A stretch of 64,000 nt of DNA from a virus. Below, in pieces: positions 1 through 64,000 of the stretch (position 1 is the stretch's first letter; the number at the start of each line of letters is the position of its first letter). Made by a program: the position numbers and the translations under genes. Location: positions 1-64,000 of IMG/VR virus record IMGVR_UViG_3300041402_000314. The stretch is one strand, 5' to 3'. The notes beneath the pieces are model-generated. The model had not been told where the DNA came from. It did not search any database and saw only the letters and a list, made by a program, of their open reading frames with translations.

Positions 1-571
1 TAAGAGGCTTGATGTTAGGGATATTATCAGACTTATCACCGATCATTATCTTGATATCAAGCTGTCTCTGAGGGTCTTCTTCCTCCACGAACTCTTTTTT
101 CATAGGGTCATATAGGGAGACACCATCATGCTTCAATAGTTGAACATAGTCCTTATCAGAAGTCACGATAACACTTTTACCATTAGCTGGTAACATTCTT
201 GAAAGAACACCAATAATATCATCGGCTTCTACCCAATTTATGCGAATGATTTTGAACGGAAAAGACTTCTTGATATCTGCCGTGAACTCATCCATATAAG
301 CATAGTATTTATCCCAAGGGAAAACGTCTTGGTCGCGCTTATCTTTCCTATGAGCCTTATAATCAGCAAAGATTTTCTTTCGCCAGTAATTCTTACCGTC
401 CACCGCTATAATTATTTCAGTCGGCCTAAATTTCTTTATATTATAGAACAGGGAATTCATTACCCTATGCTTATGTAATTTGAAATCTGGATTAGGGTCA
501 TTAATAAGACTCATATCAGCAAATAAAGTACGGATACAAAGATGGTTATAGTCTATATAGAGTCTGGACAT
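1..571 (-). CDS. rnh: RNase H / 5'-3' exonuclease (T4 Rnh type), 3' end missing
   Basis: About 190 N-terminal residues are visible; the gene runs off the left edge. It belongs to the FEN/PIN-like 5' nuclease family that in T4 removes RNA primers and trims flaps. Seen: an N-terminal MSRLYIDYNHLC strand, then EADDIIG, TSDKDYVQL and IGDKSDNIP, the acidic metal-binding blocks of this family. The ATG shares one base with the stop codon of the YqeY-like gene upstream, so the two are probably translationally coupled. Confidence 0.93.
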   Translation of the reverse strand, partial: MSRLYIDYNHLCIRTLFADMSLINDPNPDFKLHKHRVMNSLFYNIKKFRPTEIIIAVDGKNYWRKKIFADYKAHRKDKRDQDVFPWDKYYAYMDEFTADIKKSFPFKIIRINWVEADDIIGVLSRMLPANGKSVIVTSDKDYVQLLKHDGVSLYDPMKKEFVEEEDPQRQLDIKIMIGDKSDNIPNIKPL

Positions 572-1026
572 TAAGCTAGATTCTCCCTTACTATTTTACT
601 AGCAAGTTTACCATCAAACATACCATCATAATTTTCTTTGATTAGACCCATCACTTTACCCATATCTTTCATAGATGAAAATCCTGAAGTCTCTATAATG
701 TCGTTAATAATGACAGTCAGCTCATCTTCCCTGAGTTGTATAGGGAGATATACGGAAAATAGTAATTTCTCGGCCTCGCATTCGGCAATTTCTACCGTAA
801 GGCTTTCATTTCCATTTTTCTTTTCCATCACTTTAATGGTCTCATCGATGCCTTTGATAAACTTCTTCACAGTCTGAATGACCTCGGCATCAGTAGAGAT
901 TCTATTAGCATCGTTCTTACCGATCATAGATGCTTCTGAATATAGGGTAGTAAGCGCAGTGGCTTTATCGGTCTCTCTTGCCTTTCTAGCTACAAGAGAG
1001 TCTTCTTTGATTTGATCTATTAACAT
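571..1026 (-). CDS. YqeY/GatB-tail domain protein
   Basis: 151 aa, matching the YqeY-like family (resembles the tail domain of amidotransferase GatB). The start MLIDQIKEDSLVARKAR is typical, and an AGGAGTG ribosome site lies about 7 bases upstream, so this ATG is preferred over one 36 bases further out. Family role is poorly defined; a link to tRNA or aminoacyl-tRNA handling is inferred from GatB and would suit a tRNA-rich phage. First gene after the promoter at 1066-1094, cotranscribed with rnh. Confidence 0.8.
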   Translation of the reverse strand: MLIDQIKEDSLVARKARETDKATALTTLYSEASMIGKNDANRISTDAEVIQTVKKFIKGIDETIKVMEKKNGNESLTVEIAECEAEKLLFSVYLPIQLREDELTVIINDIIETSGFSSMKDMGKVMGLIKENYDGMFDGKLASKIVRENLA

Positions 1027-1065
1027 TATAATCACTCCTAAACGAATATTCACATAATCCAATAC

Positions 1066-1094
1066 ATTATACCAAAAAGGTATGATGTTGTCAA
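1066..1094 (-). promoter_or_regulatory. sigma-70-type promoter
   Basis: Leftward TTGACA (1089-1094), 17-bp spacer, TATAAT (1066-1071). Drives the YqeY-like gene and rnh. Confidence 0.85.
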
Positions 1095-1097
1095 GTT

Positions 1098-1310
1098 TTA
1101 CTTATTATCCAATATGGCTATCCCCAAACATAACAGTATAGCTATTACAAAGAGGAAAGCTACGCCACCAAAGAATAATACAAATGGTAGCCATAGCGGA
1201 GATAATACCCATAACCATGACCAATCTATTGTCTCAGTAACCTTTAAGATAATAAAAATTAAGGTTAAAGGGATAGTTGGTAAGGTTATTACTACTTTAT
1301 TATTTTGCAT
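1098..1310 (-). CDS. small two-span membrane protein
   Basis: 70 aa with two hydrophobic segments (about 8-24 and 36-65) around the motif DWSWLWVLSPLWLPF. I recall similar short proteins in T4-like phages under uninformative names; function unknown. Inner-membrane location is inferred. It overlaps the preceding zinc-finger gene by 11 bases. Confidence 0.7.
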   Translation of the reverse strand: MQNNKVVITLPTIPLTLIFIILKVTETIDWSWLWVLSPLWLPFVLFFGGVAFLFVIAILLCLGIAILDNK

Positions 1311-1566
1311 TTCTCTGGATTTCTACTTTAGCACCAGCTACCATGCTTTTCTTGAGACACTTACAGAGAATATGATTCCTAGATTCTACCTGTATAGCGG
1401 TATAACCTCTACCATAACACTTATTACAGTTGGCCTTTGGCTTAAACTTCTTTACGGTCTCTTCAAACTCCTTTGCTTCCAAGAAAGATGGAATAAAGCT
1501 TTCTACATCCATTAAGTCCTTAACTGCGTCCAACATACTATTCATTTTACTCGGTGCTTCTACCAT
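1300..1566 (-). CDS. DnaJ-type cysteine-motif protein
   Basis: 88 aa with CNKCYGRGY near residue 47 and a CKC further on, a half zinc-binding site like the DnaJ Cys-rich repeat. Function unknown. Overlaps both neighbours, as expected in a packed phage operon. Confidence 0.65.
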   Translation of the reverse strand: MVEAPSKMNSMLDAVKDLMDVESFIPSFLEAKEFEETVKKFKPKANCNKCYGRGYTAIQVESRNHILCKCLKKSMVAGAKVEIQRNAK

Positions 1567-1981
1567 TTTCTTCCTCCGTTTTGTTTACATAATTGGCTAC
1601 ATCACCTAAAGTTGTACACCATTTACCGCCATTCTTTTCAATCATTTTACCAACCGCAGTGAGAGACCTGAATTGACCCGCATCAAAAAACTTAGTTCCG
1701 TTAAAGTCTGTTATAATAGGCTCGGTAAGAAAACAGAAAATAGTCTTCTCAGGTCTTTTATTCGAGTCATCCGTGACTTCTGCTATCGAATAAACTCCAG
1801 TCATTTCAGGAGTAATCACATATAGAACAAAATCACATGATTCTCTTTGTTTGATCTCTTCCGCCATACAATCTGGAGTCCAATCATCTACCACTGGATT
1901 GAAATAATCAATTGTAAGCATAGGTATTAATTTCTCTCTCCACGTACTGTTATTACATGTCCCTCCGAGGAAGACTTTCAT
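1547..1981 (-). CDS. nucleoside 2-deoxyribosyltransferase-like protein
   Basis: 144 aa. The start MKVFLGGTCNNSTWRE, then FNPVVDDWTPDC and DFVLYVITPEMTGVYSIAE, match the nucleoside 2-deoxyribosyltransferase-like family (Pfam PF15891 from memory). Related enzymes exchange bases on deoxyribonucleosides or cleave N-glycosidic bonds; the true substrate here cannot be read from sequence. Ends inside the start of the zinc-finger gene downstream. Confidence 0.75.
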   Translation of the reverse strand: MKVFLGGTCNNSTWREKLIPMLTIDYFNPVVDDWTPDCMAEEIKQRESCDFVLYVITPEMTGVYSIAEVTDDSNKRPEKTIFCFLTEPIITDFNGTKFFDAGQFRSLTAVGKMIEKNGGKWCTTLGDVANYVNKTEEENGRSTE

Positions 1982-1992
1982 ATTTTATCTCC

Positions 1993-2703
1993 TTATATCT
2001 CCGTACAGATTACTTGAATTATTTCTCTACTAGGCATTAATATAGCCGTTAGTTTAGCACCTTCTATCTTACCACATGCGGTATCAATATTTATAGCAGC
2101 TAATTCATCAAGTCTTTTGATATGCTGGACTTCATGATCAGGAGTATGGCCTATTACTTGTATTTTATCCATAACCGCCAATTCATCTCTATTCCACATT
2201 AAATCCATGTTGCTTTTATCGGTTCCGTCATCCCATTTTCCTACCATAAATTCACCAGTAGCTCTCATTGGATGAATACCAGCATGAGAAAGAATGAAAT
2301 CATCGGTCTCTATAAAAATAGGCATCGATAATAGGTATTCCATATGGTCATCAGGTACTTGACAATTAGAACTAATAGTATAGCTCCCATACATATCAGG
2401 CACTTCAAAGGATTCACCACCGTAACTTCTTATGGTTTTATCACCACCATTCATTTCAAAGATACTTTCATCATATTCCTTTGTACCATTAAGGAAGTCG
2501 AGAAACATATCTTCATGATTTCCTCGGACGGCCTTGATATTATTATCCATACAAAGCTGTACAACTCCCTTAGAGTCTGGTCCTCGGTCTACTAGGTCTC
2601 CTACAGAGTATATTTGCTTGATGTCATCAGGAAGAGCATCTAAGAGCCTCTGGAGAGCATCTATACATCCATGTATATCACCTATCACGGCAGTCCTATT
2701 CAT
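1993..2703 (-). CDS. Ser/Thr protein phosphatase-like metallophosphoesterase
   Basis: 236 aa. Contains the metal-binding series GDIHGC, GDLVDRGPDS, RGNHEDMF and a late SHAGIHP, as in lambda phosphatase and bacterial PrpA. It likely hydrolyses phosphoprotein or small phosphoesters. An AAGGGA ribosome site fits the second ATG (MNRTAVIGDIHG) better than the one 6 bases upstream. Overlaps the end of the zinc-ribbon gene before it. Confidence 0.88.
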   Translation of the reverse strand: MNRTAVIGDIHGCIDALQRLLDALPDDIKQIYSVGDLVDRGPDSKGVVQLCMDNNIKAVRGNHEDMFLDFLNGTKEYDESIFEMNGGDKTIRSYGGESFEVPDMYGSYTISSNCQVPDDHMEYLLSMPIFIETDDFILSHAGIHPMRATGEFMVGKWDDGTDKSNMDLMWNRDELAVMDKIQVIGHTPDHEVQHIKRLDELAAINIDTACGKIEGAKLTAILMPSREIIQVICTEI

Positions 2704-2896
2704 TATCATTTCCCTTTAATTTAAAACCAATGATTTCACCAGTTCCTATCCACGTTTCCCTATATTCATATCGACCTATTTTCTTTACTAAGTCCTCATT
2801 ACCGCACTCAGGACATACTTCGTGTTCCCAAACTTTTTCAAACCAGCCACAATCACATGTTGATGTCTTTACGTATTTTCCTAAACTGCTCTTCAT
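2696..2896 (-). CDS. zinc-ribbon protein
   Basis: 66 aa with two cysteine pairs, CDC (residues 14-16) and CPEC (about 28-31), enough for one zinc ribbon. No family recognised. Ends in TAG and overlaps the phosphatase start. Confidence 0.7.
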   Translation of the reverse strand: MKSSLGKYVKTSTCDCGWFEKVWEHEVCPECGNEDLVKKIGRYEYRETWIGTGEIIGFKLKGNDNE

Positions 2897-2915
2897 TCTC
2901 TATCTTCCTTATATT

Positions 2916-2989
2916 TGGAGCTGGCGATGAGATTTGAACTCACATATCAAGGGTTGCAGCCAAGCACCTAGCCATTCGGACACACCAGC
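2916..2989 (-). tRNA. tRNA-Cys (GCA)
   Basis: 74 nt, CCA encoded. Acceptor GCTGGTG pairs with CGCCAGC, discriminator U73 as in Cys tRNAs, loop CTGCAAC. The anticodon stem is poor, with two T-T mismatches. Confidence 0.75.
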
Positions 2990-2995
2990 TTATTT

Positions 2996-3148
2996 TTAAT
3001 ATACCTTCTTATAAAATCTCCAAAATATCTTATCATAGGAGATAGGGGTTTCATCACCATCCCATTCAACAAACATCATTGCTGGAAAAACCAATTCATC
3101 TTTTATGGTTGATACTTTCTTACCAGTATAAAAGAAATATTTCTTCAT
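2996..3148 (-). CDS. small unknown protein
   Basis: 50 aa, starting MKKYFFYTGKK. The ATG follows directly on the TAA of the upstream gene (TAAATG) with a GGAG ribosome site. Ends 7 bases before tRNA-Cys. No family recognised. Confidence 0.6.
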   Translation of the reverse strand: MKKYFFYTGKKVSTIKDELVFPAMMFVEWDGDETPISYDKIFWRFYKKVY

Positions 3149-3403
3149 TTATTTCTCCGTTTCGATTATCGCAAATACTAAAGCGTTTCCAAATTCTATT
3201 ATCCAAGTACCGTCTTCGGTTATGTCCGTATCTGGGATTCTTTTATTTATAGCACTCCACAAACTATATTTAGCCTGTCTGGTGTCCTCTTTTCTATATT
3301 CGTCCCATAGTCTCCATAACGTTTTTGCATCGGTATCATAAAACTTAAAAATCCTTGGTTCGAATTTTTTCTCTTCCTTCTTTCTCTTCAGAAATTCAAA
3401 CAT
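3149..3403 (-). CDS. unknown protein
   Basis: 84 aa, starting MFEFLKRKKEEKKFEPR. Charged N-terminus followed by a likely alpha/beta domain. No family recognised; coupled to the 50-aa gene downstream. Confidence 0.6.
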   Translation of the reverse strand: MFEFLKRKKEEKKFEPRIFKFYDTDAKTLWRLWDEYRKEDTRQAKYSLWSAINKRIPDTDITEDGTWIIEFGNALVFAIIETEK

Positions 3404-3415
3404 CTATCTCTCCAT

Positions 3416-3508
3416 TTATATGTATAAACCAAATCCTAGAACTGCTATCATAACGCCTAGAGCTATCATAACTCCTAGAACTTTAACTACTACCATCGCT
3501 TCTTTCAC
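3416..3508 (-). CDS. 30-aa single-span membrane peptide
   Basis: Starts with GTG behind a GAGG site; after VKEAMVVVK almost everything is hydrophobic, making one transmembrane helix. Too short for family assignment. The 140 bases upstream to the promoter hold no other gene. Confidence 0.4.
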   Translation of the reverse strand: MKEAMVVVKVLGVMIALGVMIAVLGFGLYI

Positions 3509-3651
3509 TTTCTTTATCCTCGTTATTTTAAATTGTGTCGCGGTAAGTGTGTTTTCAAGACAACCTATCCGCCTCCCTCCCTAAAGGTGAACGATTTGTA
3601 TGAGATGTTTCAGGGACGATCTCAATTTTGTCATTCCAAATTATGAAGTAT

Positions 3652-3680
3652 ATTATACCAAATCAGTTATCATTTGTCAA
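3652..3680 (-). promoter_or_regulatory. sigma-70-type promoter
   Basis: Leftward TTGACA (3675-3680), 17 bp, TATAAT (3652-3657). The TTGA also supplies the TGA stop of the endonuclease gene upstream. Confidence 0.85.
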
Positions 3681-4351
3681 GTTATATTTTTCTTATTATT
3701 TCTTCTATTGTTAGCTTGTTCTTCATCCGTAGCCCATCTACAATTTGATGGTTCATAATTGCCGTCATTGTCTATCCTATCTATAGACAATCCCACTGGT
3801 CTTTCTCCCATATCTTCTAAGAAATTGATAATACCATCTTTAGATAACCATCTCTCACAAATTGTAATTCCTCTACCACCATAATCTTTATATGCTTTAG
3901 TTTTTTTATTATAGCATCTCGTTTTCATACCATGTAATGTGCGATATTCCACAGTATTTCTTTTTCCGTGAATAATCGAATGGGTATTAAGTTTTTCTTT
4001 ATGTAAACATCCACATGATTTAGTCGCTCCTGTTCTAACTTTGGTTGCTTGGGTTATTATATTACCACCACATTCACATTCGAACAACCAATCCATATGT
4101 TTATATCTACGAGGTGTTGGTTTAATCGCTGTTAATTTGTTAAACTTCTGACCCGTTATATCTCTTTTCTCTCTATCTATACACCCACATGATTTTATAT
4201 TACCTCGTTTGATAAGTTTCATGTCTTTAACAACTTCATTTCCACAATCACATTTTAATAACCAGAATGTCTTTTTATTTTCTCGGTAAGAAAAATCAAC
4301 AGCCGTTAATCTACCAAACTTTTGACTAGTATAATCTTTCCTAGGTGGCAT
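3677..4351 (-). CDS. HNH/AP2-type homing endonuclease, copy 1
   Basis: 224 aa. Two N-terminal zinc-like repeats of the form [10 protein letters not shown]...CDCGN...KSCGC (about 10-60 and 70-125) precede a C-terminal nuclease-like block with [26 protein letters not shown] and [11 protein letters not shown], a layout common in phage homing endonucleases. Immediately downstream of a related gene (4364-5029), so the pair looks like a tandem duplication or two sibling mobile genes. Stop is TGA inside a promoter. Confidence 0.8.
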
Positions 4352-4363
4352 AATTAATCCTTC

Positions 4364-5029
4364 TTATTTTTTCTTAGATCGTCTCTTATTGTTCTCTTGC
4401 TCTTTTTTGGTAGCCCACCTACAGTTGGAAGGTTCATAGTTACCATCATTATATATTCTGTCAATGGACAATCCTTCTGGTCTCTCACCCATATCTTCTA
4501 AGAAATTAACAAAACCGTCTTTACCTAACCATCTTTCACAAACTGTTATCCCTCTACCACCATAGTTTTTATATCCAGTTGCCTTTTCATTAGCACATCT
4601 CTGTTTCATACTACCCCAACTAATGTATGTTCTGGTGCGAATAGCACCATGTTTATAATTAGGATTTACACAACCACAAGTTTTCTTTTCACCTTTTCTT
4701 AATGCGTTACTTCTAGTGGTTATTTTATTCCCACAATCACATATACATTTCCAATATACCGCACCAAAATTATTTTTATGAGAAAATTCAACAGCAGTCA
4801 ATTTACCAAATTTCTGTCCAGATATGTCTAATCTTTTAGGTATACACCCACAAGATTTCGTAAATCCTCTTCGTAAAGAAGCTCCAGCAATATTTTTTTC
4901 ATTTCCACAATCACATAGGCATTTCCAGTAAGCTTTTTTATGTTTGCTGAAATGAGAAAACTTTATAATAGCCAACTTACCAAACTTTTGTCCAGTATAA
5001 TCTTTAACTCTATACGGTAGTTTGTTCAT
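4364..5029 (-). CDS. HNH/AP2-type homing endonuclease, copy 2
   Basis: 221 aa, same layout as the gene at 3677-4351: two GQKFGKL...CDCGN...KSCGC repeats, then YGGRGITVCERW, DMGERPEGLSIDRI and [11 protein letters not shown]. The C-terminal blocks are near-identical, while the N-terminal repeats have drifted and could set different DNA targets. The N-terminal repeats may bind DNA (inference). Confidence 0.8.
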   Translation of the reverse strand: MNKLPYRVKDYTGQKFGKLAIIKFSHFSKHKKAYWKCLCDCGNEKNIAGASLRRGFTKSCGCIPKRLDISGQKFGKLTAVEFSHKNNFGAVYWKCICDCGNKITTRSNALRKGEKKTCGCVNPNYKHGAIRTRTYISWGSMKQRCANEKATGYKNYGGRGITVCERWLGKDGFVNFLEDMGERPEGLSIDRIYNDGNYEPSNCRWATKKEQENNKRRSKKK

Positions 5030-5035
5030 AATACT

Positions 5036-5230
5036 CTAACCTTTATAACCCAAGTGGGAGTCATATTCTTTACCTTCTTTCTTATTTTGTATTACGTATA
5101 TTTCGTGGGTACAAGACTCACAGCGATAGATAAATTTCAGGGGAGAGGTATAAATGGCTTCACCACTATACCTATATTCGGAACCACATTGACATTGGAT
5201 ATCTAACTTCTCTTCAACAGACATAAACAT
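5036..5230 (-). CDS. zinc-ribbon protein
   Basis: 64 aa with CQC (about 13-15) and CESC (about 37-40). Two ATGs (MFM...) are both near an AGGAG site. No specific family. Confidence 0.6.
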   Translation of the reverse strand: MFMSVEEKLDIQCQCGSEYRYSGEAIYTSPLKFIYRCESCTHEIYVIQNKKEGKEYDSHLGYKG

Positions 5231-5245
5231 TGCTCCTAATCAAAT

Positions 5246-5320
5246 TGGTAGGTGAGGTAGGATTCGAACCTACAATCATATCCTTATGAAAGATACAAGG
5301 CTGACCACAACCACACACCC
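5246..5320 (-). tRNA. tRNA with CAT anticodon (Met elongator or Ile2)
   Basis: 75 nt, CCA encoded; anticodon loop TTCATAA; canonical T-arm GTAGG/CCTAC with TTCGAAT loop. It lacks initiator features. Whether it reads ATG, or ATA after lysidine modification, cannot be settled here. Confidence 0.88.
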
Positions 5321-5330
5321 AAAAACATTT

Positions 5331-5413
5331 ATTCATCCTACACAACGGTTGTACTTACCGTCCCTCTAGCCCATGTGACGTATATACGTTAGAGTCCACA
5401 TCCTCGGAAGAAT
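5331..5413 (-). ncRNA. candidate structured RNA, stem-closed
   Basis: Ends ATTCTTCC/GGATGAAT pair with one mismatch. Inside are CTCTA/TAGAG around a self-complementary ACGTATATACGT, and ACGGT/ACCGT with a 7-nt loop. Sits between tRNA genes, has no reading frame and no CCA. Confidence 0.3.
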
Positions 5414-5425
5414 AAAATATCAAAA

Positions 5426-5500
5426 TGGTGGTCTTACCCGGAACCGAACCGAGATTTTGCGATTATCAGTCGCGTGTTCTTCCAGTTGAACTATAAGACC
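5426..5500 (-). tRNA. tRNA-Ile (GAT)
   Basis: 75 nt. Acceptor GGTCTTA/TAAGACC perfect, A73, CCA encoded, loop CTGATAA on a CGCGA/TCGCA stem. Confidence 0.93.
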
Positions 5501-5507
5501 GTAAATT

Positions 5508-5579
5508 TGGGAGCGAGGCCAGAAATCGAATCTGGGAATTCGGGATATGAACCCAAATGGAATACCAACTCTCCTCGCG
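5508..5579 (-). tRNA. initiator tRNA-fMet (CAT)
   Basis: 72 nt, CCA encoded. Two initiator hallmarks: base 1 (C) is unpaired against U72, and the anticodon stem ends in GGG/CCC around loop TTCATAT. The D-loop is short. Confidence 0.82.
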
Positions 5580-5591
5580 ACAATTATTATT

Positions 5592-5667
5592 TGGTACGCC
5601 TACGAGGACTCGAACCTCGATTCTAGGTTTAGAAGACCTATGCCTTATCCTGTTAGACGATAGGCGC
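5592..5667 (-). tRNA. tRNA-Arg (TCT)
   Basis: 76 nt. Acceptor GCGCCTA/TAGGCGT, CCA encoded, loop CTTCTAA on a TAGGT/ACCTA stem, canonical T-arm. Confidence 0.94.
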
Positions 5668-5677
5668 ACGATTATTT

Positions 5678-5822
5678 TGGTGTGAGTAGGGGGAATTAAA
5701 CCCATCATGCAACTACTAAGAGTGATCAAGCTCCTTTCGCCAACCTCCCTGCTTCGTCGCGAGAGCGCACATTGTATATGTCTCCCATTGTATCCACAGT
5801 GTACTACCTGTACTTTACCCAC
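5678..5822 (-). ncRNA. 145-nt tRNA-like RNA with CCA end
   Basis: The ends form a tRNA-type acceptor (GTGGGTA with TACTCAC, extendable by 2 bp), A73 and CCA, preceded by a T-arm-like hairpin with loop TTTAATT. A D-arm-like GTAC/GTAC hairpin follows the 5' acceptor. About 70 extra bases sit where the anticodon arm should be. Could be an interrupted tRNA, a pseudogene or a novel RNA. Confidence 0.45.
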
Positions 5823-5836
5823 ACATTTATTTTAAT

Positions 5837-5915
5837 GGGCGGTAAGTCTTGGCTCTTAACCGATGGCATATTCATACCTCCTCTTTAAAGTTGGTTGCAA
5901 ATGCACTTACCGCCC
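5837..5915 (-). ncRNA. candidate cloverleaf-like RNA without CCA
   Basis: 79 nt closed by an 11-bp perfect stem (GGGCGGTAAGT with ACTTACCGCCC). Inside are TGCA/TGCA, GGTAT/ATGCC with a 4-nt loop, and a short GG/CC hairpin. It also contains AGGAGG followed by ATG, so a tiny 21-codon frame cannot be excluded. Confidence 0.35.
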
Positions 5916-5925
5916 GATTTTATTT

Positions 5926-6001
5926 TTGTGCGTCTGGTGGGAGTCGAACCCACTACCGTTGGTTTTAGAAACCACGACTCTAGCCGTTGAGTTACAGACG
6001 C
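5926..6001 (-). tRNA. tRNA with CTA anticodon (amber-reading)
   Basis: 76 nt. Acceptor GCGTCTG/CAGACGC, D-stem ACTC/GAGT, T-arm GTGGG/CCCAC are all canonical. The anticodon loop is TTCTAAA, giving CTA, which reads UAG. The 3' end is ACAA, so CCA must be repaired. A 27-43 G-A mismatch is present. Confidence 0.8.
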
Positions 6002-6008
6002 GAACTAA

Positions 6009-6302
6009 TTAAATTAATCTCATACTCTTAAAATGATCATTGTTTCCAAGACTAGCTATAGCAGTCATTTGATCGCCTATATCAGGCTCTCTGAAACTTA
6101 TGTGACATATTCTATCACACTCCAACTTCTTTGTCAAGCTAATTAATTCGTTCTCGTCTCTAATACTTAAATAGACTAGGGTTCCGTTATCCCAATCAGT
6201 GTCGCGGTTGCGAAGGACATACTCAGCTAAAGCATGACCTCCCTGTACCGCCTGTTGGGATTTACTTAAGTCCTTACGCACCACAACATACAGCTTCTTC
6301 AT
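6009..6302 (-). CDS. peptidyl-tRNA hydrolase, Pth2 type
   Basis: 97 aa, shorter than the usual 115-120. VVVRKDLSKSQQAVQGGHA matches the N-terminal Pth2 motif, and FREPDIGDQMTAIA matches its C-terminal catalytic part. Pth2 releases peptides from peptidyl-tRNA. Placement inside a tRNA island supports a role in recycling or protecting tRNAs. Its start lies inside the end of the 6274-6567 gene. Confidence 0.82.
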   Translation of the reverse strand: MKKLYVVVRKDLSKSQQAVQGGHALAEYVLRNRDTDWDNGTLVYLSIRDENELISLTKKLECDRICHISFREPDIGDQMTAIASLGNNDHFKSMRLI

Positions 6303-6567
6303 TTACTACCTCCCTTGGCTCTATGCTCATCTTTATTTGATTAACATAGGTCATGTTTGGAGCATTACCATTCCGAATATCAGATTCAATTTCTTCCATT
6401 GATCTACCTCTCAGAAGGCAATAAGCTATATGGTGATGCCTAGCTTCGTATCTAAGCCTCAGAAGACCTTCTACGTAGCCATATTCAGACCCTTTTCTGA
6501 GTCCTTTCTTTTCTTTGATCTCTTTAGCGAGACCTTTAATATGTTGCTTTAATTCTATAAATTTCAT
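6274..6567 (-). CDS. unknown phage protein
   Basis: 97 aa, basic helical N-terminal half (MKFIELKQHIKGLAKEIKEK). The second ATG is chosen because GGAG lies 6 bases upstream. I think similar proteins occur in T4-like phages; no function known. Overlaps the Pth2 start. Confidence 0.65.
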   Translation of the reverse strand: MKFIELKQHIKGLAKEIKEKKGLRKGSEYGYVEGLLRLRYEARHHHIAYCLLRGRSMEEIESDIRNGNAPNMTYVNQIKMSIEPREVVNEEAVCCGA

Positions 6568-6639
6568 GTTGTTCTCCATCGTTAAGGTTAAAGATATAGT
6601 TAAATTTCCATATACCCTTACTCTGGAGGACTTCTTTCA

Positions 6640-6804
6640 TTATAACTCTAAAGCATTATTTTCTCCTTTTAAAAGTTTGTTGATCGCTTCTTTAGCTTCA
6701 GCGAGTTTCTTAACATCCGAAAGCTCATCTAAAGACTCTTGTAATTCCTTTGAAAAACTGTATGTAGCGGAATCTGGATATGTGCTTACTTTAGGTCTAA
6801 ACAT
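6640..6804 (-). CDS. 54-aa unknown protein
   Basis: Starts MFRPKVSTYPDSATYS and is followed by a charged helix (KELQESLDELSDVKKLAEAKE). Complete frame ending in TAA. No family recognised. Confidence 0.5.
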   Translation of the reverse strand: MFRPKVSTYPDSATYSFSKELQESLDELSDVKKLAEAKEAINKLLKGENNALEL

Positions 6805-6962
6805 CGTTTATTCCTCTTGTATTTTATACCTTTCCAGAATTCACAATTTTTACCGCTATCGATATCGGTTCTACAATCATGATACTCACATATACCGCTA
6901 TTACCTTTCATATGTTTCATTCTGGTAAAATCTATACAATTTCCACAATTTTTACGTTTCAT
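6786..6962 (-). CDS. Cys-rich zinc-binding small protein
   Basis: 58 aa from MKRKNCGNCIDF; cysteines in CGNC, CEYHDC and NCEFW, a likely single zinc site. This ATG overlaps the end of the gene before; an outer TTG is also possible. Confidence 0.6.
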   Translation of the reverse strand: MKRKNCGNCIDFTRMKHMKGNSGICEYHDCRTDIDSGKNCEFWKGIKYKRNKRCLDLK

Positions 6963-7167
6963 ATGAACTTTTGATATGAACGATATCCTCAAGAAATGTA
7001 TTTTCTTTACCGTTGAAATAATTAGCAGCGTTTGTTACGGCTTTAATCATAGCTTCATCATCACCTCTACAAGGATAACCTCCTTCAATATGTTTGTTAA
7101 TTTCTTTTAATATTACATCCAACTCTTCTAACTGTGATTCTGTTATTTCATCATTGCTTATATCCAT
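6952..7167 (-). CDS. unknown acidic protein
   Basis: 71 aa, starting MDISNDEITESQLEELDV. Mostly helical by composition. First gene after tRNA (7187-7261). No family recognised. Confidence 0.55.
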   Translation of the reverse strand: MDISNDEITESQLEELDVILKEINKHIEGGYPCRGDDEAMIKAVTNAANYFNGKENTFLEDIVHIKSSYET

Positions 7168-7186
7168 AACACAATTCCTTAAATTT

Positions 7187-7261
7187 TGGTAGCGAAGATC
7201 GGATTCGAACCGATGATTCTCGCCTTATGAGGACGATGAGATGACCACTTCTCTACTTCGC
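7187..7261 (-). tRNA. tRNA with CAT anticodon (Met elongator or Ile2)
   Basis: 75 nt, CCA encoded. Loop CTCATAA on a TCGTC/GGCGA stem; T-arm ATCGG/CCGAT. Not an initiator: base 1 is G and paired. Confidence 0.88.
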
Positions 7262-7274
7262 GACATTTAATTGT

Positions 7275-7499
7275 TTATTTATTTTCACTTAACCAAGATA
7301 GAAATTTTTGTAAAAGTTCTTTATTTATACTCCATTCAGTACCTTGATATCCTATTTGTTCCTCTTCATCATCTAAAGTATCTAAATATTCTAATACTTT
7401 AAGAGACACATAATTATTAGAATATTTTTTTATATCCATCTCTACATGATCAGCATATACATCTAAAATTTTTAACTTTTTCTTATCTTTAGCTTTCAT
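7275..7499 (-). CDS. unknown protein
   Basis: 74 aa, lysine-rich start (MKAKDKKKLKILDV), acidic middle (DTLDDEEEQIG). No family recognised. Confidence 0.55.
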   Translation of the reverse strand: MKAKDKKKLKILDVYADHVEMDIKKYSNNYVSLKVLEYLDTLDDEEEQIGYQGTEWSINKELLQKFLSWLSENK

Positions 7500-7521
7500 A
7501 ATAAACTCCCATCAATTAGAT

Positions 7522-7622
7522 TGTCGAATGCGAGACCAGCCTGTGAAGTCTTCCACCATCAAGGTTGCTTAAACTCGCGTTTTCAGGCTTGTATCCAAGG
7601 TGCTGATTTTGAGTTTTCGACA
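7522..7622 (-). ncRNA. candidate stem-closed RNA
   Basis: 101 nt bounded by TGTCGAA/TTCGACA, a perfect 7-bp pair. Inner possibilities are AGCCTG/CAGGCT, CTTG/CAAG and GTGGAAG/CTTCAC. No coding frame. With the next element it fills the gene-free gap 7500-7738. Confidence 0.3.
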
Positions 7623-7638
7623 AAATTTAATTATAGAG

Positions 7639-7738
7639 AGAGAGTAGGGATTTACTGGAGAGGATTTCCATGCTGTCCATATAACCCTCGAAGTGGCTCT
7701 CAATACCTCTTTATATTCGTATCTTCACCCTGCCCTCT
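7639..7738 (-). ncRNA. candidate stem-closed RNA
   Basis: 100 nt whose ends (AGAGGGCAGGG and CCCTACTCTCT) pair over 11 positions with one wobble and one mismatch. Starts right after the HNH gene stop. No coding frame. Confidence 0.28.
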
Positions 7739-8253
7739 TAATATACTCCTAAATCCTTAAGCATCTGGTTTATACCAAGACTCTCATGGTACTTCTTGAT
7801 GAATTGGCTGATAGTTGGTTGTTTTGGTTCATAACCTCTTTCAATGAAATGCATACCAGCTTCACTTAAGGACATATCACCTTTATAGCTGTTACACTTT
7901 TTACATGAACATACGGTATTCTCGAAAGTATTCTTACCACCTCTAGCTCTCGGAATAACATGATCTATATTAAGCTTTGACCTTCTATCTTCAGGACAAT
8001 AAACACAGGTGAAATTATCCCTCACCATAACATTTCTCTTAGTCCATACAACAGCTCTCTTATAGATACACTTGATAAGATAAACCAGTCTAATTACAAT
8101 AGGTGTCTTATACTCTTCAGAAAATGAACGTACTACTTCATCATCAGAATGCTTTACTACTTCGACTTTACCTTTAGCCATGTAGTGAAGAGCTTTCTTC
8201 AAAGACACTTTATTCAAAAAAGTGTAATCGTAGTTTAATAATATTACGTTCAT
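7738..8253 (-). CDS. HNH endonuclease
   Basis: 171 aa. Zinc-HNH core about residues 80-130: FTCVYC, then NIDHVIPRARGGKNTFENTV and CKKCNSYKGD. The N-terminal 60 residues are family-specific. A late promoter (8271-8278) and AAGGAAAG ribosome site precede it. Probably a free-standing homing endonuclease; a restriction-like role cannot be excluded. Confidence 0.85.
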   Translation of the reverse strand: MNVILLNYDYTFLNKVSLKKALHYMAKGKVEVVKHSDDEVVRSFSEEYKTPIVIRLVYLIKCIYKRAVVWTKRNVMVRDNFTCVYCPEDRRSKLNIDHVIPRARGGKNTFENTVCSCKKCNSYKGDMSLSEAGMHFIERGYEPKQPTISQFIKKYHESLGINQMLKDLGVY

Positions 8254-8270
8254 CGTACTTTCCTTTTAAT

Positions 8271-8278
8271 TATTTATA
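8271..8278 (-). promoter_or_regulatory. T4-type late promoter
   Basis: Leftward TATAAATA followed by ATTAAAAGG, about 18 bases before the HNH gene ATG at 8253. Confidence 0.7.
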
Positions 8279-8288
8279 TCTTCTAAAA

Positions 8289-8365
8289 TGGTGAGACTGA
8301 ACGGATTTGAACCGCTGACGCTCTGCTCTTCAAGCAGACGCTCTACCAGACTGAGCTACAATCCC
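8289..8365 (-). tRNA. tRNA-Phe (GAA)
   Basis: 77 nt, CCA encoded. Acceptor GGGATTG/CAGTCTC with wobble pairs; anticodon stem TCTGC/GCAGA, loop TTGAAGA. Confidence 0.93.
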
Positions 8366-8370
8366 ATTGT

Positions 8371-8428
8371 ATATTTAATTACGTATCCGTAGTGCCATAA
8401 ATGTCAATATAGATACGTAATTAAATAT
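8371..8428. repeat. 17-bp perfect inverted repeat
   Basis: Arms 8371-8387 and 8412-8428 are exactly complementary (17 bp, rich in AT), separated by 24 bases. It lies between tRNA-Phe and tRNA-Arg. Likely an RNA hairpin that separates or protects the two tRNAs; no T-run, so not a classical terminator. Confidence 0.85.
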
Positions 8429-8429
8429 A

Positions 8430-8507
8430 TGGAACCCTTAGAGAGATTCGAACTCTCGCATGTCTGACGTTCGTAGCGTCACGCTCTGTCCACTGAGCTA
8501 TAAGGGC
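8430..8507 (-). tRNA. tRNA-Arg (ACG)
   Basis: 78 nt. Acceptor GCCCTTA/TAAGGGT, CCA encoded, stem TGACG/CGTCA with loop CTACGAA. Confidence 0.93.
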
Positions 8508-8515
8508 AAAAAAAT

Positions 8516-8579
8516 AATCTGGTGGCAATATTAACGACCTTTGCTCTTATTATCGGGACGGTCAAGCGAGAACCAGATT
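8516..8579 (-). ncRNA. stem-closed RNA with trailing T-run
   Basis: AATCTGGT/ACCAGATT (8 bp, perfect) closes a 48-nt interior that holds GACC/GGTC. The strand continues with ATTTTTTT. Either an unusual terminator after the 67-aa gene or a small RNA. Confidence 0.35.
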
Positions 8580-8782
8580 TATTTACTTTTTTTCAAACAC
8601 GTTTTACATTTTTTAATTTTCAGATCATCATGTCCTATTCCATAATCGCCATTTTTCCAAAGTTCTTCCTTGAAAACAGAACATTTATCAAAACTACTTA
8701 GCTGCGAACAGGCGGTTTCATTAGATTTAATTCTACAATAATCGCCATCTGGTACTTCGATATCAACATTTATAATCATCAA
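8579..8782 (-). CDS. small Cys protein, paralogue of 24794-24997
   Basis: 67 aa. The pattern VPDGDYCRI ... CSVF ... LWK ... KKCKTCL repeats in the gene at 24794-24997 (VPDGKLCRS ... CILF ... LWK ... FKCKECL). Probably one zinc-binding fold. Function unknown. Confidence 0.65.
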   Translation of the reverse strand: MMIINVDIEVPDGDYCRIKSNETACSQLSSFDKCSVFKEELWKNGDYGIGHDDLKIKKCKTCLKKSK

Positions 8783-8801
8783 TCATCTCTCTTTAAAAAA
8801 T

Positions 8802-8875
8802 TGGTCGATCTTGCGGAGTTTAACCGCTCATCCAAACCCTCACGGTAAGGTATGCTGACGTTACATTAAAGACCG
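8802..8875 (-). ncRNA. 74-nt divergent tRNA-like RNA, CCA end
   Basis: Exact tRNA length. Acceptor CGGTCTT/AAGATCG, A73 and CCA; GCGG/CCGC hairpin with loop TTAAACT at the T-arm position; ATG/CAT D-stem whose loop lacks GG. The anticodon arm is weak with no U33 (a CGT triplet is central). A degraded or highly divergent tRNA. Confidence 0.5.
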
Positions 8876-8881
8876 ATAAAT

Positions 8882-9139
8882 TTATTGAGCTATACCAAGA
8901 ACACTTTCAAGATTACCTTTGAGACTCGAAGCCATATTCTTAGCAGCTTCAAGAGTAGTATTAGAATTCTTTACTTCTGTTTCGAGAATAGCAAGCTCTT
9001 CTTTCGCAATATCCACTCTCTGGTTGTTGGCATCGATCACCTGATCAACCTCACCCATACCCTTATTCAAATCGGTAATATCGGTTTTAATCCTCTCTAC
9101 TGTCTTTTCAATCCTAGCCAAACCTTTTTTCTCAAACAT
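8882..9139 (-). CDS. coiled-coil protein
   Basis: 85 aa, nearly all heptad-like helix (EKTVERIKTDITDLNKGM, then AKEELAILETEVKNS). No catalytic residues seen. Function unknown; it resembles small phage coiled-coil proteins in general composition only. Confidence 0.6.
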   Translation of the reverse strand: MFEKKGLARIEKTVERIKTDITDLNKGMGEVDQVIDANNQRVDIAKEELAILETEVKNSNTTLEAAKNMASSLKGNLESVLGIAQ

Positions 9140-9682
9140 TTATAACTCCTCCATTTTTGGTTTATACTGCGTTTTACGAAACTTTTTCCAACACCTATTA
9201 TTATAATCCGATCTACAAACATCATCCCAAGAAGTAGGAAGTCGTCCTCTACCTCTCTTCTTCCTAATATACTTCTTATCATATACACTTTCTATGATGG
9301 CTTGCCTAGTCTTGGGATGTCTATAATACTTTCCATAACCACCCTTTCCTACGAAAGGAACAGGACCATTTCTGAATCCAAGGTAATTTTTGCTTCTAGC
9401 GAGTCTCGACCAATACTTCCTTTCAGGCTTTTTATACTTTTCAATAGCTTCCTCAATTACATAGGTCTGAACTACTCTGTTCATACTATCCAAGACAATG
9501 TAATCTACTGGAATTCTCTCATATACATATCCTATATCATAATAGTTAGTCCCTCTGGTATAAGTATCATTAAAATTGTTACCTATACCATGCATACCAA
9601 TACATGAAATAAGATGTTCAAATGACTCGTATTCTCGAAAGTTATTCTCTCGATCAATCAGGTAATGCTTGTTATTTTTCAT
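9140..9682 (-). CDS. unknown basic protein under hairpin control
   Basis: 180 aa with many Tyr, Arg and Lys (ends KKFRKTQYKPKMEEL) and a KKRGRGRLPTSWDD stretch. Nucleic-acid binding is a guess from charge. The start codon lies in one arm of a 10-bp inverted repeat (9680-9718), and a 9-codon leader frame ends in the other arm. No family recognised. Confidence 0.6.
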   Translation of the reverse strand: MKNNKHYLIDRENNFREYESFEHLISCIGMHGIGNNFNDTYTRGTNYYDIGYVYERIPVDYIVLDSMNRVVQTYVIEEAIEKYKKPERKYWSRLARSKNYLGFRNGPVPFVGKGGYGKYYRHPKTRQAIIESVYDKKYIRKKRGRGRLPTSWDDVCRSDYNNRCWKKFRKTQYKPKMEEL

Positions 9683-9718
9683 TTTCTAGTCTCCTTTTAT
9701 AGGTTTAACTAGAAAATG
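9680..9718 (-). promoter_or_regulatory. start-codon-masking hairpin with leader peptide
   Basis: CATTTTCTAG (9680-9689) and CTAGAAAATG (9709-9718) pair perfectly over 10 bp. The arm holds the ATG of the 180-aa gene; the AGGAGA ribosome site is in the loop. A 9-codon frame MKRFEKDIF (9709-9738), with its own AAGGAAAGG site, stops in the other arm. Confidence 0.6.
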
Positions 9719-9758
9719 TCTTTTTCGAACCTCTTCATATCCTTTCCTTTCTTTTAAT

Positions 9759-9766
9759 TATTTATA
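9759..9766 (-). promoter_or_regulatory. T4-type late promoter
   Basis: Leftward TATAAATA followed by ATTAAAAG, upstream of the leader peptide and the 180-aa gene. Confidence 0.65.
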
Positions 9767-9767
9767 T

Positions 9768-9825
9768 TGGGGCGAAGGTCAACCTTTCGGTCATTTTTAC
9801 ACTGGTGATCTGCCAGTCCTCCGCC
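9768..9825 (-). ncRNA. 58-nt armless tRNA-like RNA, CCA end
   Basis: Acceptor GGCGGAG/CTTCGCC then C and CCA. Only two inner hairpins: ACTGG/CCAGT with 7-nt loop CAGATCA (A instead of U at position 33), and ACC-GAAA-GGT, a GNRA tetraloop. No D-arm or normal T-arm. Too short for a usual tRNA. Confidence 0.5.
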
Positions 9826-9833
9826 ATAATTTT

Positions 9834-9909
9834 TGGCGACCTTGAGGGGAATCGAACCCCTAACCTATTCGCAGACAACGAACTGCTCTTCCATTTGAGC
9901 TACAAGGCC
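9834..9909 (-). tRNA. tRNA-Asp (GTC)
   Basis: 76 nt. Acceptor GGCCTTG/CAAGGTC, G73, CCA encoded, loop TTGTCTG on GTTCG/CGAAT. Confidence 0.93.
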
Positions 9910-9927
9910 ATTTAATTTATTAAAGCT

Positions 9928-9956
9928 ATTATACCAAATTCAGTTTTGTTTGTCAA
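9928..9956 (-). promoter_or_regulatory. sigma-70-type promoter
   Basis: TTGACA (9951-9956), 17 bp, TATAAT (9928-9933), leftward. Points straight into tRNA-Asp, so it is a tRNA promoter. Confidence 0.88.
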
Positions 9957-9964
9957 GCTTTATT

Positions 9965-10270
9965 TTATATATTTTGCATTTGTTTTAAAGTTTTTCTTCT
10001 ATTTTTAATCCTTTTTATAAGTTCTTCAAATCTAATAATTTCTTCTACGAATGGTAATCTATCGCCTTTTTCTGCATTACATTTTTTATGAGCTAATACA
10101 TGATTGTATCTAAGTACCTTTCCCATTTTATATTTTTTAGCTACAAAATGATCTACTGTATATCCTCGGTTCCTACCTTTATTTTTAGCAAGCCACATAG
10201 GATTACCACAGTAAAAACATTCGCCTTGTTGCGCCATCATAAGTTCCATATGATATCCAGCTAATTCCAT
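9965..10270 (-). CDS. small HNH endonuclease
   Basis: 101 aa. CFYCG, then YTVDHFVAKKY and NHVLAHKKCNAEKGD give a compact zinc-HNH site. Start MELAGYHMELMM is chosen for its AAGGAG site. Has its own promoter (10300-10328). Homing or nicking endonuclease, target unknown. Confidence 0.78.
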   Translation of the reverse strand: MELAGYHMELMMAQQGECFYCGNPMWLAKNKGRNRGYTVDHFVAKKYKMGKVLRYNHVLAHKKCNAEKGDRLPFVEEIIRFEELIKRIKNRRKTLKQMQNI

Positions 10271-10299
10271 AATTTTCTCCTTCTTTGAATTATGAACCA

Positions 10300-10328
10300 A
10301 TCATAACATGGAGAAAACTATTTGTCAA
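10300..10328 (-). promoter_or_regulatory. sigma-70-type promoter
   Basis: TTGACA (10323-10328), 17 bp, TATGAT (10300-10305), leftward, 30 bases before the HNH gene start. Confidence 0.75.
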
Positions 10329-10343
10329 GAACTTTTTTTATTT

Positions 10344-10417
10344 TGGATGAGGTAGATGGATTCGAACCATCATTAACTCATTCAGAGTGAGTCGTCTTAC
10401 CATTGGACTATACCCCA
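10344..10417 (-). tRNA. tRNA-Gln (CTG)
   Basis: 74 nt. Begins U1-A72 (TGGGGTA/TACCTCA) as Gln tRNAs do; loop CTCTGAA on ACTCA/TGAGT; CCA encoded. Confidence 0.92.
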
Positions 10418-10428
10418 AAATTTTATTT

Positions 10429-10502
10429 TGGTGGAGATTAGGGGAGTCGAACCCCTTCAAAATCAGTGCAAATGATTTTCGCATCCCGATGCATCAATCC
10501 CC
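10429..10502 (-). tRNA. tRNA-Ala (TGC), overlapping a CDS end
   Basis: 74 nt. Acceptor GGGGATT/AATCTCC, A73, CCA; loop TTTGCAC on AATCA/TGATT. The last ~21 codons and stop of the P-loop gene (10438-11040) are read through this tRNA. Confidence 0.9.
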
Positions 10503-11040
10503 AAAATTTCCTTATTTCCATTTTCTTTATTATGTCTTCAGCCAGTAAATCGATTCCTTCATCAGTTCCACCATCATATTCTACCACACTGATCTCATGT
10601 TTGTCAAGAAGTTTTCTCAGATTTTTATCAATATCTTTCGATTCATCTTCTGTCTGCATCCTACCTATAGGATTATACTCTTTGACTCTCTTCAGGAAGA
10701 CATTCATGGTTTCAAATGAATGATGTGCCTCCATTATAAGAGTATCTAAAGCCTTTCCTACTGTTGTCTTATCCCTGTTGTAATATAGGGATAGAAGCAG
10801 CGGAGAATCGGTTATAACAACATCTACTTGACCATTTAGCCTGAATACCTTATGATGTTGTTTAGCAAATACATATATCTGGTTATCGAAGATCGCTTCA
10901 TGTCTATCCCAGACCTTATCTTTAGCATATTCACTAACATATTCAGCATTAATACCAGCCTGTTTCAACTTACTAAATACACCTGTAGCAGTAGTTGATT
11001 TACCACAACCCGGACCACCAAACAGATTAATCAATAGCAT
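10438..11040 (-). CDS. P-loop ATPase/kinase (AAA_28 or NadR-like)
   Basis: 200 aa. Walker A GGPGCGKST at about residues 8-16, VVITDSPLL as Walker B region, LKRVKEYNPIGR as a lid-like segment. This layout is shared by NadR-type ribosylnicotinamide kinases and a common phage ATPase family; substrate is not certain. Start is the ATG 3 bases inside an outer TTG, with AGGA upstream. The C-terminal ~21 residues are encoded by the tRNA-Ala gene, so the true functional end may be earlier. Confidence 0.75.
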   Translation of the reverse strand: MLLINLFGGPGCGKSTTATGVFSKLKQAGINAEYVSEYAKDKVWDRHEAIFDNQIYVFAKQHHKVFRLNGQVDVVITDSPLLLSLYYNRDKTTVGKALDTLIMEAHHSFETMNVFLKRVKEYNPIGRMQTEDESKDIDKNLRKLLDKHEISVVEYDGGTDEGIDLLAEDIIKKMEIRKFWGLMHRDAKIICTDFEGVRLP

Positions 11041-11230
11041 CAAAAAATCCTATTCTTTCGGCTTGGTCATCAGTTATAGGAAGAACATTAATTAAAAAGA
11101 TTGTACTACTATCACTTTTCTCTTCTTCCACTCTCTCCAGAAACTCTATCGGACATTTTTCAATAGAGCTACCATATTTACCACCATCATCAAATAGAGC
11201 ATTCTGACAATAATATGTTATCAAATACAT
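11027..11230 (-). CDS. unknown protein
   Basis: 67 aa from MYLITYYCQNALFDD; AAGGAG 7 bases upstream fixes the start. Ends overlapping the P-loop gene start. No family recognised. The 113 bases upstream hold only fragments of a frameshifted Cys-rich frame. Confidence 0.6.
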   Translation of the reverse strand: MYLITYYCQNALFDDGGKYGSSIEKCPIEFLERVEEEKSDSSTIFLINVLPITDDQAERIGFFDAID

Positions 11231-11343
11231 ATCAAACTCCTTATTCAAAAATCGTTATACCACAATCCTTACATGCCTTATAATCGAGAGAACCATTCAT
11301 AGACAACACTCTGACTTTATTGAGGTGCTTACAAAAAGCTAGT

Positions 11344-11604
11344 CTATATATCCTCCTCATCGCTGTTATTAGTCTTCTCATAGTCTGCCACCGCCTTTAA
11401 AAAAGTTTCATAAGAATACATTCTACCACTATGTTTACTATCTGGATACATTACTTGTCCAGTTACCGTATACAATCTAGGTGATTTTTGATCTAAATAT
11501 TTCTTCGCTTCAATCATCCGTTTTATCAATTCTTCTTGAAACTCTTTACCAGTTTCTTCGCCAAATACTTTCAAGAGTTCTTCTTCAGAATCAATTACTT
11601 TCAT
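11344..11604 (-). CDS. unknown protein
   Basis: 86 aa, starting MKVIDSEEELLKVFGEETGK, helical, with an acidic end. Ends in TAG; overlaps the gene upstream by 4 bases. No family recognised. Confidence 0.55.
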   Translation of the reverse strand: MKVIDSEEELLKVFGEETGKEFQEELIKRMIEAKKYLDQKSPRLYTVTGQVMYPDSKHSGRMYSYETFLKAVADYEKTNNSDEEDI

Positions 11605-11813
11605 TTCCCTTCAGCAATCAGATTCAAATGCTTTCTAATGTACCTCATGAAAAGAAGAGCTTTATCTTCCTCTAAGAAAGTAGCAGTTCCAGTATCTTCT
11701 ATAGGTACAGGAAACTCAAAACCACATTCGGTTACATACCATAGATTCAAGTCCTTATAACGCTGAAATTTAACTACTTTATTGTCTTTTACCATGTCTT
11801 TAATAATGCTCAT
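11601..11813 (-). CDS. unknown protein
   Basis: 70 aa (MSIIKDMVKDNKVVKFQRYKD). Overlaps its downstream neighbour by 4 bases, so the two are probably coupled. No family recognised. Confidence 0.55.
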   Translation of the reverse strand: MSIIKDMVKDNKVVKFQRYKDLNLWYVTECGFEFPVPIEDTGTATFLEEDKALLFMRYIRKHLNLIAEGK

Positions 11814-11820
11814 ATTTTCC

Positions 11821-12075
11821 TCACTTAACTATCTTTAAATGTCGTTCATTCTTTATCTTCTGTTTAAGATCGAGTGTATAAAAATATTCGACCATTTCAT
11901 CTACAAAGTCTGGGTCTCTCATCACCCTATCCATAATACTTATAGCTAAAATACTAGGCATCGGACTTGTGCCGTTTTCTTTCTCTTCGGCAGTGGGTTT
12001 TGGTATATGAGAATGAACCCTTCCATTCGTCTTAAAAATTACCGCTGTATCGCCATTTTCCAGATAAATACTCAT
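11821..12075 (-). CDS. unknown protein
   Basis: 84 aa (MSIYLENGDTAVIFKTNGRV) with an N-terminal beta region and helical end. ATG overlaps the TGA of the gene before (ATGA). No family recognised. Confidence 0.58.
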   Translation of the reverse strand: MSIYLENGDTAVIFKTNGRVHSHIPKPTAEEKENGTSPMPSILAISIMDRVMRDPDFVDEMVEYFYTLDLKQKIKNERHLKIVK

Positions 12076-12314
12076 AACAAATCCTGTCCTAGATCACATT
12101 TATCTTTTCTATACTTTTTGTTAAATTTCCACTTACAATCGATATATCTTTTTCTAAATCTAGCTTTGAGACCTACATGAATTGGTAGACCAAAACATAA
12201 TAGTGAATATCTTTTATATGCTTTTTGACTATATTTACCTATACCTATCATAAATAAAATAGAATAGAACTTTTTAACTCCATGAAGATATAAACTTAGA
12301 AAGTAATCATTCAT
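12072..12314 (-). CDS. unknown basic protein
   Basis: 80 aa from MNDYFLSLYLHGVKKF, rich in Lys, Arg and aromatic residues, one possible membrane-facing segment (FYSILFMIGIG). The frame is open further upstream into tRNA-His, but that part is not credible. Confidence 0.5.
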   Translation of the reverse strand: MNDYFLSLYLHGVKKFYSILFMIGIGKYSQKAYKRYSLLCFGLPIHVGLKARFRKRYIDCKWKFNKKYRKDKCDLGQDLL

Positions 12315-12336
12315 AACAAACCTATATTCAAATTTT

Positions 12337-12410
12337 TGGGGTGAAGCCGGGAATCGAACCCTAGTCTCCTGATTCACAGTCAGGCATTCTGCCACTGAAC
12401 TAGCAACACC
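12337..12410 (-). tRNA. tRNA-His (GTG)
   Basis: 74 nt including the His-specific extra G(-1) opposite C73. Loop CTGTGAA on CCTGA/TCAGG; CCA encoded; two T-T mismatches in the acceptor. Confidence 0.9.
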
Positions 12411-12417
12411 ATAATTC

Positions 12418-12678
12418 TTAAATTTCTTTTATTGTTATCTCTACTTCAACTGCTTCCATATCCTTTTTAGTAAGTTTTTTACCTGATCTATCCCAAAACC
12501 AGTTACCAAGAAAACCTGCTTCAGCTTTCTTCTTTGTGTTATAGGTAAGAACTCTTTTCTTATCAGTCTTATCATCTACCAATATAAGTTCTCTATTCCT
12601 CGGAACGCCTTTGGCTATAACAGTCTTGTCTTGATTCATTATAATCCATTTTCTTTCAGTATATTCAAACTTATCCAT
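12418..12678 (-). CDS. unknown protein
   Basis: 86 aa (MDKFEYTERKWIIMNQDKTV); beta-rich, with GNWFWDRSGKKLTKKD in the second half. I have seen similar short phage proteins but no function. Confidence 0.58.
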   Translation of the reverse strand: MDKFEYTERKWIIMNQDKTVIAKGVPRNRELILVDDKTDKKRVLTYNTKKKAEAGFLGNWFWDRSGKKLTKKDMEAVEVEITIKEI

Positions 12679-12694
12679 TCATCAAACTCCTAAT

Positions 12695-12868
12695 TTAATC
12701 TTCTAACAATCTACATATTTTCTTAAATTTTTCTTTATTTACATAAACTATTCTTTCATCATCAGAAAGATAAATACCTATTGTTTGATTTCTGATTTCT
12801 ATATTCAGGGTCTTACCCTCACAATCAGTATTATAACTATCTTCAACAATATTAAGCTTTACTTCCAT
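12695..12868 (-). CDS. unknown protein
   Basis: 57 aa from MEVKLNIVEDSYN (AGGAG 7 bases upstream). Short beta-rich protein ahead of the 86-aa gene. No family. Confidence 0.52.
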   Translation of the reverse strand: MEVKLNIVEDSYNTDCEGKTLNIEIRNQTIGIYLSDDERIVYVNKEKFKKICRLLED

Positions 12869-12893
12869 GATCAAACTCCTAATCAATTAATTT

Positions 12894-12968
12894 TGGAAGC
12901 CCTACTCAGATTTGAACTGAGACGATAAGGTTCAAAACCTTACATGCTAACCATTACATTATAGGGCA
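12894..12968 (-). tRNA. tRNA-Gln (TTG)
   Basis: 75 nt, CCA encoded. Loop TTTTGAA on TAAGG/CCTTA; T-arm CTCAG/CTGAG. Base 1 appears to be T and unpaired. Confidence 0.88.
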
Positions 12969-12978
12969 TCATTTATCT

Positions 12979-13011
12979 CTATCGCGACATTTATCACGTC
13001 ATTTTGTCGCG
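12979..13011. repeat. 9-bp inverted repeat
   Basis: ATCGCGACA (12979-12987) and TGTCGCGAT (13003-13011) pair perfectly around 15 bases. Just downstream of the 43-aa membrane gene; may be a 3' end or processing hairpin. Confidence 0.6.
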
Positions 13012-13015
13012 ATTA

Positions 13016-13147
13016 TTATATTACCACAAGAAAAAATATTATCATAATTATAGAAATTAACCACATCAATCCATCTATTTCACCGAGCGTATCATCACAT
13101 ATCATTTCAAGTTCAGGCCACTCAATTTCTTCATCGGTCTTTTCCAT
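13016..13147 (-). CDS. 43-aa C-tail-anchored membrane protein
   Basis: Acidic N-terminus MEKTDEEIEWPELEM, then a single C-terminal hydrophobic helix ending IIMIIFFLVVI. Complete frame, TAA stop. Function unknown. Confidence 0.5.
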   Translation of the reverse strand: MEKTDEEIEWPELEMICDDTLGEIDGLMWLISIIMIIFFLVVI

Positions 13148-13165
13148 AATTTTCCTATTTTATAG

Positions 13166-13233
13166 TTGGGTGGTGTCTCGCAACTTAGTCATCAGAGTGT
13201 CTTAATCGCTTTGTCTAACACTTTCTCACCCAA
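13166..13233 (-). ncRNA. candidate stem-closed RNA
   Basis: 68 nt closed by TTGGGTG/CACCCAA (7 bp, perfect), with AGTGT/ACACT inside. Lies between a small gene and tRNA-Leu, no frame, no CCA in the right place. Confidence 0.3.
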
Positions 13234-13257
13234 GCAGTTAGATTGCTTTATATTTTT

Positions 13258-13341
13258 TGGTAGGAGAGGAGGGATTTGAACCCTCAATCCCGAAGGCACT
13301 GGTTCCTAAGACCAGCGTGTATTCCGTTCCACCACCCTCCC
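13258..13341 (-). tRNA. tRNA-Leu (TAG)
   Basis: 84 nt, long variable arm. Acceptor GGGAGGG/CCTCTCC, CCA, stem CTGGT/ACCAG, loop CTTAGGA. Confidence 0.94.
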
Positions 13342-13348
13342 ACATATT

Positions 13349-13645
13349 TTATATCTCTATCGGTTCTGGTAAATCAACATTATTCATAGATATCGCTTTA
13401 GCTTCACCAGTCTTTAAATTAACTTCGATCTCAAATGATATTTCGAATCCAGTACGGCAGAAATTATCAAGAGCCTTTCCACTTAAGCCCATTTCCTTGC
13501 CATTATTATAATTTCCATCTCCATCTGAATGAACAAAAAATGTAGTTTTAACTTTCTCTACTATTTCTAATTCACCACCACATTCTGGACAGAAATTAAA
13601 CTTCTCTACCTGTACAACTTCACAAAATCTACACCACTTAGACAT
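13349..13645 (-). CDS. zinc-ribbon protein
   Basis: 98 aa from MSKWCRFCEVVQVEKF; CRFC and CPECGG form a zinc ribbon at residues 5-22, followed by a beta-rich domain. GAGG 8 bases upstream. Function unknown. Confidence 0.65.
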   Translation of the reverse strand: MSKWCRFCEVVQVEKFNFCPECGGELEIVEKVKTTFFVHSDGDGNYNNGKEMGLSGKALDNFCRTGFEISFEIEVNLKTGEAKAISMNNVDLPEPIEI

Positions 13646-13667
13646 AATCAAACCTCTATTCAAATTT

Positions 13668-13757
13668 TGGTAGGAGTAGTCGGACTCGAACCGACAAGGG
13701 CGCATACGTCCCGCGAGATTTTAAGTCTCGTGTGTATACCAATTCCACCATACTCCC
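13668..13757 (-). tRNA. tRNA-Leu (TAA)
   Basis: 90 nt, long variable arm, CCA encoded. Stem CGAGA/TCTCG with loop CTTAAAA. Confidence 0.94.
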
Positions 13758-13771
13758 ACATATATTTTATT

Positions 13772-14023
13772 TTAATTAGCTGGTTCAGGCTTTTCTTGCC
13801 AATGGGTTACATTCCAACCCCAATTATATTCTTTCCATGTTTCAAAGTCAAACCATATTTGTTTATTGGCATCAAACCACAACATCATTACTTCTGGGTC
13901 ATCGTTTGGGTCTCTATGACCATCATCGAGTTCGACAGTGACAATATACTCACCAATAACATTCCAATGTTTATTCTTTTCTAAAGGCAATCTATCTTTA
14001 ACTGATATCCAATTACTTTCCAT
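13772..14023 (-). CDS. DUF551-domain protein
   Basis: 83 aa. WISVKDRLPLEK at the start and THWQEKPEPAN at the end are the two conserved blocks of DUF551, widespread in phages. Function unknown. Confidence 0.8.
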   Translation of the reverse strand: MESNWISVKDRLPLEKNKHWNVIGEYIVTVELDDGHRDPNDDPEVMMLWFDANKQIWFDFETWKEYNWGWNVTHWQEKPEPAN

Positions 14024-14041
14024 TTCAATCCTTTAGTTTTA

Positions 14042-14116
14042 TGGTCAAGGCGGGGAGATTCGAACTCCCACTTCATGTTCCCAAAACATGGGTGCTACCA
14101 TTAACACTACGCCAAG
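14042..14116 (-). tRNA. tRNA-Pro (TGG)
   Basis: 75 nt, C1-G72 as in Pro tRNAs, CCA encoded; loop TTTGGGA on CATGT/ACATG. Confidence 0.91.
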
Positions 14117-14401
14117 AAATTTAGAGCTACTTTATCACGACATGATTAGAACCACCTGATCTGTTTCGATCAATTTCACTCAAGGTATCGTACTTGCTTC
14201 TACTGGTTAGGTTTCCGCACTCTTATACCTAAATCTTTTTAATTTAACAACTGAGGATGGTTAGTCCTCCCGATATAGCCTTCATTGATCACCATTCAAT
14301 CCATCAGCCAAGTTTTCTCTCTTCTTATCCGCTAAGATAAAAATACTCTTCTTTATACAGTCCTTACCGTACCATCGGCTATTGTCAAAAATCTTTTAAG
14401 T
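14117..14401 (-). other. 285-bp gene-free stretch with hairpins
   Basis: No credible reading frame. Small inverted repeats: GAGGA/TCCTC around a 7-nt loop (14253-14269), ATTGA/TCAAT around a 7-nt loop (14284-14300), TTAGGT/ACCTAA (14207-14232). Probably one or more further structured or decayed tRNA-like RNAs. Confidence 0.35.
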
Positions 14402-14486
14402 TGGCTCCAGCGGTAGGATTCGAACCTACATAGTCCTTTCGGACAGTGATTAACAGTCACCTGCATTGCCAATCTGCCACGCTGGA
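14402..14486 (-). tRNA. tRNA-Asn (GTT) with extended variable arm
   Basis: 85 nt. Acceptor TCCAGCG/CGCTGGA, G73, CCA; loop CTGTTAA on GTGA/TCAC. The variable region holds a GTCC-GAAA-GGAC hairpin, unlike normal short-arm Asn tRNAs. Confidence 0.88.
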
Positions 14487-14497
14487 ACATATATTTT

Positions 14498-14585
14498 TGG
14501 TCTCGCGATCTGGATTCAAACCAGAATCTCCTGTCAGTGTTTTGTCATATTTTGGCTCATCAGCCTTTAATTAAACTACCACGAG
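14498..14585 (-). ncRNA. degenerate tRNA-like RNA, CCA end
   Basis: 88 nt. Acceptor CTCGTGG/TCGCGAG, A73, CCA. T-arm TCTGG/CCAGA with loop TTTGAAT. The D-loop lacks GG, and no clear anticodon arm can be drawn (GGCT/AGCC leaves only 4 loop bases). Confidence 0.5.
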
Positions 14586-14601
14586 ACATATTTTATATTT
14601 T

Positions 14602-14684
14602 TGGTTGTCCGAGTAGGAATTGAACCTACTAATCAGAGGCGGTTATACCGTCATTCCTCGTTTACCCACCACATGGGACGGACA
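14602..14684 (-). ncRNA. tRNA-like RNA with enlarged anticodon arm
   Basis: 83 nt. T-arm GTAGG/CCTAC with loop TTCAATT and CCA are normal; D-type stem CCCA/TGGG. The anticodon position has GAGG/CCTC around 16 bases that contain CGG/CCG, so the anticodon is unclear (ATA possible). Confidence 0.5.
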
Positions 14685-14702
14685 ACATATTTTATTTTAT
14701 TT

Positions 14703-14735
14703 GCCAGTGTACAACAATTATACTCGCTAACTGGC
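14703..14735 (-). repeat. 6-bp hairpin
   Basis: GCCAGT/ACTGGC around 21 bases, in the gene-free gap between two tRNA-like genes. Confidence 0.35.
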
Positions 14736-14772
14736 TACCGAGAGTTTAGAGTCACGACAAGCAAAATAAAAT

Positions 14773-14842
14773 CATATGAGCCAGCTTGTCGCGAATCTTT
14801 GCATTGTTGTCAACGAACGATTAATCAATGACGGCTCATATG
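14773..14842 (-). ncRNA. candidate stem-closed RNA
   Basis: 70 nt closed by a perfect 10-bp stem, CATATGAGCC/GGCTCATATG. The interior contains GTCA/TGAC and has no reading frame. Confidence 0.4.
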
Positions 14843-14861
14843 CAGAAAAACTTTATATTTT

Positions 14862-14932
14862 TGGTGGGTGTGGATGGATTTGATACCATCATTTCTCTGT
14901 ACATAGTGCCTTCAATCTTAGACGACACACCC
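14862..14932 (-). ncRNA. 71-nt tRNA-like RNA lacking an anticodon arm
   Basis: Acceptor GGGTGTG/CACACCC perfect, A73, CCA. D-stem GTCT/AGGC, loop without GG. T-stem GATGG/CCATC with an 8-nt loop (TATCAAAT). Only 17 bases remain between D- and T-arms, too few for an anticodon arm plus variable loop. Confidence 0.5.
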
Positions 14933-14945
14933 ATAACTTTTTATT

Positions 14946-15281
14946 TTAAGATGTAATTAGTTCAACTATCTTCTTAAAATAATCTTTGGATATAGAATCA
15001 AATCCTATTTCATCCATCCTTTCCACCAAATCATATTTATTAGTTGTTACATACTGAGCTAAATTACAGTGGAAGTCATCACAACCTTCACCGAACAATA
15101 CAAATCCCATTTGCCCGAACTCACCATCATCTATTCGGCTCATTATCTCGTATTTTAAATCAAACTCTTCTGGAAAGTCGATATATCTCTTTGTCGCATA
15201 TTTTATCGACATATTTTTCAATACTTCGAATGTATATCTTTTAAAAACATAATTCCAAATTCTATCAAATCTAGCGATCAT
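14946..15281 (-). CDS. unknown protein
   Basis: 111 aa (MIARFDRIWNYVFKRYTFEV), mixed alpha/beta with one FGEGCDDFHC segment. No family recognised. Between tRNA-Trp and a tRNA-like gene. Confidence 0.58.
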   Translation of the reverse strand: MIARFDRIWNYVFKRYTFEVLKNMSIKYATKRYIDFPEEFDLKYEIMSRIDDGEFGQMGFVLFGEGCDDFHCNLAQYVTTNKYDLVERMDEIGFDSISKDYFKKIVELITS

Positions 15282-15302
15282 AAACTTTCCTCAATAATAT
15301 TT

Positions 15303-15377
15303 TGGCAGGTCGCCAAGGACTTGAACCCTGATTCTCGGCATTGGAAACCGATGCTCTACCAATTGAACTAACGACCC
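15303..15377 (-). tRNA. tRNA-Trp (CCA)
   Basis: 75 nt. Acceptor GGGTCGT/GCGACCT, G73, CCA; loop TTCCAAT on TCGGT/GCCGA. Confidence 0.93.
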
Positions 15378-15386
15378 ACATTTTAA

Positions 15387-15578
15387 TTACTCTTCTCTTA
15401 CTATCTTAAATCCTTTTACCTTTTGTATATCTGGAATGAGGCTTTTGGAATATATTAATCTCCATGTTCCATCACCAACCTTTTCTATATTGATCATCTC
15501 AATTTTAGTATCGATCTCTACTACCTTGGAAAGCTCCAATACTTTCCCTATTCCTTCTATCTCAATGCTTCGCTTCAT
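15387..15578 (-). CDS. unknown protein
   Basis: 63 aa (MKRSIEIEGIGKVLELSKV), beta-rich. Overlaps the end of the gene upstream. No family. Confidence 0.52.
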   Translation of the reverse strand: MKRSIEIEGIGKVLELSKVVEIDTKIEMINIEKVGDGTWRLIYSKSLIPDIQKVKGFKIVREE

Positions 15579-15777
15579 ATTCTTTTATCTTCCTAGCTAC
15601 TAGACTTGGTTTAACTGGATATTCGCCTATCGTATCTCCATATTCGCCATCTGATAATTCAAACAATATTTTCTTATCTTTCCAGACTTTTAACGTATGC
15701 CCTTCCCAATAATCTTGAATACTCCAAGCATATTTAACACCGTCTACAACAATATCCCTAAACTTCTTTTTAGCCAT
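15562..15777 (-). CDS. unknown protein
   Basis: 71 aa (MAKKKFRDIVVDGVKYAW), beta-rich N-terminus. Overlaps both neighbours, which favours it being real. No family. Confidence 0.55.
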   Translation of the reverse strand: MAKKKFRDIVVDGVKYAWSIQDYWEGHTLKVWKDKKILFELSDGEYGDTIGEYPVKPSLVARKIKEYEAKH

Positions 15778-15919
15778 TCGGTATCTCTCCTGTTAGTAAC
15801 CAAAAATCATATTCATCTCTTGTCCAGCCTAACACATCCCAAAGAGTTCTATCATCTTCTTTATCTTCGTGCCATTTATCTATAGCTCCATCTATCTCTT
15901 TTTCGTCCGTAATTTTCAT
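15770..15919 (-). CDS. 49-aa acidic protein, possibly leaderless mRNA
   Basis: MKITDEKEIDGAIDKWHE and a Trp-rich end. The ATG lies only 7 bases after the -10 box at 15927-15932, so transcription probably starts at or next to the start codon. Function unknown. Confidence 0.55.
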   Translation of the reverse strand: MKITDEKEIDGAIDKWHEDKEDDRTLWDVLGWTRDEYDFWLLTGEIPNG

Positions 15920-15926
15920 AACACCT

Positions 15927-15955
15927 ATTATACCAAAATCAATCTCGTTTGTCAA
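15927..15955 (-). promoter_or_regulatory. sigma-70-type promoter
   Basis: TTGACA (15950-15955), 17 bp, TATAAT (15927-15932), leftward, directly after a terminator. Confidence 0.88.
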
Positions 15956-15960
15956 GCATA

Positions 15961-16002
15961 AAAAAAGCCTCTTAAACATTTTATTTGTCTAAGAGGCTTT
16001 TT
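15961..16002. terminator. rho-independent terminator, bidirectional
   Basis: GCCTCTTA/TAAGAGGC stem flanked by A-run and T-run. Ends the 48-aa gene unit; the next promoter follows at once. Confidence 0.9.
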
Positions 16003-16021
16003 AGAGTTATGTATATTATTA

Positions 16022-16168
16022 CTACTCTATATAGAACTCCCCCTTAGACGATACAAACCAATCCGCATTCAGCGCATTGAGATTTAGATGTAGGTCTGCA
16101 TTACATTGAATTACTGGCAATGTCGGTAAATTATTAAATTGTCTATTATCGTTTCTTCGAATGTTCAT
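16022..16168 (-). CDS. 48-aa unknown protein
   Basis: MNIRRNDNRQFNNLPTLPV..., GAAGGGA ribosome site. Stands alone between promoter 16195-16224 and terminator 15961-16002. Ends in TAG. No family. Confidence 0.55.
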   Translation of the reverse strand: MNIRRNDNRQFNNLPTLPVIQCNADLHLNLNALNADWFVSSKGEFYIE

Positions 16169-16194
16169 TTTCCCTTCTCTAATTTTATATACAC

Positions 16195-16224
16195 ATTATA
16201 CCATAAAGGATATGTGTTTGTCAA
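16195..16224 (-). promoter_or_regulatory. sigma-70-type promoter
   Basis: TTGACA (16219-16224), 18 bp, TATAAT (16195-16200), leftward, for the 48-aa gene. Confidence 0.82.
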
Positions 16225-16238
16225 GTCTTTGTTTTAAG

Positions 16239-16246
16239 TATTTATA
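16239..16246 (-). promoter_or_regulatory. T4-type late promoter
   Basis: Leftward TATAAATA followed by CTTAAAAC, just upstream of the early promoter of the 48-aa gene. Confidence 0.6.
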
Positions 16247-16248
16247 TA

Positions 16249-16440
16249 TCAAGAATTTTTCTTGTCCAGAACACCCCATGATGAACCACATGGTTTAGTC
16301 GGAAAACCACACTGCTTTAATTGACTAGCTACCCATTCAGCTATTTCTTCCCTAGTTTTATCTTTGAATCCACTAGGATACATATTCATAGTAATAGCTA
16401 TATCAAAACAAATATCCACAAGCTCTTGTTTTTCACTCAT
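16249..16440 (-). CDS. unknown protein
   Basis: 63 aa, starting MSEKQELVDICFDIAITM and ending with CGFPTKPCGSSWGVLD. Short Cys-containing phage protein; function unknown. Start overlaps the stop of the 58-aa gene. Confidence 0.6.
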   Translation of the reverse strand: MSEKQELVDICFDIAITMNMYPSGFKDKTREEIAEWVASQLKQCGFPTKPCGSSWGVLDKKNS

Positions 16441-16609
16441 TTACAAACTCCTCCATCAATCTTCTAGCTTCTCTATGATCACAATTTAATGCTCTCTCGA
16501 TATCATAACGAAGTAATGCTTCTGGTTGACCAATAAATTCAAGAGCTAATTTACCTATGATCTCTCTAACAGTAAGATCGTATTTCTCTATTCTATCACT
16601 CAGTTCCAT
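16433..16609 (-). CDS. 58-aa unknown protein
   Basis: MELSDRIEKYDLTVREIIGK, helical. Its TGA overlaps the ATG region of the next gene. No family. Confidence 0.55.
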   Translation of the reverse strand: MELSDRIEKYDLTVREIIGKLALEFIGQPEALLRYDIERALNCDHREARRLMEEFVNE

Positions 16610-16832
16610 TATATACTCCTCCTATCCAATCAGGAGGTGCTAGAAATACACCCTTCCCATCATGATTCTTACATCCCTTATTAGAGCAGTAATACCACCA
16701 ATCCCATTCATTAGCATCTTTGAAATTAGTAAACTCATTATTACAACAAGCCATTACTACAGGCCATCCACAGTCTTTGCAGTAATTATGTTCATATATT
16801 CTAGCAGAAGAACTACTATTCTTCGCTTTCAC
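16596..16832 (-). CDS. Cys-rich protein
   Basis: 78 aa starting at GTG with AAGGAG 7 bases upstream. CKDCGWPVVMACC and YYCSNKGCKNHDG suggest a zinc fold, followed by FLAPPDWIGGVY. Function unknown. The frame is open further upstream from a TTG, but that lacks a ribosome site. Confidence 0.6.
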   Translation of the reverse strand: MKAKNSSSSARIYEHNYCKDCGWPVVMACCNNEFTNFKDANEWDWWYYCSNKGCKNHDGKGVFLAPPDWIGGVYNGTE

Positions 16833-17109
16833 CGAACATCTCCTTGAATCTTTCGCCAGCTTCTCTTCCCGATCTACCTGCTTCAAGAAAGTCTTCGACT
16901 TGTTCCATAGTTTCCAATGTTACCACAGGATGTTCGCCCGACTCATTATCTATCAGGTTATTTAATCGTACTTCCATAGCCCCAGATTCCATTAGGATAT
17001 GGTATATGTCGCCTTTCGACTTCTCAAGCTCTTCCAAGAACTGTTCTCTAGGCATTGCCCTTAGTTCCTCAAAGACCACATCCATCGCTTTTCTCATTTT
17101 ATCATTCAT
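16816..17109 (-). CDS. unknown acidic protein
   Basis: 97 aa (MNDKMRKAMDVVFEELRAMP), helical and acidic. Ends overlapping the Cys-rich gene. Function unknown. Confidence 0.6.
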   Translation of the reverse strand: MNDKMRKAMDVVFEELRAMPREQFLEELEKSKGDIYHILMESGAMEVRLNNLIDNESGEHPVVTLETMEQVEDFLEAGRSGREAGERFKEMFGESEE

Positions 17110-17112
17110 TAT

Positions 17113-17286
17113 CTAACCTGCTGTTGGGTCTTCGATATAACCATTTCTCGATGCAGTAATGAGTTGGCAAAAGAATCGTAGAGTCTCTTCATCCGCTATT
17201 TTTCGATAAAGACCAATAGCAACGAAATCATCTTCTGACCCTTCAATTTTATTGTATATTGATGTTAATTCATGAACATTTGTCAT
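17113..17286 (-). CDS. unknown protein
   Basis: 57 aa from MTNVHELTSIYNKIEG (AAGGAG upstream). No family. Confidence 0.52.
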   Translation of the reverse strand: MTNVHELTSIYNKIEGSEDDFVAIGLYRKIADEETLRFFCQLITASRNGYIEDPTAG

Positions 17287-17300
17287 TTCAAACTCCTTAT

Positions 17301-17492
17301 TCAATATTTCTTTCCTTTAAGTATTTCATCAAACATGCTCATGAAATTAGTATCTTGAAGGTCGGGTGTTTTATGATGCTTCCTCATATTTGTACATGAA
17401 CTACATATATGAGAGATATTCTTCTTTAATTTAGCATCTCTAATTTCGCCTAAATATGTTCCACAATCAACACAATGGATATCTCTAGCCAC
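17301..17492 (-). CDS. zinc-ribbon protein
   Basis: 63 aa. CVDCG (about 7-11) and CSSC (about 30-33) give a zinc ribbon; basic middle. Function unknown. Confidence 0.62.
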   Translation of the reverse strand: MARDIHCVDCGTYLGEIRDAKLKKNISHICSSCTNMRKHHKTPDLQDTNFMSMFDEILKGKKY

Positions 17493-17515
17493 ATTAAACT
17501 CCTATTCAAATATTT

Positions 17516-17592
17516 TGGTGGGTCTGACTGGAATTGAACCAGCGTTTTTCTCCGTAAGAGGGAGCTACAAAGCCAACTTTTGTTACAAACCC
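17516..17592 (-). tRNA. tRNA-Lys (CTT)
   Basis: 77 nt. Acceptor GGGTTTG/CAGACCC, A73, CCA; loop CTCTTAC on GCTCC/GGAGA. Confidence 0.9.
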
Positions 17593-17605
17593 ATTTAATT
17601 TATTT

Positions 17606-17680
17606 TGGTGAGGCCACTCGGAACTGCCCCGAGATTGACTGGTTAAAAGCCAGATATTCTTCTAGTTGAATTATAGCCCC
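17606..17680 (-). tRNA. tRNA-Lys (TTT), unusual T-loop
   Basis: 75 nt. Acceptor GGGGCTA/TGGCCTC, A73, CCA; loop CTTTTAA on CTGG/CCAG. T-stem CTCGG/CCGAG is perfect but the loop is GGCAGTT, not TTCRANY. Confidence 0.88.
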
Positions 17681-17692
17681 ATTAATTTATAT

Positions 17693-17779
17693 TGGTGGGA
17701 TTGGAAGGATTTGAACCTTCGATGCATCTCTGCGTTCGGTTATGAGCCGAGTGCCTTAACCAGACTAGGCAACAATCCC
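17693..17779 (-). tRNA. class II tRNA with CAT anticodon
   Basis: 87 nt. Acceptor GGGATTG/CAATCCC perfect, A73, CCA; stem CTCGG/CCGAA, loop CTCATAA; variable arm GCA-GAGA-TGC; T-arm GAAGG/CCTTC. A long-arm (Leu/Ser/Tyr-type) body carrying CAT is not expected for Met or Ile. Confidence 0.82.
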
Positions 17780-17785
17780 AATATT

Positions 17786-18061
17786 TTATTTCCGATTTTC
17801 CTTTAATGCTTTTTCGAGAGCTTCTAAATATTTTTCAAAATTTCCAGTTAGCCCAATGCCTTCTCTTTGTCTAAGTCCAGTGATATGAGCTATGAAATCT
17901 TTTTCATCAACCTTTTCTGGAAGTTCTTCAAACGGAATTCCGTTTCTTTTATAATAAATGAAGCCTGATATCATCCACCAAGCATCACAGTCATCTTCGA
18001 AACAGGCATCATATTCGAAGAGCAATGCTTTATGTTTTTTATTAAATATTTCAGAATCCAT
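17786..18061 (-). CDS. unknown protein
   Basis: 91 aa (MDSEIFNKKHKALLFEYDACF), acidic middle then a helical Lys/Glu tail. Overlaps the upstream gene by one base. No family. Confidence 0.56.
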   Translation of the reverse strand: MDSEIFNKKHKALLFEYDACFEDDCDAWWMISGFIYYKRNGIPFEELPEKVDEKDFIAHITGLRQREGIGLTGNFEKYLEALEKALKENRK

Positions 18062-18246
18062 TAATCTTCCTCAAATATCGCTTCACATTTCTTTACATCT
18101 TTTTGTTTCAAGAGACCAACCATGAACTTCTGTATATGATATAAAACTTCTATATCATCACGATCTTGAGTTGGTTGATTAGGAGTTATTTCAGGACTCC
18201 TTAATTTTGTACCATCTTCAAGATGGATTTCTAAGTAATATGGCAT
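18061..18246 (-). CDS. unknown protein
   Basis: 61 aa (MPYYLEIHLEDGTKLRSPEI), beta start then helix. No family. Confidence 0.53.
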   Translation of the reverse strand: MPYYLEIHLEDGTKLRSPEITPNQPTQDRDDIEVLYHIQKFMVGLLKQKDVKKCEAIFEED

Positions 18247-18258
18247 AGCCTCTTATTT

Positions 18259-18334
18259 TGGTGTTCCCACCGAGGCTTAAACTCGGTTCTCCATATTGAG
18301 AGTATGGTATCCTAATCAGGTAGACGATAGGAAC
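18259..18334 (-). tRNA. tRNA-Glu (CTC)
   Basis: 76 nt. Acceptor GTTCCTA/TGGGAAC, A73, CCA; loop CTCTCAA on CCATA/TATGG; T-loop TTTAAGC (T in place of C56). Confidence 0.9.
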
Positions 18335-18349
18335 AATATTTAATTTTAA

Positions 18350-18427
18350 TGGTACACCTACGGGGTACTGACCCCCCCCGATCTCCAACGTGAAAGGCTG
18401 GCGAATTGTCCACTATTCGATAGGTGT
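18350..18427 (-). tRNA. tRNA-Glu (TTC), unusual T-arm
   Basis: 78 nt. Acceptor ACACCTA/TAGGTGT perfect, A73, CCA; loop CTTTCAC on CCAGC/GTTGG. The T-arm carries eight G in a row and a CAGT-type loop. Its 5' end overlaps the last codons of the gene at 18413. Confidence 0.82.
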
Positions 18428-19312
18428 ATAATCTTTTCTCTGATAATATTCTACTTCTGGATGGTATTTTTTAATCCATCTCTTAGTTTGTGTATGGCTT
18501 AATTCCCATATATCAGCTACTTGCTGTAACCATCCGAATTTATTTTTATCGACAGATTCTAAAGTTTTTCCTCTTTTACCTATAATTTTTTGGGTCGCTT
18601 TCTGTCTCTTTTCCTTTTCTCTTTTAACCTCTAGTACCTTCTTCTCTTTTCCTGTTAGAAGTTCACAAGTTTTACTAACCTCATTGATATCACCAATAAA
18701 CTGTTCTAAATCTATTATGATAGAGTTAACATCACTCAATACCTGTTTTGCCTTAACTCTATAGACTCTCCAACCTTGAGTTATTAGAAGAGTATCTTTT
18801 TTATCGTCACTAGCTTTTCTCTCAGGTTGTTCATGTTGCCCACCATCTATTTCAACTGCTACTTTAACATTCTCGAAAGCAAAATCTACAAAATATGGAT
18901 AGAAGCTTTTCTCTCTAGTTATTTCAAACTTATCATACCATCCATGTCTTTTCACCGCATTAATAAATACCTTTTCAGGCCAACTCATTTCATTACCAGT
19001 TCGCCAAGCTGTACAACTAGGATTCGCTTTCATATATGCGAGTCGCTTTTTTCTTATTTTCTCTCTAGTCTCTTCCGAAACAGATTTCCGATCTAATAAC
19101 GTTTCGATACACTTCTTATCACCACAACTCTTCTGGAAGGATATGGATTTTCTTAATTTAGCGTCTTTCCCACATACTTCACATTTCGGGATTAAAAATT
19201 TTTTATGAACAATAACATATTCTAATAGAGAAATATCATGTTGATTTTTTAAATGAATACTTAATCCTAAGTTTGATTTAGTCTTTTTATTACATATTTT
19301 ACATTCTTCCAT
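18413..19312 (-). CDS. Vsr/EDxHD-type homing endonuclease
   Basis: 299 aa. An N-terminal zinc finger (CKICNKKTKSNLGLSIHLKN), a second Cys cluster (CEVCG...CGDKKC), then the nuclease fold about 120-200 (PYFVDFAFENVKVAVEIDGG, QH, and GWRVYRVKAKQV), and a C-terminal HTH-like region (LQQVADIWELSHTQTKRWI). The nuclease resembles Vsr-like EDxHD homing enzymes. Late promoter at 19335-19342. Its TAG stop lies inside tRNA-Glu. Confidence 0.82.
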   Translation of the reverse strand: MEECKICNKKTKSNLGLSIHLKNQHDISLLEYVIVHKKFLIPKCEVCGKDAKLRKSISFQKSCGDKKCIETLLDRKSVSEETREKIRKKRLAYMKANPSCTAWRTGNEMSWPEKVFINAVKRHGWYDKFEITREKSFYPYFVDFAFENVKVAVEIDGGQHEQPERKASDDKKDTLLITQGWRVYRVKAKQVLSDVNSIIIDLEQFIGDINEVSKTCELLTGKEKKVLEVKREKEKRQKATQKIIGKRGKTLESVDKNKFGWLQQVADIWELSHTQTKRWIKKYHPEVEYYQRKDYTPIE

Positions 19313-19334
19313 TCGAAAATTCTCCGTTTTTAAG

Positions 19335-19342
19335 TATTTATA
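19335..19342 (-). promoter_or_regulatory. T4-type late promoter
   Basis: Leftward TATAAATA then CTTAAAAACGGAG, 22 bases before the endonuclease ATG. Confidence 0.72.
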
Positions 19343-19399
19343 CTTTCGGAAAAGTTTCGAACCTGTTTTAAAAGAGCAAGTTAAAAATCCTATTAATTT

Positions 19400-19476
19400 T
19401 GGTAGAGCTAGGGGGAATCGAACCCATCCGTTTTATGGTTGAAAACCATATGTCCTAACCGTTAGACGATAGCTCC
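19400..19476 (-). tRNA. tRNA-Glu (TTC), canonical copy
   Basis: 77 nt. Acceptor GGAGCTA/TAGCTCT, A73, CCA; loop TTTTCAA on ATGG/CCAT; T-loop TTCGATT. Second gene with this anticodon. Confidence 0.93.
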
Positions 19477-19486
19477 AAAATTATTT

Positions 19487-19699
19487 TTAATTTCTTTCCA
19501 TTTGTACCGTTCCACATTCAGGACAGCCGTATAAATTTACCTGGCGATCGGGTGACCAACTTTCACCAGTTTCTATAACAAAGTATCCCTTTATCTTTCT
19601 AAATTTATCACCATCAGGATTCACTTCAATATATTCATCCGCATCAATTCCATTATCAACCCAACCCATACCCTGTTCATATCCACAAACACATTTCAT
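19487..19699 (-). CDS. zinc-ribbon protein
   Basis: 70 aa; CVCG at residues 3-6 and CPECG near 59 frame a beta-rich middle. Function unknown. Confidence 0.62.
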   Translation of the reverse strand: MKCVCGYEQGMGWVDNGIDADEYIEVNPDGDKFRKIKGYFVIETGESWSPDRQVNLYGCPECGTVQMERN

Positions 19700-19701
19700 G
19701 A

Positions 19702-19926
19702 TTATCTCCTATGTACACAAAAGCTAGACACAATACAATCCAGATTACATTCTATTTTTCTCTCACATGGAGGATAGGCTTTCTTGTTAAATACTGCATT
19801 AACAAATCCTACTCCCATATGCGCTCCCATGATATCAGTGAACTCTTTCTCGGTGAAAGCATCACTGTTTAGAAGCATTAAATCCATTACTGTAACGAAG
19901 GTTACGTTTTCCTGAAAGTCATTCAT
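19702..19926 (-). CDS. unknown protein, possibly leaderless mRNA
   Basis: 74 aa from MNDFQENVTFVTVMDL. The ATG is 7 bases after the -10 box (19934-19939), the same spacing as at 15919. C-terminal Cys (CERKIECNLDC). No family. Confidence 0.58.
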   Translation of the reverse strand: MNDFQENVTFVTVMDLMLLNSDAFTEKEFTDIMGAHMGVGFVNAVFNKKAYPPCERKIECNLDCIVSSFCVHRR

Positions 19927-19933
19927 AAGACAC

Positions 19934-19962
19934 ATTATAACAAATTGTTTTCCAGAAGTCAA
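19934..19962 (-). promoter_or_regulatory. sigma-70-type promoter
   Basis: TTGACT (19957-19962), 17 bp, TATAAT (19934-19939), leftward, right after a terminator. Confidence 0.82.
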
Positions 19963-19966
19963 GCAT

Positions 19967-20006
19967 AAAAAAAAGCCTTTCAGAAATTAAATTCTTGAAA
20001 GGCTTT
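19967..20006. terminator. rho-independent terminator
   Basis: GCCTTTCA/TGAAAGGC stem with A-run and T-run, following the 38-aa gene. Confidence 0.88.
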
Positions 20007-20033
20007 GGTGTTAATAATTGTATAGGAGTGGTA

Positions 20034-20150
20034 TTACTCGTCAGGCCACTCCATAGATACACGAAAGCCTTTATCTTTGAACTCTTTAGGTTCAAGTATA
20101 TTCTTTTTCTCTATTGCTATGTGTTTAGATAATTCTTTCGTTATTTGCAT
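20034..20150 (-). CDS. 38-aa unknown peptide
   Basis: MQITKELSKHIAIEKKNI..., AAGGAC site, late promoter at 20178-20185 and terminator at 19967-20006: a complete one-gene unit. No family. Confidence 0.5.
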   Translation of the reverse strand: MQITKELSKHIAIEKKNILEPKEFKDKGFRVSMEWPDE

Positions 20151-20172
20151 TTCGTGTCCTTTTATTAGTGTT

Positions 20173-20346
20173 TCAAGTATTTATATCTTTAGAAAATTTT
20201 CTAGGGTCTCCGAAATTTATAGAGCAACCCCTACACTCATAATAAATTGTTTTATTGTGAGTTGTCAGACCCAAACTAATGATATCCACTCTACTTATAC
20301 TTCTATATCTATTATGTCCGCATATCGGACAAATAAAATCTTCCAA
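20173..20346 (-). CDS. 57-aa zinc-ribbon protein
   Basis: TTG start; CPICG and CRGC flank a short beta region. The stop overlaps the late promoter of the next gene. Promoter 20360-20389 ends about 14 bases upstream. Confidence 0.55.
   Translation of the reverse strand: MEDFICPICGHNRYRSISRVDIISLGLTTHNKTIYYECRGCSINFGDPRKFSKDINT
20178..20185 (-). promoter_or_regulatory. T4-type late promoter
   Basis: Leftward TATAAATA then CTTGAAAC, 28 bases before the 38-aa gene. Confidence 0.7.
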
Positions 20347-20359
20347 TTTTTATACCCCT

Positions 20360-20389
20360 ATTATACCACAACTGGTATCAGTTTGTCAA
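20360..20389 (-). promoter_or_regulatory. sigma-70-type promoter
   Basis: TTGACA (20384-20389), 18 bp, TATAAT (20360-20365), leftward, just after tRNA-Val. Confidence 0.85.
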
Positions 20390-20402
20390 GTCTTATTATT
20401 TT

Positions 20403-20476
20403 TGGTACTCCCTGATGGTACTGCCCCACCGCTTATTGGATGTAAACCAATCGCACTACTATTATACTAAGGGAGC
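20403..20476 (-). tRNA. tRNA-Val (TAC), unusual T-loop
   Basis: 74 nt. Acceptor GCTCCCT/AGGGAGT, A73, CCA; loop TTTACAT on ATTGG/CCAAT. T-loop is GGCAGTA, the same odd type as tRNA-Lys (TTT). Confidence 0.9.
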
Positions 20477-20482
20477 AAATAT

Positions 20483-21394
20483 TTAATCTGTCTTTAATCT
20501 AAATCTACCCATTTCAGGACAACCTTCTCTCTTGAAATGAGTTCCTTCATACCTATTTATAACACCTTTTACTACCTTACCATCGACACAATCTGAATTC
20601 TTAAGAGCCTCATATATCTTAACGGCTTCTGGAGAATACATTATGTCATTTTTGGCAAGTCCTAATTCCATTCTCTCCATTACCATGATAGCATCAAAGG
20701 TCTTATAATCACAGCCTAGTTGTGCCTCATCGGTATTATCATCGGTCACACCAAGTCCATCACTAGGAGCCTGAGTTATGATATCTTCTCTAACACCCAA
20801 TAACCTAGCTATCGTAGGTAGTTCAAATCCCTTGAATATATATTGTATCGGTGCGAGGTCTCCAACGTCTCCGTGTAGTGTCCAGAAACCAGCGAGATAT
20901 TCACTGTAATTATCTGTACTCAGAACCAGACCATCATTCAGTCTAGCCATATCATAGAGCGTCATCATTCTCAACCGAGCTTTTATATTTCCCTGTCTGA
21001 TAGCACCATGATTAATTTTACCTGCTATGATGTCGTTATGTCTTAACACATTAGGTATAAATGTTTCCATAGTTTCATCTAACCAATGGACGCTATCATA
21101 GACAGTACAATGATTTGCACCAACCCATCCAGCCTGTTCACTATGCTTATCCGTTGTCGAAAGAGGTATATGGAGTCCGATCAAAGGAACGCCTATATAT
21201 TTCTCCTGACAAAGTGCAGCTATAACCGCACTATCGAGGCCACCAGAAACACCAACAACCAAAGATTTGAGCTTATTCTTATATACATAATCAGATACAA
21301 ATCTTCGCATTCTTCCTATGATGTCTTCAGCTTGCTCATCACTTAAGGTATATTTTGGTTCAACTGCTTCGACTAATCTCTTCAACTCAGACAT
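20483..21394 (-). CDS. nadE: NAD+ synthetase, ammonia-type
   Basis: 303 aa. NadE joins ammonia to nicotinate adenine dinucleotide to make NAD+. Seen: P-loop SGGLDS at residues 50-55, GNIKARLRMMTLYDMA, STDNYSEYLAGFWTLHGDVG, and PSDGLGVTDDNTDEAQLG, which line the ATP and NaAD sites. No glutaminase domain, so ammonia-dependent. With the NadD-type gene at 23306 it would complete the last two steps to NAD+. Ends 7 bases before tRNA-Val. Confidence 0.95.
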   Translation of the reverse strand: MSELKRLVEAVEPKYTLSDEQAEDIIGRMRRFVSDYVYKNKLKSLVVGVSGGLDSAVIAALCQEKYIGVPLIGLHIPLSTTDKHSEQAGWVGANHCTVYDSVHWLDETMETFIPNVLRHNDIIAGKINHGAIRQGNIKARLRMMTLYDMARLNDGLVLSTDNYSEYLAGFWTLHGDVGDLAPIQYIFKGFELPTIARLLGVREDIITQAPSDGLGVTDDNTDEAQLGCDYKTFDAIMVMERMELGLAKNDIMYSPEAVKIYEALKNSDCVDGKVVKGVINRYEGTHFKREGCPEMGRFRLKTD

Positions 21395-21426
21395 CCCAAA
21401 CCTCCATTATCAATTAAATGTATTTT

Positions 21427-21819
21427 TCAATAATCTTTATTCTTCAAAATTTCTTCCGCACCCTCATATAGTTCTTTAGCACCTTCGATATCTCCCTCAA
21501 CCCATCTTTCGAAAGAACTATTATTAGATTGGCAAGGAACTATTATAAGTCGTCCGTCTGAATAACCTGCTCCATGAGGCCATAGTTTATATAAAGGACA
21601 ATAATCTTCACAATCCATATCACCAAACGCATGAGGTTTTCTATCAGCATATTCACAACAAAAACATTCATTTTTCACATAACCATATTTATCCCATTCA
21701 GGCCATGCCCTTTTATCATGTGATTTATTTTCATAAACCCACTTCCAAAGCTCAATAGTCAATTCTATAACTTTTTTCTTAGTCAATCTAAAAGGTTTCT
21801 GGTGATCTAAATCAAACAT
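21427..21819 (-). CDS. unknown Cys-rich phage protein
   Basis: 130 aa. ECFCCEYA and CEDYCPLYKLWP form a likely zinc site; the rest is helical. I think relatives occur in other large phages; function unknown. Confidence 0.65.
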   Translation of the reverse strand: MFDLDHQKPFRLTKKKVIELTIELWKWVYENKSHDKRAWPEWDKYGYVKNECFCCEYADRKPHAFGDMDCEDYCPLYKLWPHGAGYSDGRLIIVPCQSNNSSFERWVEGDIEGAKELYEGAEEILKNKDY

Positions 21820-21845
21820 ATTTCATATCTCCTAATCAATATTGT

Positions 21846-22061
21846 TTAAAACCAATTTCCTTGCGAATCTTGCATAACTTCTTTTCCACATTTCGAACAT
21901 GTAGCAAGGGCAGAGCATCCATCAAAACTATTATTACCACCACTTCCATTATGCCATCCGAATGTCGAGCAGCTATAATGAGTACCTTTAAATCTGTCTA
22001 TCAGACAAAGAATGAATGGTAATAAAAATACCATAATCAAAATAATTAAAATAATTTTCAT
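21846..22061 (-). CDS. membrane-anchored zinc-ribbon protein
   Basis: 71 aa. One N-terminal transmembrane helix (about 3-21), then Cys residues including CSKCGKEV. Could sit at the inner membrane. Function unknown. Confidence 0.6.
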   Translation of the reverse strand: MKIILIILIMVFLLPFILCLIDRFKGTHYSCSTFGWHNGSGGNNSFDGCSALATCSKCGKEVMQDSQGNWF

Positions 22062-22070
22062 GGGTTCTCC

Positions 22071-22346
22071 TCAAAAAATAGTGTATTGACCGTTCTCTTC
22101 TTCAACTTTCCTAATATATTCTTTGAGCTTTTTTACAGTTTTTTCCCGAAGAATTAACTTACCTTTATGGTAAAGATCATATCCCTCTTCTTTCATATGA
22201 TAACAATTATATTTATCAGTCACCGCCTTTATATTCCAAAGATAACCCATAACATTATCTGGTTTTTCTCTAGGAAAGTAATGATTACCATCATCTACAT
22301 AATGTGATCGTTGGTTTCTACTATATTCCCATTCAAGTTCTATCAT
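22071..22346 (-). CDS. unknown protein
   Basis: 91 aa from MIELEWEYSRNQRSHYV, overlapping the previous stop (TAAAATG). Tyr- and His-rich. No family. Confidence 0.55.
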   Translation of the reverse strand: MIELEWEYSRNQRSHYVDDGNHYFPREKPDNVMGYLWNIKAVTDKYNCYHMKEEGYDLYHKGKLILREKTVKKLKEYIRKVEEENGQYTIF

Positions 22347-22347
22347 T

Positions 22348-22539
22348 TTATTTCTCTTTTGGGTGTATGAACACCGTTGTTTTTTCTGGTGGTTTTGGTT
22401 CACATCTACTACAATGTCTTACTATTTCAAAATGTTCTGGACTATGACATTCACATTTAATATCATAGTAATAATATTTTCTACTTAGTTCAGAACTCTG
22501 TCCGCAAATATCACATACCCCGACTTCTATCTCACCCAT
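22348..22539 (-). CDS. zinc-binding protein
   Basis: 63 aa; CDICG, CECH and CSRC make a possible two-site zinc finger. Overlaps the CYTH gene end. Function unknown. Confidence 0.6.
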   Translation of the reverse strand: MGEIEVGVCDICGQSSELSRKYYYYDIKCECHSPEHFEIVRHCSRCEPKPPEKTTVFIHPKEK

Positions 22540-23011
22540 TTGACGTTCCCCAGATATTATACGGATTCTTTATCAAATTCGAATTAAGATATCTCGCATC
22601 ATCCGTAACTTCTTCTGTAACCCATTTAGGTTTCGCAAAGGTCTGATCTTCAGATTCTAATTCTATCTCTGCTACTATTAGTCCTTCGTTATCACCCCTA
22701 AATACATCGATTTCCCATGTCATACCAAAAACGACATATTCTAACCTAGTCTTCTCTAAAACACATTCACATTGTCCTAAAAGTCTCTCGGCATCGGCTA
22801 TCGGAATAGATAGTTCATATTCTACTCGCGTAATAGATTTATCACTCGATTTATAGGTCAAGAAGGCATCGTTACCGCTAGTTCTAACTCTTAATACTTT
22901 AAGACCAGACTCCATGAGATATCCTTGCCTGATTTTATGTATTTTATTACATGTATCACAAGACGGTAAATTAACATGGTCTACCAAAAACTTTCTTTCA
23001 ATTTCTACCAT
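22532..23011 (-). CDS. CYTH-domain triphosphate hydrolase
   Basis: 159 aa. EIERKFLV at residues 3-10 is the CYTH hallmark, followed by IRQGYLM, VLRVRTSG, TRVEYELSI, WEIDVFRGDNEGLIVAEIEL and FAKPKWVTEEVTDD, forming the acidic/basic tunnel. The family hydrolyses inorganic or thiamine triphosphate, or (class IV) makes cAMP. Substrate here unknown. Located between the NadE and NadD-type genes. Confidence 0.9.
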   Translation of the reverse strand: MVEIERKFLVDHVNLPSCDTCNKIHKIRQGYLMESGLKVLRVRTSGNDAFLTYKSSDKSITRVEYELSIPIADAERLLGQCECVLEKTRLEYVVFGMTWEIDVFRGDNEGLIVAEIELESEDQTFAKPKWVTEEVTDDARYLNSNLIKNPYNIWGTSNG

Positions 23012-23032
23012 CTCAATCCTCTTTCAATTTTT

Positions 23033-23120
23033 TGGCGGTGAGGGTGGGAGTCGAACCCACGCACCTGTTACAGCCTAACGGTTTAGCAAACCGTCCTCTT
23101 AACCACTTGAGTACCCCACC
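23033..23120 (-). tRNA. tRNA-Ser (GCT)
   Basis: 88 nt, long variable arm. Acceptor GGTGGGG/CCTCACC, G73, CCA; stem ACGGT/ACCGT, loop TTGCTAA. Confidence 0.95.
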
Positions 23121-23124
23121 TAAA

Positions 23125-23271
23125 TTATAATCTATATCCACACACTCTACAAACCATTTTAATCTCGAATTCAGTTTTACCTATCTGAACTTTGACTAAT
23201 CCAATTTCTTCAGCTTTACAGTGAGGACATTTCTTACCAGCTATTATTATATTAATATTTCTCTCACTCAT
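23125..23271 (-). CDS. 48-aa zinc-ribbon protein, near-leaderless
   Basis: MSERNINIIIAGKKCPHCK... then CRVCGYRL: a compact zinc ribbon. ATG is 9 bases after the -10 box, leaving an untranslated leader of 0-3 bases. Confidence 0.6.
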   Translation of the reverse strand: MSERNINIIIAGKKCPHCKAEEIGLVKVQIGKTEFEIKMVCRVCGYRL

Positions 23272-23280
23272 TTAAAAAGT

Positions 23281-23309
23281 ATTATACTACATCCTTATCT
23301 GTTTGTCAA
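23281..23309 (-). promoter_or_regulatory. sigma-70-type promoter
   Basis: TTGACA (23304-23309), 17 bp, TATAAT (23281-23286), leftward, for the 48-aa zinc ribbon and tRNA-Ser. Confidence 0.86.
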
Positions 23310-24265
23310 GTCCTATATAGACAGTTTTTAATAATATATCCCAACACATCATTATCCACCAACCGTTTAGCCATCGGAATATTCTGTGTATCTATAGCAC
23401 TTCTAACCACTGTAGACGAACAATCTATTGGAGCATCGGCATCTACCAGCATATGAGGTTCTTTCAGGAACCACGAGCTACTTGTTATATTCAAATCTTC
23501 TTCAGCTCTCGGAACAACTACAAAGGGTATTCTTCTTTCCAGTTCATCCCAACCAACCCATTTATTGGTGGTCATAGCATTATCAGCTCCCATTATGAAA
23601 GAGAACTGGTAATTATCATACTCAGGGTCATCGAGGATGCGATTCACGCAGTTTAAAGTCTCTCCCTTGAGCATGTGCCTTATTTCATAATCAAAAGCCT
23701 TTATACGTCCATCTACGGCTACAGCCATCTCTACCATTTTCAATCTTTGTTCTGGAGAAGTCATTTCCTTTCCGAACAGATGTTGGTAGCAAGGCATCAA
23801 CCAGACTTCATCAAATTTACCTGTAGCATCCAGAACCAATTGAGCTGTTTCTATATGACCTTTAGTAACAGGGTCAAAAGCTCCACCCAATATGGCTACC
23901 TTAGTCTTACGGCCTAATGATTTATATTGCTGTTCTCTTCTCTTTATCTTCTCATGAGCCATAGCTATGACATTAGATGCGTCCTCGCCCATTTCAGAGA
24001 TACCAGCTAGAACAGAACAAAGCAGATCGCCATATTCTTCTTTGAGATGATTTATATCAAGAAATCTACCGACCTCTTCTGCTTCTCTCTGGATATCCTT
24101 AACTCTTTCCGTTAATGGAGTCCTACCGAACATCTTTTGGAAGAGTTCATAATTCCTGTCTTGAAGGTCTTTTATACTCATAGTTAATCCACAAATATCT
24201 CTAAAGGTTTTATCAGATAAATCCCTAATCATAGGCATTAATATTTTAGGAATTTCTTCATCCAC
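23306..24265 (-). CDS. MazG-like / NadD fusion (NaMN adenylyltransferase)
   Basis: 319 aa from a GTG that overlaps the stop of the tiny gene upstream. Residues ~1-115 look like a MazG-type NTP pyrophosphohydrolase helix bundle (REAEEVGRFLDINHLKEEYGD). Residues ~120-319 are a nucleotidyltransferase of NadD type: VAILGGAFDPVTKGHIE, the HxGH-like TKGHIE, MTSPEQRLKMVEMAV, FIMGADNA, and SSTVVRSAI. NadD adenylates NaMN to NaAD, feeding NadE. A helper split of MazG and NadD in one chain is unusual. Confidence 0.85.
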   Translation of the reverse strand: MDEEIPKILMPMIRDLSDKTFRDICGLTMSIKDLQDRNYELFQKMFGRTPLTERVKDIQREAEEVGRFLDINHLKEEYGDLLCSVLAGISEMGEDASNVIAMAHEKIKRREQQYKSLGRKTKVAILGGAFDPVTKGHIETAQLVLDATGKFDEVWLMPCYQHLFGKEMTSPEQRLKMVEMAVAVDGRIKAFDYEIRHMLKGETLNCVNRILDDPEYDNYQFSFIMGADNAMTTNKWVGWDELERRIPFVVVPRAEEDLNITSSSWFLKEPHMLVDADAPIDCSSTVVRSAIDTQNIPMAKRLVDNDVLGYIIKNCLYRT

Positions 24266-24356
24266 AGTTAATCCCACTACCAACTATCATCATTATTAAT
24301 CCAGCGATAATGATGATAGTACCAAATATCAATTCAAACAGTCTCCATTTGTCCAT
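24258..24356 (-). CDS. 32-aa membrane peptide
   Basis: MDKWRLFELIFGTIIIIAGL..., one transmembrane helix. TAATG overlap with the gene before and TGA overlap with the NadD-fusion start show translational coupling. Confidence 0.55.
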   Translation of the reverse strand: MDKWRLFELIFGTIIIIAGLIMMIVGSGINCG

Positions 24357-24580
24357 TATTTTATCACCCAAGCGTCAACAACACCCTTTATACGACCTGT
24401 TTGAAGTGCTTCAGAATACCCCCTTAACATACCTTCTTCGATGGTTCTCACTAATCTATCACCACATTTATCGAAGACGGTTTGGGCGAATGTTTCCTTA
24501 TCCTCTTCGGATGCCCAATCAGGACAAATATTATCCAAAAATTCTAAGATCGTTTTCTTATATTTGATATCAGTTTCCAT
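24356..24580 (-). CDS. unknown protein
   Basis: 74 aa (METDIKYKKTILEFLDNICP), helical. First gene of the operon that ends with the NadD fusion. No family. Confidence 0.6.
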   Translation of the reverse strand: METDIKYKKTILEFLDNICPDWASEEDKETFAQTVFDKCGDRLVRTIEEGMLRGYSEALQTGRIKGVVDAWVIK

Positions 24581-24606
24581 AAACGTTTCTCCTCAATTTT
24601 CAAACC

Positions 24607-24635
24607 ATTATATTGTATATCAAATCAAAAGTCAA
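24607..24635 (-). promoter_or_regulatory. sigma-70-type promoter
   Basis: TTGACT (24630-24635), 17 bp, TATAAT (24607-24612), leftward, for the NadD-fusion operon. Confidence 0.8.
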
Positions 24636-24645
24636 GTATTAATTT

Positions 24646-24720
24646 TGGAGCGGATATCGGAATTCGAATCCGACCTTTAAACTTGGCAAGCTTACGTGCT
24701 ACCACTAACACTATATCCGC
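24646..24720 (-). tRNA. tRNA-Gly (GCC)
   Basis: 75 nt. Acceptor GCGGATA/TATCCGC perfect, U73, CCA; loop TTGCCAA on TAAGC/GTTTA. Confidence 0.93.
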
Positions 24721-24726
24721 AAATTT

Positions 24727-24805
24727 TGGAGCGGATGGGGCGAGTCGAACGCCTTATTTACAGTTTGGAAAACTGCTTACCAATACCCTTGGCTTAACCA
24801 CCCGC
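24727..24805 (-). tRNA. tRNA-Gly (TCC)
   Basis: 79 nt. Acceptor GCGGGTG/CATCCGC, U73, CCA; loop TTTCCAA on CAGT/ACTG. Overlaps the last codons of the gene at 24794. Confidence 0.9.
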
Positions 24806-24997
24806 ATTATCTAAACATTCTTTACATTTAAAAATTTCTGTACCATCATACATTTCAGTTTTAGAGTCGATTTTCCATAACCCCATACCAAACAATATAC
24901 AACTACTATCTTGCAAAAACCTACATATAACATATGCTCCTTCGGCATTCAAACTTCTACAAAGCTTACCATCTGGAACTTGAACTTGAACTAACAT
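24794..24997 (-). CDS. small Cys protein, paralogue of 8579-8782
   Basis: 67 aa from MLVQVQVPDGKLCRSL. Shares VPDG, LCRS/YCRI, LWK and KCKxCL spacing with the gene at 8579. The final codons and TAA lie inside tRNA-Gly. Confidence 0.62.
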   Translation of the reverse strand: MLVQVQVPDGKLCRSLNAEGAYVICRFLQDSSCILFGMGLWKIDSKTEMYDGTEIFKCKECLDNAGG

Positions 24998-25018
24998 TTT
25001 ATTCGCCTTTTTATTTTT

Positions 25019-25114
25019 TGGAGGAGAGGAGGAGATTTGAACTCCCATCGGAACCCGAAGACCCCGAATACGCTTTTCAAGAGCGTTCGACTATTCCCCA
25101 CTGTCAACCTCTCC
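25019..25114 (-). tRNA. tRNA-Ser (TGA)
   Basis: 96 nt, long variable arm. Acceptor GGAGAGG/CCTCTCC, CCA; stem ACGCT/AGCGT, loop CTTGAAA. Confidence 0.93.
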
Positions 25115-25121
25115 AAATATT

Positions 25122-25322
25122 TTATAATCTAATACGTGACCCATCATTCCAAACCCATTCAAATACGGTATCGGAATCCCTGAATTTAATGAGATAACCA
25201 CTTCTCCAGTCAAGGCCACCTGTTTCTATTTTATGTTTCACCCACTCATCAATTTGCTTTCTTGTGGACAAATCGGTTCCTGTTTCTTCTGTATTATTTT
25301 TAATCAGTTTATAACGTGCCAT
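25122..25322 (-). CDS. unknown protein
   Basis: 66 aa (MARYKLIKNNTEETGTDLST), ends with a DTVFEWVWNDGSRIRL strand pair. No family. Confidence 0.58.
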   Translation of the reverse strand: MARYKLIKNNTEETGTDLSTRKQIDEWVKHKIETGGLDWRSGYLIKFRDSDTVFEWVWNDGSRIRL

Positions 25323-25323
25323 T

Positions 25324-25554
25324 TCAAACCTTCCTCAATTTCCATGCTAACCAATGGATAAATCCTTTAGAATATTTATAGTCATAAAATACAATAGCAG
25401 GTCTCATATTTTCAACATGTTTAATAAAATCTTTAGACATGTAAGGTGCTTTCAAAATTACCTTCGGTGATGATATATAAGGTAATATTTCTTCTATCTC
25501 TAAAAAATCTATTTGATGGATTCTAGCTATATTTTCAATATCTTCTTTAGTCAT
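25324..25554 (-). CDS. unknown protein
   Basis: 76 aa (MTKEDIENIARIHQIDFLEI), basic aromatic C-terminus. Overlaps the membrane gene upstream. No family. Confidence 0.55.
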   Translation of the reverse strand: MTKEDIENIARIHQIDFLEIEEILPYISSPKVILKAPYMSKDFIKHVENMRPAIVFYDYKYSKGFIHWLAWKLRKV

Positions 25555-25786
25555 TATTACCTTTGTATGTAAAATGATACCAATACCTAATACTCAAAAC
25601 AACCCAAAGGACAATCCATATTACATTAATAACTGGCACTGCTAATATTCCGCTCATATACCATATTATAGGGTTTTTATAATTATAACCGAATTTATGA
25701 TCAGGACCGCGAAATATATCTTCGCCAATGCAATACAAATAAAAACAAATAGCCAATCCTAAACCAACATACAAATAATATAACAT
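25547..25786 (-). CDS. membrane protein, two spans
   Basis: 79 aa with hydrophobic helices at about 3-20 and 47-68. Inner-membrane location inferred. Function unknown. Confidence 0.6.
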   Translation of the reverse strand: MLYYLYVGLGLAICFYLYCIGEDIFRGPDHKFGYNYKNPIIWYMSGILAVPVINVIWIVLWVVLSIRYWYHFTYKGNND

Positions 25787-25802
25787 ATTATCCTCAATTT
25801 TT

Positions 25803-25890
25803 TGGCGGAGCGTGAGGAATTCGAATCCTCGTAGCTGTTACGCTAACCATCGCTTTCCAAGCGAGTACCTTACCACTCAGTCAACACTCC
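25803..25890 (-). tRNA. tRNA-Ser (GGA)
   Basis: 88 nt, long variable arm. Acceptor GGAGTGT/ACGCTCC, G73, CCA; stem TCGC/GCGA, loop TTGGAAA. Confidence 0.92.
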
Positions 25891-26174
25891 TAGAATTTTT
25901 TCATAACTTCTTTTATATCTTTACCATAACATTCTCTATTCAACTGACAAGTTTTTATATTGGCGGTTATATCGAAATCTTTAACTTTATCTAATTTCAA
26001 ATTCATTAATGTATTAGTAATGAATGATTCTGTTCGGTCTTGTATTTCCAGATCATCCTCATCATATTTATAATCAATACCAGCTTCAGTCAATGCCTGT
26101 TCTATTATAAAAGCAACAGTTGATTTACCAGCACCAGCGGTTCCGCCTATTTTTATTATCACATCGCTATTCAT
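25890..26174 (-). CDS. small P-loop protein
   Basis: 94 aa from MNSDVIIKIGGTAGAGKST; Walker A GTAGAGKST at about 11-19. Too short for a full kinase, so a minimal nucleotide-binding protein or a truncated kinase. The start has AAGGAG upstream. Stop codon touches tRNA-Ser. Confidence 0.68.
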   Translation of the reverse strand: MNSDVIIKIGGTAGAGKSTVAFIIEQALTEAGIDYKYDEDDLEIQDRTESFITNTLMNLKLDKVKDFDITANIKTCQLNRECYGKDIKEVMKKF

Positions 26175-26199
26175 AATCAAACTCCTTATTCAATTTTAA

Positions 26200-26285
26200 T
26201 GGTGGGTATGGAATGATTCGAACATTCTCAGCCTAAGACAGTGGATTTACAGTCCACTTCAGCTCTCCAACTCTGACGCATACCC
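26200..26285 (-). tRNA. tRNA-Tyr (GTA)
   Basis: 86 nt, long variable arm. Acceptor GGGTATG/CATACCC, A73, CCA; stem GTGGA/TCCAC, loop CTGTAAA. Confidence 0.95.
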
Positions 26286-26299
26286 ATTTATTTAATTTT

Positions 26300-26385
26300 T
26301 GGTGGTCGTAGTAAGAATCGAACTTACACAGTACAAAGACGAGAGGTTTACAATCTCCGAGGCTCACCACCTGCCCAATACGACC
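26300..26385 (-). tRNA. tRNA-Tyr (GTA), second copy
   Basis: 86 nt. Acceptor GGTCGTA/TACGACC, A73, CCA; loop TTGTAAA on a GGAGA/CCTCT stem with one mismatch. Sequence differs widely from the first copy. Confidence 0.85.
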
Positions 26386-26396
26386 TTATTTTTAAT

Positions 26397-26419
26397 GCTG
26401 GAGTTAAGTTGTATCCAGC
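26397..26419 (-). repeat. 6-bp hairpin
   Basis: GCTGGA/TCCAGC around 11 bases, in the gap between tRNA-Tyr and tRNA-Thr. Confidence 0.4.
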
Positions 26420-26434
26420 TACCCACATAGCTAA

Positions 26435-26499
26435 ATTATGAAGTGCTACATCAGGAACCGTTGCGCGTCCTTGTTAGGCAATCAAGCTTCCTTCATAAT
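26435..26499 (-). ncRNA. candidate stem-closed RNA
   Basis: 65 nt closed by ATTATGAAG/CTTCATAAT (9 bp, perfect), with GGAA/TTCC and CTTG/CAAG inside. No frame. Confidence 0.38.
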
Positions 26500-26514
26500 C
26501 GCGGTATTTTTAAT

Positions 26515-26656
26515 ATGTATTCATGGTGAGTGGCACTAAGCCCTTACAATCTAGTTCATTAATCGTCATTAATGCTATTATTTTATCGGTTTGGCTGTCT
26601 ACTTTAACCGCTAGATCAAGCATTTACAGCTACCTTATGCCTCCCCATCAATACAT
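26515..26656 (-). ncRNA. candidate large structured RNA
   Basis: 142 nt. Ends pair over 12 positions with one mismatch (ATGTATTGATGG/CCATGAATACAT); GGCATAAG continues with CTTAGTGCC. Inner hairpins: CATTAAT/ATTAATG with a 4-nt loop, GCTGT/ACAGC, CGGTT/AACCG. Many stops in all frames. Confidence 0.42.
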
Positions 26657-26666
26657 ATTTAATTTT

Positions 26667-26742
26667 TGGAGCCTCCAGAGACAATCGAAATCTCATCTAT
26701 GGGTTACAAATCCATTGTTCTTGCCACTTGAACTATAGAGGC
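26667..26742 (-). tRNA. tRNA-Thr (TGT)
   Basis: 76 nt. Acceptor GCCTCTA/TGGAGGC, U73, CCA; loop TTTGTAA on ATGGA/CCCAT. Only Thr tRNA seen. Confidence 0.9.
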
Positions 26743-26751
26743 ATATTTTTC

Positions 26752-26941
26752 TTATTTTATCCTATCTCTCAATTCTAACAACTCAAAATGAGTCTTGCGA
26801 AGTGTTTCTCTAAACTTCTGATTATACTCTTCAGAACCCCCAACATTCTTCAACCACGATCTCTGATAAATTTTTAATCGCAGACTGAAGGTGTGCTTTA
26901 ACGTCATCCAATCTTTCATCCGCTGTTGTAGTAACACTCAT
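26752..26941 (-). pseudogene. frameshifted phage gene
   Basis: Starts MSVTTTADERLDDVKAHLQ behind a strong AAGGGAG site but stops (TGA, 26831-26833) after 36 codons, just past a run of five G. The other frame then continues EEYNQKFRETLRKTHFELL to 26752. Dropping one G would join the halves as ECWGSEEYNQKF. A decayed gene, a programmed shift, or a sequencing error. Confidence 0.6.
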
Positions 26942-27415
26942 CTCAAACTCCCTTTAATTATTGGTCATAGTGATACGGACTATGACCGATCTCTATTTTT
27001 CACTACCGCACTAGCTACACTACACTTAGTAGTAGTCACCCCTTATAGTCAGTGTTATCAGCTTCTATGGCTTATTGCGTCTCTATGAGAAGACCTACCT
27101 CCACTTTTACCCTTGTTAGGGTGATAACCTTTCTATATCGTACAGGGATTATTCCGTCACGTTAATTAGAGTACGCATCTAATATCGTCTATTCCTACCT
27201 ACTCTTTTTTCAATAGGAACGGAAAGATTAATGGTGTTCAGGTCGCTCTATTGTCTCCTAGTCAGGTATTAAAAAAGAACCACTTCCTTTCAGAGAATCG
27301 AACTCCAACATCGTTTTGCCTAGAATTTATTGATGTCTCCTACCCATTACAAGAAACCATTCTACTTAGATACGATAGCCCTCAATGCACCATTAAAATT
27401 ATTCATTATTAAACC
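26942..27415 (-). other. 474-bp gene-free stretch with hairpins
   Basis: No credible frame. Contains GGTCATAGT/ACTATGACC (26963-26987, 9 bp, perfect), ACCCT/AGGGT and other short repeats, plus a tRNA-like relic (27280-27356). Transcribed from the promoter at 27416-27444. Probably one or more structured RNAs. Confidence 0.4.
27280..27356 (-). ncRNA. tRNA-like relic without CCA
   Basis: T-arm GGAG/CTCT with loop TTCGATT is canonical, acceptor TTTCTT/AAGGAA. The anticodon region is ACATC/GATGT around 19 bases; no CCA. Most likely a tRNA pseudogene. Confidence 0.45.
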
Positions 27416-27444
27416 ATTATAACAAATTCCTTTTCATTTGTCAA
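27416..27444 (-). promoter_or_regulatory. sigma-70-type promoter
   Basis: TTGACA (27439-27444), 17 bp, TATAAT (27416-27421), leftward; head promoter of the tRNA/structured-RNA island. Confidence 0.87.
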
Positions 27445-27452
27445 GAACTATT

Positions 27453-28511
27453 TTACATTTGTTCTTGTTGGAAGAAATAATCTCTTACTACCTTAGAGAC
27501 TTTGTTGTTTACTTCCTTGACATCCAGACCAGCATCGGTAATGATGTCGAGGTCTTCCTTTACGATATCACCAATAACCCATCTGATGAAATCTCCCATT
27601 CCTTTACGATCTATCTCTCCGCCATTCAGAGTATCGAATGTTTCCTGTATGCCTTGCTCCATACGGAAAGCAGGAGTAATCTTATTTACCACTTCATTAA
27701 CAAGATTCATTTTAGCTTCGTCTACTTTAGGCAGCTTCTTTACTTTACTGGTAGAATGCTTTTCTCCCTTGACCTTAAAGCGAAAGTCATTGCCGTTAAA
27801 AACGCCTTTCCAGACCACACCCTCACCAACACCTTCATTTCCTAATTGGAAGGCCACAGGGCATCTTTCCTCGACTTCCAAAGTGATTTCATTCAACTTA
27901 TTCTGAAAAGCCTCTGGTTTATTGAAATCTATTTTTATTTCGAAGGTAGGAAATTCATCTATAAAGTAAATGTTATGATCATTAATTTTACTACCTCTAT
28001 TATTCGGACATACTTTACTTAAGTCTAACCAGAATCCATCTTCTTCATCATCATGAGACGTTATCTTAACATCGAAGATAACGAACATCTTATCAAGCCC
28101 ATTGACCCCAACACCTTTCTGAATAGACCCACCGCTGACTTCCCCGAAAATAGAAATGATGTTATTAATAGTATCGATATTAAAATCCTTAATTATTTCA
28201 GCTACGATATTATTGAATGAAACTTTTCTCGCATGTACGAAACAAGAAAACCCACAATTATCTTTTTCTGGGGTGATGATATTTTTCCTAGATTGCGTCC
28301 AAATACCACTTTCAGCATTAAAGCATACTGCACCATTACTTCCATGAATTTTAGTGGTTCCTGTTAATTTCAGAACTGGTTTCGGTCTCATCCCATCATA
28401 TACGGGTTCACCATCTTCTCCTATTCCTACAAAACTAGCAGAATGGCTTATATGTTTAACAATATTTCTATACTGTTCTATACTTGGGTACTTAATAAAC
28501 TTCTTTTCCAT
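27453..28511 (-). CDS. RNA ligase, Rnl2 type
   Basis: 352 aa. Nucleotidyltransferase motif I is KIHGSNG with the AMP-accepting Lys at about 54, then IFGEVSGGSIQKGVGV, FVIFDVKI, EGVVWKG and FRFKVKGE (motifs III-V). This is the Rnl2-like ligase core followed by a ~100-residue helical domain. Such ligases seal nicks in RNA, for instance in tRNAs cut by host anticodon nucleases. Directly upstream of the tRNA island. Confidence 0.88.
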   Translation of the reverse strand: MEKKFIKYPSIEQYRNIVKHISHSASFVGIGEDGEPVYDGMRPKPVLKLTGTTKIHGSNGAVCFNAESGIWTQSRKNIITPEKDNCGFSCFVHARKVSFNNIVAEIIKDFNIDTINNIISIFGEVSGGSIQKGVGVNGLDKMFVIFDVKITSHDDEEDGFWLDLSKVCPNNRGSKINDHNIYFIDEFPTFEIKIDFNKPEAFQNKLNEITLEVEERCPVAFQLGNEGVGEGVVWKGVFNGNDFRFKVKGEKHSTSKVKKLPKVDEAKMNLVNEVVNKITPAFRMEQGIQETFDTLNGGEIDRKGMGDFIRWVIGDIVKEDLDIITDAGLDVKEVNNKVSKVVRDYFFQQEQM

Positions 28512-28541
28512 TTTTATTCAATCTCCTATTTTATTCTTTAT

Positions 28542-28549
28542 ATAAATAA
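28542..28549 (+). promoter_or_regulatory. T4-type late promoter
   Basis: Rightward TATAAATA then ATTAAAAC, 30 bases before the GIY-YIG gene at 28580, the only rightward gene in this block. Confidence 0.72.
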
Positions 28550-28579
28550 TTAAAACACTTAATATCTTAGGACTAATAT

Positions 28580-29365
28580 ATGTTTCATTATGTTTATAGA
28601 ATAACCAATATAACGCCTCGATTAGAAAAATATTATATTGGAGTTCGATCTTCTTTAGATGAACCAAATGATGATAATTATTGGTCTTCATCGAAATATT
28701 TAAAGGAAGATATTAGTACCTTTGGTTTATCAAATTTTAAAAAGAAAATCATCAAAATTTTCAACAACCGAAAAGAAGCCATTGATTTCGAAATCAAAAT
28801 TCAAACTAAATTACAAGTTCATCACCATCCCTTATTTTATAATAAATCTACACAACCTTCAAATAAATTCAACAATCAAGGAAATCCAGAAATTATTAAA
28901 AGAAAAGTTCAAACAATGCAAAATACTATCATTGATGGTAAAACACTTTATCAAATAGCCGTCGCTAAAGGTATTGAAACTAAAAAGACAAAAATTTTAC
29001 CAAATGGTTTAACTGTATCAGAAAATCAAGTAGCTAATTTTATCGCCAATTTAGATATTCCCGATTCTAAAACTGGATTGACTCTTAGACAAAAATTACG
29101 GAAACCAAAAAACAATACATCTAATTATACTGGCAATCCAAAAACAGTCATTTTATATGATAGTAAAGATAATATCAAACATACTATCAATGATGGATTC
29201 CAAAAATACTGTCTTTTGTATAATTTACCATATACTGCTTTCAGAAAATCATACGGCGAACAAATACCAGTATATGAAAATATAACAAATCCCCGTACTA
29301 TTACCCTATTAAAGAACAAAAAATATTGGCAATATAAAGGTTGGTATGCCATTTTAAAGGTTTAG
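28580..29365 (+). CDS. GIY-YIG homing endonuclease
   Basis: 261 aa. MFHYVYRITN and KYYIGVRSS form the GIY-YIG core (residues 1-25), followed by a conserved DFEIKIQTK and Asn-rich linker; the C-terminal part likely binds DNA. Stands alone in the opposite strand with its own late promoter, so it is probably a mobile gene that landed between the ligase and the next operon. Confidence 0.83.
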   Translation: MFHYVYRITNITPRLEKYYIGVRSSLDEPNDDNYWSSSKYLKEDISTFGLSNFKKKIIKIFNNRKEAIDFEIKIQTKLQVHHHPLFYNKSTQPSNKFNNQGNPEIIKRKVQTMQNTIIDGKTLYQIAVAKGIETKKTKILPNGLTVSENQVANFIANLDIPDSKTGLTLRQKLRKPKNNTSNYTGNPKTVILYDSKDNIKHTINDGFQKYCLLYNLPYTAFRKSYGEQIPVYENITNPRTITLLKNKKYWQYKGWYAILKV

Positions 29366-29383
29366 TTCTTAATTCTAGGTTTC

Positions 29384-29686
29384 TCAATCTCCCTTATAAT
29401 ATTCACTTCTTCGTTTGGTAAAATTTTCTTTGTACAGCTCTTCTAGTCTTTCCTCAGTATTCTTCTCTGGTAGAACTGCATCTACTCCACATACAGGACA
29501 CATAGCAGTTTGTCCATCATCGACATATTCTGTTATCCCAGAACCTTTATAATTAGTACAACAACAGTAACAGCTACAATCGGTATCATCATTTATCAGA
29601 TGAGCATTTTTAAAAGACATTTCAGTTGCATTCCTTGTTGTAGAAAACATAGTATCAGGGCAATTATCTTCAAAATGTTTAGTCAT
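29384..29686 (-). CDS. Cys-rich zinc protein
   Basis: 100 aa. DTDCSCYCCCTNY and MCPVCGVDAVLP give a zinc site; ends with a charged helix. I believe relatives are common in large phages; function unknown. Confidence 0.68.
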   Translation of the reverse strand: MTKHFEDNCPDTMFSTTRNATEMSFKNAHLINDDTDCSCYCCCTNYKGSGITEYVDDGQTAMCPVCGVDAVLPEKNTEERLEELYKENFTKRRSEYYKGD

Positions 29687-29715
29687 TTTTCAATCTCCTT
29701 AATTATTTAAAGACT

Positions 29716-29744
29716 ATTGTAACAAATTTGTTTTCAGATGTCAA
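29716..29744 (-). promoter_or_regulatory. sigma-70-type promoter
   Basis: TTGACA (29739-29744), 17 bp, TACAAT (29716-29721), leftward, for the Cys-rich protein gene. Confidence 0.75.
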
Positions 29745-29748
29745 GCAC

Positions 29749-29786
29749 AAAAAAGCCTCTCATCCGATTATGGAGAAGAGGCTTAT
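29749..29786. terminator. rho-independent terminator
   Basis: GCCTCT/AGAGGC stem with an A/T run on the exit side for leftward transcripts, after the 36-aa gene. Confidence 0.8.
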
Positions 29787-29811
29787 TGATAACAAAATTT
29801 TCCGTTACGTC

Positions 29812-29922
29812 TTACAATAAACCCTCTCCATTAGATATAGCTGTGCCAGTATAGCTGGAACTCTCGGTTCCGACTACTGAATACGAATAGCTATATGTTG
29901 TGGTTGTGTTTATTGCGTTCAT
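29812..29922 (-). CDS. 36-aa Ser/Thr-rich peptide
   Basis: MNAINTTTTYSYSYSVVG..., GGAAAC site upstream and terminator downstream. Low-complexity; function unknown. Confidence 0.42.
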   Translation of the reverse strand: MNAINTTTTYSYSYSVVGTESSSYTGTAISNGEGLL

Positions 29923-29968
29923 TTTGTTTCCTTTATTTTTAATTAATTTTTCGAAATGTTCTATTACA

Positions 29969-30223
29969 TTATCCTTTTTTTCCAGTTACATAACTTGGTT
30001 TCGTAACCGTTACATTCTTATTTTTAATAGTAACGACATCATCTTTAAAGATAGTTACATCTTTACCATTGATTTTAACCGAAAATTTACCATTAGGCTC
30101 TACATTTGAATCGAAACCAGCTTTATTTAAAAGTTTGCGTATTTTCTCTTGATTCTTACTGCCCTCATACGTAACACTACCTTCATTCAGGGCTTCATCT
30201 ATCCTTTCTATAATATCGGTCAT
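29969..30223 (-). CDS. unknown protein
   Basis: 84 aa: helical start (MTDIIERIDEALNEG) then a beta-rich KINGKDVTIFKDDVVTIKNK. Late promoter at 30242-30249. Possibly a virion-related small protein; no family. Confidence 0.58.
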   Translation of the reverse strand: MTDIIERIDEALNEGSVTYEGSKNQEKIRKLLNKAGFDSNVEPNGKFSVKINGKDVTIFKDDVVTIKNKNVTVTKPSYVTGKKG

Positions 30224-30241
30224 GACAATCCTTATTTTAAG

Positions 30242-30249
30242 TATTTATA
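30242..30249 (-). promoter_or_regulatory. T4-type late promoter
   Basis: Leftward TATAAATA then CTTAAAAT, 19 bases before the 84-aa gene. Confidence 0.7.
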
Positions 30250-30253
30250 TCTT

Positions 30254-30403
30254 CTATTTTTCTTCTCTGAATGCGTGACTAACTAAGGCGGAATCTTCAC
30301 CGCAATCAGGACATCTTTCTGTATGAGGTGGAGTCAAAGCCTTCGCAACTGATTTCTCAAAATATTTATGACACTTCTTACAAAAGTATTTATATAATGC
30401 CAT
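30254..30403 (-). CDS. FmdB-like zinc ribbon
   Basis: 49 aa: MALYKYFCKKCHKYFEKSV then CPDCGEDS, the layout of FmdB-type regulators of unknown role. Ends in TAG; the frame ends against the late promoter of the next gene. Confidence 0.6.
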   Translation of the reverse strand: MALYKYFCKKCHKYFEKSVAKALTPPHTERCPDCGEDSALVSHAFREEK

Positions 30404-30413
30404 ATTTATCTCC

Positions 30414-31193
30414 TTAAATGTCTAGTGAGATAGCGACATCGCTATAGAATTTAGCCCATCCACTAAGAAATTCATTTCTTTCTTTCTCACCATTGAATAT
30501 GATGAAGAAGTCAGCGTGTACATCATCTCCCTCTGTATCTTGAGTCATCTTTATTTCGTTTTCTCCATAATTCACGTTTACGGTGATATCAATATCGCCT
30601 ACACTCAGGAATAAATTCTCGTTGTCACCATAGCGAAGATTAGAGAATATATCATTTAGTTTTCTAAAGAACTCTATATTGGTATCATTTATCGGTAAAA
30701 AGTTCCCACCAACAGTTGATACCATGTCAGAACCTACGAATACAGAGACACCGAAGTTAATATAACCATTAGACTTCTCAAAATCCATATTAATATATTC
30801 ATCTCGACCAGCCATTGGAATATTGATAGAAGTGATATCTTCTAATACCTCTTCTTTTAGTTTCCTCAAGAAAGTCATATCAGTTCCACCCGTCTCATGA
30901 ATGACTTTACCTTCTGGTTTATGGTCAGCTAGAAGAAGAGCAGTCAAACCAATTTTCAAGAAAAGATGGTCTCCAACTATAGTACGAATCTTAAGAATGA
31001 AACGGTCTAAACTGGTAAAACTGTTTTTTTCCTCTTTTGTGGTTAGCTTCTTTTTGAGGATTTTTCCTTTCTCGTCAATTATTCCAAGGTCAAAACTTTT
31101 CCATTTTTTGAACGGAGTTATGAACTTTTTGGCAAGATAGAAGACTATTGCTAAATCTGTATATTTTCCTTCTCTAAGTAATTTTTGATTCAT
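30414..31193 (-). CDS. conserved phage protein, possibly structural
   Basis: 259 aa. Basic N-terminal half with FLKIGLTALLLAD near residue 80, acidic C-terminal half. I recall similar proteins near capsid genes of large phages but cannot name a function. Confidence 0.65.
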   Translation of the reverse strand: MNQKLLREGKYTDLAIVFYLAKKFITPFKKWKSFDLGIIDEKGKILKKKLTTKEEKNSFTSLDRFILKIRTIVGDHLFLKIGLTALLLADHKPEGKVIHETGGTDMTFLRKLKEEVLEDITSINIPMAGRDEYINMDFEKSNGYINFGVSVFVGSDMVSTVGGNFLPINDTNIEFFRKLNDIFSNLRYGDNENLFLSVGDIDITVNVNYGENEIKMTQDTEGDDVHADFFIIFNGEKERNEFLSGWAKFYSDVAISLDI

Positions 31194-31196
31194 ATT

Positions 31197-31748
31197 TTAC
31201 CATTTATTAGGGGTATCGTTATGTGCGTTTCCTTTAGAATCTAAACCACCTTTCCACTCGCCTTTCTTCCAGATAGCGAATTTCTCATTCCATGTACCCA
31301 GAACCCAAGTTCCGTTATACCAGACCAATTTATTACCTTTCTTACCGATCACAGCATCTTTGATACCTGCCATTATAACCCAATGCCAATGAGGATTTTT
31401 CTGAATATCTTCTAATTCAAGACCATCCTTTAGCTCACGTATTCCAAGGATACCAAGATTATCATTCTCATTCTGCTCATTCATATAGTCTTTGAAGCTC
31501 ATACTTTCTTTTACTCCTGTAGCTGGTTCAAATGAAATAGTTTTATGGTCATGATCGGCTAACCATTTCTTAGCTTCACTGGCACTGAATTTTTTAGCAT
31601 CGAATCTGATAGCCTGAATTTCAGACTTATTATTCTTTACTCCCCAGATCACATCTATCCCAGAACCGAATTTATCATTCTCTCTTCGGATTCTATCAAA
31701 TTGATCAGGGTCTTTAAGTCTTCCGCTATGTTCATTTGGAAATGGCAT
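31197..31748 (-). CDS. capsid-region protein (MPFPNEHS motif)
   Basis: 183 aa. Starts MPFPNEHSGRLKDPDQFD, then GSGIDVIWGVKNNKSEIQAI and FDAKKFSASEAKKWL, motifs I associate with phage prohead-protease or XkdF-like proteins. No full protease triad seen, so a fragment or partner is possible. Confidence 0.6.
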   Translation of the reverse strand: MPFPNEHSGRLKDPDQFDRIRRENDKFGSGIDVIWGVKNNKSEIQAIRFDAKKFSASEAKKWLADHDHKTISFEPATGVKESMSFKDYMNEQNENDNLGILGIRELKDGLELEDIQKNPHWHWVIMAGIKDAVIGKKGNKLVWYNGTWVLGTWNEKFAIWKKGEWKGGLDSKGNAHNDTPNKW

Positions 31749-31754
31749 AATTCT

Positions 31755-32027
31755 CTACATTCCCTTTTCGATAACAGATTTTAAAAGTTTATCTTTAGTA
31801 TCTAAAACAAAGGCTTTTCCTTTATCCTTGATAGTACCCTTTATTTCTTCGGCTCTATTGTATAAATTTATCGTTTTTGAGCCTTCCATTTCTGGAACCG
31901 TATCAATATCTTTCCAACCTTTTATATGATTGAAGAGGTCTTTGATGTTCTTAATATTAAAGGTATATTTATAGGAAAATACAGCTTCCTCGATAACCTG
32001 TTTATCTAAAAAATCTGAAAATTTCAT
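31755..32027 (-). CDS. unknown protein
   Basis: 90 aa (MKFSDFLDKQVIEEAVFSYK). Helical ends. Start adjoins the stop of the gene before. No family. Confidence 0.58.
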   Translation of the reverse strand: MKFSDFLDKQVIEEAVFSYKYTFNIKNIKDLFNHIKGWKDIDTVPEMEGSKTINLYNRAEEIKGTIKDKGKAFVLDTKDKLLKSVIEKGM

Positions 32028-32492
32028 TTATTTCACCTTTAAATAGTTGTTAGAGTATTTAATTAGAAAAGGAGAACGATAACCAGACTCCTTCATAAAT
32101 GCCTTTACTTTCTCGTTGTTTATCTTATATCTAGCTCCCTTTTCTCTGTATGTAGATGCCCTGAAATAATCCTCGGATTCAACTTCAAAACAAGGATAGC
32201 CATGCTCATGACTATCGGGACATATTTTACCTTTCTCATCTCTCTTATAAAGAGGAGTATCAGGAATAGCTATATCAGTAGAAAGAGTTCCAGATGATGC
32301 GCTAACTGCCTCTTCTTCTCTTAGAACTTTCGTTTCGAGACTCTTATACAAGGACTCGTCTTTCTGTACCAGAATCCAAGATGTTTCAGATTCATTGACA
32401 ACGTTGTGCTTAAAATCATTGAGCCTAGCCCAATAACATGCAGAATTTCTATCATATTTCTCCTTTGGGAAAATAAGTGACTGAATATCCAT
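32028..32492 (-). CDS. unknown protein
   Basis: 154 aa. MDIQSLIFPKEKYDRNSACY, then ARLNDFKHNVVNESETSWIL and CFEVESEDYF. Resembles phage proteins whose start (SLIFPKE) I have seen near portal/prohead genes; function not assigned. Confidence 0.6.
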   Translation of the reverse strand: MDIQSLIFPKEKYDRNSACYWARLNDFKHNVVNESETSWILVQKDESLYKSLETKVLREEEAVSASSGTLSTDIAIPDTPLYKRDEKGKICPDSHEHGYPCFEVESEDYFRASTYREKGARYKINNEKVKAFMKESGYRSPFLIKYSNNYLKVK

Positions 32493-32522
32493 CTGATCTC
32501 CTAAAATATAAATGTTTTAATT

Positions 32523-32530
32523 ATTTATAC
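32523..32530 (-). promoter_or_regulatory. T4-type late promoter
   Basis: Leftward TATAAATA then ATTAAAAC, for the gene cluster 30414-32492. Confidence 0.7.
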
Positions 32531-32542
32531 TTTAGAAATCTT

Positions 32543-32944
32543 TTATAATATAATTAGTTCCTGTCCTCTACGATATTTCTCAAACTCGGATATGGTATGA
32601 TTAGTTCCTTTCGAATTTTTAGAGGTAAGGGCTATAAGAACAGTAGATCGTTTAGCTATTTCCGTGTTCCTATTATAGCATAATATTCCATAATCTCTTT
32701 TGGGATTTCCTGTATCAGGGTCATTTTGTTTATCAGGGTAGAATATGAGAATAGGTATTCCATAAGTACGTGCAATATCTTCAGCGAAACGATCACCACC
32801 TTCGGGGCAACCACCTGACACCAATATCAGATTTCTTTCATGTATATCATAAAAGGAGAATATACGATCTTCTATTAATTTATAATCTTCTTTTGAACAT
32901 CTTTCCCTCGAACCAACTACACCCAGAAAAAATCTTTTAGCCAT
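32543..32944 (-). CDS. SLOG-type nucleotide-binding protein (DUF2493-like)
   Basis: 133 aa from MAKRFFLGVVGSRERC (a TTG two codons earlier is weaker). GVVGSRE at 8-14, VSGGCPEGGDRFAEDIA at about 50-65 and NRNTEIAKRS fit the SLOG/Rossmann-like family that binds nucleotides or nucleotide signals. Function in phage unknown. Confidence 0.78.
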   Translation of the reverse strand: MAKRFFLGVVGSRERCSKEDYKLIEDRIFSFYDIHERNLILVSGGCPEGGDRFAEDIARTYGIPILIFYPDKQNDPDTGNPKRDYGILCYNRNTEIAKRSTVLIALTSKNSKGTNHTISEFEKYRRGQELIIL

Positions 32945-32964
32945 ACACAAACTCCTCTTTATGA

Positions 32965-33201
32965 TTATTTATACACCTTTCTCTTCACGGTAAATACATT
33001 TGCTGCTTTCAGTGAAATCTCTATTTCACTATCGAGCATTACATCATTATGCTTAACACATCCACCAGAACTGATCTCCAGACCGCCATCAGATTTTTCG
33101 TATATAGTGAATAATACTCTACCATCATCGGCAATAATATCTATTTCCCTAACATCAATTGCATCAAGTACCTTTGTGTTAGATATCGGTTTAATTTTCA
33201 T
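32965..33201 (-). CDS. unknown protein
   Basis: 78 aa (MKIKPISNTKVLDAIDVREI), beta-rich. ATG overlaps the TGA of the interrupted zinc-ribbon frame. No family. Confidence 0.58.
   Translation of the reverse strand: MKIKPISNTKVLDAIDVREIDIIADDGRVLFTIYEKSDGGLEISSGGCVKHNDVMLDSEIEISLKAANVFTVKRKVYK
32966..32973 (-). promoter_or_regulatory. T4-type late promoter
   Basis: Leftward TATAAATA, 22 bases before the SLOG gene; GAGGAG ribosome site follows. Confidence 0.65.
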
Positions 33202-33341
33202 TTTATACTCCTTTTTGGTTTCATATCGAGGATACTCTTTTTATTCTTTCTCTTAGGATTATTACACATACAACACCAGCCTCTTCATGGAATATAATAG
33301 GCTACATTACCACATTCACAATCATATGTTTTTGTTTTCAT
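33198..33341 (-). pseudogene. zinc ribbon interrupted by in-frame TGA
   Basis: MKTKTYDCECGNVAYYIP, then TGA (codon 19, 33285-33287), then in the same frame RGWCCMCNNPKRKNKKS to a TGA that overlaps the next ATG. The two Cys pairs (CEC and CMC) belong together as one zinc ribbon. A nonsense mutation, readthrough as Trp, or error. Confidence 0.55.
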
Positions 33342-33342
33342 T

Positions 33343-33804
33343 TTAGGCCACCGCTGATTGAAGGAAAGCTGCACCTTTAGGAGTGATTGAATAGTAATCA
33401 CCTTTCAATGGTAGCTTTTCTACCAGACCGTTATTAACGAACTTATGGAAAGCCCTTGTAAAGGCTCTGATATGTCCATTTCTTACAGTTAATTTCCTTC
33501 CTAGCTTCTCTTGGAGGCTTTCGACTATGACTTCCAGATCATTCCTTTTGATCTTAGGAGCAGAACCGAGAATCATAAGAGCATAGTAAGGAATCTTATT
33601 CCTCTTAATATAACTCTTCGAGTCTGATAGTTTCGCTATATCAGACATCTTCATATGCTCATAATCATGGAGGTGAATAGTAGGACTGAAAGGTTTAACC
33701 TCTCTCCTAGCTATGATAGTCTCAGGCTTAATTGATCTCTGACTATCATCAGAAGTCCCTATTGAACCATCTCTCTTTCTGAATACATATTCTATAATTT
33801 TCAT
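33343..33804 (-). CDS. winged-helix DNA-binding-like protein
   Basis: 153 aa from MKIIEYVFRKRDGSIG (AAAGGAG upstream). The C-terminal ~85 residues (YALMILGSAPKIKRNDLEVI ... NNGLVEKLPLKGDYYSITPK) resemble a winged helix. Possibly a regulator; no close family named. Confidence 0.6.
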   Translation of the reverse strand: MKIIEYVFRKRDGSIGTSDDSQRSIKPETIIARREVKPFSPTIHLHDYEHMKMSDIAKLSDSKSYIKRNKIPYYALMILGSAPKIKRNDLEVIVESLQEKLGRKLTVRNGHIRAFTRAFHKFVNNGLVEKLPLKGDYYSITPKGAAFLQSAVA

Positions 33805-33844
33805 TTCGATCTCCTTTATTAATGTTTCCCTCACCTACAACTAC

Positions 33845-33873
33845 ATCTTATCAAAAGAGAGATTGTTTGTCAA
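33845..33873 (-). promoter_or_regulatory. sigma-70-type promoter, weak -10
   Basis: TTGACA (33868-33873), 17 bp, TAAGAT (33845-33850), leftward, for the winged-helix gene. Confidence 0.65.
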
Positions 33874-33881
33874 GAGAAAAA

Positions 33882-34094
33882 TCATTCTTCCTCTATACTT
33901 TCATCAACATCACATTTATTACAATGAAATTTTACCTCTGTACCTCCACTACCCTCTTCTTCTGAAAACCAAGAAAAAACCTCGATTTCTACACTTTCAT
34001 GTCCGCACTTTTTACATTTGATATCGAAGCCTTGGATTTCATGATATGTTGTATCGCCCTCAGTATCTTCTCCGAAATTAATATGGCTTTTCAT
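33882..34094 (-). CDS. zinc-ribbon protein
   Basis: 70 aa; CKKCG and CNKC near 32-60, acidic tail. Overlaps the gene before. Function unknown. Confidence 0.62.
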   Translation of the reverse strand: MKSHINFGEDTEGDTTYHEIQGFDIKCKKCGHESVEIEVFSWFSEEEGSGGTEVKFHCNKCDVDESIEEE

Positions 34095-34390
34095 TTTTCA
34101 ATCTCCTTTATCATTTTTTCGAATTTATGATAGTTTTCAGTTACCCAGACAAAAGGAGAAACCCAACCAATAACAGGGTTGCCGTCTCTAACTTCTTTAC
34201 AATACGGACTCTCCTTAGTCAGGATATATAATGCTACGCCATGACTAAAAGGTATTCCGTTCCTTTTCCATATTGATTCGTAAGTATAACATTTATCGCC
34301 ATCCGCCACGATTATACCACTAGAATAACTCAAATTCAACTTCTTATAGATAGCAGGTAAATACTTTTCTAACCACTCATAATGATTCAT
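34091..34390 (-). CDS. unknown protein
   Basis: 99 aa (MNHYEWLEKYLPAIYKKLNL), aromatic-rich. Overlaps both neighbours. No family. Confidence 0.58.
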   Translation of the reverse strand: MNHYEWLEKYLPAIYKKLNLSYSSGIIVADGDKCYTYESIWKRNGIPFSHGVALYILTKESPYCKEVRDGNPVIGWVSPFVWVTENYHKFEKMIKEIEK

Positions 34391-34668
34391 TTTATTTCTC
34401 CTAATATATTAGTTCCGATCAGGTCTGCTAATTTCTCTTTGTTCCGACCTATCGGATTTCTCAGAAATTCTCTGATCACTGATTCTAATTCGATGATCTT
34501 TATTTGTTCTTTCTCTCTCAGTCTTTTAGCTAAATCCTTACTTATTTCTCGACATATATCATGATGTTTTTCTGTAATGCTACCCACGCCCTTACAACAC
34601 AAACAAGGATTGTTGGTATTACCAAAAGGCGATACTTTAATACCTTTACATACAGGACAAGTGATCAT
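34387..34668 (-). CDS. DnaJ-type zinc-finger protein
   Basis: 93 aa from MITCPVCKGIKVSPFG (AAAGGAG upstream). CPVCKG and CLCCKGVGS match the DnaJ Cys-rich repeat; a charged helix follows. Function unknown. Confidence 0.65.
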   Translation of the reverse strand: MITCPVCKGIKVSPFGNTNNPCLCCKGVGSITEKHHDICREISKDLAKRLREKEQIKIIELESVIREFLRNPIGRNKEKLADLIGTNILGEIK

Positions 34669-34681
34669 CTTCAAGTCTCCT

Positions 34682-34981
34682 TTAGTTCTTGAAAAGGGCA
34701 ATAGCACCCGGATTATCCCACTCATATCGTAGACCATTCTTTTCGAGGTAGCTTTCAAGTTTTGGATTAGCCCAAGGATATCCGCCTCTGAATTCTCCAT
34801 AATAATCGATGACCGTAACCTCGAAGTCTTCTGAGCCATCTTCGAGCTGTACGGTTTCTTTAGCATAGGACTCGCTGGTTACTTTAACATAACCATCTAT
34901 CTCAAAACATACTGGATAGTCTTTATGGACAGGCGGAAACATCTTATTGATGTCTTTAATGATGGTAGCGTTTCGTTTCAT
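34682..34981 (-). CDS. unknown protein
   Basis: 99 aa from MKRNATIIKDINKMFPP (TTGGAG upstream). Acidic beta-rich protein with EFRGGYPWANPK. No family. Confidence 0.6.
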   Translation of the reverse strand: MKRNATIIKDINKMFPPVHKDYPVCFEIDGYVKVTSESYAKETVQLEDGSEDFEVTVIDYYGEFRGGYPWANPKLESYLEKNGLRYEWDNPGAIALFKN

Positions 34982-35021
34982 TACAGTCTCCAATTAGTGG
35001 TTAACTCTCACTTACATATAC

Positions 35022-35050
35022 ATCGTATCATAGTAGAATATGATTGTCAA
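35022..35050 (-). promoter_or_regulatory. sigma-70-type promoter, weak -10
   Basis: TTGACA (35045-35050), 17 bp, TACGAT (35022-35027), leftward, directly after a terminator. Confidence 0.7.
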
Positions 35051-35051
35051 C

Positions 35052-35083
35052 AAAAAAAGACCATCCTCGAAAGAATGGTCTTT
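35052..35083. terminator. rho-independent terminator
   Basis: GACCAT/ATGGTC stem with an A-run and T-run on the outer sides, after the 72-aa gene. Confidence 0.85.
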
Positions 35084-35106
35084 GATGTTACTCATGTTAT
35101 TATGTT

Positions 35107-35325
35107 TTAATCTATATCCAGATCGTCATCGTCCAGATCGTCAATTTCTTCTTTATCGATATACTTCTGTTTAAGCTTATCAAAAATTTCGATAGCTTCT
35201 TTCATAGCTTCTTTAGTTGTTTCTCCATAGGTTTTTACATTAAAAGTAGCGTCACCTTTCGCTGACATTTTGATCTCTACCGAATTTGAATTTAACGCCT
35301 TTGTGTACTGTACATCTTCACTCAT
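35107..35325 (-). CDS. unknown acidic-tail protein
   Basis: 72 aa (MSEDVQYTKALNSNSVEIKM) ending in a long acidic stretch (DDLDDDDLDID). Function unknown. Confidence 0.6.
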   Translation of the reverse strand: MSEDVQYTKALNSNSVEIKMSAKGDATFNVKTYGETTKEAMKEAIEIFDKLKQKYIDKEEIDDLDDDDLDID

Positions 35326-35327
35326 AT

Positions 35328-36077
35328 TTAAACTCCTCTCATTTTGATTTTATGTTTCTTTGCTAATGAATATATTACACCACCTATAAATTGAACTGAA
35401 GTAGCTCCAATCCAAGGAAATGTTAAACCTGTTACAACACCAGTCGTAAACAACAGCATTAGTTTTATACCTTCCTTACCAGTAAATATAGATGATAATG
35501 TTACGTTTCCAGCTAAAGCATCTAACATATCAGAGAAATTAAAGTCGTATGTAGGGTCTCCAGTAAAGCTCATATTGAGCCAGATGAAGATTAATATGCT
35601 GGCTACACCTACACCAATAATCCTTTTAGTCTTTGGATGCTTCTTAAGATATTCATCTAGCTTCTTGAACTCTGTTTCAGTCCATTTAGATATGCCTTTC
35701 TTCTCTGCATATTCAGCGATGGTATCAGCTAGTATACTAGCCATTTTAAAGCCCTTCTTAGCGATATCAAATAGCTTTTTCAGATTCCATCCTATTCTTT
35801 GGAAGAACTTAAACACTTCTTTATTCATGAAGAGCTTTACCAGTTCACTCGCTTCTATCTTTAGTTGTGAAGCTAGTTCCCTGATAAAGTCTAGTTTCTT
35901 TCTTATAGAGGCTGATATATCACTAAATACCCCTTCATTTAATCTCTTATATGTCTTACTCTTGACGAATAAAAGAAAGTCGAAATATTCAGTCTCTTCA
36001 ACGATATGTTCTTGTATGATAGGTTGGATATCGGTATAATCGAAATCCGAATATTCGATATGATTCTTTAAAGTCAT
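35328..36077 (-). CDS. large membrane protein, possibly virion-associated
   Basis: 249 aa. N-terminal ~110 residues are charged and helical; hydrophobic helices at about 155-171 and 215-235. Gene order near other structural-looking genes suggests a virion or membrane-remodelling role (inference). No family. Confidence 0.58.
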   Translation of the reverse strand: MTLKNHIEYSDFDYTDIQPIIQEHIVEETEYFDFLLFVKSKTYKRLNEGVFSDISASIRKKLDFIRELASQLKIEASELVKLFMNKEVFKFFQRIGWNLKKLFDIAKKGFKMASILADTIAEYAEKKGISKWTETEFKKLDEYLKKHPKTKRIIGVGVASILIFIWLNMSFTGDPTYDFNFSDMLDALAGNVTLSSIFTGKEGIKLMLLFTTGVVTGLTFPWIGATSVQFIGGVIYSLAKKHKIKMRGV

Positions 36078-36087
36078 TTCTTCTCCG

Positions 36088-36591
36088 TTATAAATTATCT
36101 ATTATAATATCCAAAGTATTATCTTTACCTTTCAATCCTTTGAAAAATTTACTATTCAAATACTCATTTTTCATCGTTTCACTTTTTATGATAGCTTCTT
36201 TTTCAAATGGTAAATCTGAGTATTCTTGATAGACTAACTTATTATATTCGGACACGCTGATTATTTCCTTACCTTTCCAAGTTATTTGTTTATAATCATC
36301 AGAAATTCCTAATTCTTTTTTAACTACTTGTTTTACATGTACTAATTCATGTATCAATGCAGAAATATTAAATTTATATCCAGATTTATTATTATAATGA
36401 ACGGTGAAATTGCTGTTATTAATCGAATCTTTATTTAATGAAATATCACCGAAAGTCTTTTTAATCGGTTTAGATTTCAACTTAATTTTAGCCTTAATTT
36501 TAAATTTATCTATACAAAAATCTATCACACTCTGAAAGAGTATTTTTTCAAATGGTTTAATTCCTTCTCTTAAATATTCTTTTAATTGCAT
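36088..36591 (-). CDS. HExxH metallopeptidase-like protein
   Basis: 167 aa. The zincin motif is in ALIHELVHVKQ at about 79-89 (His-Glu-Leu-Val-His). Very basic N-terminus and helical C-terminus. A phage-encoded protease or metal-binding structural protein; substrate unknown. Confidence 0.62.
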   Translation of the reverse strand: MQLKEYLREGIKPFEKILFQSVIDFCIDKFKIKAKIKLKSKPIKKTFGDISLNKDSINNSNFTVHYNNKSGYKFNISALIHELVHVKQVVKKELGISDDYKQITWKGKEIISVSEYNKLVYQEYSDLPFEKEAIIKSETMKNEYLNSKFFKGLKGKDNTLDIIIDNL

Positions 36592-36602
36592 ATTTACTCC
36601 GT

Positions 36603-37745
36603 TTATTTGATATTGACCAATCTACGACCATGTTCACCACCATCTTTTCTGAAAATAACACATTCCATAGTTCTTGTGGCTCTATATCCAGAACTATATG
36701 TCCATGCATCTTTAGCTGTAATGGCTCTGAATGCCTCGACAATACAGCCCGGATGCTCTTTGACCTCTTTATGATGAATATGACCTGTCCAGAAAGTTCG
36801 GTATGTTGTGTTACCCCATTCACGAGGCTTATCAGTTGCCATGATACCCGGTAATCTATCTGCCTTTAAACCACCATGAGTAATGCCTATAAGATTTTTA
36901 CCGAAAACGTGATAGGCAAAAGACCCAACGGGTAATTCGATTTCAACTCTAGGATTGTTTTCAAAATATGCTTTCATCATCATAGCTAACCACATACTAC
37001 TATGATCGTCATGATTTCCAACACCAGATTTAACAATGACTTTTTCGTGTTTTTCTAACGCTAAATTGATAACATTTCTGTAAGTTCGAACACCAACTTG
37101 AATAATTTTACCCCACCTACCATCAACATCCAAAACATGCCCAGATCGCATAGTTTTATTTTCAGTTGAATCAGTATGGAAAAAATCTGCTAAGTTAGCT
37201 ATCAGACATTCTTTAGTTGCGGGTGCTGAGTCCACTAATTCTTTTATGGAGGAAGTGATAATTTCTTCGCATATTTTCAGGTCATAATCTTTTCCAGTTT
37301 CTTCATGCCATGACAACATACCGAGATGTGCATCAGCAATCGGATACGTAACTAATAAATCGTCTATGGTGTTGTTAGGTTTTTTTATAACAGAGGAAGC
37401 GTTTTTACAAGGCTCTAAAATTCCTTCTACTGCTTCTTTGATTTTATCAAGAAGTTCGGTTTTACTTTTATCGGTCTTGACCCATTGCTGTTTTACATTT
37501 CCTTCGCCATCATAGTTAGTCGAAATTCCTTTTATGAAATGATCGGGAAGAACATCGTTTATCCTTTCCCCTACAACAGGGGAATGTTCGGGACTATATT
37601 TTATTTTATATTTTTTCCTTTCGATAGCTTTTACAGTTCTATCAAAACCATTTTCCGATAATAATTTTTGAATTACACTTCTAGATTTACTAAAATTTCT
37701 TAATAAAATTTCTTCCTCGTCTCTACTCCAAGCATTATTGACCAT
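36603..37745 (-). CDS. Myb/HTH plus calcineurin-like phosphoesterase
   Basis: 380 aa. N-terminal ~50 residues resemble a Myb/HTH DNA-binding helix set (WSRDEEEILLRNFSKSRSVI). From about 120: PIADAHLGMLSW, ANLADFFHTD, KSGVGNHDDHSS, GITHGGLK and WTGHIHHKE, the metal ligands of the calcineurin-like phosphoesterase fold. Could be a DNA-targeted nuclease or phosphatase. Confidence 0.82.
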   Translation of the reverse strand: MVNNAWSRDEEEILLRNFSKSRSVIQKLLSENGFDRTVKAIERKKYKIKYSPEHSPVVGERINDVLPDHFIKGISTNYDGEGNVKQQWVKTDKSKTELLDKIKEAVEGILEPCKNASSVIKKPNNTIDDLLVTYPIADAHLGMLSWHEETGKDYDLKICEEIITSSIKELVDSAPATKECLIANLADFFHTDSTENKTMRSGHVLDVDGRWGKIIQVGVRTYRNVINLALEKHEKVIVKSGVGNHDDHSSMWLAMMMKAYFENNPRVEIELPVGSFAYHVFGKNLIGITHGGLKADRLPGIMATDKPREWGNTTYRTFWTGHIHHKEVKEHPGCIVEAFRAITAKDAWTYSSGYRATRTMECVIFRKDGGEHGRRLVNIK

Positions 37746-37796
37746 ATATCAAACTCCTATTGTTTACTATTTTAAATACTTATACCCAAAAATAAA

Positions 37797-37820
37797 GGGT
37801 CTCCTACTTAAAGAAGACCC
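37797..37820 (-). terminator. hairpin, likely leftward terminator
   Basis: GGGTCT/AGACCC stem; the leftward exit reads TTATTTTT. Beyond the low-complexity genes at 37872-38812. Confidence 0.6.
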
Positions 37821-37871
37821 TATTATAACACAAACTTATTTAAAATTGCAAATCAGAGGAAATTTTAACCA

Positions 37872-38279
37872 TTACTTTTTCTTTTTCTTATAAGTATACG
37901 CAGGAGCCTCTTCTACTTCCTCTTCATCATCATCATCGTCTTTCTTTTTATCGATGAAGGGATTTTTCTTTTTCTTCTTACCTTTATCATCATCTTTATC
38001 ATCTTTATCATCTTCATCCGCTTGCTCTTCTACAGAACCGAGAACTTCCTTACCGATCTTGGTATAAGCATCAGAGAGCTTTGCCATGAAATCATTGGCT
38101 TCTTTGCTATCATTGGTAGCAAGACCCTTAAGAAGCTGGAGACCTTTCATCTGCTCTTCATTAGAGCCTTTGAAGTCAGTCTTCATTAAGTCCTGAATGA
38201 TTTTCTTTACATCGAACGCCTCAACCACTAACTCTGTACCGATTATATCTGCTAACTTTTCTAAAATATTTTCTTTCAT
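37872..38279 (-). CDS. low-complexity protein, possible scaffold/core
   Basis: 135 aa. Helical first 90 residues, then runs of Asp/Glu and Lys. Like small head-core or internal proteins of large phages in composition, but no family match. Downstream of the bipartite protein at 38303. Confidence 0.55.
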   Translation of the reverse strand: MKENILEKLADIIGTELVVEAFDVKKIIQDLMKTDFKGSNEEQMKGLQLLKGLATNDSKEANDFMAKLSDAYTKIGKEVLGSVEEQADEDDKDDKDDDKGKKKKKNPFIDKKKDDDDDEEEVEEAPAYTYKKKKK

Positions 38280-38302
38280 ATATCTTCTCCTTTAAAAGTT
38301 TA

Positions 38303-38812
38303 TTATCTTGAACCCGGTCTACGTTTTGTTCTACCGAGTCGTTTACCCTTAAGTCCTTTACCTGTCTTCTGAACTCTCTTGAGTTTCATTTTATTACTTC
38401 TTTTATACTTCTTCTTCCATTGTCTGAGCTTAACCTTATTCTTTCTTCTATAGACCCTAGCCTTTCTTTTCTGTCCAGAGGTCATCTTCTTCAAGAATTT
38501 CTTTTCTTGAAGACTCTCATCTACTTCATCTTCGTCATCATCCTCGATCATATCCATGATTTCATCCAGCTTCTTAGTGCTACTATCATCCAGCTTCTCA
38601 TCATCAATAGAGATAACAAAATCAACTATGGTATCGAAGAGAGTAGTTAATGATTCACTACTCACCTCATCCAGTTTCTCATTATCTATGGATTTTATGA
38701 AGGCAAGCATCTTGTCTAATAGCTGATCTTCGAAATCACTGTCTATGGTATCATCATCTTCAGTTGCTTCTGACATCAGTAAATCCAACTTCTTTATTAA
38801 ATCTTCATTCAT
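38303..38812 (-). CDS. bipartite acidic/basic protein, head-core-like
   Basis: 169 aa. Residues 1-100 are acidic helices with an internal repeat (SIDNEKLDEVSS / SIDDEKLDDSST); 100-169 are extremely basic (KKMTSGQKRKARVYRRKNKV). A nucleic-acid-binding tail on an acidic core suits a prohead core protein, but this is inference. Confidence 0.58.
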   Translation of the reverse strand: MNEDLIKKLDLLMSEATEDDDTIDSDFEDQLLDKMLAFIKSIDNEKLDEVSSESLTTLFDTIVDFVISIDDEKLDDSSTKKLDEIMDMIEDDDEDEVDESLQEKKFLKKMTSGQKRKARVYRRKNKVKLRQWKKKYKRSNKMKLKRVQKTGKGLKGKRLGRTKRRPGSR

Positions 38813-38835
38813 ATTCTACTCCTTAATTCTTATCT

Positions 38836-38913
38836 ATTATTACTCTGACTTGACAAACCAATATTGCTTATGGTATAATAAAGACAACTTGGACAGAAAA
38901 GCCAATTAAAATT
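38836..38913 (+). repeat. 78-bp direct repeat, copy 1, with promoter
   Basis: 76 of 78 bases equal copy 2 (39361-39438). Contains a rightward TTGACA (38850-38855), 18 bp, TATAAT (38874-38879), and a TTGG...CCAA hairpin after it. The promoter faces the leftward gene 38927-39286. Confidence 0.9.
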
Positions 38914-38926
38914 AGTTATAATTGAT

Positions 38927-39286
38927 TTATACTCTAGCTTTTATTTTAGTATTATCTAGTAAGTCACTGATTTGAATTATCCATAGATCATCTATTTTAT
39001 CTTCATCATAGAAACCATTAATGTCAAATGATTCAGAGATAAAATAGCCTATTAGGTTCTTACCATCATCACTATCATTGTTACGTATTATCTGTTCAAA
39101 GAGAAATGATTCATGAAATGATCTCCTAAGAACAACTATCCTATTGTAAATGGAATGTAGCTTATCTGTATTAGGACGTTTAATATATGAATTAGTTGTC
39201 CTCTTAATACTTCTAAACATCATATAATCTTCCTCAAAATCATCTGCTACCATACTTCTATAATTCATTAAAAATTTATCTTCCAT
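38927..39286 (-). CDS. unknown protein between two repeated promoters
   Basis: 119 aa (MEDKFLMNYRSMVADDFEED), helical, many Arg and Asp. Reads against the rightward promoters of the flanking direct repeats. Has its own late promoter (39346-39353). No family; looks like an inserted or retained gene. Confidence 0.62.
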   Translation of the reverse strand: MEDKFLMNYRSMVADDFEEDYMMFRSIKRTTNSYIKRPNTDKLHSIYNRIVVLRRSFHESFLFEQIIRNNDSDDGKNLIGYFISESFDINGFYDEDKIDDLWIIQISDLLDNTKIKARV

Positions 39287-39345
39287 ATTCCTCTCGTTTT
39301 CCTATTGACTTAAAATTATGAATGTAATATAATAACAGTTTTAAT

Positions 39346-39353
39346 TATTTATA
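39346..39353 (-). promoter_or_regulatory. T4-type late promoter
   Basis: Leftward TATAAATA then ATTAAAAC, 60 bases before the 119-aa gene. Confidence 0.7.
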
Positions 39354-39360
39354 TATCTTG

Positions 39361-39438
39361 ATTATTACTCTGACTTGACAAACCAATATGTCTTATGGTA
39401 TAATAAAGACAACTTGGACAGAAAAGCCAATTAAAATT
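39361..39438 (+). repeat. 78-bp direct repeat, copy 2, with promoter
   Basis: Differs from copy 1 by a two-base swap (ATTGC against ATGTC). TTGACA (39375-39380), 18 bp, TATAAT (39399-39404); drives uvsY-uvsW. Confidence 0.9.
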
Positions 39439-39492
39439 GATTAAAACTAATATTAGACTAAAGAATACATACGGTAAATGAGATTACTTTAG

Positions 39493-39500
39493 TTATAAAT
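39493..39500 (+). promoter_or_regulatory. T4-type late promoter
   Basis: Rightward TATAAATA then CTTATAC, 27 bases before the uvsY start. Confidence 0.68.
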
Positions 39501-39526
39501 ACTTATACATGAAATGGAGAGAGTAA

Positions 39527-39952
39527 ATGGCTATTGATGGAATGACTATTGATGAATTTGATGAGAAGGTATGTGAAGAAATTAAATATGATAAGACTGT
39601 AGCTGGATGTATCATAGCTGAAGGTGAACAGATAGATAAGATACAAGGATTTATGAGATTGAAGCATATTGCTCAAGAGGAACTACGTGCAAGGGAATCT
39701 AGGTTAGCTAGAGTATATAAAGAAAGATATAATCATTATAAATTTGATTATGATCGTACTTTAACTGCTGAAGAAATCAAGAGATATGTATCTGGTGATG
39801 ATGCTTATAGAAAAACTAATAAAGCCTGTAATCTAAAGAAATTGGAACTGGAAGCTATAGAAGATGCTATTGCTGGATATAAAGATAGAGGATGGAGAGT
39901 AAAGAATCTAATTGAGTTAATGAAAATGAATATGGAGTACGGAATCTATTGA
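39527..39952 (+). CDS. uvsY: UvsY-like recombination mediator
   Basis: 141 aa, close to T4 UvsY (137 aa). Lys/Arg-rich helices; KLELEAIEDAIAGYKDRGW near the end resembles the conserved C-terminal region. UvsY loads UvsX onto gp32-coated single strands. Next to uvsW as in T4. Stop and uvsW start overlap (TTGA). Confidence 0.8.
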   Translation: MAIDGMTIDEFDEKVCEEIKYDKTVAGCIIAEGEQIDKIQGFMRLKHIAQEELRARESRLARVYKERYNHYKFDYDRTLTAEEIKRYVSGDDAYRKTNKACNLKKLELEAIEDAIAGYKDRGWRVKNLIELMKMNMEYGIY

Positions 39953-41658
39953 TTAATATAAGAAAGAAAAATAATAGCTATCTGAGTATAACTGGTCATC
40001 TCGAAGACTTATATGTACTCAGGGAATGGTTCGGTAAAGAAAAGAAAAATTGGAGATTCGATAAGAAAAGGGTCGAAGAAGGTTGGGATGGTAAGATCAG
40101 ACATTTTAATATGTTTGAAAAAACTCTTCCTTATGGTCTTATTGGTGAACTGTTTGATTGTATAGAAGCTCATGATATGGCTTGTGATATAGATGATAAG
40201 CTGTTAAAAGAGATAGATTCTAAGAAGTTAACCGACTTCGAAGAGTATGCCTTCATGAACGTCAATCCTAAATATCTTAAGGGTGGGGAATGTGAGCCTA
40301 GAGATTATCAAGATGAGGGAGCTAGGCTTCTTCTCGAAGATAAGAGAGGTATATTAGAACACGCCACCCGTTCTGGTAAATCTTTGACATCTTTCTATGC
40401 CGTAAATTATATCTTTAATAAATTTAAGGAACAGATACTTGAGAAAAATATCAAGATCATGGTAATAGTTCCTACCACCCATCTCATACTTGCATTCAGT
40501 AAGGATTTTGTAGAGTATGGTATAGATGAGAAATATGTGGGTAGGTATTATGCGAAAGAAAAAGATAATGATACTCCTATAGTTGTAGGTACTTGGCAAT
40601 CATTAAGAAGTGCGAACCATTTTCATAAGAATGTAGTATTTGCTGTCGGTGATGAGTGTCATGGCGGTAAAGCCTATGAAGTTAAACAACTTCTGGAAAA
40701 ACTCATTAACGCTAAGATTAGATTAGGTATGACAGCTACTCTTCCATCTGATGAGAATGAGAGATTTACTATCATAGGAAGTTTCGGTCCTATCCTAAGT
40801 TCGGTTGGTGCTAGAGAGCTTATTAATAGAGGCATATTAGCAGAGCCTCATATCAAATTTTTGATGTTAAATTATCCTAGAGGTACTGATGCTGAAGTAA
40901 AGAGAAAGACTGATGCTATTAAGAAGAATGAAGAAGCTAAGTTTCAATATGTTATTGAACGTTTGAAAGAGAAATTGACTCCATATTATCATAGTATCGA
41001 GAAGCTGGAAGAAAGTATCGAAAACCATTGCAATTTCAAGACTTTTAGTATTGGGAATGGTGTCTTTACCGAAACCGATAAGAAAATAACCGATAAAAAG
41101 GTTGCGAAAATTAGATCAGAAGTTCGGAAATTTAATGAGAAAACATTACGGTTTATCTTAGAAAAGGAGACTGTTAGGGATAATACCAACCGAAAGAAAA
41201 TAACTAGGAATATCATAAAGAAGCATGGTGATGAAACTATGTTATTCCTCTTCAATGAGGAAAAATTCGGATTGGATTATCTGGATTATCTGAGAGAACA
41301 ATACCCAGATAAGATAATCCATTTCGTAAACTATCGTGTTGATGTAAAGGAAAGAGAGAAGATAATAAAAGATGCTGTCGAAAAGAAAGGCGTGATATTG
41401 GTTGCTTCTCTCAAGACATTTGCATTGGGTGTTACTATTCCAAATCTAAGTGTTATAGGTTTATTATGGGGTGGTAAGTCTGAGATAACCGTTCCTCAAG
41501 CATTGGGTAGAGGATTGATGATATGTGGAACCAAAAATACAGTTACTTTATATGACTATGCAGATCAGTTATTCTATACTAAGAAACATGCGAATGAGAG
41601 GCTTAAAATCTACATGAAGGAATCGCACAAAGTTCAGATACATGAAATGAATTTATAA
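39949..41658 (+). CDS. uvsW: UvsW-type DNA/RNA helicase
   Basis: 569 aa, TTG start. Superfamily 2: Walker A-like HATRSGKSLTS near 139, VIVPTTHLILAF, GDECHGGKA (DExH), GMTATLP, later VASLKTFALGVTIP and QALGRGLM (motifs V-VI). UvsW unwinds branched DNA and R-loops late in T4. N-terminal 110 residues match the UvsW DNA-binding domain layout. Confidence 0.9.
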   Translation: MINIRKKNNSYLSITGHLEDLYVLREWFGKEKKNWRFDKKRVEEGWDGKIRHFNMFEKTLPYGLIGELFDCIEAHDMACDIDDKLLKEIDSKKLTDFEEYAFMNVNPKYLKGGECEPRDYQDEGARLLLEDKRGILEHATRSGKSLTSFYAVNYIFNKFKEQILEKNIKIMVIVPTTHLILAFSKDFVEYGIDEKYVGRYYAKEKDNDTPIVVGTWQSLRSANHFHKNVVFAVGDECHGGKAYEVKQLLEKLINAKIRLGMTATLPSDENERFTIIGSFGPILSSVGARELINRGILAEPHIKFLMLNYPRGTDAEVKRKTDAIKKNEEAKFQYVIERLKEKLTPYYHSIEKLEESIENHCNFKTFSIGNGVFTETDKKITDKKVAKIRSEVRKFNEKTLRFILEKETVRDNTNRKKITRNIIKKHGDETMLFLFNEEKFGLDYLDYLREQYPDKIIHFVNYRVDVKEREKIIKDAVEKKGVILVASLKTFALGVTIPNLSVIGLLWGGKSEITVPQALGRGLMICGTKNTVTLYDYADQLFYTKKHANERLKIYMKESHKVQIHEMNL

Positions 41659-41686
41659 TGAAAAAGAAGGGTGGTAAATAAACAAC

Positions 41687-41971
41687 ATGGGAATAGACAT
41701 AAAAGAATCGATAAGAATAGCGAAAATATTTAAAGAGAAAAAAGCTAGGGGTGAAAACTTAAATAAAGGAGAAGAAGTTATCTTGACTTTGGCTTCGGAA
41801 TATGCTAAAATACATGCTCAAGATTTTAAAATATCTAATGAATTATGTGTCGATATAATATCTGTACATAAAGAAAGAATTGGACAATCTAAAGAATCTT
41901 CTATACCAGTAGATACTATGGAAATGAATATGCTACTCGATGGTTTATTAGAAAGATTATACATTAGTTAA
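41687..41971 (+). CDS. unknown protein
   Basis: 94 aa (MGIDIKESIRIAKIFKEKKA), helical. No family. Follows uvsW by 28 bases. Confidence 0.6.
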   Translation: MGIDIKESIRIAKIFKEKKARGENLNKGEEVILTLASEYAKIHAQDFKISNELCVDIISVHKERIGQSKESSIPVDTMEMNMLLDGLLERLYIS

Positions 41972-41987
41972 ATGATAAGGAGAAAAC

Positions 41988-42632
41988 ATGTTAAAAGTAT
42001 TTTTATTGTTGATTGGATTGTTAGTAACTTCTAATTCATACGCTGGAACAATCGAGGTTGGGCATGAAGAGACAAGTAATGGTATATCCAATAACTATGC
42101 CTCAACTTTAAATATCGTTGATAAAATCGAAGATATGGCGATAAAGGTTAGTTATGAATATGGAAAGACTGATGATATTATAATAAAAGATTCTGGAAAC
42201 ATTAGCCTTGGTTATGACCCCGAATTAAATGAAAGATGGGGTCTATGGTTAGATGAGACCATAGGATATAATAAGATCATCAATATAGACTATGAAAATA
42301 TGCTAGGTATCGGTCTTAGATATTATATCATGAAAAACGATTATGGAAAATTATCTATTAGTGGTGGTATATTATATCATTATATTTCTGAACAAGAAGA
42401 AGGTAGATATTCGTGGATGTTAAAATATGGGAATGATATATATGAAGTCCTGTATTTTTACCAACCATCTTTTAAAGATAGTAATGATTATATAACAAAA
42501 GTTGATAGTTCTATTAAAGTAGCAGAATTAAATGATTTTCTTACTATGAAATTGTATTATAAGACTGAGTATAGGTCTATAATCGAGTATGATTATGAAA
42601 AGATTGGTGTAAAATTTAGTATAGAATATTAA
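41988..42632 (+). CDS. outer-membrane barrel-like protein (DUF481-like)
   Basis: 214 aa. Signal peptide about 1-19 (LLLIGLLVTSNSYA-G), then alternating hydrophobic beta strands. General layout is that of DUF481/YdiY outer-membrane barrels. A phage-made outer-membrane protein could alter the host surface, for example to exclude other phages (inference). Confidence 0.72.
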   Translation: MLKVFLLLIGLLVTSNSYAGTIEVGHEETSNGISNNYASTLNIVDKIEDMAIKVSYEYGKTDDIIIKDSGNISLGYDPELNERWGLWLDETIGYNKIINIDYENMLGIGLRYYIMKNDYGKLSISGGILYHYISEQEEGRYSWMLKYGNDIYEVLYFYQPSFKDSNDYITKVDSSIKVAELNDFLTMKLYYKTEYRSIIEYDYEKIGVKFSIEY

Positions 42633-42646
42633 TAAAGGAGACTAAT

Positions 42647-43249
42647 TTGAAAGGATTTTTAACAGCTTTTATAATGCTGTGTTACATTTTTATGTCTAGT
42701 GTAGCATATAGTGATGGCGTAAAGAGACATAGCGATATTCCAAAAGAAGTATATTATAAGTTCATAAAGAAGGTAAGACCTCATATTTCAGATCATGAGA
42801 TGAATCAGATTTTAAATGCTGTGATCTATTATAGTCCTAGATATTTTGGTGATGATATAGAAGGTATCGAGTGGACTCTTTCGATAATAGCGGGAGAAAG
42901 TTCTTTTAGAAATGTTTTAGGAGACTTAGATAAAGGTATTTCACATGGATATATGCAGATACAAAAACGAACTTGCGATGAGACACGAAAATTCAATGGT
43001 ATAAAGAGGAAGTTGGATTTAAACAAACTGTATCAGAATATTCACTGTGGGATGGGACATCTTTCTCAACTACATAAAAGATATGATGGTAATTTTATTT
43101 ATGCTGTTATAGCTTACAATAACGGTTATCCGTCTACAGATAGATGGATTAGAAGAGGAACTATTAGCACTAAGACCGAATATTTGTCGTGGATTTTAAG
43201 TAAGAAAAATAAGTTAAATAAACTTAAAAATTCTCCGAAGTATAAATAA
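42647..43249 (+). CDS. secreted lytic transglycosylase (SLT family)
   Basis: 200 aa, TTG start with AAGGAG upstream. Signal peptide about 1-22 (ending VAYS). IAGESSFRNVLG carries the catalytic Glu, then SHGYMQIQKRT and YAVIAYNNG complete the SLT fold. Cleaves peptidoglycan in the periplasm. Being exported and non-virion-like, it may aid lysis or the barrel next door. Confidence 0.88.
   Translation: MKGFLTAFIMLCYIFMSSVAYSDGVKRHSDIPKEVYYKFIKKVRPHISDHEMNQILNAVIYYSPRYFGDDIEGIEWTLSIIAGESSFRNVLGDLDKGISHGYMQIQKRTCDETRKFNGIKRKLDLNKLYQNIHCGMGHLSQLHKRYDGNFIYAVIAYNNGYPSTDRWIRRGTISTKTEYLSWILSKKNKLNKLKNSPKYK
43241..43248 (+). promoter_or_regulatory. T4-type late promoter
   Basis: Rightward TATAAATA then ATTAAAAG; also holds the stop codon of the SLT gene. 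The transcript would start with the structured leader. Confidence 0.7.
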
Positions 43250-43250
43250 T

Positions 43251-43323
43251 TAAAAGAGAGTAAGCTAAGTAGTTGGTGCTACTTAGCAACAGGTGGAGTG
43301 ATTTACCTGCTGTCCTCTCTCAT
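43251..43323 (+). ncRNA. structured leader RNA, copy A
   Basis: GAGAG/CTCTC outer stem enclosing CTAAGTAG/CTACTTAG and CAGGT/ACCTG hairpins, with AGCAACA and TGTCCTCTC single-stranded parts. The same plan recurs at 48087-48158 before another GIY-YIG gene. Confidence 0.6.
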
Positions 43324-43348
43324 ACCTATTTATATAAGGAGTGGTGTC

Positions 43349-44299
43349 ATGTCAACAACTATAAATCCCGAAAATCCAATTTTTTACACTTACTTAATTT
43401 TAGACCCGAGATATAAAGGAACCTTCGTCTATGATGATGGTAAACTAATATCAGATTATTTACCTATCTATGGGGGAAAGGGATATGATGATAGATGTAA
43501 TGACCATTTGAGAGATGCTATCAATTCTATTAAAAAATCTGATAAATTAAATCTTCTTAGAAAAATATTAGAAGAAGGATTTGAACCTAAAATTTTTAAA
43601 GTATTAGAAAACGTAACTGAGAAAGAAGCATTTGCTAAAGAAAGATATGTAATAAGAGTAATTGGTAGACTAGATAAAGGATTGGGAACCTTACTCAATA
43701 AAACCGATGGCGGGGAAGGTTGGGGTGGTTTTATTAGAACCAGAGAACATAAAAGAAAAATAAGCGAAGCTAATAAAGGCCAAGATAGTGATAAATTGTG
43801 GTATAATGATGGTAAAAATGAAAGAAGATATAAAGAAGACAAACAACCAGAGGATTGGGTCTTGGGTAGATTAAAATTTTCAGACAAACACATAAAATCC
43901 TTGAGCAAGATATCTAAAAATAAAATATGGTATAATGATGGTAAAAACTTGACAAGATGTCTTATCGGAGAACAGCCAATAGGATGGGTGGAGGGTCCAT
44001 TACCAATGAAAAGAGAAACCAAAGAAAAACTTAGTAAAATATTTAAAAATGTGCCGAATTTATTTAGAAAGGGGCGACGTTATTATAACGATGGTGAATT
44101 AGAGCGATTTTATTTAGAGAATCAACAACCAGATGGGTGGGTATTGGGTAGATTGAGTAAAGGACGTAAACATCATTGTTATAAAAAATCTCCTAAAAAT
44201 AAAGGGAAGCGTTGTTATAATAACGGAAGTATAAACAAATGTTTTCTCGAAGACAAACAACCAGAGGATTGGGTCTTGGGTATGCTTAGAAAATTATGA
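43349..44299 (+). CDS. GIY-YIG homing endonuclease with YNDG repeats
   Basis: 316 aa from MSTTINPENPIFYTYL (AAGGAG upstream). GIY-YIG core: FYTYLILDPR and PIYGGKGYDDRC, then GFIRTREHKRKISEANKG (NUMOD-like). Four repeats of the type WYNDGKN...PEDWVLGRL follow (about 160-316), likely DNA-contact modules. Related to the gene at 48193. Confidence 0.85.
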   Translation: MSTTINPENPIFYTYLILDPRYKGTFVYDDGKLISDYLPIYGGKGYDDRCNDHLRDAINSIKKSDKLNLLRKILEEGFEPKIFKVLENVTEKEAFAKERYVIRVIGRLDKGLGTLLNKTDGGEGWGGFIRTREHKRKISEANKGQDSDKLWYNDGKNERRYKEDKQPEDWVLGRLKFSDKHIKSLSKISKNKIWYNDGKNLTRCLIGEQPIGWVEGPLPMKRETKEKLSKIFKNVPNLFRKGRRYYNDGELERFYLENQQPDGWVLGRLSKGRKHHCYKKSPKNKGKRCYNNGSINKCFLEDKQPEDWVLGMLRKL

Positions 44300-44306
44300 G
44301 TCGAAT

Positions 44307-44335
44307 TTGACAAATGAGACCTAGAATGATATAAT
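44307..44335 (+). promoter_or_regulatory. sigma-70-type promoter
   Basis: TTGACA (44307-44312), 17 bp, TATAAT (44330-44335), rightward, ahead of the SD-rich hairpin region and the gene at 44457. Confidence 0.86.
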
Positions 44336-44341
44336 GTAGAC

Positions 44342-44433
44342 AATAAAAAAAGGCTATCAGTGGAGGAGTACCGATAGCCCTAAAAATAGGAGGTAGTAGG
44401 ATTCTTTCAATCCATGCCTTTTAATTATTTATA
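44342..44433. ncRNA. bidirectional SD/anti-SD RNA locus
   Basis: Plus strand: GGCTATC/GATAGCC hairpin with loop AGTGGAGGAGTACC, then AATAGGAGGTAG; two strong Shine-Dalgarno cores, no start codon in range. Minus strand: a late promoter (44426-44433), then CCTCC-type anti-SD sequences, ending at the same hairpin followed by TTTTTTT (a terminator). A ~80-nt antisense RNA is possible. Confidence 0.45.
44426..44433 (-). promoter_or_regulatory. T4-type late promoter
   Basis: Leftward TATAAATA then ATTAAAAGG in an otherwise rightward region; no gene lies downstream of it, only the hairpin terminator. Confidence 0.55.
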
Positions 44434-44456
44434 TATCGAATATTTTTGGAGAAATT

Positions 44457-44711
44457 ATGTATTTAGATGATGTGAATGTAGGCGATATGGTTATAGCCGA
44501 TTTTAAACTTGGGAATATAATAGGTTCTTTAAAAGGAAAGATAGTCGATAAATGGGTTACTGATCTACCATATGAGATCAGAATAGGCGTAGAATTTCCA
44601 GATATATTGATTGATGAAAACTTTGAATGTAAAGGACATTCTTGTAGAGGAAATGGAAAGGATGGATTCTGTTACTATCTAAACTTAAACGAAATTAAAC
44701 TACAAGGATAA
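44457..44711 (+). CDS. unknown beta-rich protein
   Basis: 84 aa (MYLDDVNVGDMVIADFKLG); SH3-like strand pattern. No family. Confidence 0.58.
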   Translation: MYLDDVNVGDMVIADFKLGNIIGSLKGKIVDKWVTDLPYEIRIGVEFPDILIDENFECKGHSCRGNGKDGFCYYLNLNEIKLQG

Positions 44712-44714
44712 TCA

Positions 44715-45002
44715 ATGCTGAATGGTGACAGAGTAGGTGCTGTTAAGAGTTTTGATCATGGTACATTAAAGGTTTTTGGATTCGGTGAATATGTTGGTGA
44801 AGAAGTACCACCAGAAGAGGGTATAGGTTATAGTAAGTTTTTATATGAAGGACAACAAAAAGACCATAAAATTCTGTTAGATGATGGACATGTTATTTAC
44901 GGCAGTGAGTGTTGGTTATTCGATGAGCTGGAAGTAAGAAAATCCATGAAAGAATATGATCATGTTGAATACGTGGATATAGATGAATTGAGAAAGGGTT
45001 AA
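44715..45002 (+). CDS. unknown beta-rich protein
   Basis: 95 aa (MLNGDRVGAVKSFDHGTLKV), strand-rich with an acidic helical end. Follows its neighbour by 3 bases. No family. Confidence 0.58.
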   Translation: MLNGDRVGAVKSFDHGTLKVFGFGEYVGEEVPPEEGIGYSKFLYEGQQKDHKILLDDGHVIYGSECWLFDELEVRKSMKEYDHVEYVDIDELRKG

Positions 45003-45016
45003 GAGGAGTAGAAAAA

Positions 45017-45577
45017 TTGAGTAATATGTTCGTATGTGGAGACCATCATTTTTTTCATAAGAATTGTATAAAATATGATGGAAGACCATTTTCATCAGTA
45101 AAGGAAATGAATGAGACTATGATTGAAAGACATAATGAGATAGTCGGTAAAGGCGATCTTGTTTATAGTGTCGGTGATTTTTGTTTCGGTGGAACGGAAG
45201 CATGGAAGAAAATAAGATCAAGGATGAATGGAGACTGGCATCTAGTCATGGGAAATCATGACAGACAAAGTTCTCATTTTCTAAAGACTCTATTTTCCAC
45301 CATCCATGAGATAAAGAACCTTAGAATAGGTAAACATACCATCGTTCTTTCTCACTATCCGATGTACGCATGGGAGAAATCCCATTATGGAAGCTTTCAT
45401 TGTCATGGACATGAGCATGGTTCTCTGAAGGACGGCTACGATCAGACAGGTAAAATTCTGGATGTGGGAGTCATGACCAATAATTATTACCCATATTCAG
45501 TAGAAGACATCATAGATCATATGAAAACCAAACCTGATAACTGGAATCAACTTGATAATAGGAGATTGAAGAAATGA
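45017..45577 (+). CDS. calcineurin-like phosphoesterase
   Basis: 186 aa, TTG start. CGDHHFFHKNCI, SVGDFCFGG, LVMGNHDRQS, LSHYPMYAWE and CHGHEHG give the full metal-binding set. Common in phages; substrate unknown. Overlaps the 70-aa gene. Confidence 0.86.
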   Translation: MSNMFVCGDHHFFHKNCIKYDGRPFSSVKEMNETMIERHNEIVGKGDLVYSVGDFCFGGTEAWKKIRSRMNGDWHLVMGNHDRQSSHFLKTLFSTIHEIKNLRIGKHTIVLSHYPMYAWEKSHYGSFHCHGHEHGSLKDGYDQTGKILDVGVMTNNYYPYSVEDIIDHMKTKPDNWNQLDNRRLKK

Positions 45578-45786
45578 GCGAACAGATTGAAAAGGCTATG
45601 AAAACTTTGAAAGAAGCTATGTTAGCCGACCCAGACTATGCTCATGCTTGGCATTGTAATCTCGCTATGGCTTTCTATGATGCGATGGATGATAATTGTA
45701 TCGATGAAAACTGTAAGGAAGTATGGCGAAACGAAGGTGCTTCAAGATTTATGAAATTAGCTTTTGGTGTTGATACCGAAGCATAA
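45574..45786 (+). CDS. conserved small phage protein
   Basis: 70 aa (MSEQIEKAMKTLKEAMLADP). Contains DPDYAHAWHCNLAMAFYD, a motif I recognise from other phage/TPR-like short proteins. Function unknown. Confidence 0.65.
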   Translation: MSEQIEKAMKTLKEAMLADPDYAHAWHCNLAMAFYDAMDDNCIDENCKEVWRNEGASRFMKLAFGVDTEA

Positions 45787-45805
45787 CTTTAAATAGGAGT
45801 CTTAA

Positions 45806-46141
45806 ATGAGTGAGAATGTCCGTGAAGACGTAATAAGTAAGATCGTTAGGGTAAAGATCAATGGAGAAGAATATAGCGGTTTAGATACCAAAGAGGCCGT
45901 TGGAATAGCTCTTCAGCCTATGCTACCACATCTAAAATACATGTCGAGGGAAAATGTTGGAAAATATATCAATGACATAAAGGAAATGTTGGAAAATGAC
46001 TTGAGTATGAAGGTATCAACTACAGTTACGAATTTTTTAACCAATATAAAAGAGATGAGAGAAGATAAAGTTATGGTAGCTGTTTATGATTTACTACTTA
46101 ATATTGAAGGGCTTGGGATGGGTAAGAGGTATGGGTCTTAA
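45806..46141 (+). CDS. unknown protein
   Basis: 111 aa (MSENVREDVISKIVRVKING), helical C-terminal half. ATG/TAA overlap with the next gene. No family. Confidence 0.58.
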   Translation: MSENVREDVISKIVRVKINGEEYSGLDTKEAVGIALQPMLPHLKYMSRENVGKYINDIKEMLENDLSMKVSTTVTNFLTNIKEMREDKVMVAVYDLLLNIEGLGMGKRYGS

Positions 46142-46647
46142 TGGAGAAAGTGAGAGAATGGGATATCCAGAATCTCCTATATAAACATCTCCAGTACGAT
46201 AAGCAACATGAATGTATATACCCCAATAATTGTAGTTTGTTTGGTTGGGAAGCTGATATGATTAGTGCTACTAAAGCAGGATACGTGAATGAATATGAGA
46301 TCAAGGTTAGTCGTTCAGACTTTAAAGCTGATTTCAAGAAGCCTAAACATAGGTATTTTCTGAAGGAGTCTATACGACATAAACATTACCCTGCTTATTT
46401 CTGGTATGTTACATATGGATTTGAGATAACTGACGATATGATACCTTCCTATGCTGGACATATAGAAATAGTACATCATAGAGTTAGAAAGAACCAGTTA
46501 ATGCTCGATGTAAAGAAGAAGGCTCCTAAGATCAATGATTATAAGCTTGATGAAAAGCGGAGAAATAGATTGTATTCTGGTATGTACTATAAGTATTGGA
46601 ATATAAGAGAAAAAGAACTTAAACTTTTAGAAGAGGAGAACAAATGA
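46141..46647 (+). CDS. PD-(D/E)XK nuclease-like protein
   Basis: 168 aa. WEADMISATKAGYVNEYEIK has the acidic residue plus ExK spacing of the PD-(D/E)XK core (about 35-55), followed by VSRSDFKADF. Possibly a DNA repair or restriction-like nuclease. Highly charged throughout. Confidence 0.68.
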   Translation: MEKVREWDIQNLLYKHLQYDKQHECIYPNNCSLFGWEADMISATKAGYVNEYEIKVSRSDFKADFKKPKHRYFLKESIRHKHYPAYFWYVTYGFEITDDMIPSYAGHIEIVHHRVRKNQLMLDVKKKAPKINDYKLDEKRRNRLYSGMYYKYWNIREKELKLLEEENK

Positions 46648-46925
46648 GACCGATTGGAGAAAGAGTAATTGTAAAGAGAGAAGAGATATCTAATGTGACT
46701 GATAGTGGTATTGTTACGTCTACAGGACAGCAAGAATTATCTGATAGAGCAGAGGTAATTGCCGTAGGAAGCGGTAAAAAATTAAATGATGGTACAACCC
46801 TAGCTCTATCTGTTAAAGTAGGCGATAACGTCATTATTAACAGGTATGCTGGACAAGAAGTTATTATTGAAGAGGAAAGTCATATTCTTCTCAATGAAGC
46901 CGATATTTTTGCTGTGATAGATTGA
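46644..46925 (+). CDS. GroES-type co-chaperonin
   Basis: 93 aa. RPIGERVIVKREE, SGIVTSTGQQELSDRAEVIAV and VKVGDNVIINRYAGQEVIIE match Cpn10. A phage co-chaperonin could partner host GroEL for capsid folding, as T4 gp31 does. The mobile loop (about 15-30) is only roughly conserved. Overlaps the gene before. Confidence 0.9.
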   Translation: MRPIGERVIVKREEISNVTDSGIVTSTGQQELSDRAEVIAVGSGKKLNDGTTLALSVKVGDNVIINRYAGQEVIIEEESHILLNEADIFAVID

Positions 46926-46936
46926 ATCGAATAAAT

Positions 46937-46944
46937 TATAAATA
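46937..46944 (+). promoter_or_regulatory. T4-type late promoter
   Basis: Rightward TATAAATA 57 bases before the gene at 47002. The gap also holds a 7-codon frame (MNKGELL) with GGAG. Confidence 0.55.
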
Positions 46945-47001
46945 TATGAACAAAGGAGAGCTACTATGATTAAATAAATCAGAACCCTTAAGGAGGGCAA
47001 T

Positions 47002-47259
47002 ATGAAAGATCATAGTAAGAGAGCTTTAAGAAGACATCACCTAGAGAGGCTTAAACGGAAACGTGCGTCATATTATTGGTGGTGGGCTGGTAGTGATGTT
47101 AAACGTCTTGGTAAGGTAGTAACCACACCTTGTATGTGTAGTTGCTGGATGTGCGGAAATCCTAGAAAGTATTATAAAGGACAATGGGGAGAAGAACGTA
47201 CTATTCAGGAAAGAAAGTATTTTCAGGAATCCATCGAAGAACTTTTGGAAGAAGTATAA
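47002..47259 (+). CDS. conserved Cys-motif protein
   Basis: 85 aa. Basic start (KRALRRHHLERLKRKRASYY), then TPCMCSCWMCGNPRKYY. This CxCWMCGNPRK family is widespread in phages and bacteria; function unknown. Confidence 0.78.
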   Translation: MKDHSKRALRRHHLERLKRKRASYYWWWAGSDVKRLGKVVTTPCMCSCWMCGNPRKYYKGQWGEERTIQERKYFQESIEELLEEV

Positions 47260-47262
47260 ATA
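47255..47262 (+). promoter_or_regulatory. T4-type late promoter
   Basis: Rightward TATAAATA then CTTAAAAA; overlaps the stop of the preceding gene, 27 bases before 47289. Confidence 0.72.
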
Positions 47263-47288
47263 CTTAAAAACCTTACGGAGATAGATAT

Positions 47289-47558
47289 ATGAACGAAGAA
47301 TTAATGAAGAAGATAGATGGGTTGATTCCAGAAGAAGAAGAGGTTGTGGAGGAAGCTAAGTCCATAGTTATCATAAATGAACTCAAAAGAGAAATTGAAA
47401 AACTGGTATCATGGTTAGAAAATAAATCTAAAGATAATCAAATTTCTAAGAAAATGGTAGTAGATAATATAGATTTGAAATGTAGGGGTATTGTACCAGA
47501 ATTAATGTTAAATATTGTTAGAAAATCTTTGAAGAAGAACGGAATTGATATAACTTAA
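47289..47558 (+). CDS. unknown protein
   Basis: 89 aa (MNEELMKKIDGLIPEEEEVV), acidic start and basic C-terminal half. No family. Confidence 0.58.
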   Translation: MNEELMKKIDGLIPEEEEVVEEAKSIVIINELKREIEKLVSWLENKSKDNQISKKMVVDNIDLKCRGIVPELMLNIVRKSLKKNGIDIT

Positions 47559-47560
47559 AA

Positions 47561-47592
47561 AAGAGGTGCTAATATAATTTAGCACCTCTTTT
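47561..47592. terminator. bidirectional rho-independent terminator
   Basis: GAGGTGCTAA/TTAGCACCTC, 10-bp stem with A- and T-runs. Serves the rightward gene at 47289 and the leftward genes ending at 47598. Confidence 0.92.
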
Positions 47593-47597
47593 CATTT

Positions 47598-47726
47598 CTA
47601 CTCTTCTAACAATGTTTTTTCTTCCTTTACGGTCTCAGTTTCTTCAACTAATTTTTCTCCGCATTTAGGACAATAATTGTCTTTTTCTTCAACTTTAGCT
47701 TTACATCTAGTACAAATTGTTTCCAT
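47598..47726 (-). CDS. zinc-ribbon protein
   Basis: 42 aa: METICTRCKAKVEEK, then CPKCGEKL and an acidic tail. Ends in TAG. Function unknown. Confidence 0.58.
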   Translation of the reverse strand: METICTRCKAKVEEKDNYCPKCGEKLVEETETVKEEKTLLEE

Positions 47727-47749
47727 ATAATTCTCCTTAATATTTTTTA

Positions 47750-48058
47750 TTACTCTTCTTTATCTGATAGAAAGCCCCGACCCCTCAGTTTTTTATCCAG
47801 ATTATGATGTCTCAGAATCTTAGATTTGTCACCCTTTGCTGCGTTATTCGCTTTACAATCAGTATATTCATAGGTATAGCCGTCACTGCTGTTACATTCT
47901 CCAGAAAATTTAAAAGCCGTTCCAGTAGAAACATCTTTACTAAAACTTTCTTTTTCTTTACATTCGGGACAATCTTTAATAACTTCTCCTTCTGATATTC
48001 TTTCTATATTTTCATCAGTAAACCCACATTTTGAACATGTTCTTTGATAAATCGGCAT
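47750..48058 (-). CDS. FmdB-type zinc ribbon
   Basis: 102 aa. MPIYQRTCSKCGFTD and CPECKEKESFSKD are the FmdB signature; a second Cys pair and a basic C-tail follow. Function unknown. Confidence 0.75.
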   Translation of the reverse strand: MPIYQRTCSKCGFTDENIERISEGEVIKDCPECKEKESFSKDVSTGTAFKFSGECNSSDGYTYEYTDCKANNAAKGDKSKILRHHNLDKKLRGRGFLSDKEE

Positions 48059-48073
48059 ATTAATTCTCCATTG

Positions 48074-48081
48074 TATAAATA
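48074..48081 (+). promoter_or_regulatory. T4-type late promoter
   Basis: Rightward TATAAATA then CTTATAAA; transcript begins with the structured leader before the GIY-YIG gene. Confidence 0.7.
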
Positions 48082-48086
48082 CTTAT

Positions 48087-48158
48087 AAAAGAGAGTTAGC
48101 TTTGATGGTCGAATCATCTCAGCAACAAGTAGGAGCTATCTTACTTGATGTCCTCTCA
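48087..48158 (+). ncRNA. structured leader RNA, copy B
   Basis: Same plan as 43251-43323: GAGAG/CTCTC outer stem, GATG/CATC hairpin, CAAGTA/TACTTG hairpin, conserved AGCAACA and TGTCCTCTC. The second hairpin shows compensatory changes against copy A. Confidence 0.6.
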
Positions 48159-48192
48159 CTACTATTTATATCACTTATAAAGGAGCTATATC

Positions 48193-49026
48193 ATGCTAGA
48201 AGAAACCCATATCTATTATACCTATGTTCTAATCAATCCACTAAAACCAAGCAAAGAATCTTATATAGGAGGAATCTCTTTATATGATAATGAACCATTT
48301 TATTTTGGTATCAGTAAAAGAGAAGAAAGATTAAATGAACATCTAGCATGTTATGATACCGATAAAAATGGACATAAGAAGAATACCATCAAGAAGATAC
48401 AAAGAAATGGTTCAGACCCAATTTTTATTAAAATATTAGAAAATGTAGATGAGCAAATTGCGAAGAATAAAGAAATAGAAATGATTGCTTATTATGGACG
48501 ATTCGATAAAAAATTAGGTCCATTGACTAATATGACCGATGGAGGAGATGGTTTCAGTGGTTTTATTAGAACTGAAGAACATAAAAGAAAAATAAGTGAA
48601 GCACTGAAAGGATGTAAAGGCAGGAAGAAAAATCAAGACGAAAAAGATAAAATTTCTTTTACTTGTAAAAAATTCTACCAGACAGAAGAAGGGAAAGAAA
48701 TAAAGAAAAATCAATCAGAAAATAGTAGAGGAAATGGTAATTATAATTTTGGTAAAAAATTATCTGAAGAATCAATAGAAAAACGTACAAAGACTAGACA
48801 TGAAAATGGTAATTATAAACAATCCGAATCCGCAAAAGAAAAATGTAGACAAGTATCAAATGACTATTGGAATTCTCCAGAAGGCCAAAAACGGAAAACG
48901 AAATTGAAAAATAAAATACCTCTTAATAAAGGAAAGAAACTTTATAATAATGGAATCCTTCAGAAATGTTTCAAAGAAGGTAAACAACCTGAAGGATGGA
49001 CAAAGGGTTCAATTAAGAACCCTTAG
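48193..49026 (+). CDS. GIY-YIG homing endonuclease
   Basis: 277 aa. YYTYVLINPL and SYIGGISLYDNEPFYFGISK form the GIY-YIG core; GFIRTEEHKRKISEALKG is a NUMOD-type DNA-contact motif; one YNNG...PEGWTKGS repeat ends it. Sibling of the gene at 43349; lone rightward gene between leftward operons. Confidence 0.84.
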   Translation: MLEETHIYYTYVLINPLKPSKESYIGGISLYDNEPFYFGISKREERLNEHLACYDTDKNGHKKNTIKKIQRNGSDPIFIKILENVDEQIAKNKEIEMIAYYGRFDKKLGPLTNMTDGGDGFSGFIRTEEHKRKISEALKGCKGRKKNQDEKDKISFTCKKFYQTEEGKEIKKNQSENSRGNGNYNFGKKLSEESIEKRTKTRHENGNYKQSESAKEKCRQVSNDYWNSPEGQKRKTKLKNKIPLNKGKKLYNNGILQKCFKEGKQPEGWTKGSIKNP

Positions 49027-49219
49027 TTTGGTAGCCGTCAGAAAACCATCCTTTTCCTTTTAATATAAATCCGCCAGAATTCCCTATGGATTTTTTGAAA
49101 GTCTTAGAAGATTTGCAAACTTTACAAAAGAGAACGCACTGAGATTTAGCTTCATCCATTTTTAAGTATCGCTCTATATTATCATCACAATGCTCACAGC
49201 GATACTCATATATTGCCAT
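49013..49219 (-). CDS. FmdB-type zinc ribbon
   Basis: 68 aa: MAIYEYRCEHCDDNIERY and CKVCKSSKTFKKSIG. Overlaps the end of the convergent GIY-YIG gene by 14 bases. Function unknown. Confidence 0.72.
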   Translation of the reverse strand: MAIYEYRCEHCDDNIERYLKMDEAKSQCVLFCKVCKSSKTFKKSIGNSGGFILKGKGWFSDGYQTKGS

Positions 49220-49367
49220 TCTCTTCGTTCTCCTTAATCGCTTTCTTTTTATACATTTCAGCTAAACCCACGATTTCATAACCATCTAATCTGAAATCAA
49301 AAGTATCTTCCCACTTACCTGTATCCTGAAGATATTTCTTTGCTTCTTCGAAATCGTTGGTATCCAT
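49206..49367 (-). CDS. 53-aa unknown protein
   Basis: MDTNDFEEAKKYLQDTGKWE, acidic and helical. Overlaps the FmdB-type gene. No family. Confidence 0.55.
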   Translation of the reverse strand: MDTNDFEEAKKYLQDTGKWEDTFDFRLDGYEIVGLAEMYKKKAIKENEENGNI

Positions 49368-49670
49368 TCAGTCTCCTTCTTCAGCACTTAGTCTTTCTAT
49401 TTCGTTATTTATCTCTACCATTTTTTCAGCTATTTCTTTACCTGATAACGGATGGGTAAGAGGTGCTACTAAAAATCTTACTTGATTAGCAATTTCACAA
49501 AGACCGAATTCATCATCTTCTTTCAATTCTCTTCTCAGATCATCTAAATCATGTTTAACTGGTTCCTGTGTATAACCTACAGAATGTATAATAGACTCAT
49601 TAAAATATACCAATATAACATAATTCCATTTCTCATCTAACATAACATCTATTTTTTCAACTATGTCCAT
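49368..49670 (-). CDS. unknown protein
   Basis: 100 aa (MDIVEKIDVMLDEKWNYVIL), acidic, mixed alpha/beta. Late promoter at 49690-49697. No family. Confidence 0.6.
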   Translation of the reverse strand: MDIVEKIDVMLDEKWNYVILVYFNESIIHSVGYTQEPVKHDLDDLRRELKEDDEFGLCEIANQVRFLVAPLTHPLSGKEIAEKMVEINNEIERLSAEEGD

Positions 49671-49689
49671 AATTTGTTCCTCTCGTAAG

Positions 49690-49697
49690 TATTTATA
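49690..49697 (-). promoter_or_regulatory. T4-type late promoter
   Basis: Leftward TATAAATA then CTTACGAGAGG, 20 bases before the 100-aa gene. Confidence 0.68.
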
Positions 49698-49702
49698 TCT
49701 AT

Positions 49703-51493
49703 TTATTCCTCTACCTTGATCTTAGAGAAATCTCCTTCCTTATAACATTCAATTCTAGTAGCATCTTCTATGACCAAATCCTTGTTATGGGACACGACAA
49801 AAATATTCTTAAGTTGTTCCTTCTTAACCTTCTCTTTGAGTATAGAAATGAAGATACCTTGAGCAATAGAATCTATGGAACCATCAAGCAGCTCATCGAG
49901 AACCAATATGTTAGTATGAACACTATTTTTGTTTCTGGTCATGTCGATGAAAGATAGAAGAATAGCAAGATCGATTCTCTTCTTTTCACCAGCGGACAAG
50001 TTGTAATAGTTCAAACCTTTCTTAGAGAATCCCTTTAATGTGATATCGAAAGTATCAGAGAATTCTACATGGAAATTCTTTTCAAAATCACTCATATACT
50101 TCTTGATAGAGGAATTCAGGAAAGGAAGGTCTTTCTTGATAGCGGAAGCCTTTACACCTTCATCCGATAAAATGGTTTTGAGAGAGGTCAGGAGCTTGAG
50201 TTTGGCTTCGAAGCTTTCCTTCTCGACCTTGAGCTTCTTGTACTTCTCTACATAGTCCTTTATCTTCTGCTTATCAATGAGTCCAGAGATATGATTATCG
50301 ATAGTATCTAATTTCTTTGAGTTGATATCCCTTTCTATTCTTTCAATACGTGTCTCAATACCAGATACTTTAACATCTATATCGCTGTTAGTAGCCCATA
50401 TAGCTTCGATAGTATCTTTAAGACTTTCTTTTTCTTCATTAACAACAGTTTGTTCCGTTGCAATAGCATCTTTCTTCTTACTATCAAGCTTAATCTTTTT
50501 CTTCAGATCAGCGATTTCTTTCTTATAGGTCTTAATATGTCCTTGGCGGTGCTTATCATCCATCTCAGAAGCGCATGTAGGACACGTAGAATTGTCCTCA
50601 AAGAACGTTATCTCCTTCTCCTTGCCCTCGATATCCCTTTCATAGTTTTCTACGCTTAAATCGAGTTTTGTGAACTCCTGCCTGAGAGCATCGTATTTTG
50701 ATTCCTTGGTGGAAAGTTCATCTTTCTCTTTCTTTATCTTCTTTTCATCGACCAACTTACTTTCAAGAGGTTCAATCTGGCTTTCCAGTTCTTTCAATTC
50801 CTTCTCAAGAGCCTCAATAGCATCTAGTTTATCCTGCTCGAACTTTTCCTTCAGCTCTTTATACTTCTTAAGCTTATCCTTACCATCTATGACTATCTCT
50901 TTAGTGAATTCAAAGTCCTTTTTGGTATTGTTAAGCATGTCCTTAGTATCTTTAATTCTCTTCTTAACGTTGTCTAACATCAGGGAGTATATCTTGAGTC
51001 CCATCAAATTCTCTGTTATACTTCTAGTCTCGGTTGGTTCAAGATCGACAAAAGGCTTAGATGTATTCACACTCAGTACAGAAATATTCTTGAAGGTGAG
51101 AGCATCCATCTGAATGATTCTATCCAGCTCTTTTTGAACGAGAACAGCGGAAGAAAGGCTATCCATTTTCTTACCATCTTTCCATAGTTCAAGGTAGTTA
51201 GGCTTCAAACCTCTTTTAACCGTATATTTGGTTCTACCGTCTATAGTAAAATCAAGAGTAACCTCACATTCTTTCTTGTTGATGTTGTTGATTACCTGTT
51301 TCTGGGTTATCTTCTTTCTATGAATCTTTCCGAATAGAGCAAAGGATATAGCATCGACTATTGAGGTAGACTTACCAGTTCCATTTTCTCCTGTGATCAG
51401 AGTGAAGGCACTCTTATTTAAAAATATCTCGGTAATAGCATTACCATAACTCAAAAAATTCTTTAACGTTATTTTTCCAAAATCAATTCTCAT
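49703..51493 (-). CDS. 46: gp46-type recombination nuclease ATPase (Rad50/SbcC)
   Basis: 596 aa. Walker A TGENGTGKS near 34-42, long coiled coil to about 300, zinc hook CPTC, second coiled coil, ABC signature NLSAGEKKRIDLA and Walker B ILVLDELLD. With gp47 it resects DNA ends to start recombination-dependent replication. Gene order gp47-gp46 and a 4-base overlap are as in T4 relatives. Confidence 0.94.
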   Translation of the reverse strand: MRIDFGKITLKNFLSYGNAITEIFLNKSAFTLITGENGTGKSTSIVDAISFALFGKIHRKKITQKQVINNINKKECEVTLDFTIDGRTKYTVKRGLKPNYLELWKDGKKMDSLSSAVLVQKELDRIIQMDALTFKNISVLSVNTSKPFVDLEPTETRSITENLMGLKIYSLMLDNVKKRIKDTKDMLNNTKKDFEFTKEIVIDGKDKLKKYKELKEKFEQDKLDAIEALEKELKELESQIEPLESKLVDEKKIKKEKDELSTKESKYDALRQEFTKLDLSVENYERDIEGKEKEITFFEDNSTCPTCASEMDDKHRQGHIKTYKKEIADLKKKIKLDSKKKDAIATEQTVVNEEKESLKDTIEAIWATNSDIDVKVSGIETRIERIERDINSKKLDTIDNHISGLIDKQKIKDYVEKYKKLKVEKESFEAKLKLLTSLKTILSDEGVKASAIKKDLPFLNSSIKKYMSDFEKNFHVEFSDTFDITLKGFSKKGLNYYNLSAGEKKRIDLAILLSFIDMTRNKNSVHTNILVLDELLDGSIDSIAQGIFISILKEKVKKEQLKNIFVVSHNKDLVIEDATRIECYKEGDFSKIKVEE

Positions 51494-52533
51494 ATTTGTA
51501 CCTCACCATGTATTTCGTGGCTTAATTTTATAAGCTCAAGTTTATCAATATCATCGGAAAACTCCGATTCCTTTATGAAGACATTAAGATATTCCAGAGG
51601 ATTAGAAAGGTTCTCATCCATCTCATCTGGGGTCTCTATTTCACCATCATCAAAACCATCTATTGTAAGTGATAATAGATTTTTTGTTAATATCTTTTCT
51701 TGAAGCTTCAGGACCGCCTTCTCAGTAACATCTTCATCGATAGTTAATTTCACGAAGTTATGAGCGAGATCAGAACTCGTTACAGTCTTATTTTTTATCT
51801 GGCTCAGAAGAACCTTCTTATACTGCGGTGACATGGTATTAGGGATGAAGTCTAGGTCTCCGCTCCTGAAGTTAAGAATATAGACTCCTTTCTCATTACC
51901 ACAATCACCCCAATCCATATGGAAGGGATTTCCGACATAAGTGATACCATCCGATTCTTGTCTGATATGAAAATGTCCTGAGAATGTCTTTCCGAACGCC
52001 TTCTTAAATTTGGAAGCATCCAGACCTGTTTTTTCAGTGACTCCAGACACTAACTCGAAGCCGTTTATCTCGAAATGACCAAAACAATAATCCGCTTTCT
52101 GGGAAAACAATTCTTTGGCCTCATCTGAGTTTATAATCCAAGGACATAGAACGACATCTTTATTATCTATTGAGAATCTTTTGATATCCTTTACTACCTT
52201 GAAGTTAGGATGGGTATTTTCGAACATCCTCAGACTAGATATATTCCTCGTATTCTTATAGTATATATCATGGTTCCCTGTAAGAAGCTCAATATTTAGA
52301 TCAGGAAATTCAGTAACTATCGATTCGAAACAATCAATAGCTATGTTAATGGTTTTCGTATTAATAGCGTTTCTGTTATTAAAGAAGTCCGCTAATATAA
52401 AAAGATAATCTATGTTATTTTCTTGGATGGTAGGGATAAGAAAATTCTCTAACCAGTCCAAGAAAATATCGTGATAAGTATCTGAATCTCCCCGAACTCC
52501 AACATGCCAATCTGACGTAATCAATGCTTTCAT
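51490..52533 (-). CDS. 47: gp47-type recombination nuclease (Mre11/SbcD)
   Basis: 347 aa. TSDWHVG, DFFNNR, TGNHDIYYK and SGHFHIRQ hold the Mn-binding residues of Mre11-type nucleases. Partner of gp46 encoded directly downstream with overlapping codons. Confidence 0.94.
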   Translation of the reverse strand: MKALITSDWHVGVRGDSDTYHDIFLDWLENFLIPTIQENNIDYLFILADFFNNRNAINTKTINIAIDCFESIVTEFPDLNIELLTGNHDIYYKNTRNISSLRMFENTHPNFKVVKDIKRFSIDNKDVVLCPWIINSDEAKELFSQKADYCFGHFEINGFELVSGVTEKTGLDASKFKKAFGKTFSGHFHIRQESDGITYVGNPFHMDWGDCGNEKGVYILNFRSGDLDFIPNTMSPQYKKVLLSQIKNKTVTSSDLAHNFVKLTIDEDVTEKAVLKLQEKILTKNLLSLTIDGFDDGEIETPDEMDENLSNPLEYLNVFIKESEFSDDIDKLELIKLSHEIHGEVQI

Positions 52534-52545
52534 ATTTTTCCTCTC

Positions 52546-52722
52546 TTATATTTTTATTAAAAATAAAACACCTAATACCGCAACTACTATTAATACTTGA
52601 AGTGCTAACATTGCTCCAGCATATCCACAATTATGTTCTTCGCCTTCTTGGTATACTACTCCACATCCATAACAATGATACTCAAAATCAGGAATCTTAA
52701 TATTTTTATCTGGTTTACTCAT
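52546..52722 (-). CDS. 58-aa zinc-finger, tail-anchored protein
   Basis: CYGCG near 17-21 and a C-terminal hydrophobic helix (LALQVLIVVAVLGVLFLI). Between gp47 and the 96-aa gene. Function unknown. Confidence 0.55.
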   Translation of the reverse strand: MSKPDKNIKIPDFEYHCYGCGVVYQEGEEHNCGYAGAMLALQVLIVVAVLGVLFLIKI

Positions 52723-52738
52723 TATTTTCTCCTAACTG

Positions 52739-53029
52739 TTATAATTCAATACTATCAGGTATATTAAATCCTTCGATAATATATAGTTCATGAAACATAG
52801 GTCTCGTAAAATCTCGTTCTTTTTTAACTGTAGTGACACCCTCAACTTCTATCAATAAACACTGTACATATCCGACCCATCTCCCTGTCTTATCTGGAGG
52901 CCATAACATACAGTTATCAACAACACATTTCATCATATCGTTAACTCTATCTTCCGATATAAGCCCTGTAACCATCTCAGCATATCGTTCCTGTAGTTTA
53001 AGATAGAGTAGGTTGGTCAAATTCGTCAT
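52739..53029 (-). CDS. unknown protein
   Basis: 96 aa from MTNLTNLLYLKLQERYAEM. Ends overlapping upstream gp55. CMLWPPDKTGRWVGYVQCLL is distinctive. A T4-type late or replication accessory protein is possible but unproven. Confidence 0.55.
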   Translation of the reverse strand: MTNLTNLLYLKLQERYAEMVTGLISEDRVNDMMKCVVDNCMLWPPDKTGRWVGYVQCLLIEVEGVTTVKKERDFTRPMFHELYIIEGFNIPDSIEL

Positions 53030-53036
53030 GATAAGA

Positions 53037-53465
53037 TTATTGTTGATCATATTCCGATTCACAATCTCCAGAATCTTGTGAATCTATATATAAATTTTCT
53101 CTTTGTAAGAATTCATCGTAAGCTTGTTTTCTTATTTTCTCTATATTCATATTACCTTTCTTTTCCTTCTTAATTCTCATTATGAATGCGTTTATGATTG
53201 TTCTGGTAAAATACGCGAAAGGATTAGAACTTTTTGTTCTATCGAAAGTACCAGCATATCTACAAAGATTGAAAAGTGCGTCTGATTGCATTTCAGCTTT
53301 CCAGTCATCCGAATAGTTTATGAACTGCCTTGAGAATAAAAGATTTTTGGTCATATCCACAAAAATCTTACCTAGCTTTTCGGTTAAAACTTTTGTTTCT
53401 TTATATTCGTCTAAGAGTACCAAGAACTCAGTGTTATTTACAAAATATTTTTTCTTTATTGTCAT
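53037..53465 (-). CDS. 55: gp55-type late sigma factor
   Basis: 142 aa (T4 gp55 is 185). The core DWKAEMQSDALFNLCRYAGT, FDRTKSSNPFAYFTRTIINA and FIMRIKKEKK match gp55, the minimal sigma that recognises TATAAATA late promoters. Expected to work with a sliding-clamp-bound co-activator (gp33/gp45, not in this window). Confidence 0.88.
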   Translation of the reverse strand: MTIKKKYFVNNTEFLVLLDEYKETKVLTEKLGKIFVDMTKNLLFSRQFINYSDDWKAEMQSDALFNLCRYAGTFDRTKSSNPFAYFTRTIINAFIMRIKKEKKGNMNIEKIRKQAYDEFLQRENLYIDSQDSGDCESEYDQQ

Positions 53466-53530
53466 CTATACTCCTTGTAGGTTTCCAACATGTTATTTTA
53501 AAAAATTCAACATGTTATTTAAAAGCCTAT

Positions 53531-53560
53531 ATTATACTACATTATAAGGGGTTTTGTCAA
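53531..53560 (-). promoter_or_regulatory. sigma-70-type promoter
   Basis: TTGACA (53555-53560), 18 bp, TATAAT (53531-53536), leftward, for gp55-gp47-gp46. Confidence 0.85.
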
Positions 53561-53567
53561 ATCAGCC

Positions 53568-53581
53568 TATAAATATTTATA
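53568..53581. promoter_or_regulatory. overlapping divergent late promoters
   Basis: TATAAATATTTATA contains TATAAATA in both directions (53568-53575 rightward, 53574-53581 leftward) between the gp55 and dUTPase operons. Confidence 0.6.
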
Positions 53582-53599
53582 TCGCATATTTGTGGCGAT

Positions 53600-53629
53600 T
53601 TGACAAAATGAGGTCAGATGAGTTATAAT
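53600..53629 (+). promoter_or_regulatory. sigma-70-type promoter
   Basis: TTGACA (53600-53605), 18 bp, TATAAT (53624-53629), rightward, 33 bases before the 53662 gene. Confidence 0.86.
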
Positions 53630-53661
53630 GCAGTTAATAAATTTGAGGAGAAAAAACATCT

Positions 53662-54414
53662 ATGATTGAAAAAACTAGAGTAGTAGAAATTAGGAAGGGA
53701 GGTGAGTTATTTTATACAGATTGGGAAGATGGGGAATGGATTGAAACGAACGTAACAGAAACTATAAATAATCATTTATTTGACCCATGTTATTTCGCAG
53801 ATGATCTAATATTAAAGGATATATTCGATGTGGTAGAACCTAACATCGATCTATTTAAGATCATGATGCCATATGAGCAAATAGATAAAATAATAACGGA
53901 ATCTAAAACAGCTTGTTCTCCTGAAAACAACGAAAAACAAGACATTAGCCTATTGTTGGGTTGGTGTGTAGAACATGAGAAAGAGTTCAAGGAATTAGCA
54001 GTTCACACCACGTTCGATGGTGTTACCCATGAAGACAGAGAACAGGAAATAGAAGGTGATATAGGCAATGGTAGAATAGGTTTAGATTTTCTTCCTGCTA
54101 ATCATCTCATCGACTGTGAAATAAGACAGAATACGAGATTTGATGTCTGGGGCGGAATCGGATATGGTATAGAAGTGTCTAAAGAGCCTCTTATGCGGTT
54201 AGATTGTAAAAGTTTTACCTTGCTGGAAGTCATTTATGGGATTTTCTTCGAACTTTCCTTTCACGGTCCTCCAAGAGAGCGAGAGAGAAGAGGAAACGAA
54301 TTAGTAGAAACCATCAAGAAAGCAGAAGCGGATATGGCAGAAGGTAGGCTTAAAAGTATGACGATGGAAGAATTTGAAGATAAATATAAAGACTTATTAG
54401 GAGAAGATGAATAA
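53662..54414 (+). CDS. unknown conserved phage protein
   Basis: 250 aa, acidic. Ends in a charged helix ([18 protein letters not shown]). No motif recognised. Shares a base with the dUTPase start, so probably coupled to it. Confidence 0.65.
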
Positions 54415-54842
54415 TGGATTTAAAAATAGTATATCATAGTAAAGAGTTGGTGAAGATAGTAAAAGAAGATCATGGAGATTGGATAGATTTGAGATCGGCA
54501 GAAACCGTGACCCTCAAAAAAGGTGAGTTCAAATACATTAGTTTGGGTATCTCGATTCATTTACCTGAAGGATATGAAGCGAATGTCGTGCCTAGAAGCA
54601 GCACATTCAAAAATTTCAAAATCATTCAGACTAATCATATGGGTGTGATCGATGAAACTTATTGTGGTAATGATGACATCTGGCATATGCCTGTTTATGC
54701 AATAGAAGATACCGTTATCAGCTTCAATGATAGGATTTGTCAGTTCAGAATCAATAAAAAACAGCCTCATATAACCTTCGATGAAGTAGAGAATCTTGAT
54801 AATGAATCTCGTGGTGGTTTGGGAAGTACAGGCATAAAATAG
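54414..54842 (+). CDS. dut: dUTPase
   Basis: 142 aa. The five dUTPase motifs are present: [32 protein letters not shown] and RGGLGSTG. Hydrolyses dUTP to dUMP and keeps uracil out of DNA; supplies the dTTP route. Confidence 0.93.
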
Positions 54843-54844
54843 GA

Positions 54845-54852
54845 TATAAATA
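54845..54852 (+). promoter_or_regulatory. T4-type late promoter
   Basis: Rightward TATAAATA then ATTTATAT, 20 bases before the 58-aa gene. Confidence 0.6.
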
Positions 54853-54871
54853 ATTTATATAGGGAGTAGAA

Positions 54872-55048
54872 ATGACTACAGAAAAAATTGATTTTTTGTT
54901 AACCGAATTACAAGATTATGAAGATAGATTAACCGAATGGGAAAACGATTTTATTGATCACGTTATTGATGACTTTGAAATACAAGGACATTTGACCGAA
55001 TCGCAAGTAGAAAAGATAACCCAGATACATCATAAATTAAATATATAG
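54872..55048 (+). CDS. 58-aa unknown protein
   Basis: MTTEKIDFLLTELQDYEDRL, helical acidic. Ends in TAG, followed two codons later by TAA in the same frame. No family. Confidence 0.6.
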   Translation: MTTEKIDFLLTELQDYEDRLTEWENDFIDHVIDDFEIQGHLTESQVEKITQIHHKLNI

Positions 55049-55063
55049 AAGGAGTAAGGCTGT

Positions 55064-56953
55064 ATGGATTTATACCAACAAGTAATTTACAAATCAAAAT
55101 ATTCTAGGTGGCTAGAATCAGAAAAGAGAAGGGAAACATGGGACGAAACTGTAGATAGATATATTGATTTCTTTAAGGCTAAATTTGAAGACACTAAAGG
55201 CATTCCTTGGAAAGATTTGAGAACAGCTATTTTCAATCTTGAAGTAATGCCGTCAATGAGAGCTTTGATGACGGCTGGAAAGGCTCTTGATAGAGATAAT
55301 GTAGCTGGTTATAACTGCTCTTATATAGTTATTGACTCGCCTAGAGCCTTTGATGAGGCTCTATATATTTTATGTTGTGGAACAGGCGTGGGCTTCTCAG
55401 CGGAACGTCAATATGTATCCCAACTTCCTATCATCTCTGAAGATTTTCATGAAACTGATAGCGTTATTGTAGTAAAGGACTCTAAAATAGGATGGGCTTC
55501 TGCATTCAGGGAATTACTTTCTCTGTTATGGATAGGCCAAATTCCTAAATGGGATACGTCTAAAATAAGACCTGCTGGCGCGAAGCTGAAAACCTTTGGT
55601 GGTAGAGCATCTGGACCAGCACCTTTGGAAGACCTCTTTAGGTTTTCTGTGGCTATGTTTAAGAATGCTCAAGGTAGAAAACTCTCATCTATCGAATGCC
55701 ATGATTTGATGTGTAAGGTTGCCGATATAGTGGTTGTCGGTGGAGTAAGAAGATCAGCTCTTATATCTCTTTCTAATCTATCGGATGATAAAATAAGAGT
55801 GGCTAAACATGGACAATGGTGGGTAGATAATCCTCAGAGACAATTGGCTAATAATTCTGCGGTCTATACCGAGAGACCTGATAGTGGAATATTCATGAAT
55901 GAGTGGTTAGCATTATATGATAGTAAAAGTGGTGAACGTGGTATTGTAAATAGACAGGGATTGAAGAAACAGGCTAAGAAGACCGAGCGTAGAGATATTA
56001 ATCATGATTTCGGTGTTAATCCTTGTGGTGAAATCATTTTGCGACCATATCAGTTCTGTAATCTAACTGAAGTTGTGATCAGGCCAGAAGATACTAGAGA
56101 AACATTGGAAAGAAAGGTAAGGCTGGCTTCTATTCTCGGTACTATTCAAGCAAGTCAGGTTAATTTTAGGTATCTAAGAGCTATCTGGAAGAGAAATACT
56201 GAAGAGGAAGCACTATTAGGCTTATCCTTCACTGGAATAATGGATAACCTTCATACGGCAAATAGAGGTGATACCGCTAAAGAGCTGGCTATAGACCTTG
56301 ATTATTTAAAGAATTATGCTATTGAAGTCAATCAGAAATTTGCTAAGAAGATAGGTGTAAATCCTGCTACTTCTGTTACTGCGGTAAAGCCTTCAGGAAC
56401 AGTTTCACAGCTCGTAGATTCTGCATCTGGTATTCATCCTAGATTTGCACCACATTACATTAGGAGAATTCGTTTAGATAAGAAAGACCCTATCTGTCAG
56501 GTGTTGAAGGAACATAATATACCTGTCGAGGATGATGAGATGTCTCCTACTAATTATGTGTTTTCATTTCCTCGTAAATGTCATGAAGATTCTGCATTCG
56601 TAAAAGATTTTTCTGCTATCAAACAGTTAAATCATTGGCTTCTTTATAAGCAACAATGGTGTGAACATAATCCATCTGTTACCATTTATGTTAATGAAGA
56701 TGAATGGATGAAAGTCGGAGCATGGGTATATGATAACTTTGACGAGGTAGGTGGTTTGTCTTTCTTCCCCACATCTAATTCTACTAACAAACAACAGCCA
56801 TATACTGAGATCAATAAGGAAGAGTATGAAGAAGCTGCTGCTAAAATGCCTGAAGTTATTAATTGGGATTTGTTAAGTGAGTATGAAAAGGAAGATATGA
56901 CTGAGAGCCAACAGACTTTGGCGTGTACTGGAGCTGGTGGTTGTGAGATATAA
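55064..56953 (+). CDS. nrdJ: class II (B12-dependent) ribonucleotide reductase
   Basis: 629 aa. NCSYIVIDSPRAFDEALYIL, CCGTGVGFSAE, NPCGEIILRPYQFCNL and KPSGTVSQLVDSASGIHPR are class II ribonucleoside-triphosphate-reductase signatures; the C-terminus has two Cys (LACTGAGGCEI). Class II enzymes need adenosylcobalamin and no second subunit, so they work with or without oxygen. T4 itself uses class I and III, so this is a notable difference. Confidence 0.92.
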   Translation: MDLYQQVIYKSKYSRWLESEKRRETWDETVDRYIDFFKAKFEDTKGIPWKDLRTAIFNLEVMPSMRALMTAGKALDRDNVAGYNCSYIVIDSPRAFDEALYILCCGTGVGFSAERQYVSQLPIISEDFHETDSVIVVKDSKIGWASAFRELLSLLWIGQIPKWDTSKIRPAGAKLKTFGGRASGPAPLEDLFRFSVAMFKNAQGRKLSSIECHDLMCKVADIVVVGGVRRSALISLSNLSDDKIRVAKHGQWWVDNPQRQLANNSAVYTERPDSGIFMNEWLALYDSKSGERGIVNRQGLKKQAKKTERRDINHDFGVNPCGEIILRPYQFCNLTEVVIRPEDTRETLERKVRLASILGTIQASQVNFRYLRAIWKRNTEEEALLGLSFTGIMDNLHTANRGDTAKELAIDLDYLKNYAIEVNQKFAKKIGVNPATSVTAVKPSGTVSQLVDSASGIHPRFAPHYIRRIRLDKKDPICQVLKEHNIPVEDDEMSPTNYVFSFPRKCHEDSAFVKDFSAIKQLNHWLLYKQQWCEHNPSVTIYVNEDEWMKVGAWVYDNFDEVGGLSFFPTSNSTNKQQPYTEINKEEYEEAAAKMPEVINWDLLSEYEKEDMTESQQTLACTGAGGCEI

Positions 56954-56985
56954 ATCCGAAAATCATAAATAATTAAGAGAGTGAT

Positions 56986-57282
56986 ATGATAAAGCTAAAA
57001 AATAATTGGAATCTTAACATAGGCTTGGTTAGAGTCCGAGAAAATCTTTATAAAGTCATACTAGATGAAAATAGTCATTATTTCTCTAAGGGATATGACG
57101 CAATGGACTTGAATACCATAATCTCTATCGGTTTCGAGGGAGGCACTAAATTATATGTCGGTGAACATATCGAAACGATAGAAGAGAAGGTCATAGCCCA
57201 AACAGAAGATGAAGATAACGTAGTAGAATATCATATTACTTTCAAAGGAGAAGTGCCTAAAGAAATAATAGCAGAGGAATGA
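56986..57282 (+). CDS. unknown protein
   Basis: 98 aa (MIKLKNNWNLNIGLVRVREN), beta-rich; acidic tail. No family. Confidence 0.6.
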   Translation: MIKLKNNWNLNIGLVRVRENLYKVILDENSHYFSKGYDAMDLNTIISIGFEGGTKLYVGEHIETIEEKVIAQTEDEDNVVEYHITFKGEVPKEIIAEE

Positions 57283-57286
57283 AACT

Positions 57287-57586
57287 ATGGAAAAGGAAGG
57301 AAAGAAGAAAAGGAAAGTAAAGGTTCCTGTAAATCAGAAAAAGGAAGTCACTTTTGTAGATATAGAGCCTAAATTCGTGGGAGTTAAAGATAGTTACTTA
57401 CCTCACGTACTAGTTAAGTTGGATATCTGTTCGAGTAATAGTGAAGCTAGACAATATATCAGGTCTAAAGGCGTACTCTTAAACAGTGTCCAGACTAATA
57501 GCTGTGATGCCGTTTCAGAGGGTCTTAAGATAGAGCAGTTTGAATTGGCGGTGGACGGTGGACTATATCATATTTTTTTGATATAG
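57287..57586 (+). CDS. S4-domain RNA-binding protein
   Basis: 99 aa. Basic N-terminus (KKKRKVKVPVNQKK), then LVKLDICSSNSEARQYIRSK and GVLLNS, an S4 RNA-binding domain as in TyrRS tails and rRNA-modifying enzymes. May bind RNA or a tRNA; partner unknown. Stop lies in a hairpin. Confidence 0.78.
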   Translation: MEKEGKKKRKVKVPVNQKKEVTFVDIEPKFVGVKDSYLPHVLVKLDICSSNSEARQYIRSKGVLLNSVQTNSCDAVSEGLKIEQFELAVDGGLYHIFLI

Positions 57587-57597
57587 TCAACCACCAA
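57553..57597 (+). terminator. hairpin at the end of the 99-aa gene
   Basis: GGTGG-ACTATATCA pairs with TGATATAGT-CCACC (9+ bp, A/T-rich loop). Terminates the preceding transcript; the polymerase promoter starts at once. Confidence 0.7.
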
Positions 57598-57598
57598 T

Positions 57599-57628
57599 TT
57601 GACAAAACAGCTCCGAATCTGTTATAAT
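57599..57628 (+). promoter_or_regulatory. sigma-70-type promoter
   Basis: TTGACA (57599-57604), 18 bp, TATAAT (57623-57628), rightward, for the DNA polymerase operon. Confidence 0.87.
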
Positions 57629-57658
57629 GTTAGTTTAATTTGAGGAGTAAAATAGTTT

Positions 57659-60214
57659 ATGAGTTATGCCAATGTATATTTTGCCAGAAAGAAAACTGGT
57701 GATACGATTTATTTGTATGAATATGATAAAAATGGACAAAGACAGTTAAGAGAAGAAGAGTATGAATCCTATTGCTACATCCCAAGTGATGATGGTGATT
57801 ATAAAGATTTGTTCGGAAATCGTTGCAAGAAGAAAGTTTTTGATAGCTATTATGGTGATCAAAGGCCATACGTGAAAGATAAAACCACTTATGAAGGAGA
57901 TATACCACCCGAAGACAGGTTCTTAATAGACAATTACCATGATAAGAATCTACTAGAAACCATCCCAAAATTACAGGTTCATACCATAGACATCGAAACC
58001 GACTCCTGTGGTGGTATGTCTACTGCTTCTAGGATAGAAGATGAGATACTTCTCATCACTGTCTATTCTAATGTTACTAAAAAATATCATGTTTTCGGTG
58101 TAAAGGACTATACCCCAGAAGCGGATAATGTCGAATATAATTACTGTGAAGATGAGAGAGAACTACTTAAGAAATATTTTAAGTGGCATACTCAGAATTT
58201 CCCAGATGTTATAACTGGATGGAACAGTAAATGGTTCGATATACCTTACATTTTGGATAGAACTCTTCATTATAGCGAGAACATGCATAAAAGATATTCC
58301 CCTTTCAAAAACGTGAGAGAGTTGAACTTCGGAAATAAGGGATTTAATGATAGGGAATATGATATAGCAGGTATAACACAACTCGACTATCTTGATCTGT
58401 ATAAGGAATTTTCCATCAATGAATCAGAGTCTTATAAGCTTAACCATATTACTCATTTAGAACTAGGTGAAGAAAAGCTTAAGTTCGACGGCACTCTTTT
58501 TGACCTATGGAAGACAGATTGGAAGAAATATGTTGATTATAACATAAAAGACGTGGAACTTGTTAAGAAACTAGATGATAAACTGGCCTTCATCGATCTG
58601 ATTCAAGTACAGGCTTATATCTGTAAAGTTCCTCTGAAAAAGGTAAGTTCCTCCATAAAGAAGTTTGATAACTATCTGATGACTACATTGAAATCTCGTA
58701 AAATTGTGTTGCCTACTCTCAAGAGAAAAAGTAAGCAAGATTTTATAGGTGGATATGTGGCGAAACCACAAAGAGGATTCTATGCACATATAACCAGTTT
58801 TGACTTCAGGGCGTTGTATCCACATATTATATTTGCCCTGAATCTCTCTCCTGAGACGTTTGTTGGAGTTATCCTTGATGACATAGGCCAACCTTTTAGA
58901 GAGTTGGATATGGGCAAGATATGGGACGATAATGAGTATATTATTGTAGATCGTAAGAAGAATGAAAAGACGGTCAATGGTCTTAAGCTGAAGAAGTGGA
59001 TAAGGAAGAAGAAATACATGCTTTCCCCAAATGGTCTTATGTTCAAATCAGAAGAAGGATTTCTCCCTAAAGTAGTGCAAGGTGTCTTTAGTAAGAGAAA
59101 AGAATATAAGAAAATCATGCAACAACATAAGATGCAATACGAGAAGACCCAAAGCCAAGAAGATGCAGATTTGGCTCATAAGTATGATTTGTATCAGTAC
59201 GCTATGAAGATATTCGCTAACTCCATATATGGCATCATGGGTAACGCAAATTTCCGATTCTTTAATCCAGACTTCGCGGAAGCTATTACCTTAACAGGTA
59301 GGAAGGTTATCATATACTCTTCTGATAAAACCAATGAGTTATTTAAGGAAAAATTTGATTTGGATTATGACGCTGTTGTGTATGGAGACACAGATAGTAT
59401 ATATGTTAACTACCTACCAGTAGTAGAAAAATTCGGTCTCGAAAAAGACACTCTGATATCAGGCATAAATACTTTTAATGAAGAAACCATGCAGCCTTTT
59501 TTCGATGAGATATTTGATGAATTTTCAATGAATCTCATGAATACAGGCAAGAACTGGTTCGAGCTTGAGAGAGAATCTATCTCCACTGGTGCTATCTTCA
59601 TTGAGCCTAAGAAGTATTGCTGTCGTGTTATAGATGAGGAGTATACTACCTTTGCCGAGCCTAAGTTAAAAGTCAAAGGCATGGAAATAGTCAGGAGTTC
59701 TACACCAGCATTTTGTAGGGAAAAGATTAAGGAAGTTGTGAACCTGATAATAGATACGATGGATAGACAAAAGGTAATAGATGATATCCGAGATATCAGA
59801 CTGGATTTCTACAAACAGGACATTGAAGATATTGCTTTTCCTAGAGGAGTTAAGACTATAGATAAATATCTGGGTAGTCGAGGAAATATACTGAGTGGAT
59901 GTACTATTCAAGCAAGAGCCTCGATAAATTTCAACAATTTACTCAATCGTTTTGAAGTCAATGGGAAGTATACTGAGATACACCAAGGAGATAAGATAAA
60001 GTTCATATATATGAAAGAATCGAATACCGTTTTAACTGGTCAGAATATAATAGGATTCTCTGAGGTTTTACCAGAAGAATTTGGGCTTCATAAGTTCATA
60101 GATAAAGATACACAGTTTGAGAAATCATTCATGGGTCCAATCAAGAAACTTTTTGATGCGGTTGGTTTCGGTTATCCTAATATTGATGTTACTAACATGG
60201 AGGAATTTTTCTAG
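57659..60214 (+). CDS. 43: family B DNA polymerase (gp43 type)
   Basis: 851 aa. 3'-5' exonuclease motif DIETDS at 111, NSKWFDIPYIL and Tyr-rich ExoIII region; polymerase motifs DFRALYPHI (A), KIFANSIYGIMGN (B) and YGDTDSIYV (C, ~578). T4 gp43 is 898 aa. The motif A Ser is Ala. Ends in TAG. Confidence 0.96.
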   Translation: MSYANVYFARKKTGDTIYLYEYDKNGQRQLREEEYESYCYIPSDDGDYKDLFGNRCKKKVFDSYYGDQRPYVKDKTTYEGDIPPEDRFLIDNYHDKNLLETIPKLQVHTIDIETDSCGGMSTASRIEDEILLITVYSNVTKKYHVFGVKDYTPEADNVEYNYCEDERELLKKYFKWHTQNFPDVITGWNSKWFDIPYILDRTLHYSENMHKRYSPFKNVRELNFGNKGFNDREYDIAGITQLDYLDLYKEFSINESESYKLNHITHLELGEEKLKFDGTLFDLWKTDWKKYVDYNIKDVELVKKLDDKLAFIDLIQVQAYICKVPLKKVSSSIKKFDNYLMTTLKSRKIVLPTLKRKSKQDFIGGYVAKPQRGFYAHITSFDFRALYPHIIFALNLSPETFVGVILDDIGQPFRELDMGKIWDDNEYIIVDRKKNEKTVNGLKLKKWIRKKKYMLSPNGLMFKSEEGFLPKVVQGVFSKRKEYKKIMQQHKMQYEKTQSQEDADLAHKYDLYQYAMKIFANSIYGIMGNANFRFFNPDFAEAITLTGRKVIIYSSDKTNELFKEKFDLDYDAVVYGDTDSIYVNYLPVVEKFGLEKDTLISGINTFNEETMQPFFDEIFDEFSMNLMNTGKNWFELERESISTGAIFIEPKKYCCRVIDEEYTTFAEPKLKVKGMEIVRSSTPAFCREKIKEVVNLIIDTMDRQKVIDDIRDIRLDFYKQDIEDIAFPRGVKTIDKYLGSRGNILSGCTIQARASINFNNLLNRFEVNGKYTEIHQGDKIKFIYMKESNTVLTGQNIIGFSEVLPEEFGLHKFIDKDTQFEKSFMGPIKKLFDAVGFGYPNIDVTNMEEFF

Positions 60215-60226
60215 TGGAGGATGTGA

Positions 60227-60553
60227 ATGAGTAAGAAAATAGAAGAGATAATAAAGGTTAGCACTTCGGGTTTGTTGGAGAGATTTTATGGTGATTATAA
60301 TGACATCATAACTAGAAAGACTATTACATCACAAGTCGATGATTTTTTAGAGTCATTAGAAATAAATGATTATGAAATCGTGTGTAATGATACCAACAAC
60401 CCTGCTAAAATGATCGATGAGAATAAACTTTTATTGGAAATATATATTCAATATCAAAACGATGAAGAGTATAAGAAATATAGATTTGAAATGAGCAGGG
60501 AAGGTGCAGACTTTTCAGAATTATTAGACAAAACGGAGGAAGTAAATGGGTAA
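60227..60553 (+). CDS. tail-sheath C-terminal-domain-like protein
   Basis: 108 aa. NDYEIVCNDTNNPAKMIDEN and LLLEIYIQYQ resemble the C-terminal domain of tail sheath proteins, here as a separate small protein. Function unclear; sits between DNA polymerase and UvsX. Confidence 0.55.
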   Translation: MSKKIEEIIKVSTSGLLERFYGDYNDIITRKTITSQVDDFLESLEINDYEIVCNDTNNPAKMIDENKLLLEIYIQYQNDEEYKKYRFEMSREGADFSELLDKTEEVNG

Positions 60554-61589
60554 ATTGTTAAAGAAGTTGAAGAAAATGAATGAGGAATCTGGAAATATGG
60601 TAACTAAGGGCATCGAGAATTATATTTCGACTGGTTCTTATGCGTTCAATGGCATACTTTCAGGAAAGTTGATCGATGGCGGTATCCCATGCGGAAGAGT
60701 AACAAGTATTATCGGTCAAAGTAGTTCTGGTAAGAGTCTTTTAGCTGGTATGATAAGTGCTAATGCTCAGAAGAAAAAATATGATGTTATTTGGCATGAC
60801 TCCGAAAAGGCTAATAGTGAACAGTTCATGGAAGGTGTGGGTTGTGAATGGGATAAAGTAGGCCATTCCGAGATATATACTCTCGAAGAATATAGAAATC
60901 AAATGTTCCAACTATTAAAAGAAGCTGAAACTGAAAAGAATCCTAAGTATCTATTTGTTCTCGATTCTCTTGGAAATCTGCCGACTAAGAAGGAATTATC
61001 GGATGCTGAAAAGGGTCATGATGCTATGGATATGGGTCTTAGAGCTAAGATCATTAAGAGTATGACTAGAATCCTTACTGGACATCTAGCTAAACTAGAC
61101 ATACCCTATCTCATACTTAATCATGGATATCAAGACCCTTCTAATCCTATGCAGAAGAGATTGAATCCTAGTGGTGGTCAAGGTGTTAAATACATCTCTA
61201 CTATTATGGCTGAAATGACAAAATCTAGGAAAAGAGATAGCCAGAAGCAGATAACAGGTAACATTTTTAAGATGACTACCACTAAAAACAGGTTAGTTCC
61301 TGAAGAGCAGACGGCAGAAGTCTTGATTGACTATGAAAAGGGTATTAATCCTTACTACGGTCTCTTGGCATATGCTATAGATTTTGGATTCATAAAGCAA
61401 ATAACCAAAATAAAGTATACTGTTAATCATATCGAAGGTAAGGAATTTAAGGTAAGTAATATCTATACTCCTGCTGTATGGGAGCCTATTATGGTAGAAC
61501 TGGATAAGTTATATCAGGAGAAGTATAAATTCTCCTCTATTGTTATGGATATGGATGGAAAAGAACCTGAATTGTTAGAAGAAGGTTAA
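60546..61589 (+). CDS. uvsX: UvsX recombinase
   Basis: 347 aa (T4 393). RecA-type: Walker A GQSSSGKS at 57-64, Walker B YLFVLDSLGNLP, NHGYQDP and NPSGGQGVKYIS (DNA loops). Pairs strands in recombination-dependent replication with UvsY, UvsW, gp46/47. Confidence 0.95.
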   Translation: MGKLLKKLKKMNEESGNMVTKGIENYISTGSYAFNGILSGKLIDGGIPCGRVTSIIGQSSSGKSLLAGMISANAQKKKYDVIWHDSEKANSEQFMEGVGCEWDKVGHSEIYTLEEYRNQMFQLLKEAETEKNPKYLFVLDSLGNLPTKKELSDAEKGHDAMDMGLRAKIIKSMTRILTGHLAKLDIPYLILNHGYQDPSNPMQKRLNPSGGQGVKYISTIMAEMTKSRKRDSQKQITGNIFKMTTTKNRLVPEEQTAEVLIDYEKGINPYYGLLAYAIDFGFIKQITKIKYTVNHIEGKEFKVSNIYTPAVWEPIMVELDKLYQEKYKFSSIVMDMDGKEPELLEEG

Positions 61590-62048
61590 ATGCGTTTCCT
61601 AGATAAAATATTCGGTAAGAAAAAGGCTGGAGAAACTTTCATAGGCGAGAGACCAGACCCTACGGATAATCCACCTACAGAAAGACCTACGCTTACTGAA
61701 GGAAATACGAAAGGTGGAAATGGTCATGTTAAGGAGACAGGGGTGAGAAAGAAACCAAATTCTCCGCCTCCGTCACCTACACCGAAGAAGAGAAAGAAGA
61801 AAACAATAACAACTAAGAAAAGGAGTGTGAAAAAGATGGCAGGGGAAATAGTATACGAATATGTACAATGTAAATGTGAGGACTGGAAGACCCATCTACC
61901 TCAAATAGTTGAGCAACAACAATACGCTGTAAAGGAGGGTAGAAAAAAAGGTATTAATTTGGCCTACAATATGAAACCTTTTGTGTTCTGTCCTTGGTGT
62001 GGCTATAAAAGATATCGTTCTAATCGAGGTAAAAAGGCTAGTAAATAA
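61590..62048 (+). CDS. Pro/Lys-rich protein with zinc motifs
   Basis: 152 aa. N-terminal half is Pro/Lys/Thr low complexity; then EYVQCKCEDW and FCPWCGYKRY form a zinc site. Follows uvsX directly. Function unknown. Confidence 0.6.
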   Translation: MRFLDKIFGKKKAGETFIGERPDPTDNPPTERPTLTEGNTKGGNGHVKETGVRKKPNSPPPSPTPKKRKKKTITTKKRSVKKMAGEIVYEYVQCKCEDWKTHLPQIVEQQQYAVKEGRKKGINLAYNMKPFVFCPWCGYKRYRSNRGKKASK

Positions 62049-62062
62049 GGAGAAAAAATATT

Positions 62063-62326
62063 ATGGAAGATGCTAAAGTATGTGCAGTAAAAGAAGATAA
62101 ACATAGAGATTTAGATAATGCTATTGGGTCTATGGATGATGTTATTCATCGAGCGTATAGTATACTTAGACGTATTCAAGATGCTAGTGATGGTGATAGT
62201 GAAGGTACGGCTGAATGTAAAACACCTAGTCTTAAAGAAGTCTTGGATTTTGGAGCGGATAGAATACGAGAAAAAAATGGGGAACTCCATAAAATATTAG
62301 ATGAGATAACAGATAACCTCTTTTAG
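62063..62326 (+). CDS. unknown helical protein, tandem paralogue 1
   Basis: 87 aa. HRDLDNAIGSMDDVIHRAYS ... CKTPSLKEVLDFGADRIR. Same framework as the next gene, so a tandem duplication. Confidence 0.62.
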   Translation: MEDAKVCAVKEDKHRDLDNAIGSMDDVIHRAYSILRRIQDASDGDSEGTAECKTPSLKEVLDFGADRIREKNGELHKILDEITDNLF

Positions 62327-62337
62327 GAGAATATATT

Positions 62338-62598
62338 ATGAATAAACCTGAAATTTTAGAGAATAAAGAAAATAAACATGTTGGCTTGAACGATGCTATT
62401 GATAATGTTGAGAGCATATTACATAGAGTTGAACGATTATATGAAAAAATTATGGAAATTTTACCAGAAGATAAGCCTTGCTCCGAAAAATTAAAACCTT
62501 CTCTTCATAATGTTCTTGAAGGCGGTGCTAAAAGACTTTATACTACAACGGATGAGATACATATGACGATCAATAAAATAGAAGATGTAATATTTTAA
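62338..62598 (+). CDS. unknown helical protein, tandem paralogue 2
   Basis: 86 aa. HVGLNDAIDNVESILHRVER ... LKPSLHNVLEGGAKRLYT lines up with the gene at 62063. Function unknown. Confidence 0.62.
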   Translation: MNKPEILENKENKHVGLNDAIDNVESILHRVERLYEKIMEILPEDKPCSEKLKPSLHNVLEGGAKRLYTTTDEIHMTINKIEDVIF

Positions 62599-62617
62599 AA
62601 ATAAAAATTAAATAAGC

Positions 62618-62646
62618 TTGACAAATCCTCCTAGAGTTGGTATAAT
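62618..62646 (+). promoter_or_regulatory. sigma-70-type promoter
   Basis: TTGACA (62618-62623), 17 bp, TATAAT (62641-62646), rightward, for the sigma factor gene. Confidence 0.87.
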
Positions 62647-62676
62647 ACTATCAATTATAGGAGGATTTTTTAATTT

Positions 62677-63591
62677 ATGGGAAGTTTTTATACTACTGAG
62701 ATAAGTAAATATTCGCCTCTTTCGAGAGAAGAGGAGAAAGAAATAGCAATAAGATACAAAAAAGAAGGACATGATGTTGATGCCAATAAACTCATTACTA
62801 GCAATCTTAGATATGTGGTAAGAGTAGCTAATAAACTTTCTGTACGTTATAGAGATGTTGATATATCGGAGTTGATTCAGGAAGGAAATATAGGTTTAAT
62901 GAAAGCATTGGAAAAGTTCGAGCCTGAGAAAGGATTTAAACTCATTACATATGCTAATCAATGGATATTAACGTATATGAAAAGATTTATAGCTAAGAAT
63001 AATAATATTTGTTCCGCTACATTTGAGAATAACTATGAGCGGTTGTTTATGAAATCTCAAGGCAAAACAAAAGCTATTCACGATATTGATATTGGTACTT
63101 ATGAAGAGACGAATTTCAATGCTCTATATACTAATTGTACTGCTGAAGATAGATTAGCTGAAAAGAACTGGTTAAGATCAGTTCACGAAATAACAGATGA
63201 TGTCAATGAAAAATATAGTTTCGTTATTAAAAATCGATTGATAAGCGATGTTCCTTTGAAATTGGATGATATAGCGGAACATTTTAACATCAGTCGATCG
63301 GGCGCACATGATCTTGAGAAAAGAATAAAAGATAATCTGAAGAAGAGATTTATGGAGAGTCCAGACATAATGGAGTTTTTGGGTGAAGATACGATAAAAG
63401 TAAATGTTGAAATGGAAACGGTCAGAAGAAAGAAGAAAAAAATAGGCCATATTATTGACGAATTTGATTTTGACTTAGCAAAAGAACTACTCAAGAAAGA
63501 AACTTATAAAACGGTAGCTGAAAAAATGGGTATATCTAGGGGTTATCTACACACAATCATAAATCGTAAAGGTAAGGGAGCTGTGAAATGA
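62677..63591 (+). CDS. sigma-70-family factor
   Basis: 304 aa. Region 2: RYVVRVANKLSVRYRDVDIS, ELIQEGNIGLMKALEKFEPE and FKLITYANQWI. A C-terminal HTH (KTVAEKMGISRGYLHTIINR) may act as region 4, and LKLDDIAEHFNISRSGAHDL as another HTH. Unlike gp55 it has a near-complete RpoH/RpoD-like architecture, so it could redirect host RNA polymerase to early or middle promoters. Under its own sigma-70-like promoter. Confidence 0.88.
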   Translation: MGSFYTTEISKYSPLSREEEKEIAIRYKKEGHDVDANKLITSNLRYVVRVANKLSVRYRDVDISELIQEGNIGLMKALEKFEPEKGFKLITYANQWILTYMKRFIAKNNNICSATFENNYERLFMKSQGKTKAIHDIDIGTYEETNFNALYTNCTAEDRLAEKNWLRSVHEITDDVNEKYSFVIKNRLISDVPLKLDDIAEHFNISRSGAHDLEKRIKDNLKKRFMESPDIMEFLGEDTIKVNVEMETVRRKKKKIGHIIDEFDFDLAKELLKKETYKTVAEKMGISRGYLHTIINRKGKGAVK

Positions 63592-63833
63592 AGAATGATG
63601 AGTGGACAACAGAATTTCCTAAAGAAAAAGGGGAATATTGGTTTTATGGGTATAGATATGGTAAGATTAGTGTAGGTAGAGAATGTGAACCTGAATTAAT
63701 GTTTGTTGAAGTTATAAAATCCTCTAATGGGTTTCTTTATAATGCTGCTGGACAAATGATGTGGGAGAGTGAAGTCGAGGAGCCTCATTTTAAAAAGGCT
63801 GATCTGCCCGAACTACCAGAAATGGAGAAATAA
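63588..63833 (+). CDS. unknown protein
   Basis: 81 aa (MKNDEWTTEFPKEKGEYWFY), beta-rich, aromatic. Overlaps the sigma gene stop. No family. Confidence 0.62.
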   Translation: MKNDEWTTEFPKEKGEYWFYGYRYGKISVGRECEPELMFVEVIKSSNGFLYNAAGQMMWESEVEEPHFKKADLPELPEMEK

Positions 63834-63834
63834 G

Positions 63835-64000
63835 ATGAGATGTTATTGTGATACTTTACCAAAAGGTGAAATTTGTTGGAAATGTATAGATAATATAATC
63901 ACCTCGGATGACGTTGATACGGAGTTAGACTTGATTAGAAAAGACTTGGTTCATCAATTGAACATACCTGATGAACTTGATTGGGATTATTTTTTAGAGA
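63835..64000 (+). CDS. zinc-motif protein, 3' end missing
   Basis: First 55 residues: MRCYCDTLPKGEICWKCIDN, Cys pairs CYC and CWKC, then an acidic helix. Runs off the right edge. Function unknown. Confidence 0.6.
   Translation, partial: MRCYCDTLPKGEICWKCIDNIITSDDVDTELDLIRKDLVHQLNIPDELDWDYFLE

What the first reader, a model, noticed from the sequence alone, without database searches (positions are those of the whole stretch)
5678..14932. A family of tRNA-like RNAs with CCA-acceptor ends but aberrant or missing anticodon arms
Six genes (5678, 8802, 9768, 14498, 14602, 14862) keep matched 7-bp acceptor stems and an encoded CCA. Yet one is 58 nt with no D- or T-arm, one lacks room for an anticodon arm, one has a 145-nt body, and others have enlarged or mispaired anticodon arms. 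Pure decay would also break acceptor pairing, so selection on the acceptor/CCA end is suggested. They could act as decoys for tRNA-cutting defences, as aminoacylated RNAs outside decoding, or as primers.
Basis: partly seen in the sequence, partly recalled or inferred. Interest (0 to 1): 0.85.

Follow-up and report, generated by a model that had tools for sequence, protein, structure and literature searches.

The report
Phage tRNA-like RNAs lacking working anticodons
A large bacteriophage carries, beside about 35 ordinary tRNA genes, several tRNA-shaped RNAs that keep the amino-acid-bearing end but lack a usable decoding end, and at least one of them belongs to a phage-specific class found in unrelated viruses, so it is probably a real molecule with an unknown job rather than random decay.

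Summary
The window is part of a 204-kb T4-like phage contig with about 35 tRNA genes on the minus strand (2916-26742). All six reported elements do have a 7-bp acceptor pairing and an encoded CCA. They are not one family. Element 14862-14932 is the strong one. It has two paralogues elsewhere in the same genome (198,579-198,654 and 198,808-198,880) and relatives in about 15 unrelated viral contigs, with no convincing relative in 257 Gb of bacterial and archaeal genomes. The class shares an 8-nt T-loop UAUCAARU, a D-loop without G18G19, and acceptor and T stems that covary. Its anticodon arm is absent, shortened, enlarged or lacks U33 in nearly all members. A model built without the window copy finds it at 55.9 bits; ordinary tRNAs score at most about 43. 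Elements 14602, 14498 and 8802 keep acceptor and T-arm but have broken decoding halves and no relatives, so decay is not excluded. 9768 (58 nt) and 5678 (145 nt) are weaker. Decoys for anticodon nucleases are unlikely without an anticodon loop; decoys for acceptor- or CCA-directed defences fit better but are untested. One class member resembles Rfam skipping-rope RNA, a possible known relative.

The parts
14862..14932 (-). anticodon-less tRNA-like RNA, 71 nt with CCA (14862-14864), A73 at 14865; member of the UAUCAARU T-loop class
   Evidence: R1 model built without it: 55.9 bits, E 5.5e-11; two paralogues in the genome; class covariation
14926..14932 (-). 5' acceptor strand GGGTGTG, pairs with CACACCC at 14866-14872
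14908..14923 (-). D-arm GTCT-AAGATTGA-AGGC; loop without GG
14891..14907 (-). 17-nt stretch ACTATGTACAGAGAAAT where an anticodon arm should be; no stem of 3 bp or more found
14873..14890 (-). T-arm GATGG-TATCAAAT-CCATC with 8-nt loop
14602..14686 (-). tRNA-like RNA with canonical T-arm (GTAGG-TTCAATT-CCTAC); anticodon arm replaced by GAGG-16 nt-CCTC with inner CGGT-ATA-ACCG
   Evidence: z -3.2; no tRNA relative found
14498..14585 (-). tRNA-like RNA, 7-bp acceptor, T-arm TCTGG-TTTGAAT-CCAGA, D-loop without GG, no recognisable anticodon arm
   Evidence: R1 only 26.5 bits, like ordinary tRNAs
8802..8875 (-). tRNA-like RNA, 7-bp acceptor, 4-bp T-stem with loop TTAAACT, D-arm resembling that of the tRNA-Gln at 12894 but without GG, mispaired anticodon arm
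9768..9825 (-). 58-nt three-way-junction RNA: 8-bp closing stem, hairpin ACTGG-CAGATCA-CCAGT, hairpin GACC-GAAA-GGTT, ends CCA
   Evidence: z -3.4
5678..5822 (-). 145-nt candidate: acceptor GTGGGTA/TACTCAC, D-arm GTAC-AGGTA-GTAC, weak T-arm, CCA; weakest of the six
   Evidence: z 0.04
2916..26742 (-). phage tRNA array holding the elements
15927..15955 (-). sigma-70-type promoter TTGACA-17-TATAAT, upstream of 14862-14402
   Evidence: consensus match only

Best explanation
Element 14862 is a member of a phage-specific class of tRNA-like RNAs that keep the top half of a tRNA (acceptor stem, CCA, T-arm) and a D-stem but have given up decoding. Shown: sequence class, covarying stems, lack of a canonical anticodon arm in nearly all members, altered D- and T-loops, viral distribution. 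Inferred: it is transcribed with the array, cut by RNase P, ends in CCA and accumulates. Most likely function, not shown: it works through its acceptor/CCA/T-arm end as a decoy or sponge for acceptor-end-directed enzymes (CCA-tail nucleases such as Cas12a3, CCA-modifying toxins); lacking an anticodon loop, it would stay out of the ribosome and escape anticodon nucleases. The other five elements are a mixed set: 14602, 14498 and 8802 are tRNA derivatives with intact ends and broken decoding halves, possibly the same phenomenon or decay; 9768 is a small three-stem RNA; 5678 is doubtful.
For: Two paralogues in the same genome, found by a scan for acceptor+T-stem+CCA. IMG/VR scans return class members in about 15 contigs; the genome-contig scan (257 Gb) returns none with a full T-stem and full acceptor. 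Acceptor and T pairs: 97-99% paired, 6 of 7 acceptor pairs changed on both sides, covariation 0.92-0.95 against 0.23-0.26 shuffled and at most 0.19 slid. Held-out recovery of the window copy and others, the best of them above ordinary tRNAs. Non-decoding anticodon arm in 9 of 12 class members against 23 of 247 ordinary tRNA genes (p 4e-7), D-loop without GG 11 of 12 against 45 of 247 (p 2e-7). An apparently broken member (L187) has its exact acceptor partner 150 nt away. B and C, adjacent in one locus, differ by compensatory changes at 3 acceptor pairs and 1 T pair. The phage encodes a CCA-adding enzyme, an Rnl2-type RNA ligase, RlaP and PTH2, which suggests tRNA conflict. Cas12a3 engages tail, acceptor and T-arm, and removing tRNA loops does not stop cleavage (PMC12851939).
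Against: No expression data. Class members carry D-arms resembling different isoacceptors (Glu-, Leu-, Met-like), so part of the acceptor covariation may be inherited from different functional parents rather than maintained after loss of decoding. One member (L154) has a canonical CAU anticodon loop, and L276 and L204 are close to tRNA-Glu. The class was gathered through its T-loop and CCA, so those features are fixed by the search, and in some members the acceptor start was chosen by best pairing. No defence system or toxin is known for this host. No orthologue close enough to measure selection on the window copy itself.
Confidence: 0.35

Rival explanations
1. Relaxed selection and decay: redundant phage tRNA genes lose anticodon and D-loop function first, and intact acceptors are either recent leftovers or an ascertainment effect, since genes with broken acceptors are not recognised.
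For: The array covers all 20 amino acids with canonical tRNAs, so extra copies are dispensable. 14602, 14498, 8802, 9768 and 5678 have no relatives. In cousin phages L106/L127 a shared tRNA-like gene has a poorly paired acceptor in one and none found in the other.
Against: For the 14862 class: the same unusual T-loop and GG-less D-loop recur in many phages with all acceptors paired and covarying, and two paralogues share the non-decoding form in one genome with compensatory changes.
Confidence: 0.3
2. Aminoacyl donors outside translation: the RNAs are charged by a synthetase that ignores the anticodon and feed a non-ribosomal reaction, as Staphylococcus tRNA-Gly isoacceptors do.
For: Loss of G18G19 parallels the non-proteinogenic Staphylococcus tRNA-Gly, where GG is replaced by UU or CU (PMC4052509). 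A73 and CCA are kept in the three own copies.
Against: No G3-U70 alanine signal in the three own copies (pairs G-C, G-C, A-U). No aminoacyl-transferase was found, though the genome was not searched exhaustively. D-arms resemble several isoacceptors and N73 varies across the class.
Confidence: 0.15
3. Processing punctuation: the acceptor/T-arm minihelix is only an RNase P (and 3' processing) signal that cuts polycistronic transcripts, like t-elements of plant mitochondria (recalled from memory).
For: Elements lie between genes in a long array; RNase P needs little more than acceptor and T-arm (established knowledge).
Against: Some class members in other contigs have no tRNA genes within several kb. 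Encoded CCA and D-arm are not needed for punctuation. Ordinary tRNAs already punctuate the array.
Confidence: 0.1
4. A Y-RNA-like or skipping-rope-like regulatory RNA that binds a dedicated protein.
For: Class member L158 matches Rfam skipping-rope RNA (RF02924) at 30.4 bits, E 1.6e-6, and tRNA at 32.3 bits. Copies B and C lie upstream of a conserved phage protein of unknown function (phrog_1735).
Against: Below the skipping-rope gathering score (36.7); the window copy and its paralogues do not match. No TROVE/Ro60 in the genome. No R1 match near phrog_1735 in 8 other phages, apart from ordinary tRNAs in one.
Confidence: 0.1

Closest known systems
Rfam skipping-rope RNA (RF02924)
   Same: Consensus has a closing 8-bp stem, a D-arm-like stem, a short central hairpin and a T-arm-like stem; one class member (L158) matches end to end at E 1.6e-6.
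   Different: L158 is below the gathering score; 14862, B, C and the other members do not match; the consensus has a 9-nt loop and no UAUCAARU.
Phage tRNAs with altered anticodon loops that evade VapC-type nucleases (van den Berg 2023, PMC10264068)
   Same: Phage tRNA arrays with changed anticodon loops, plausibly from tRNA-directed conflict.
   Different: Those remain decoding tRNAs; these lack a usable anticodon loop.
tmRNA tRNA-like domain
   Same: Acceptor, T-arm and CCA without an anticodon arm (established knowledge).
   Different: No mRNA-like part at 71-75 nt and no G3-U70; RF00023 has no match at these loci in its own genome.
Bacterial YrlA Y RNA tRNA mimic (Ro60 partner)
   Same: tRNA-shaped RNA outside decoding, reported in some phages (PMC7765460).
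   Different: No Ro60/TROVE in the genome; these have a free CCA end.
Non-proteinogenic Staphylococcus tRNA-Gly
   Same: G18G19 replaced (PMC4052509).
   Different: It keeps a canonical anticodon arm and 7-nt T-loop (recalled).

Membership tests
functional elongator tRNA (RF00005) | 5-bp anticodon stem with 7-nt loop and U33 | tested here: not met
   14862: 17 nt between D and T stems, no stem; 14498 none; 14602 16-nt loop; 8802 mispaired
functional elongator tRNA (RF00005) | covariance-model score at or above gathering (29 bits) | tested here: not met
   no RF00005 hit at any of the six
functional elongator tRNA (RF00005) | 7-bp acceptor and CCA end | tested here: met
UAUCAARU tRNA-like class (defined here) | acceptor pairs + 8-nt UAUCAARU T-loop + GG-less D-loop + CCA | tested here: met
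   14862 at 55.9 bits from a model not containing it; the other five elements lack the 8-nt loop
skipping-rope RNA (RF02924) | score at or above gathering 36.7 bits | tested here: not met
   no match in own genome at E up to 10; L158 30.4 bits
YrlA / Ro60 Y RNA | Ro60 (TROVE) partner in genome | tested here: not met
   PF05731 absent from the 204-kb contig, control rings; the contig may be incomplete
tmRNA | RF00023 match with mRNA-like domain | tested here: not met
   matches in own genome fall only on ordinary tRNAs
acceptor-end decoy | binding to or protection from a CCA/acceptor-directed enzyme | not testable with these tools
   needs biochemistry

The most novel reading that the evidence does not exclude
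Unrelated phages carry a widespread, virus-specific class of CCA-ended tRNA-like RNAs without decoding ability (UAUCAARU T-loop, GG-less D-loop) that are kept as decoys for acceptor-end-directed immunity or as charged RNAs outside translation, and Rfam skipping-rope RNA is a relative of this class.
Probability: 0.2. Interest if true: 0.85.

Novelty: new variant of a known kind. Interest (0 to 1): 0.6.

Why it matters
Phage tRNA arrays are explained by codon supply or by evasion of anticodon nucleases. RNAs that keep the acceptor/CCA end and discard decoding fit neither and point to conflict or chemistry at the other end of tRNA. With CCA-tail-cutting immunity now reported (Cas12a3, PMC12851939), the idea is directly testable. 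Standard gene finders (ARAGORN, Rfam tRNA) miss most of these genes, so they may be under-counted in phage genomes.

Tried and rejected
No close relative of the phage: megablast of the array against GenBank phages empty, DNA polymerase, UvsX and terminase searches give at best about 40-44% identity. Pattern for 14602 in IMG/VR gave five matches, none in a tRNA context. Pattern for the GGCAGTT T-arm returned mostly non-tRNA sequence plus three jumbo-phage tRNA arrays. TAG recoding with the amber suppressor tRNA: coding density rises no more than with TGA as control. I first read 5678 as having a broken acceptor; the longer span restored it. An association of class RNAs with phrog_1735 was not found in 8 phages, and its profile finds no solved structure. 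Short BLAST for class T-arms in GenBank phages gave mainly ordinary tRNAs, judged from one-base gaps in the alignment lengths.
Full report
Setting. The window is the first 64 kb of a 204,149-bp IMG/VR virus contig. It encodes T4-type DNA polymerase and terminase at 35-41% identity to cyanophages and others, and no near relative was found. All tRNA genes but one lie on the minus strand at 2916-26742: 28 by ARAGORN, others by Rfam and two by my own scan (24727 Gly-TCC, 18350 Glu-TTC). By my reading of the anticodons the set covers all 20 amino acids.

Observation. All six elements have a 7-bp acceptor (6-8 bp for 14602 depending on register) and an encoded CCA. Neither ARAGORN nor RF00005 calls them. 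Acceptor plus CCA alone is close to chance. With an abutting T-type stem, four uncalled elements stand against 1.1 expected from the rest of the genome and 0.34 from shuffles. 14602 missed that cut only through its T-T mismatch; its T-arm score is within the canonical range.

The key step. The background hits contained two further tRNA-like RNAs, at 198,579-198,654 (C) and 198,808-198,880 (B), with the same 8-nt T-loop TATCAA[AG]T as 14862 (A). A stricter form of the first pattern, run on 257 Gb of bacterial and archaeal contigs, gave no hit with full T-stem and full acceptor.

Is the class real? Acceptor and T pairs form in 97-99% of cells; 6 of 7 acceptor pairs change on both sides; the covariation score is 0.92-0.95 against 0.23-0.26 in shuffles and at most 0.19 when slid. 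A covariance model from seven sequences without the window copy finds it at 55.9 bits, E 5.5e-11, and other held-out members at 37-51 bits. Ordinary tRNAs reach 43 bits at most (L381:716-790, TTCAAAT loop). The weaker members therefore overlap ordinary tRNAs in score; the window copy and its paralogues do not (the paralogues were in the training set). The one member that seemed to have lost its acceptor (L187) has an exact 7-bp partner 150 nt upstream.

Decoding ability. In a heuristic parse of 259 tRNA-type genes in held arrays, an anticodon arm compatible with decoding was missing in 9 of 12 genes with the 8-nt T-loop and in 23 of 247 with 7-nt loops (p 4e-7); the D-loop lacked GG in 11 of 12 against 45 of 247 (p 2e-7). 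Reading members by hand, only L154 has a canonical arm (CAU). Arms range from nothing (A) through 3-6-bp stems with 3-6-nt loops (B, L158, L184, L165, L170, L176) to 18-nt loops (L162) and bodies of 110-150 nt (L208, L160, L187).

Caveat on selection. Members carry D-arms resembling tRNA-Glu, tRNA-Leu or others, so some of the covariation could be inherited from different decoding parents. The best counter-evidence is B and C: neighbours in one locus, sharing D-loop AAGTTA, the GCGAT linker and the T-loop, both without a canonical anticodon loop, yet differing by compensatory changes at three acceptor pairs and one T pair.

Context. The genome encodes a CCA-adding enzyme (L004:5332-6651), an Rnl2-type RNA ligase (window 27453-28511), a PTH2-like protein (6009-6302) and an RlaP nucleotidyltransferase (L010:18604-19494). 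B and C lie downstream of a consensus sigma-70 promoter at 199,086 and upstream of a 669-aa protein of family phrog_1735, whose relatives are in 500 GenBank phage records. Eight such records show no class RNA beside that gene, and there is no TROVE/Ro60 gene, so a Ro60-Y RNA arrangement is not supported.

Function. Nothing here shows function. Decoys for anticodon nucleases are unlikely without an anticodon loop. Acceptor-end decoys fit the anatomy: Cas12a3 engages tail, acceptor and T-arm, and removing tRNA loops does not stop cleavage (PMC12851939). A non-translational aminoacyl donor is an alternative; loss of G18G19 parallels the non-proteinogenic staphylococcal tRNA-Gly (PMC4052509). Decay remains the main rival for 14602, 14498, 8802 and 5678.

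Known kinds. Class member L158 matches Rfam skipping-rope RNA (RF02924) over its whole length at 30.4 bits, E 1.6e-6, below the gathering score, and the same RNA matches RF00005 at 32.3 bits. The skipping-rope consensus has a tRNA-like layout and is reported to contain a pseudoknot (PMC7779021). This is a lead that the class touches a described RNA family; the window copy itself does not match it. I therefore call it a new variant of a known kind.

Noticed in passing
window 17606-17680, 20403-20476, 18350-18427: tRNA-Lys(TTT), Val(TAC) and Glu(TTC) have T-loops GGCAGTT, GGCAGTA, GTCAGTA instead of TTCRANY, the first two with a D-loop AG in place of GG; the same combination is in unrelated jumbo phages (L106, L127, L107), and a similar T-loop in Vibrio phage phiKT1024 tRNA-Thr. 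A recurrent non-canonical tRNA elbow.
   Followed up: partly
window 18350-18427: tRNA-Glu(TTC) missed by ARAGORN and Rfam, with a run of eight G in the T-stem (possible three-base insertion).
   Followed up: no
window 14402-14486 and 17693-17779: Class II (long variable arm) tRNAs with Asn (GTT) and Met (CAT) anticodons; with G73 and A73 they might be charged with serine and leucine.
   Followed up: no
window 5928-6001: Amber-suppressor-type tRNA (CTA) without encoded CCA; no sign of TAG recoding in the genome.
   Followed up: partly
L107, L106, L127, L384: Other phage arrays hold tRNAs with GG-less D-loops paired with T-loops TGCAAAT, TGCGAGT or TTTGAAT, most with normal anticodon arms.
   Followed up: partly
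window 7515-7625, 7640-7740, 8515-8582, 13165-13245, 5836-5914, 14695-14855; genome 198,660-199,320: Further intergenic elements closed by long inverted repeats; some could form crossing stems. No convincing Rfam match in the window ones; possible additional small RNAs.
   Followed up: no
L010:13738-15747 (genome 196,538-198,547): 669-aa protein of phrog_1735 (unknown function), 38-54% identical in Ackermannviridae, Vequintavirinae, phiCbK and others; no Pfam, NCBIfam or PDB match.
   Followed up: partly
L358:1504-1584 (G016:2750-2830): RNA matching both Rfam tRNA and skipping-rope RNA, suggesting that skipping-rope RNA may be a tRNA-like molecule.
   Followed up: partly
L382:12735-12813 (Pseudomonas phage Milchi): tRNA-like gene in a cultured phage with intact acceptor, GG-less D-loop and a 13-nt anticodon loop (GCGG-13-CCGC); a tractable relative of the phenomenon.
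   Followed up: no
L005:4865-4981 (genome 88,665-88,781): Lone Rfam tRNA hit outside the array, 117 nt long, with an insertion of about 30 nt.
   Followed up: no
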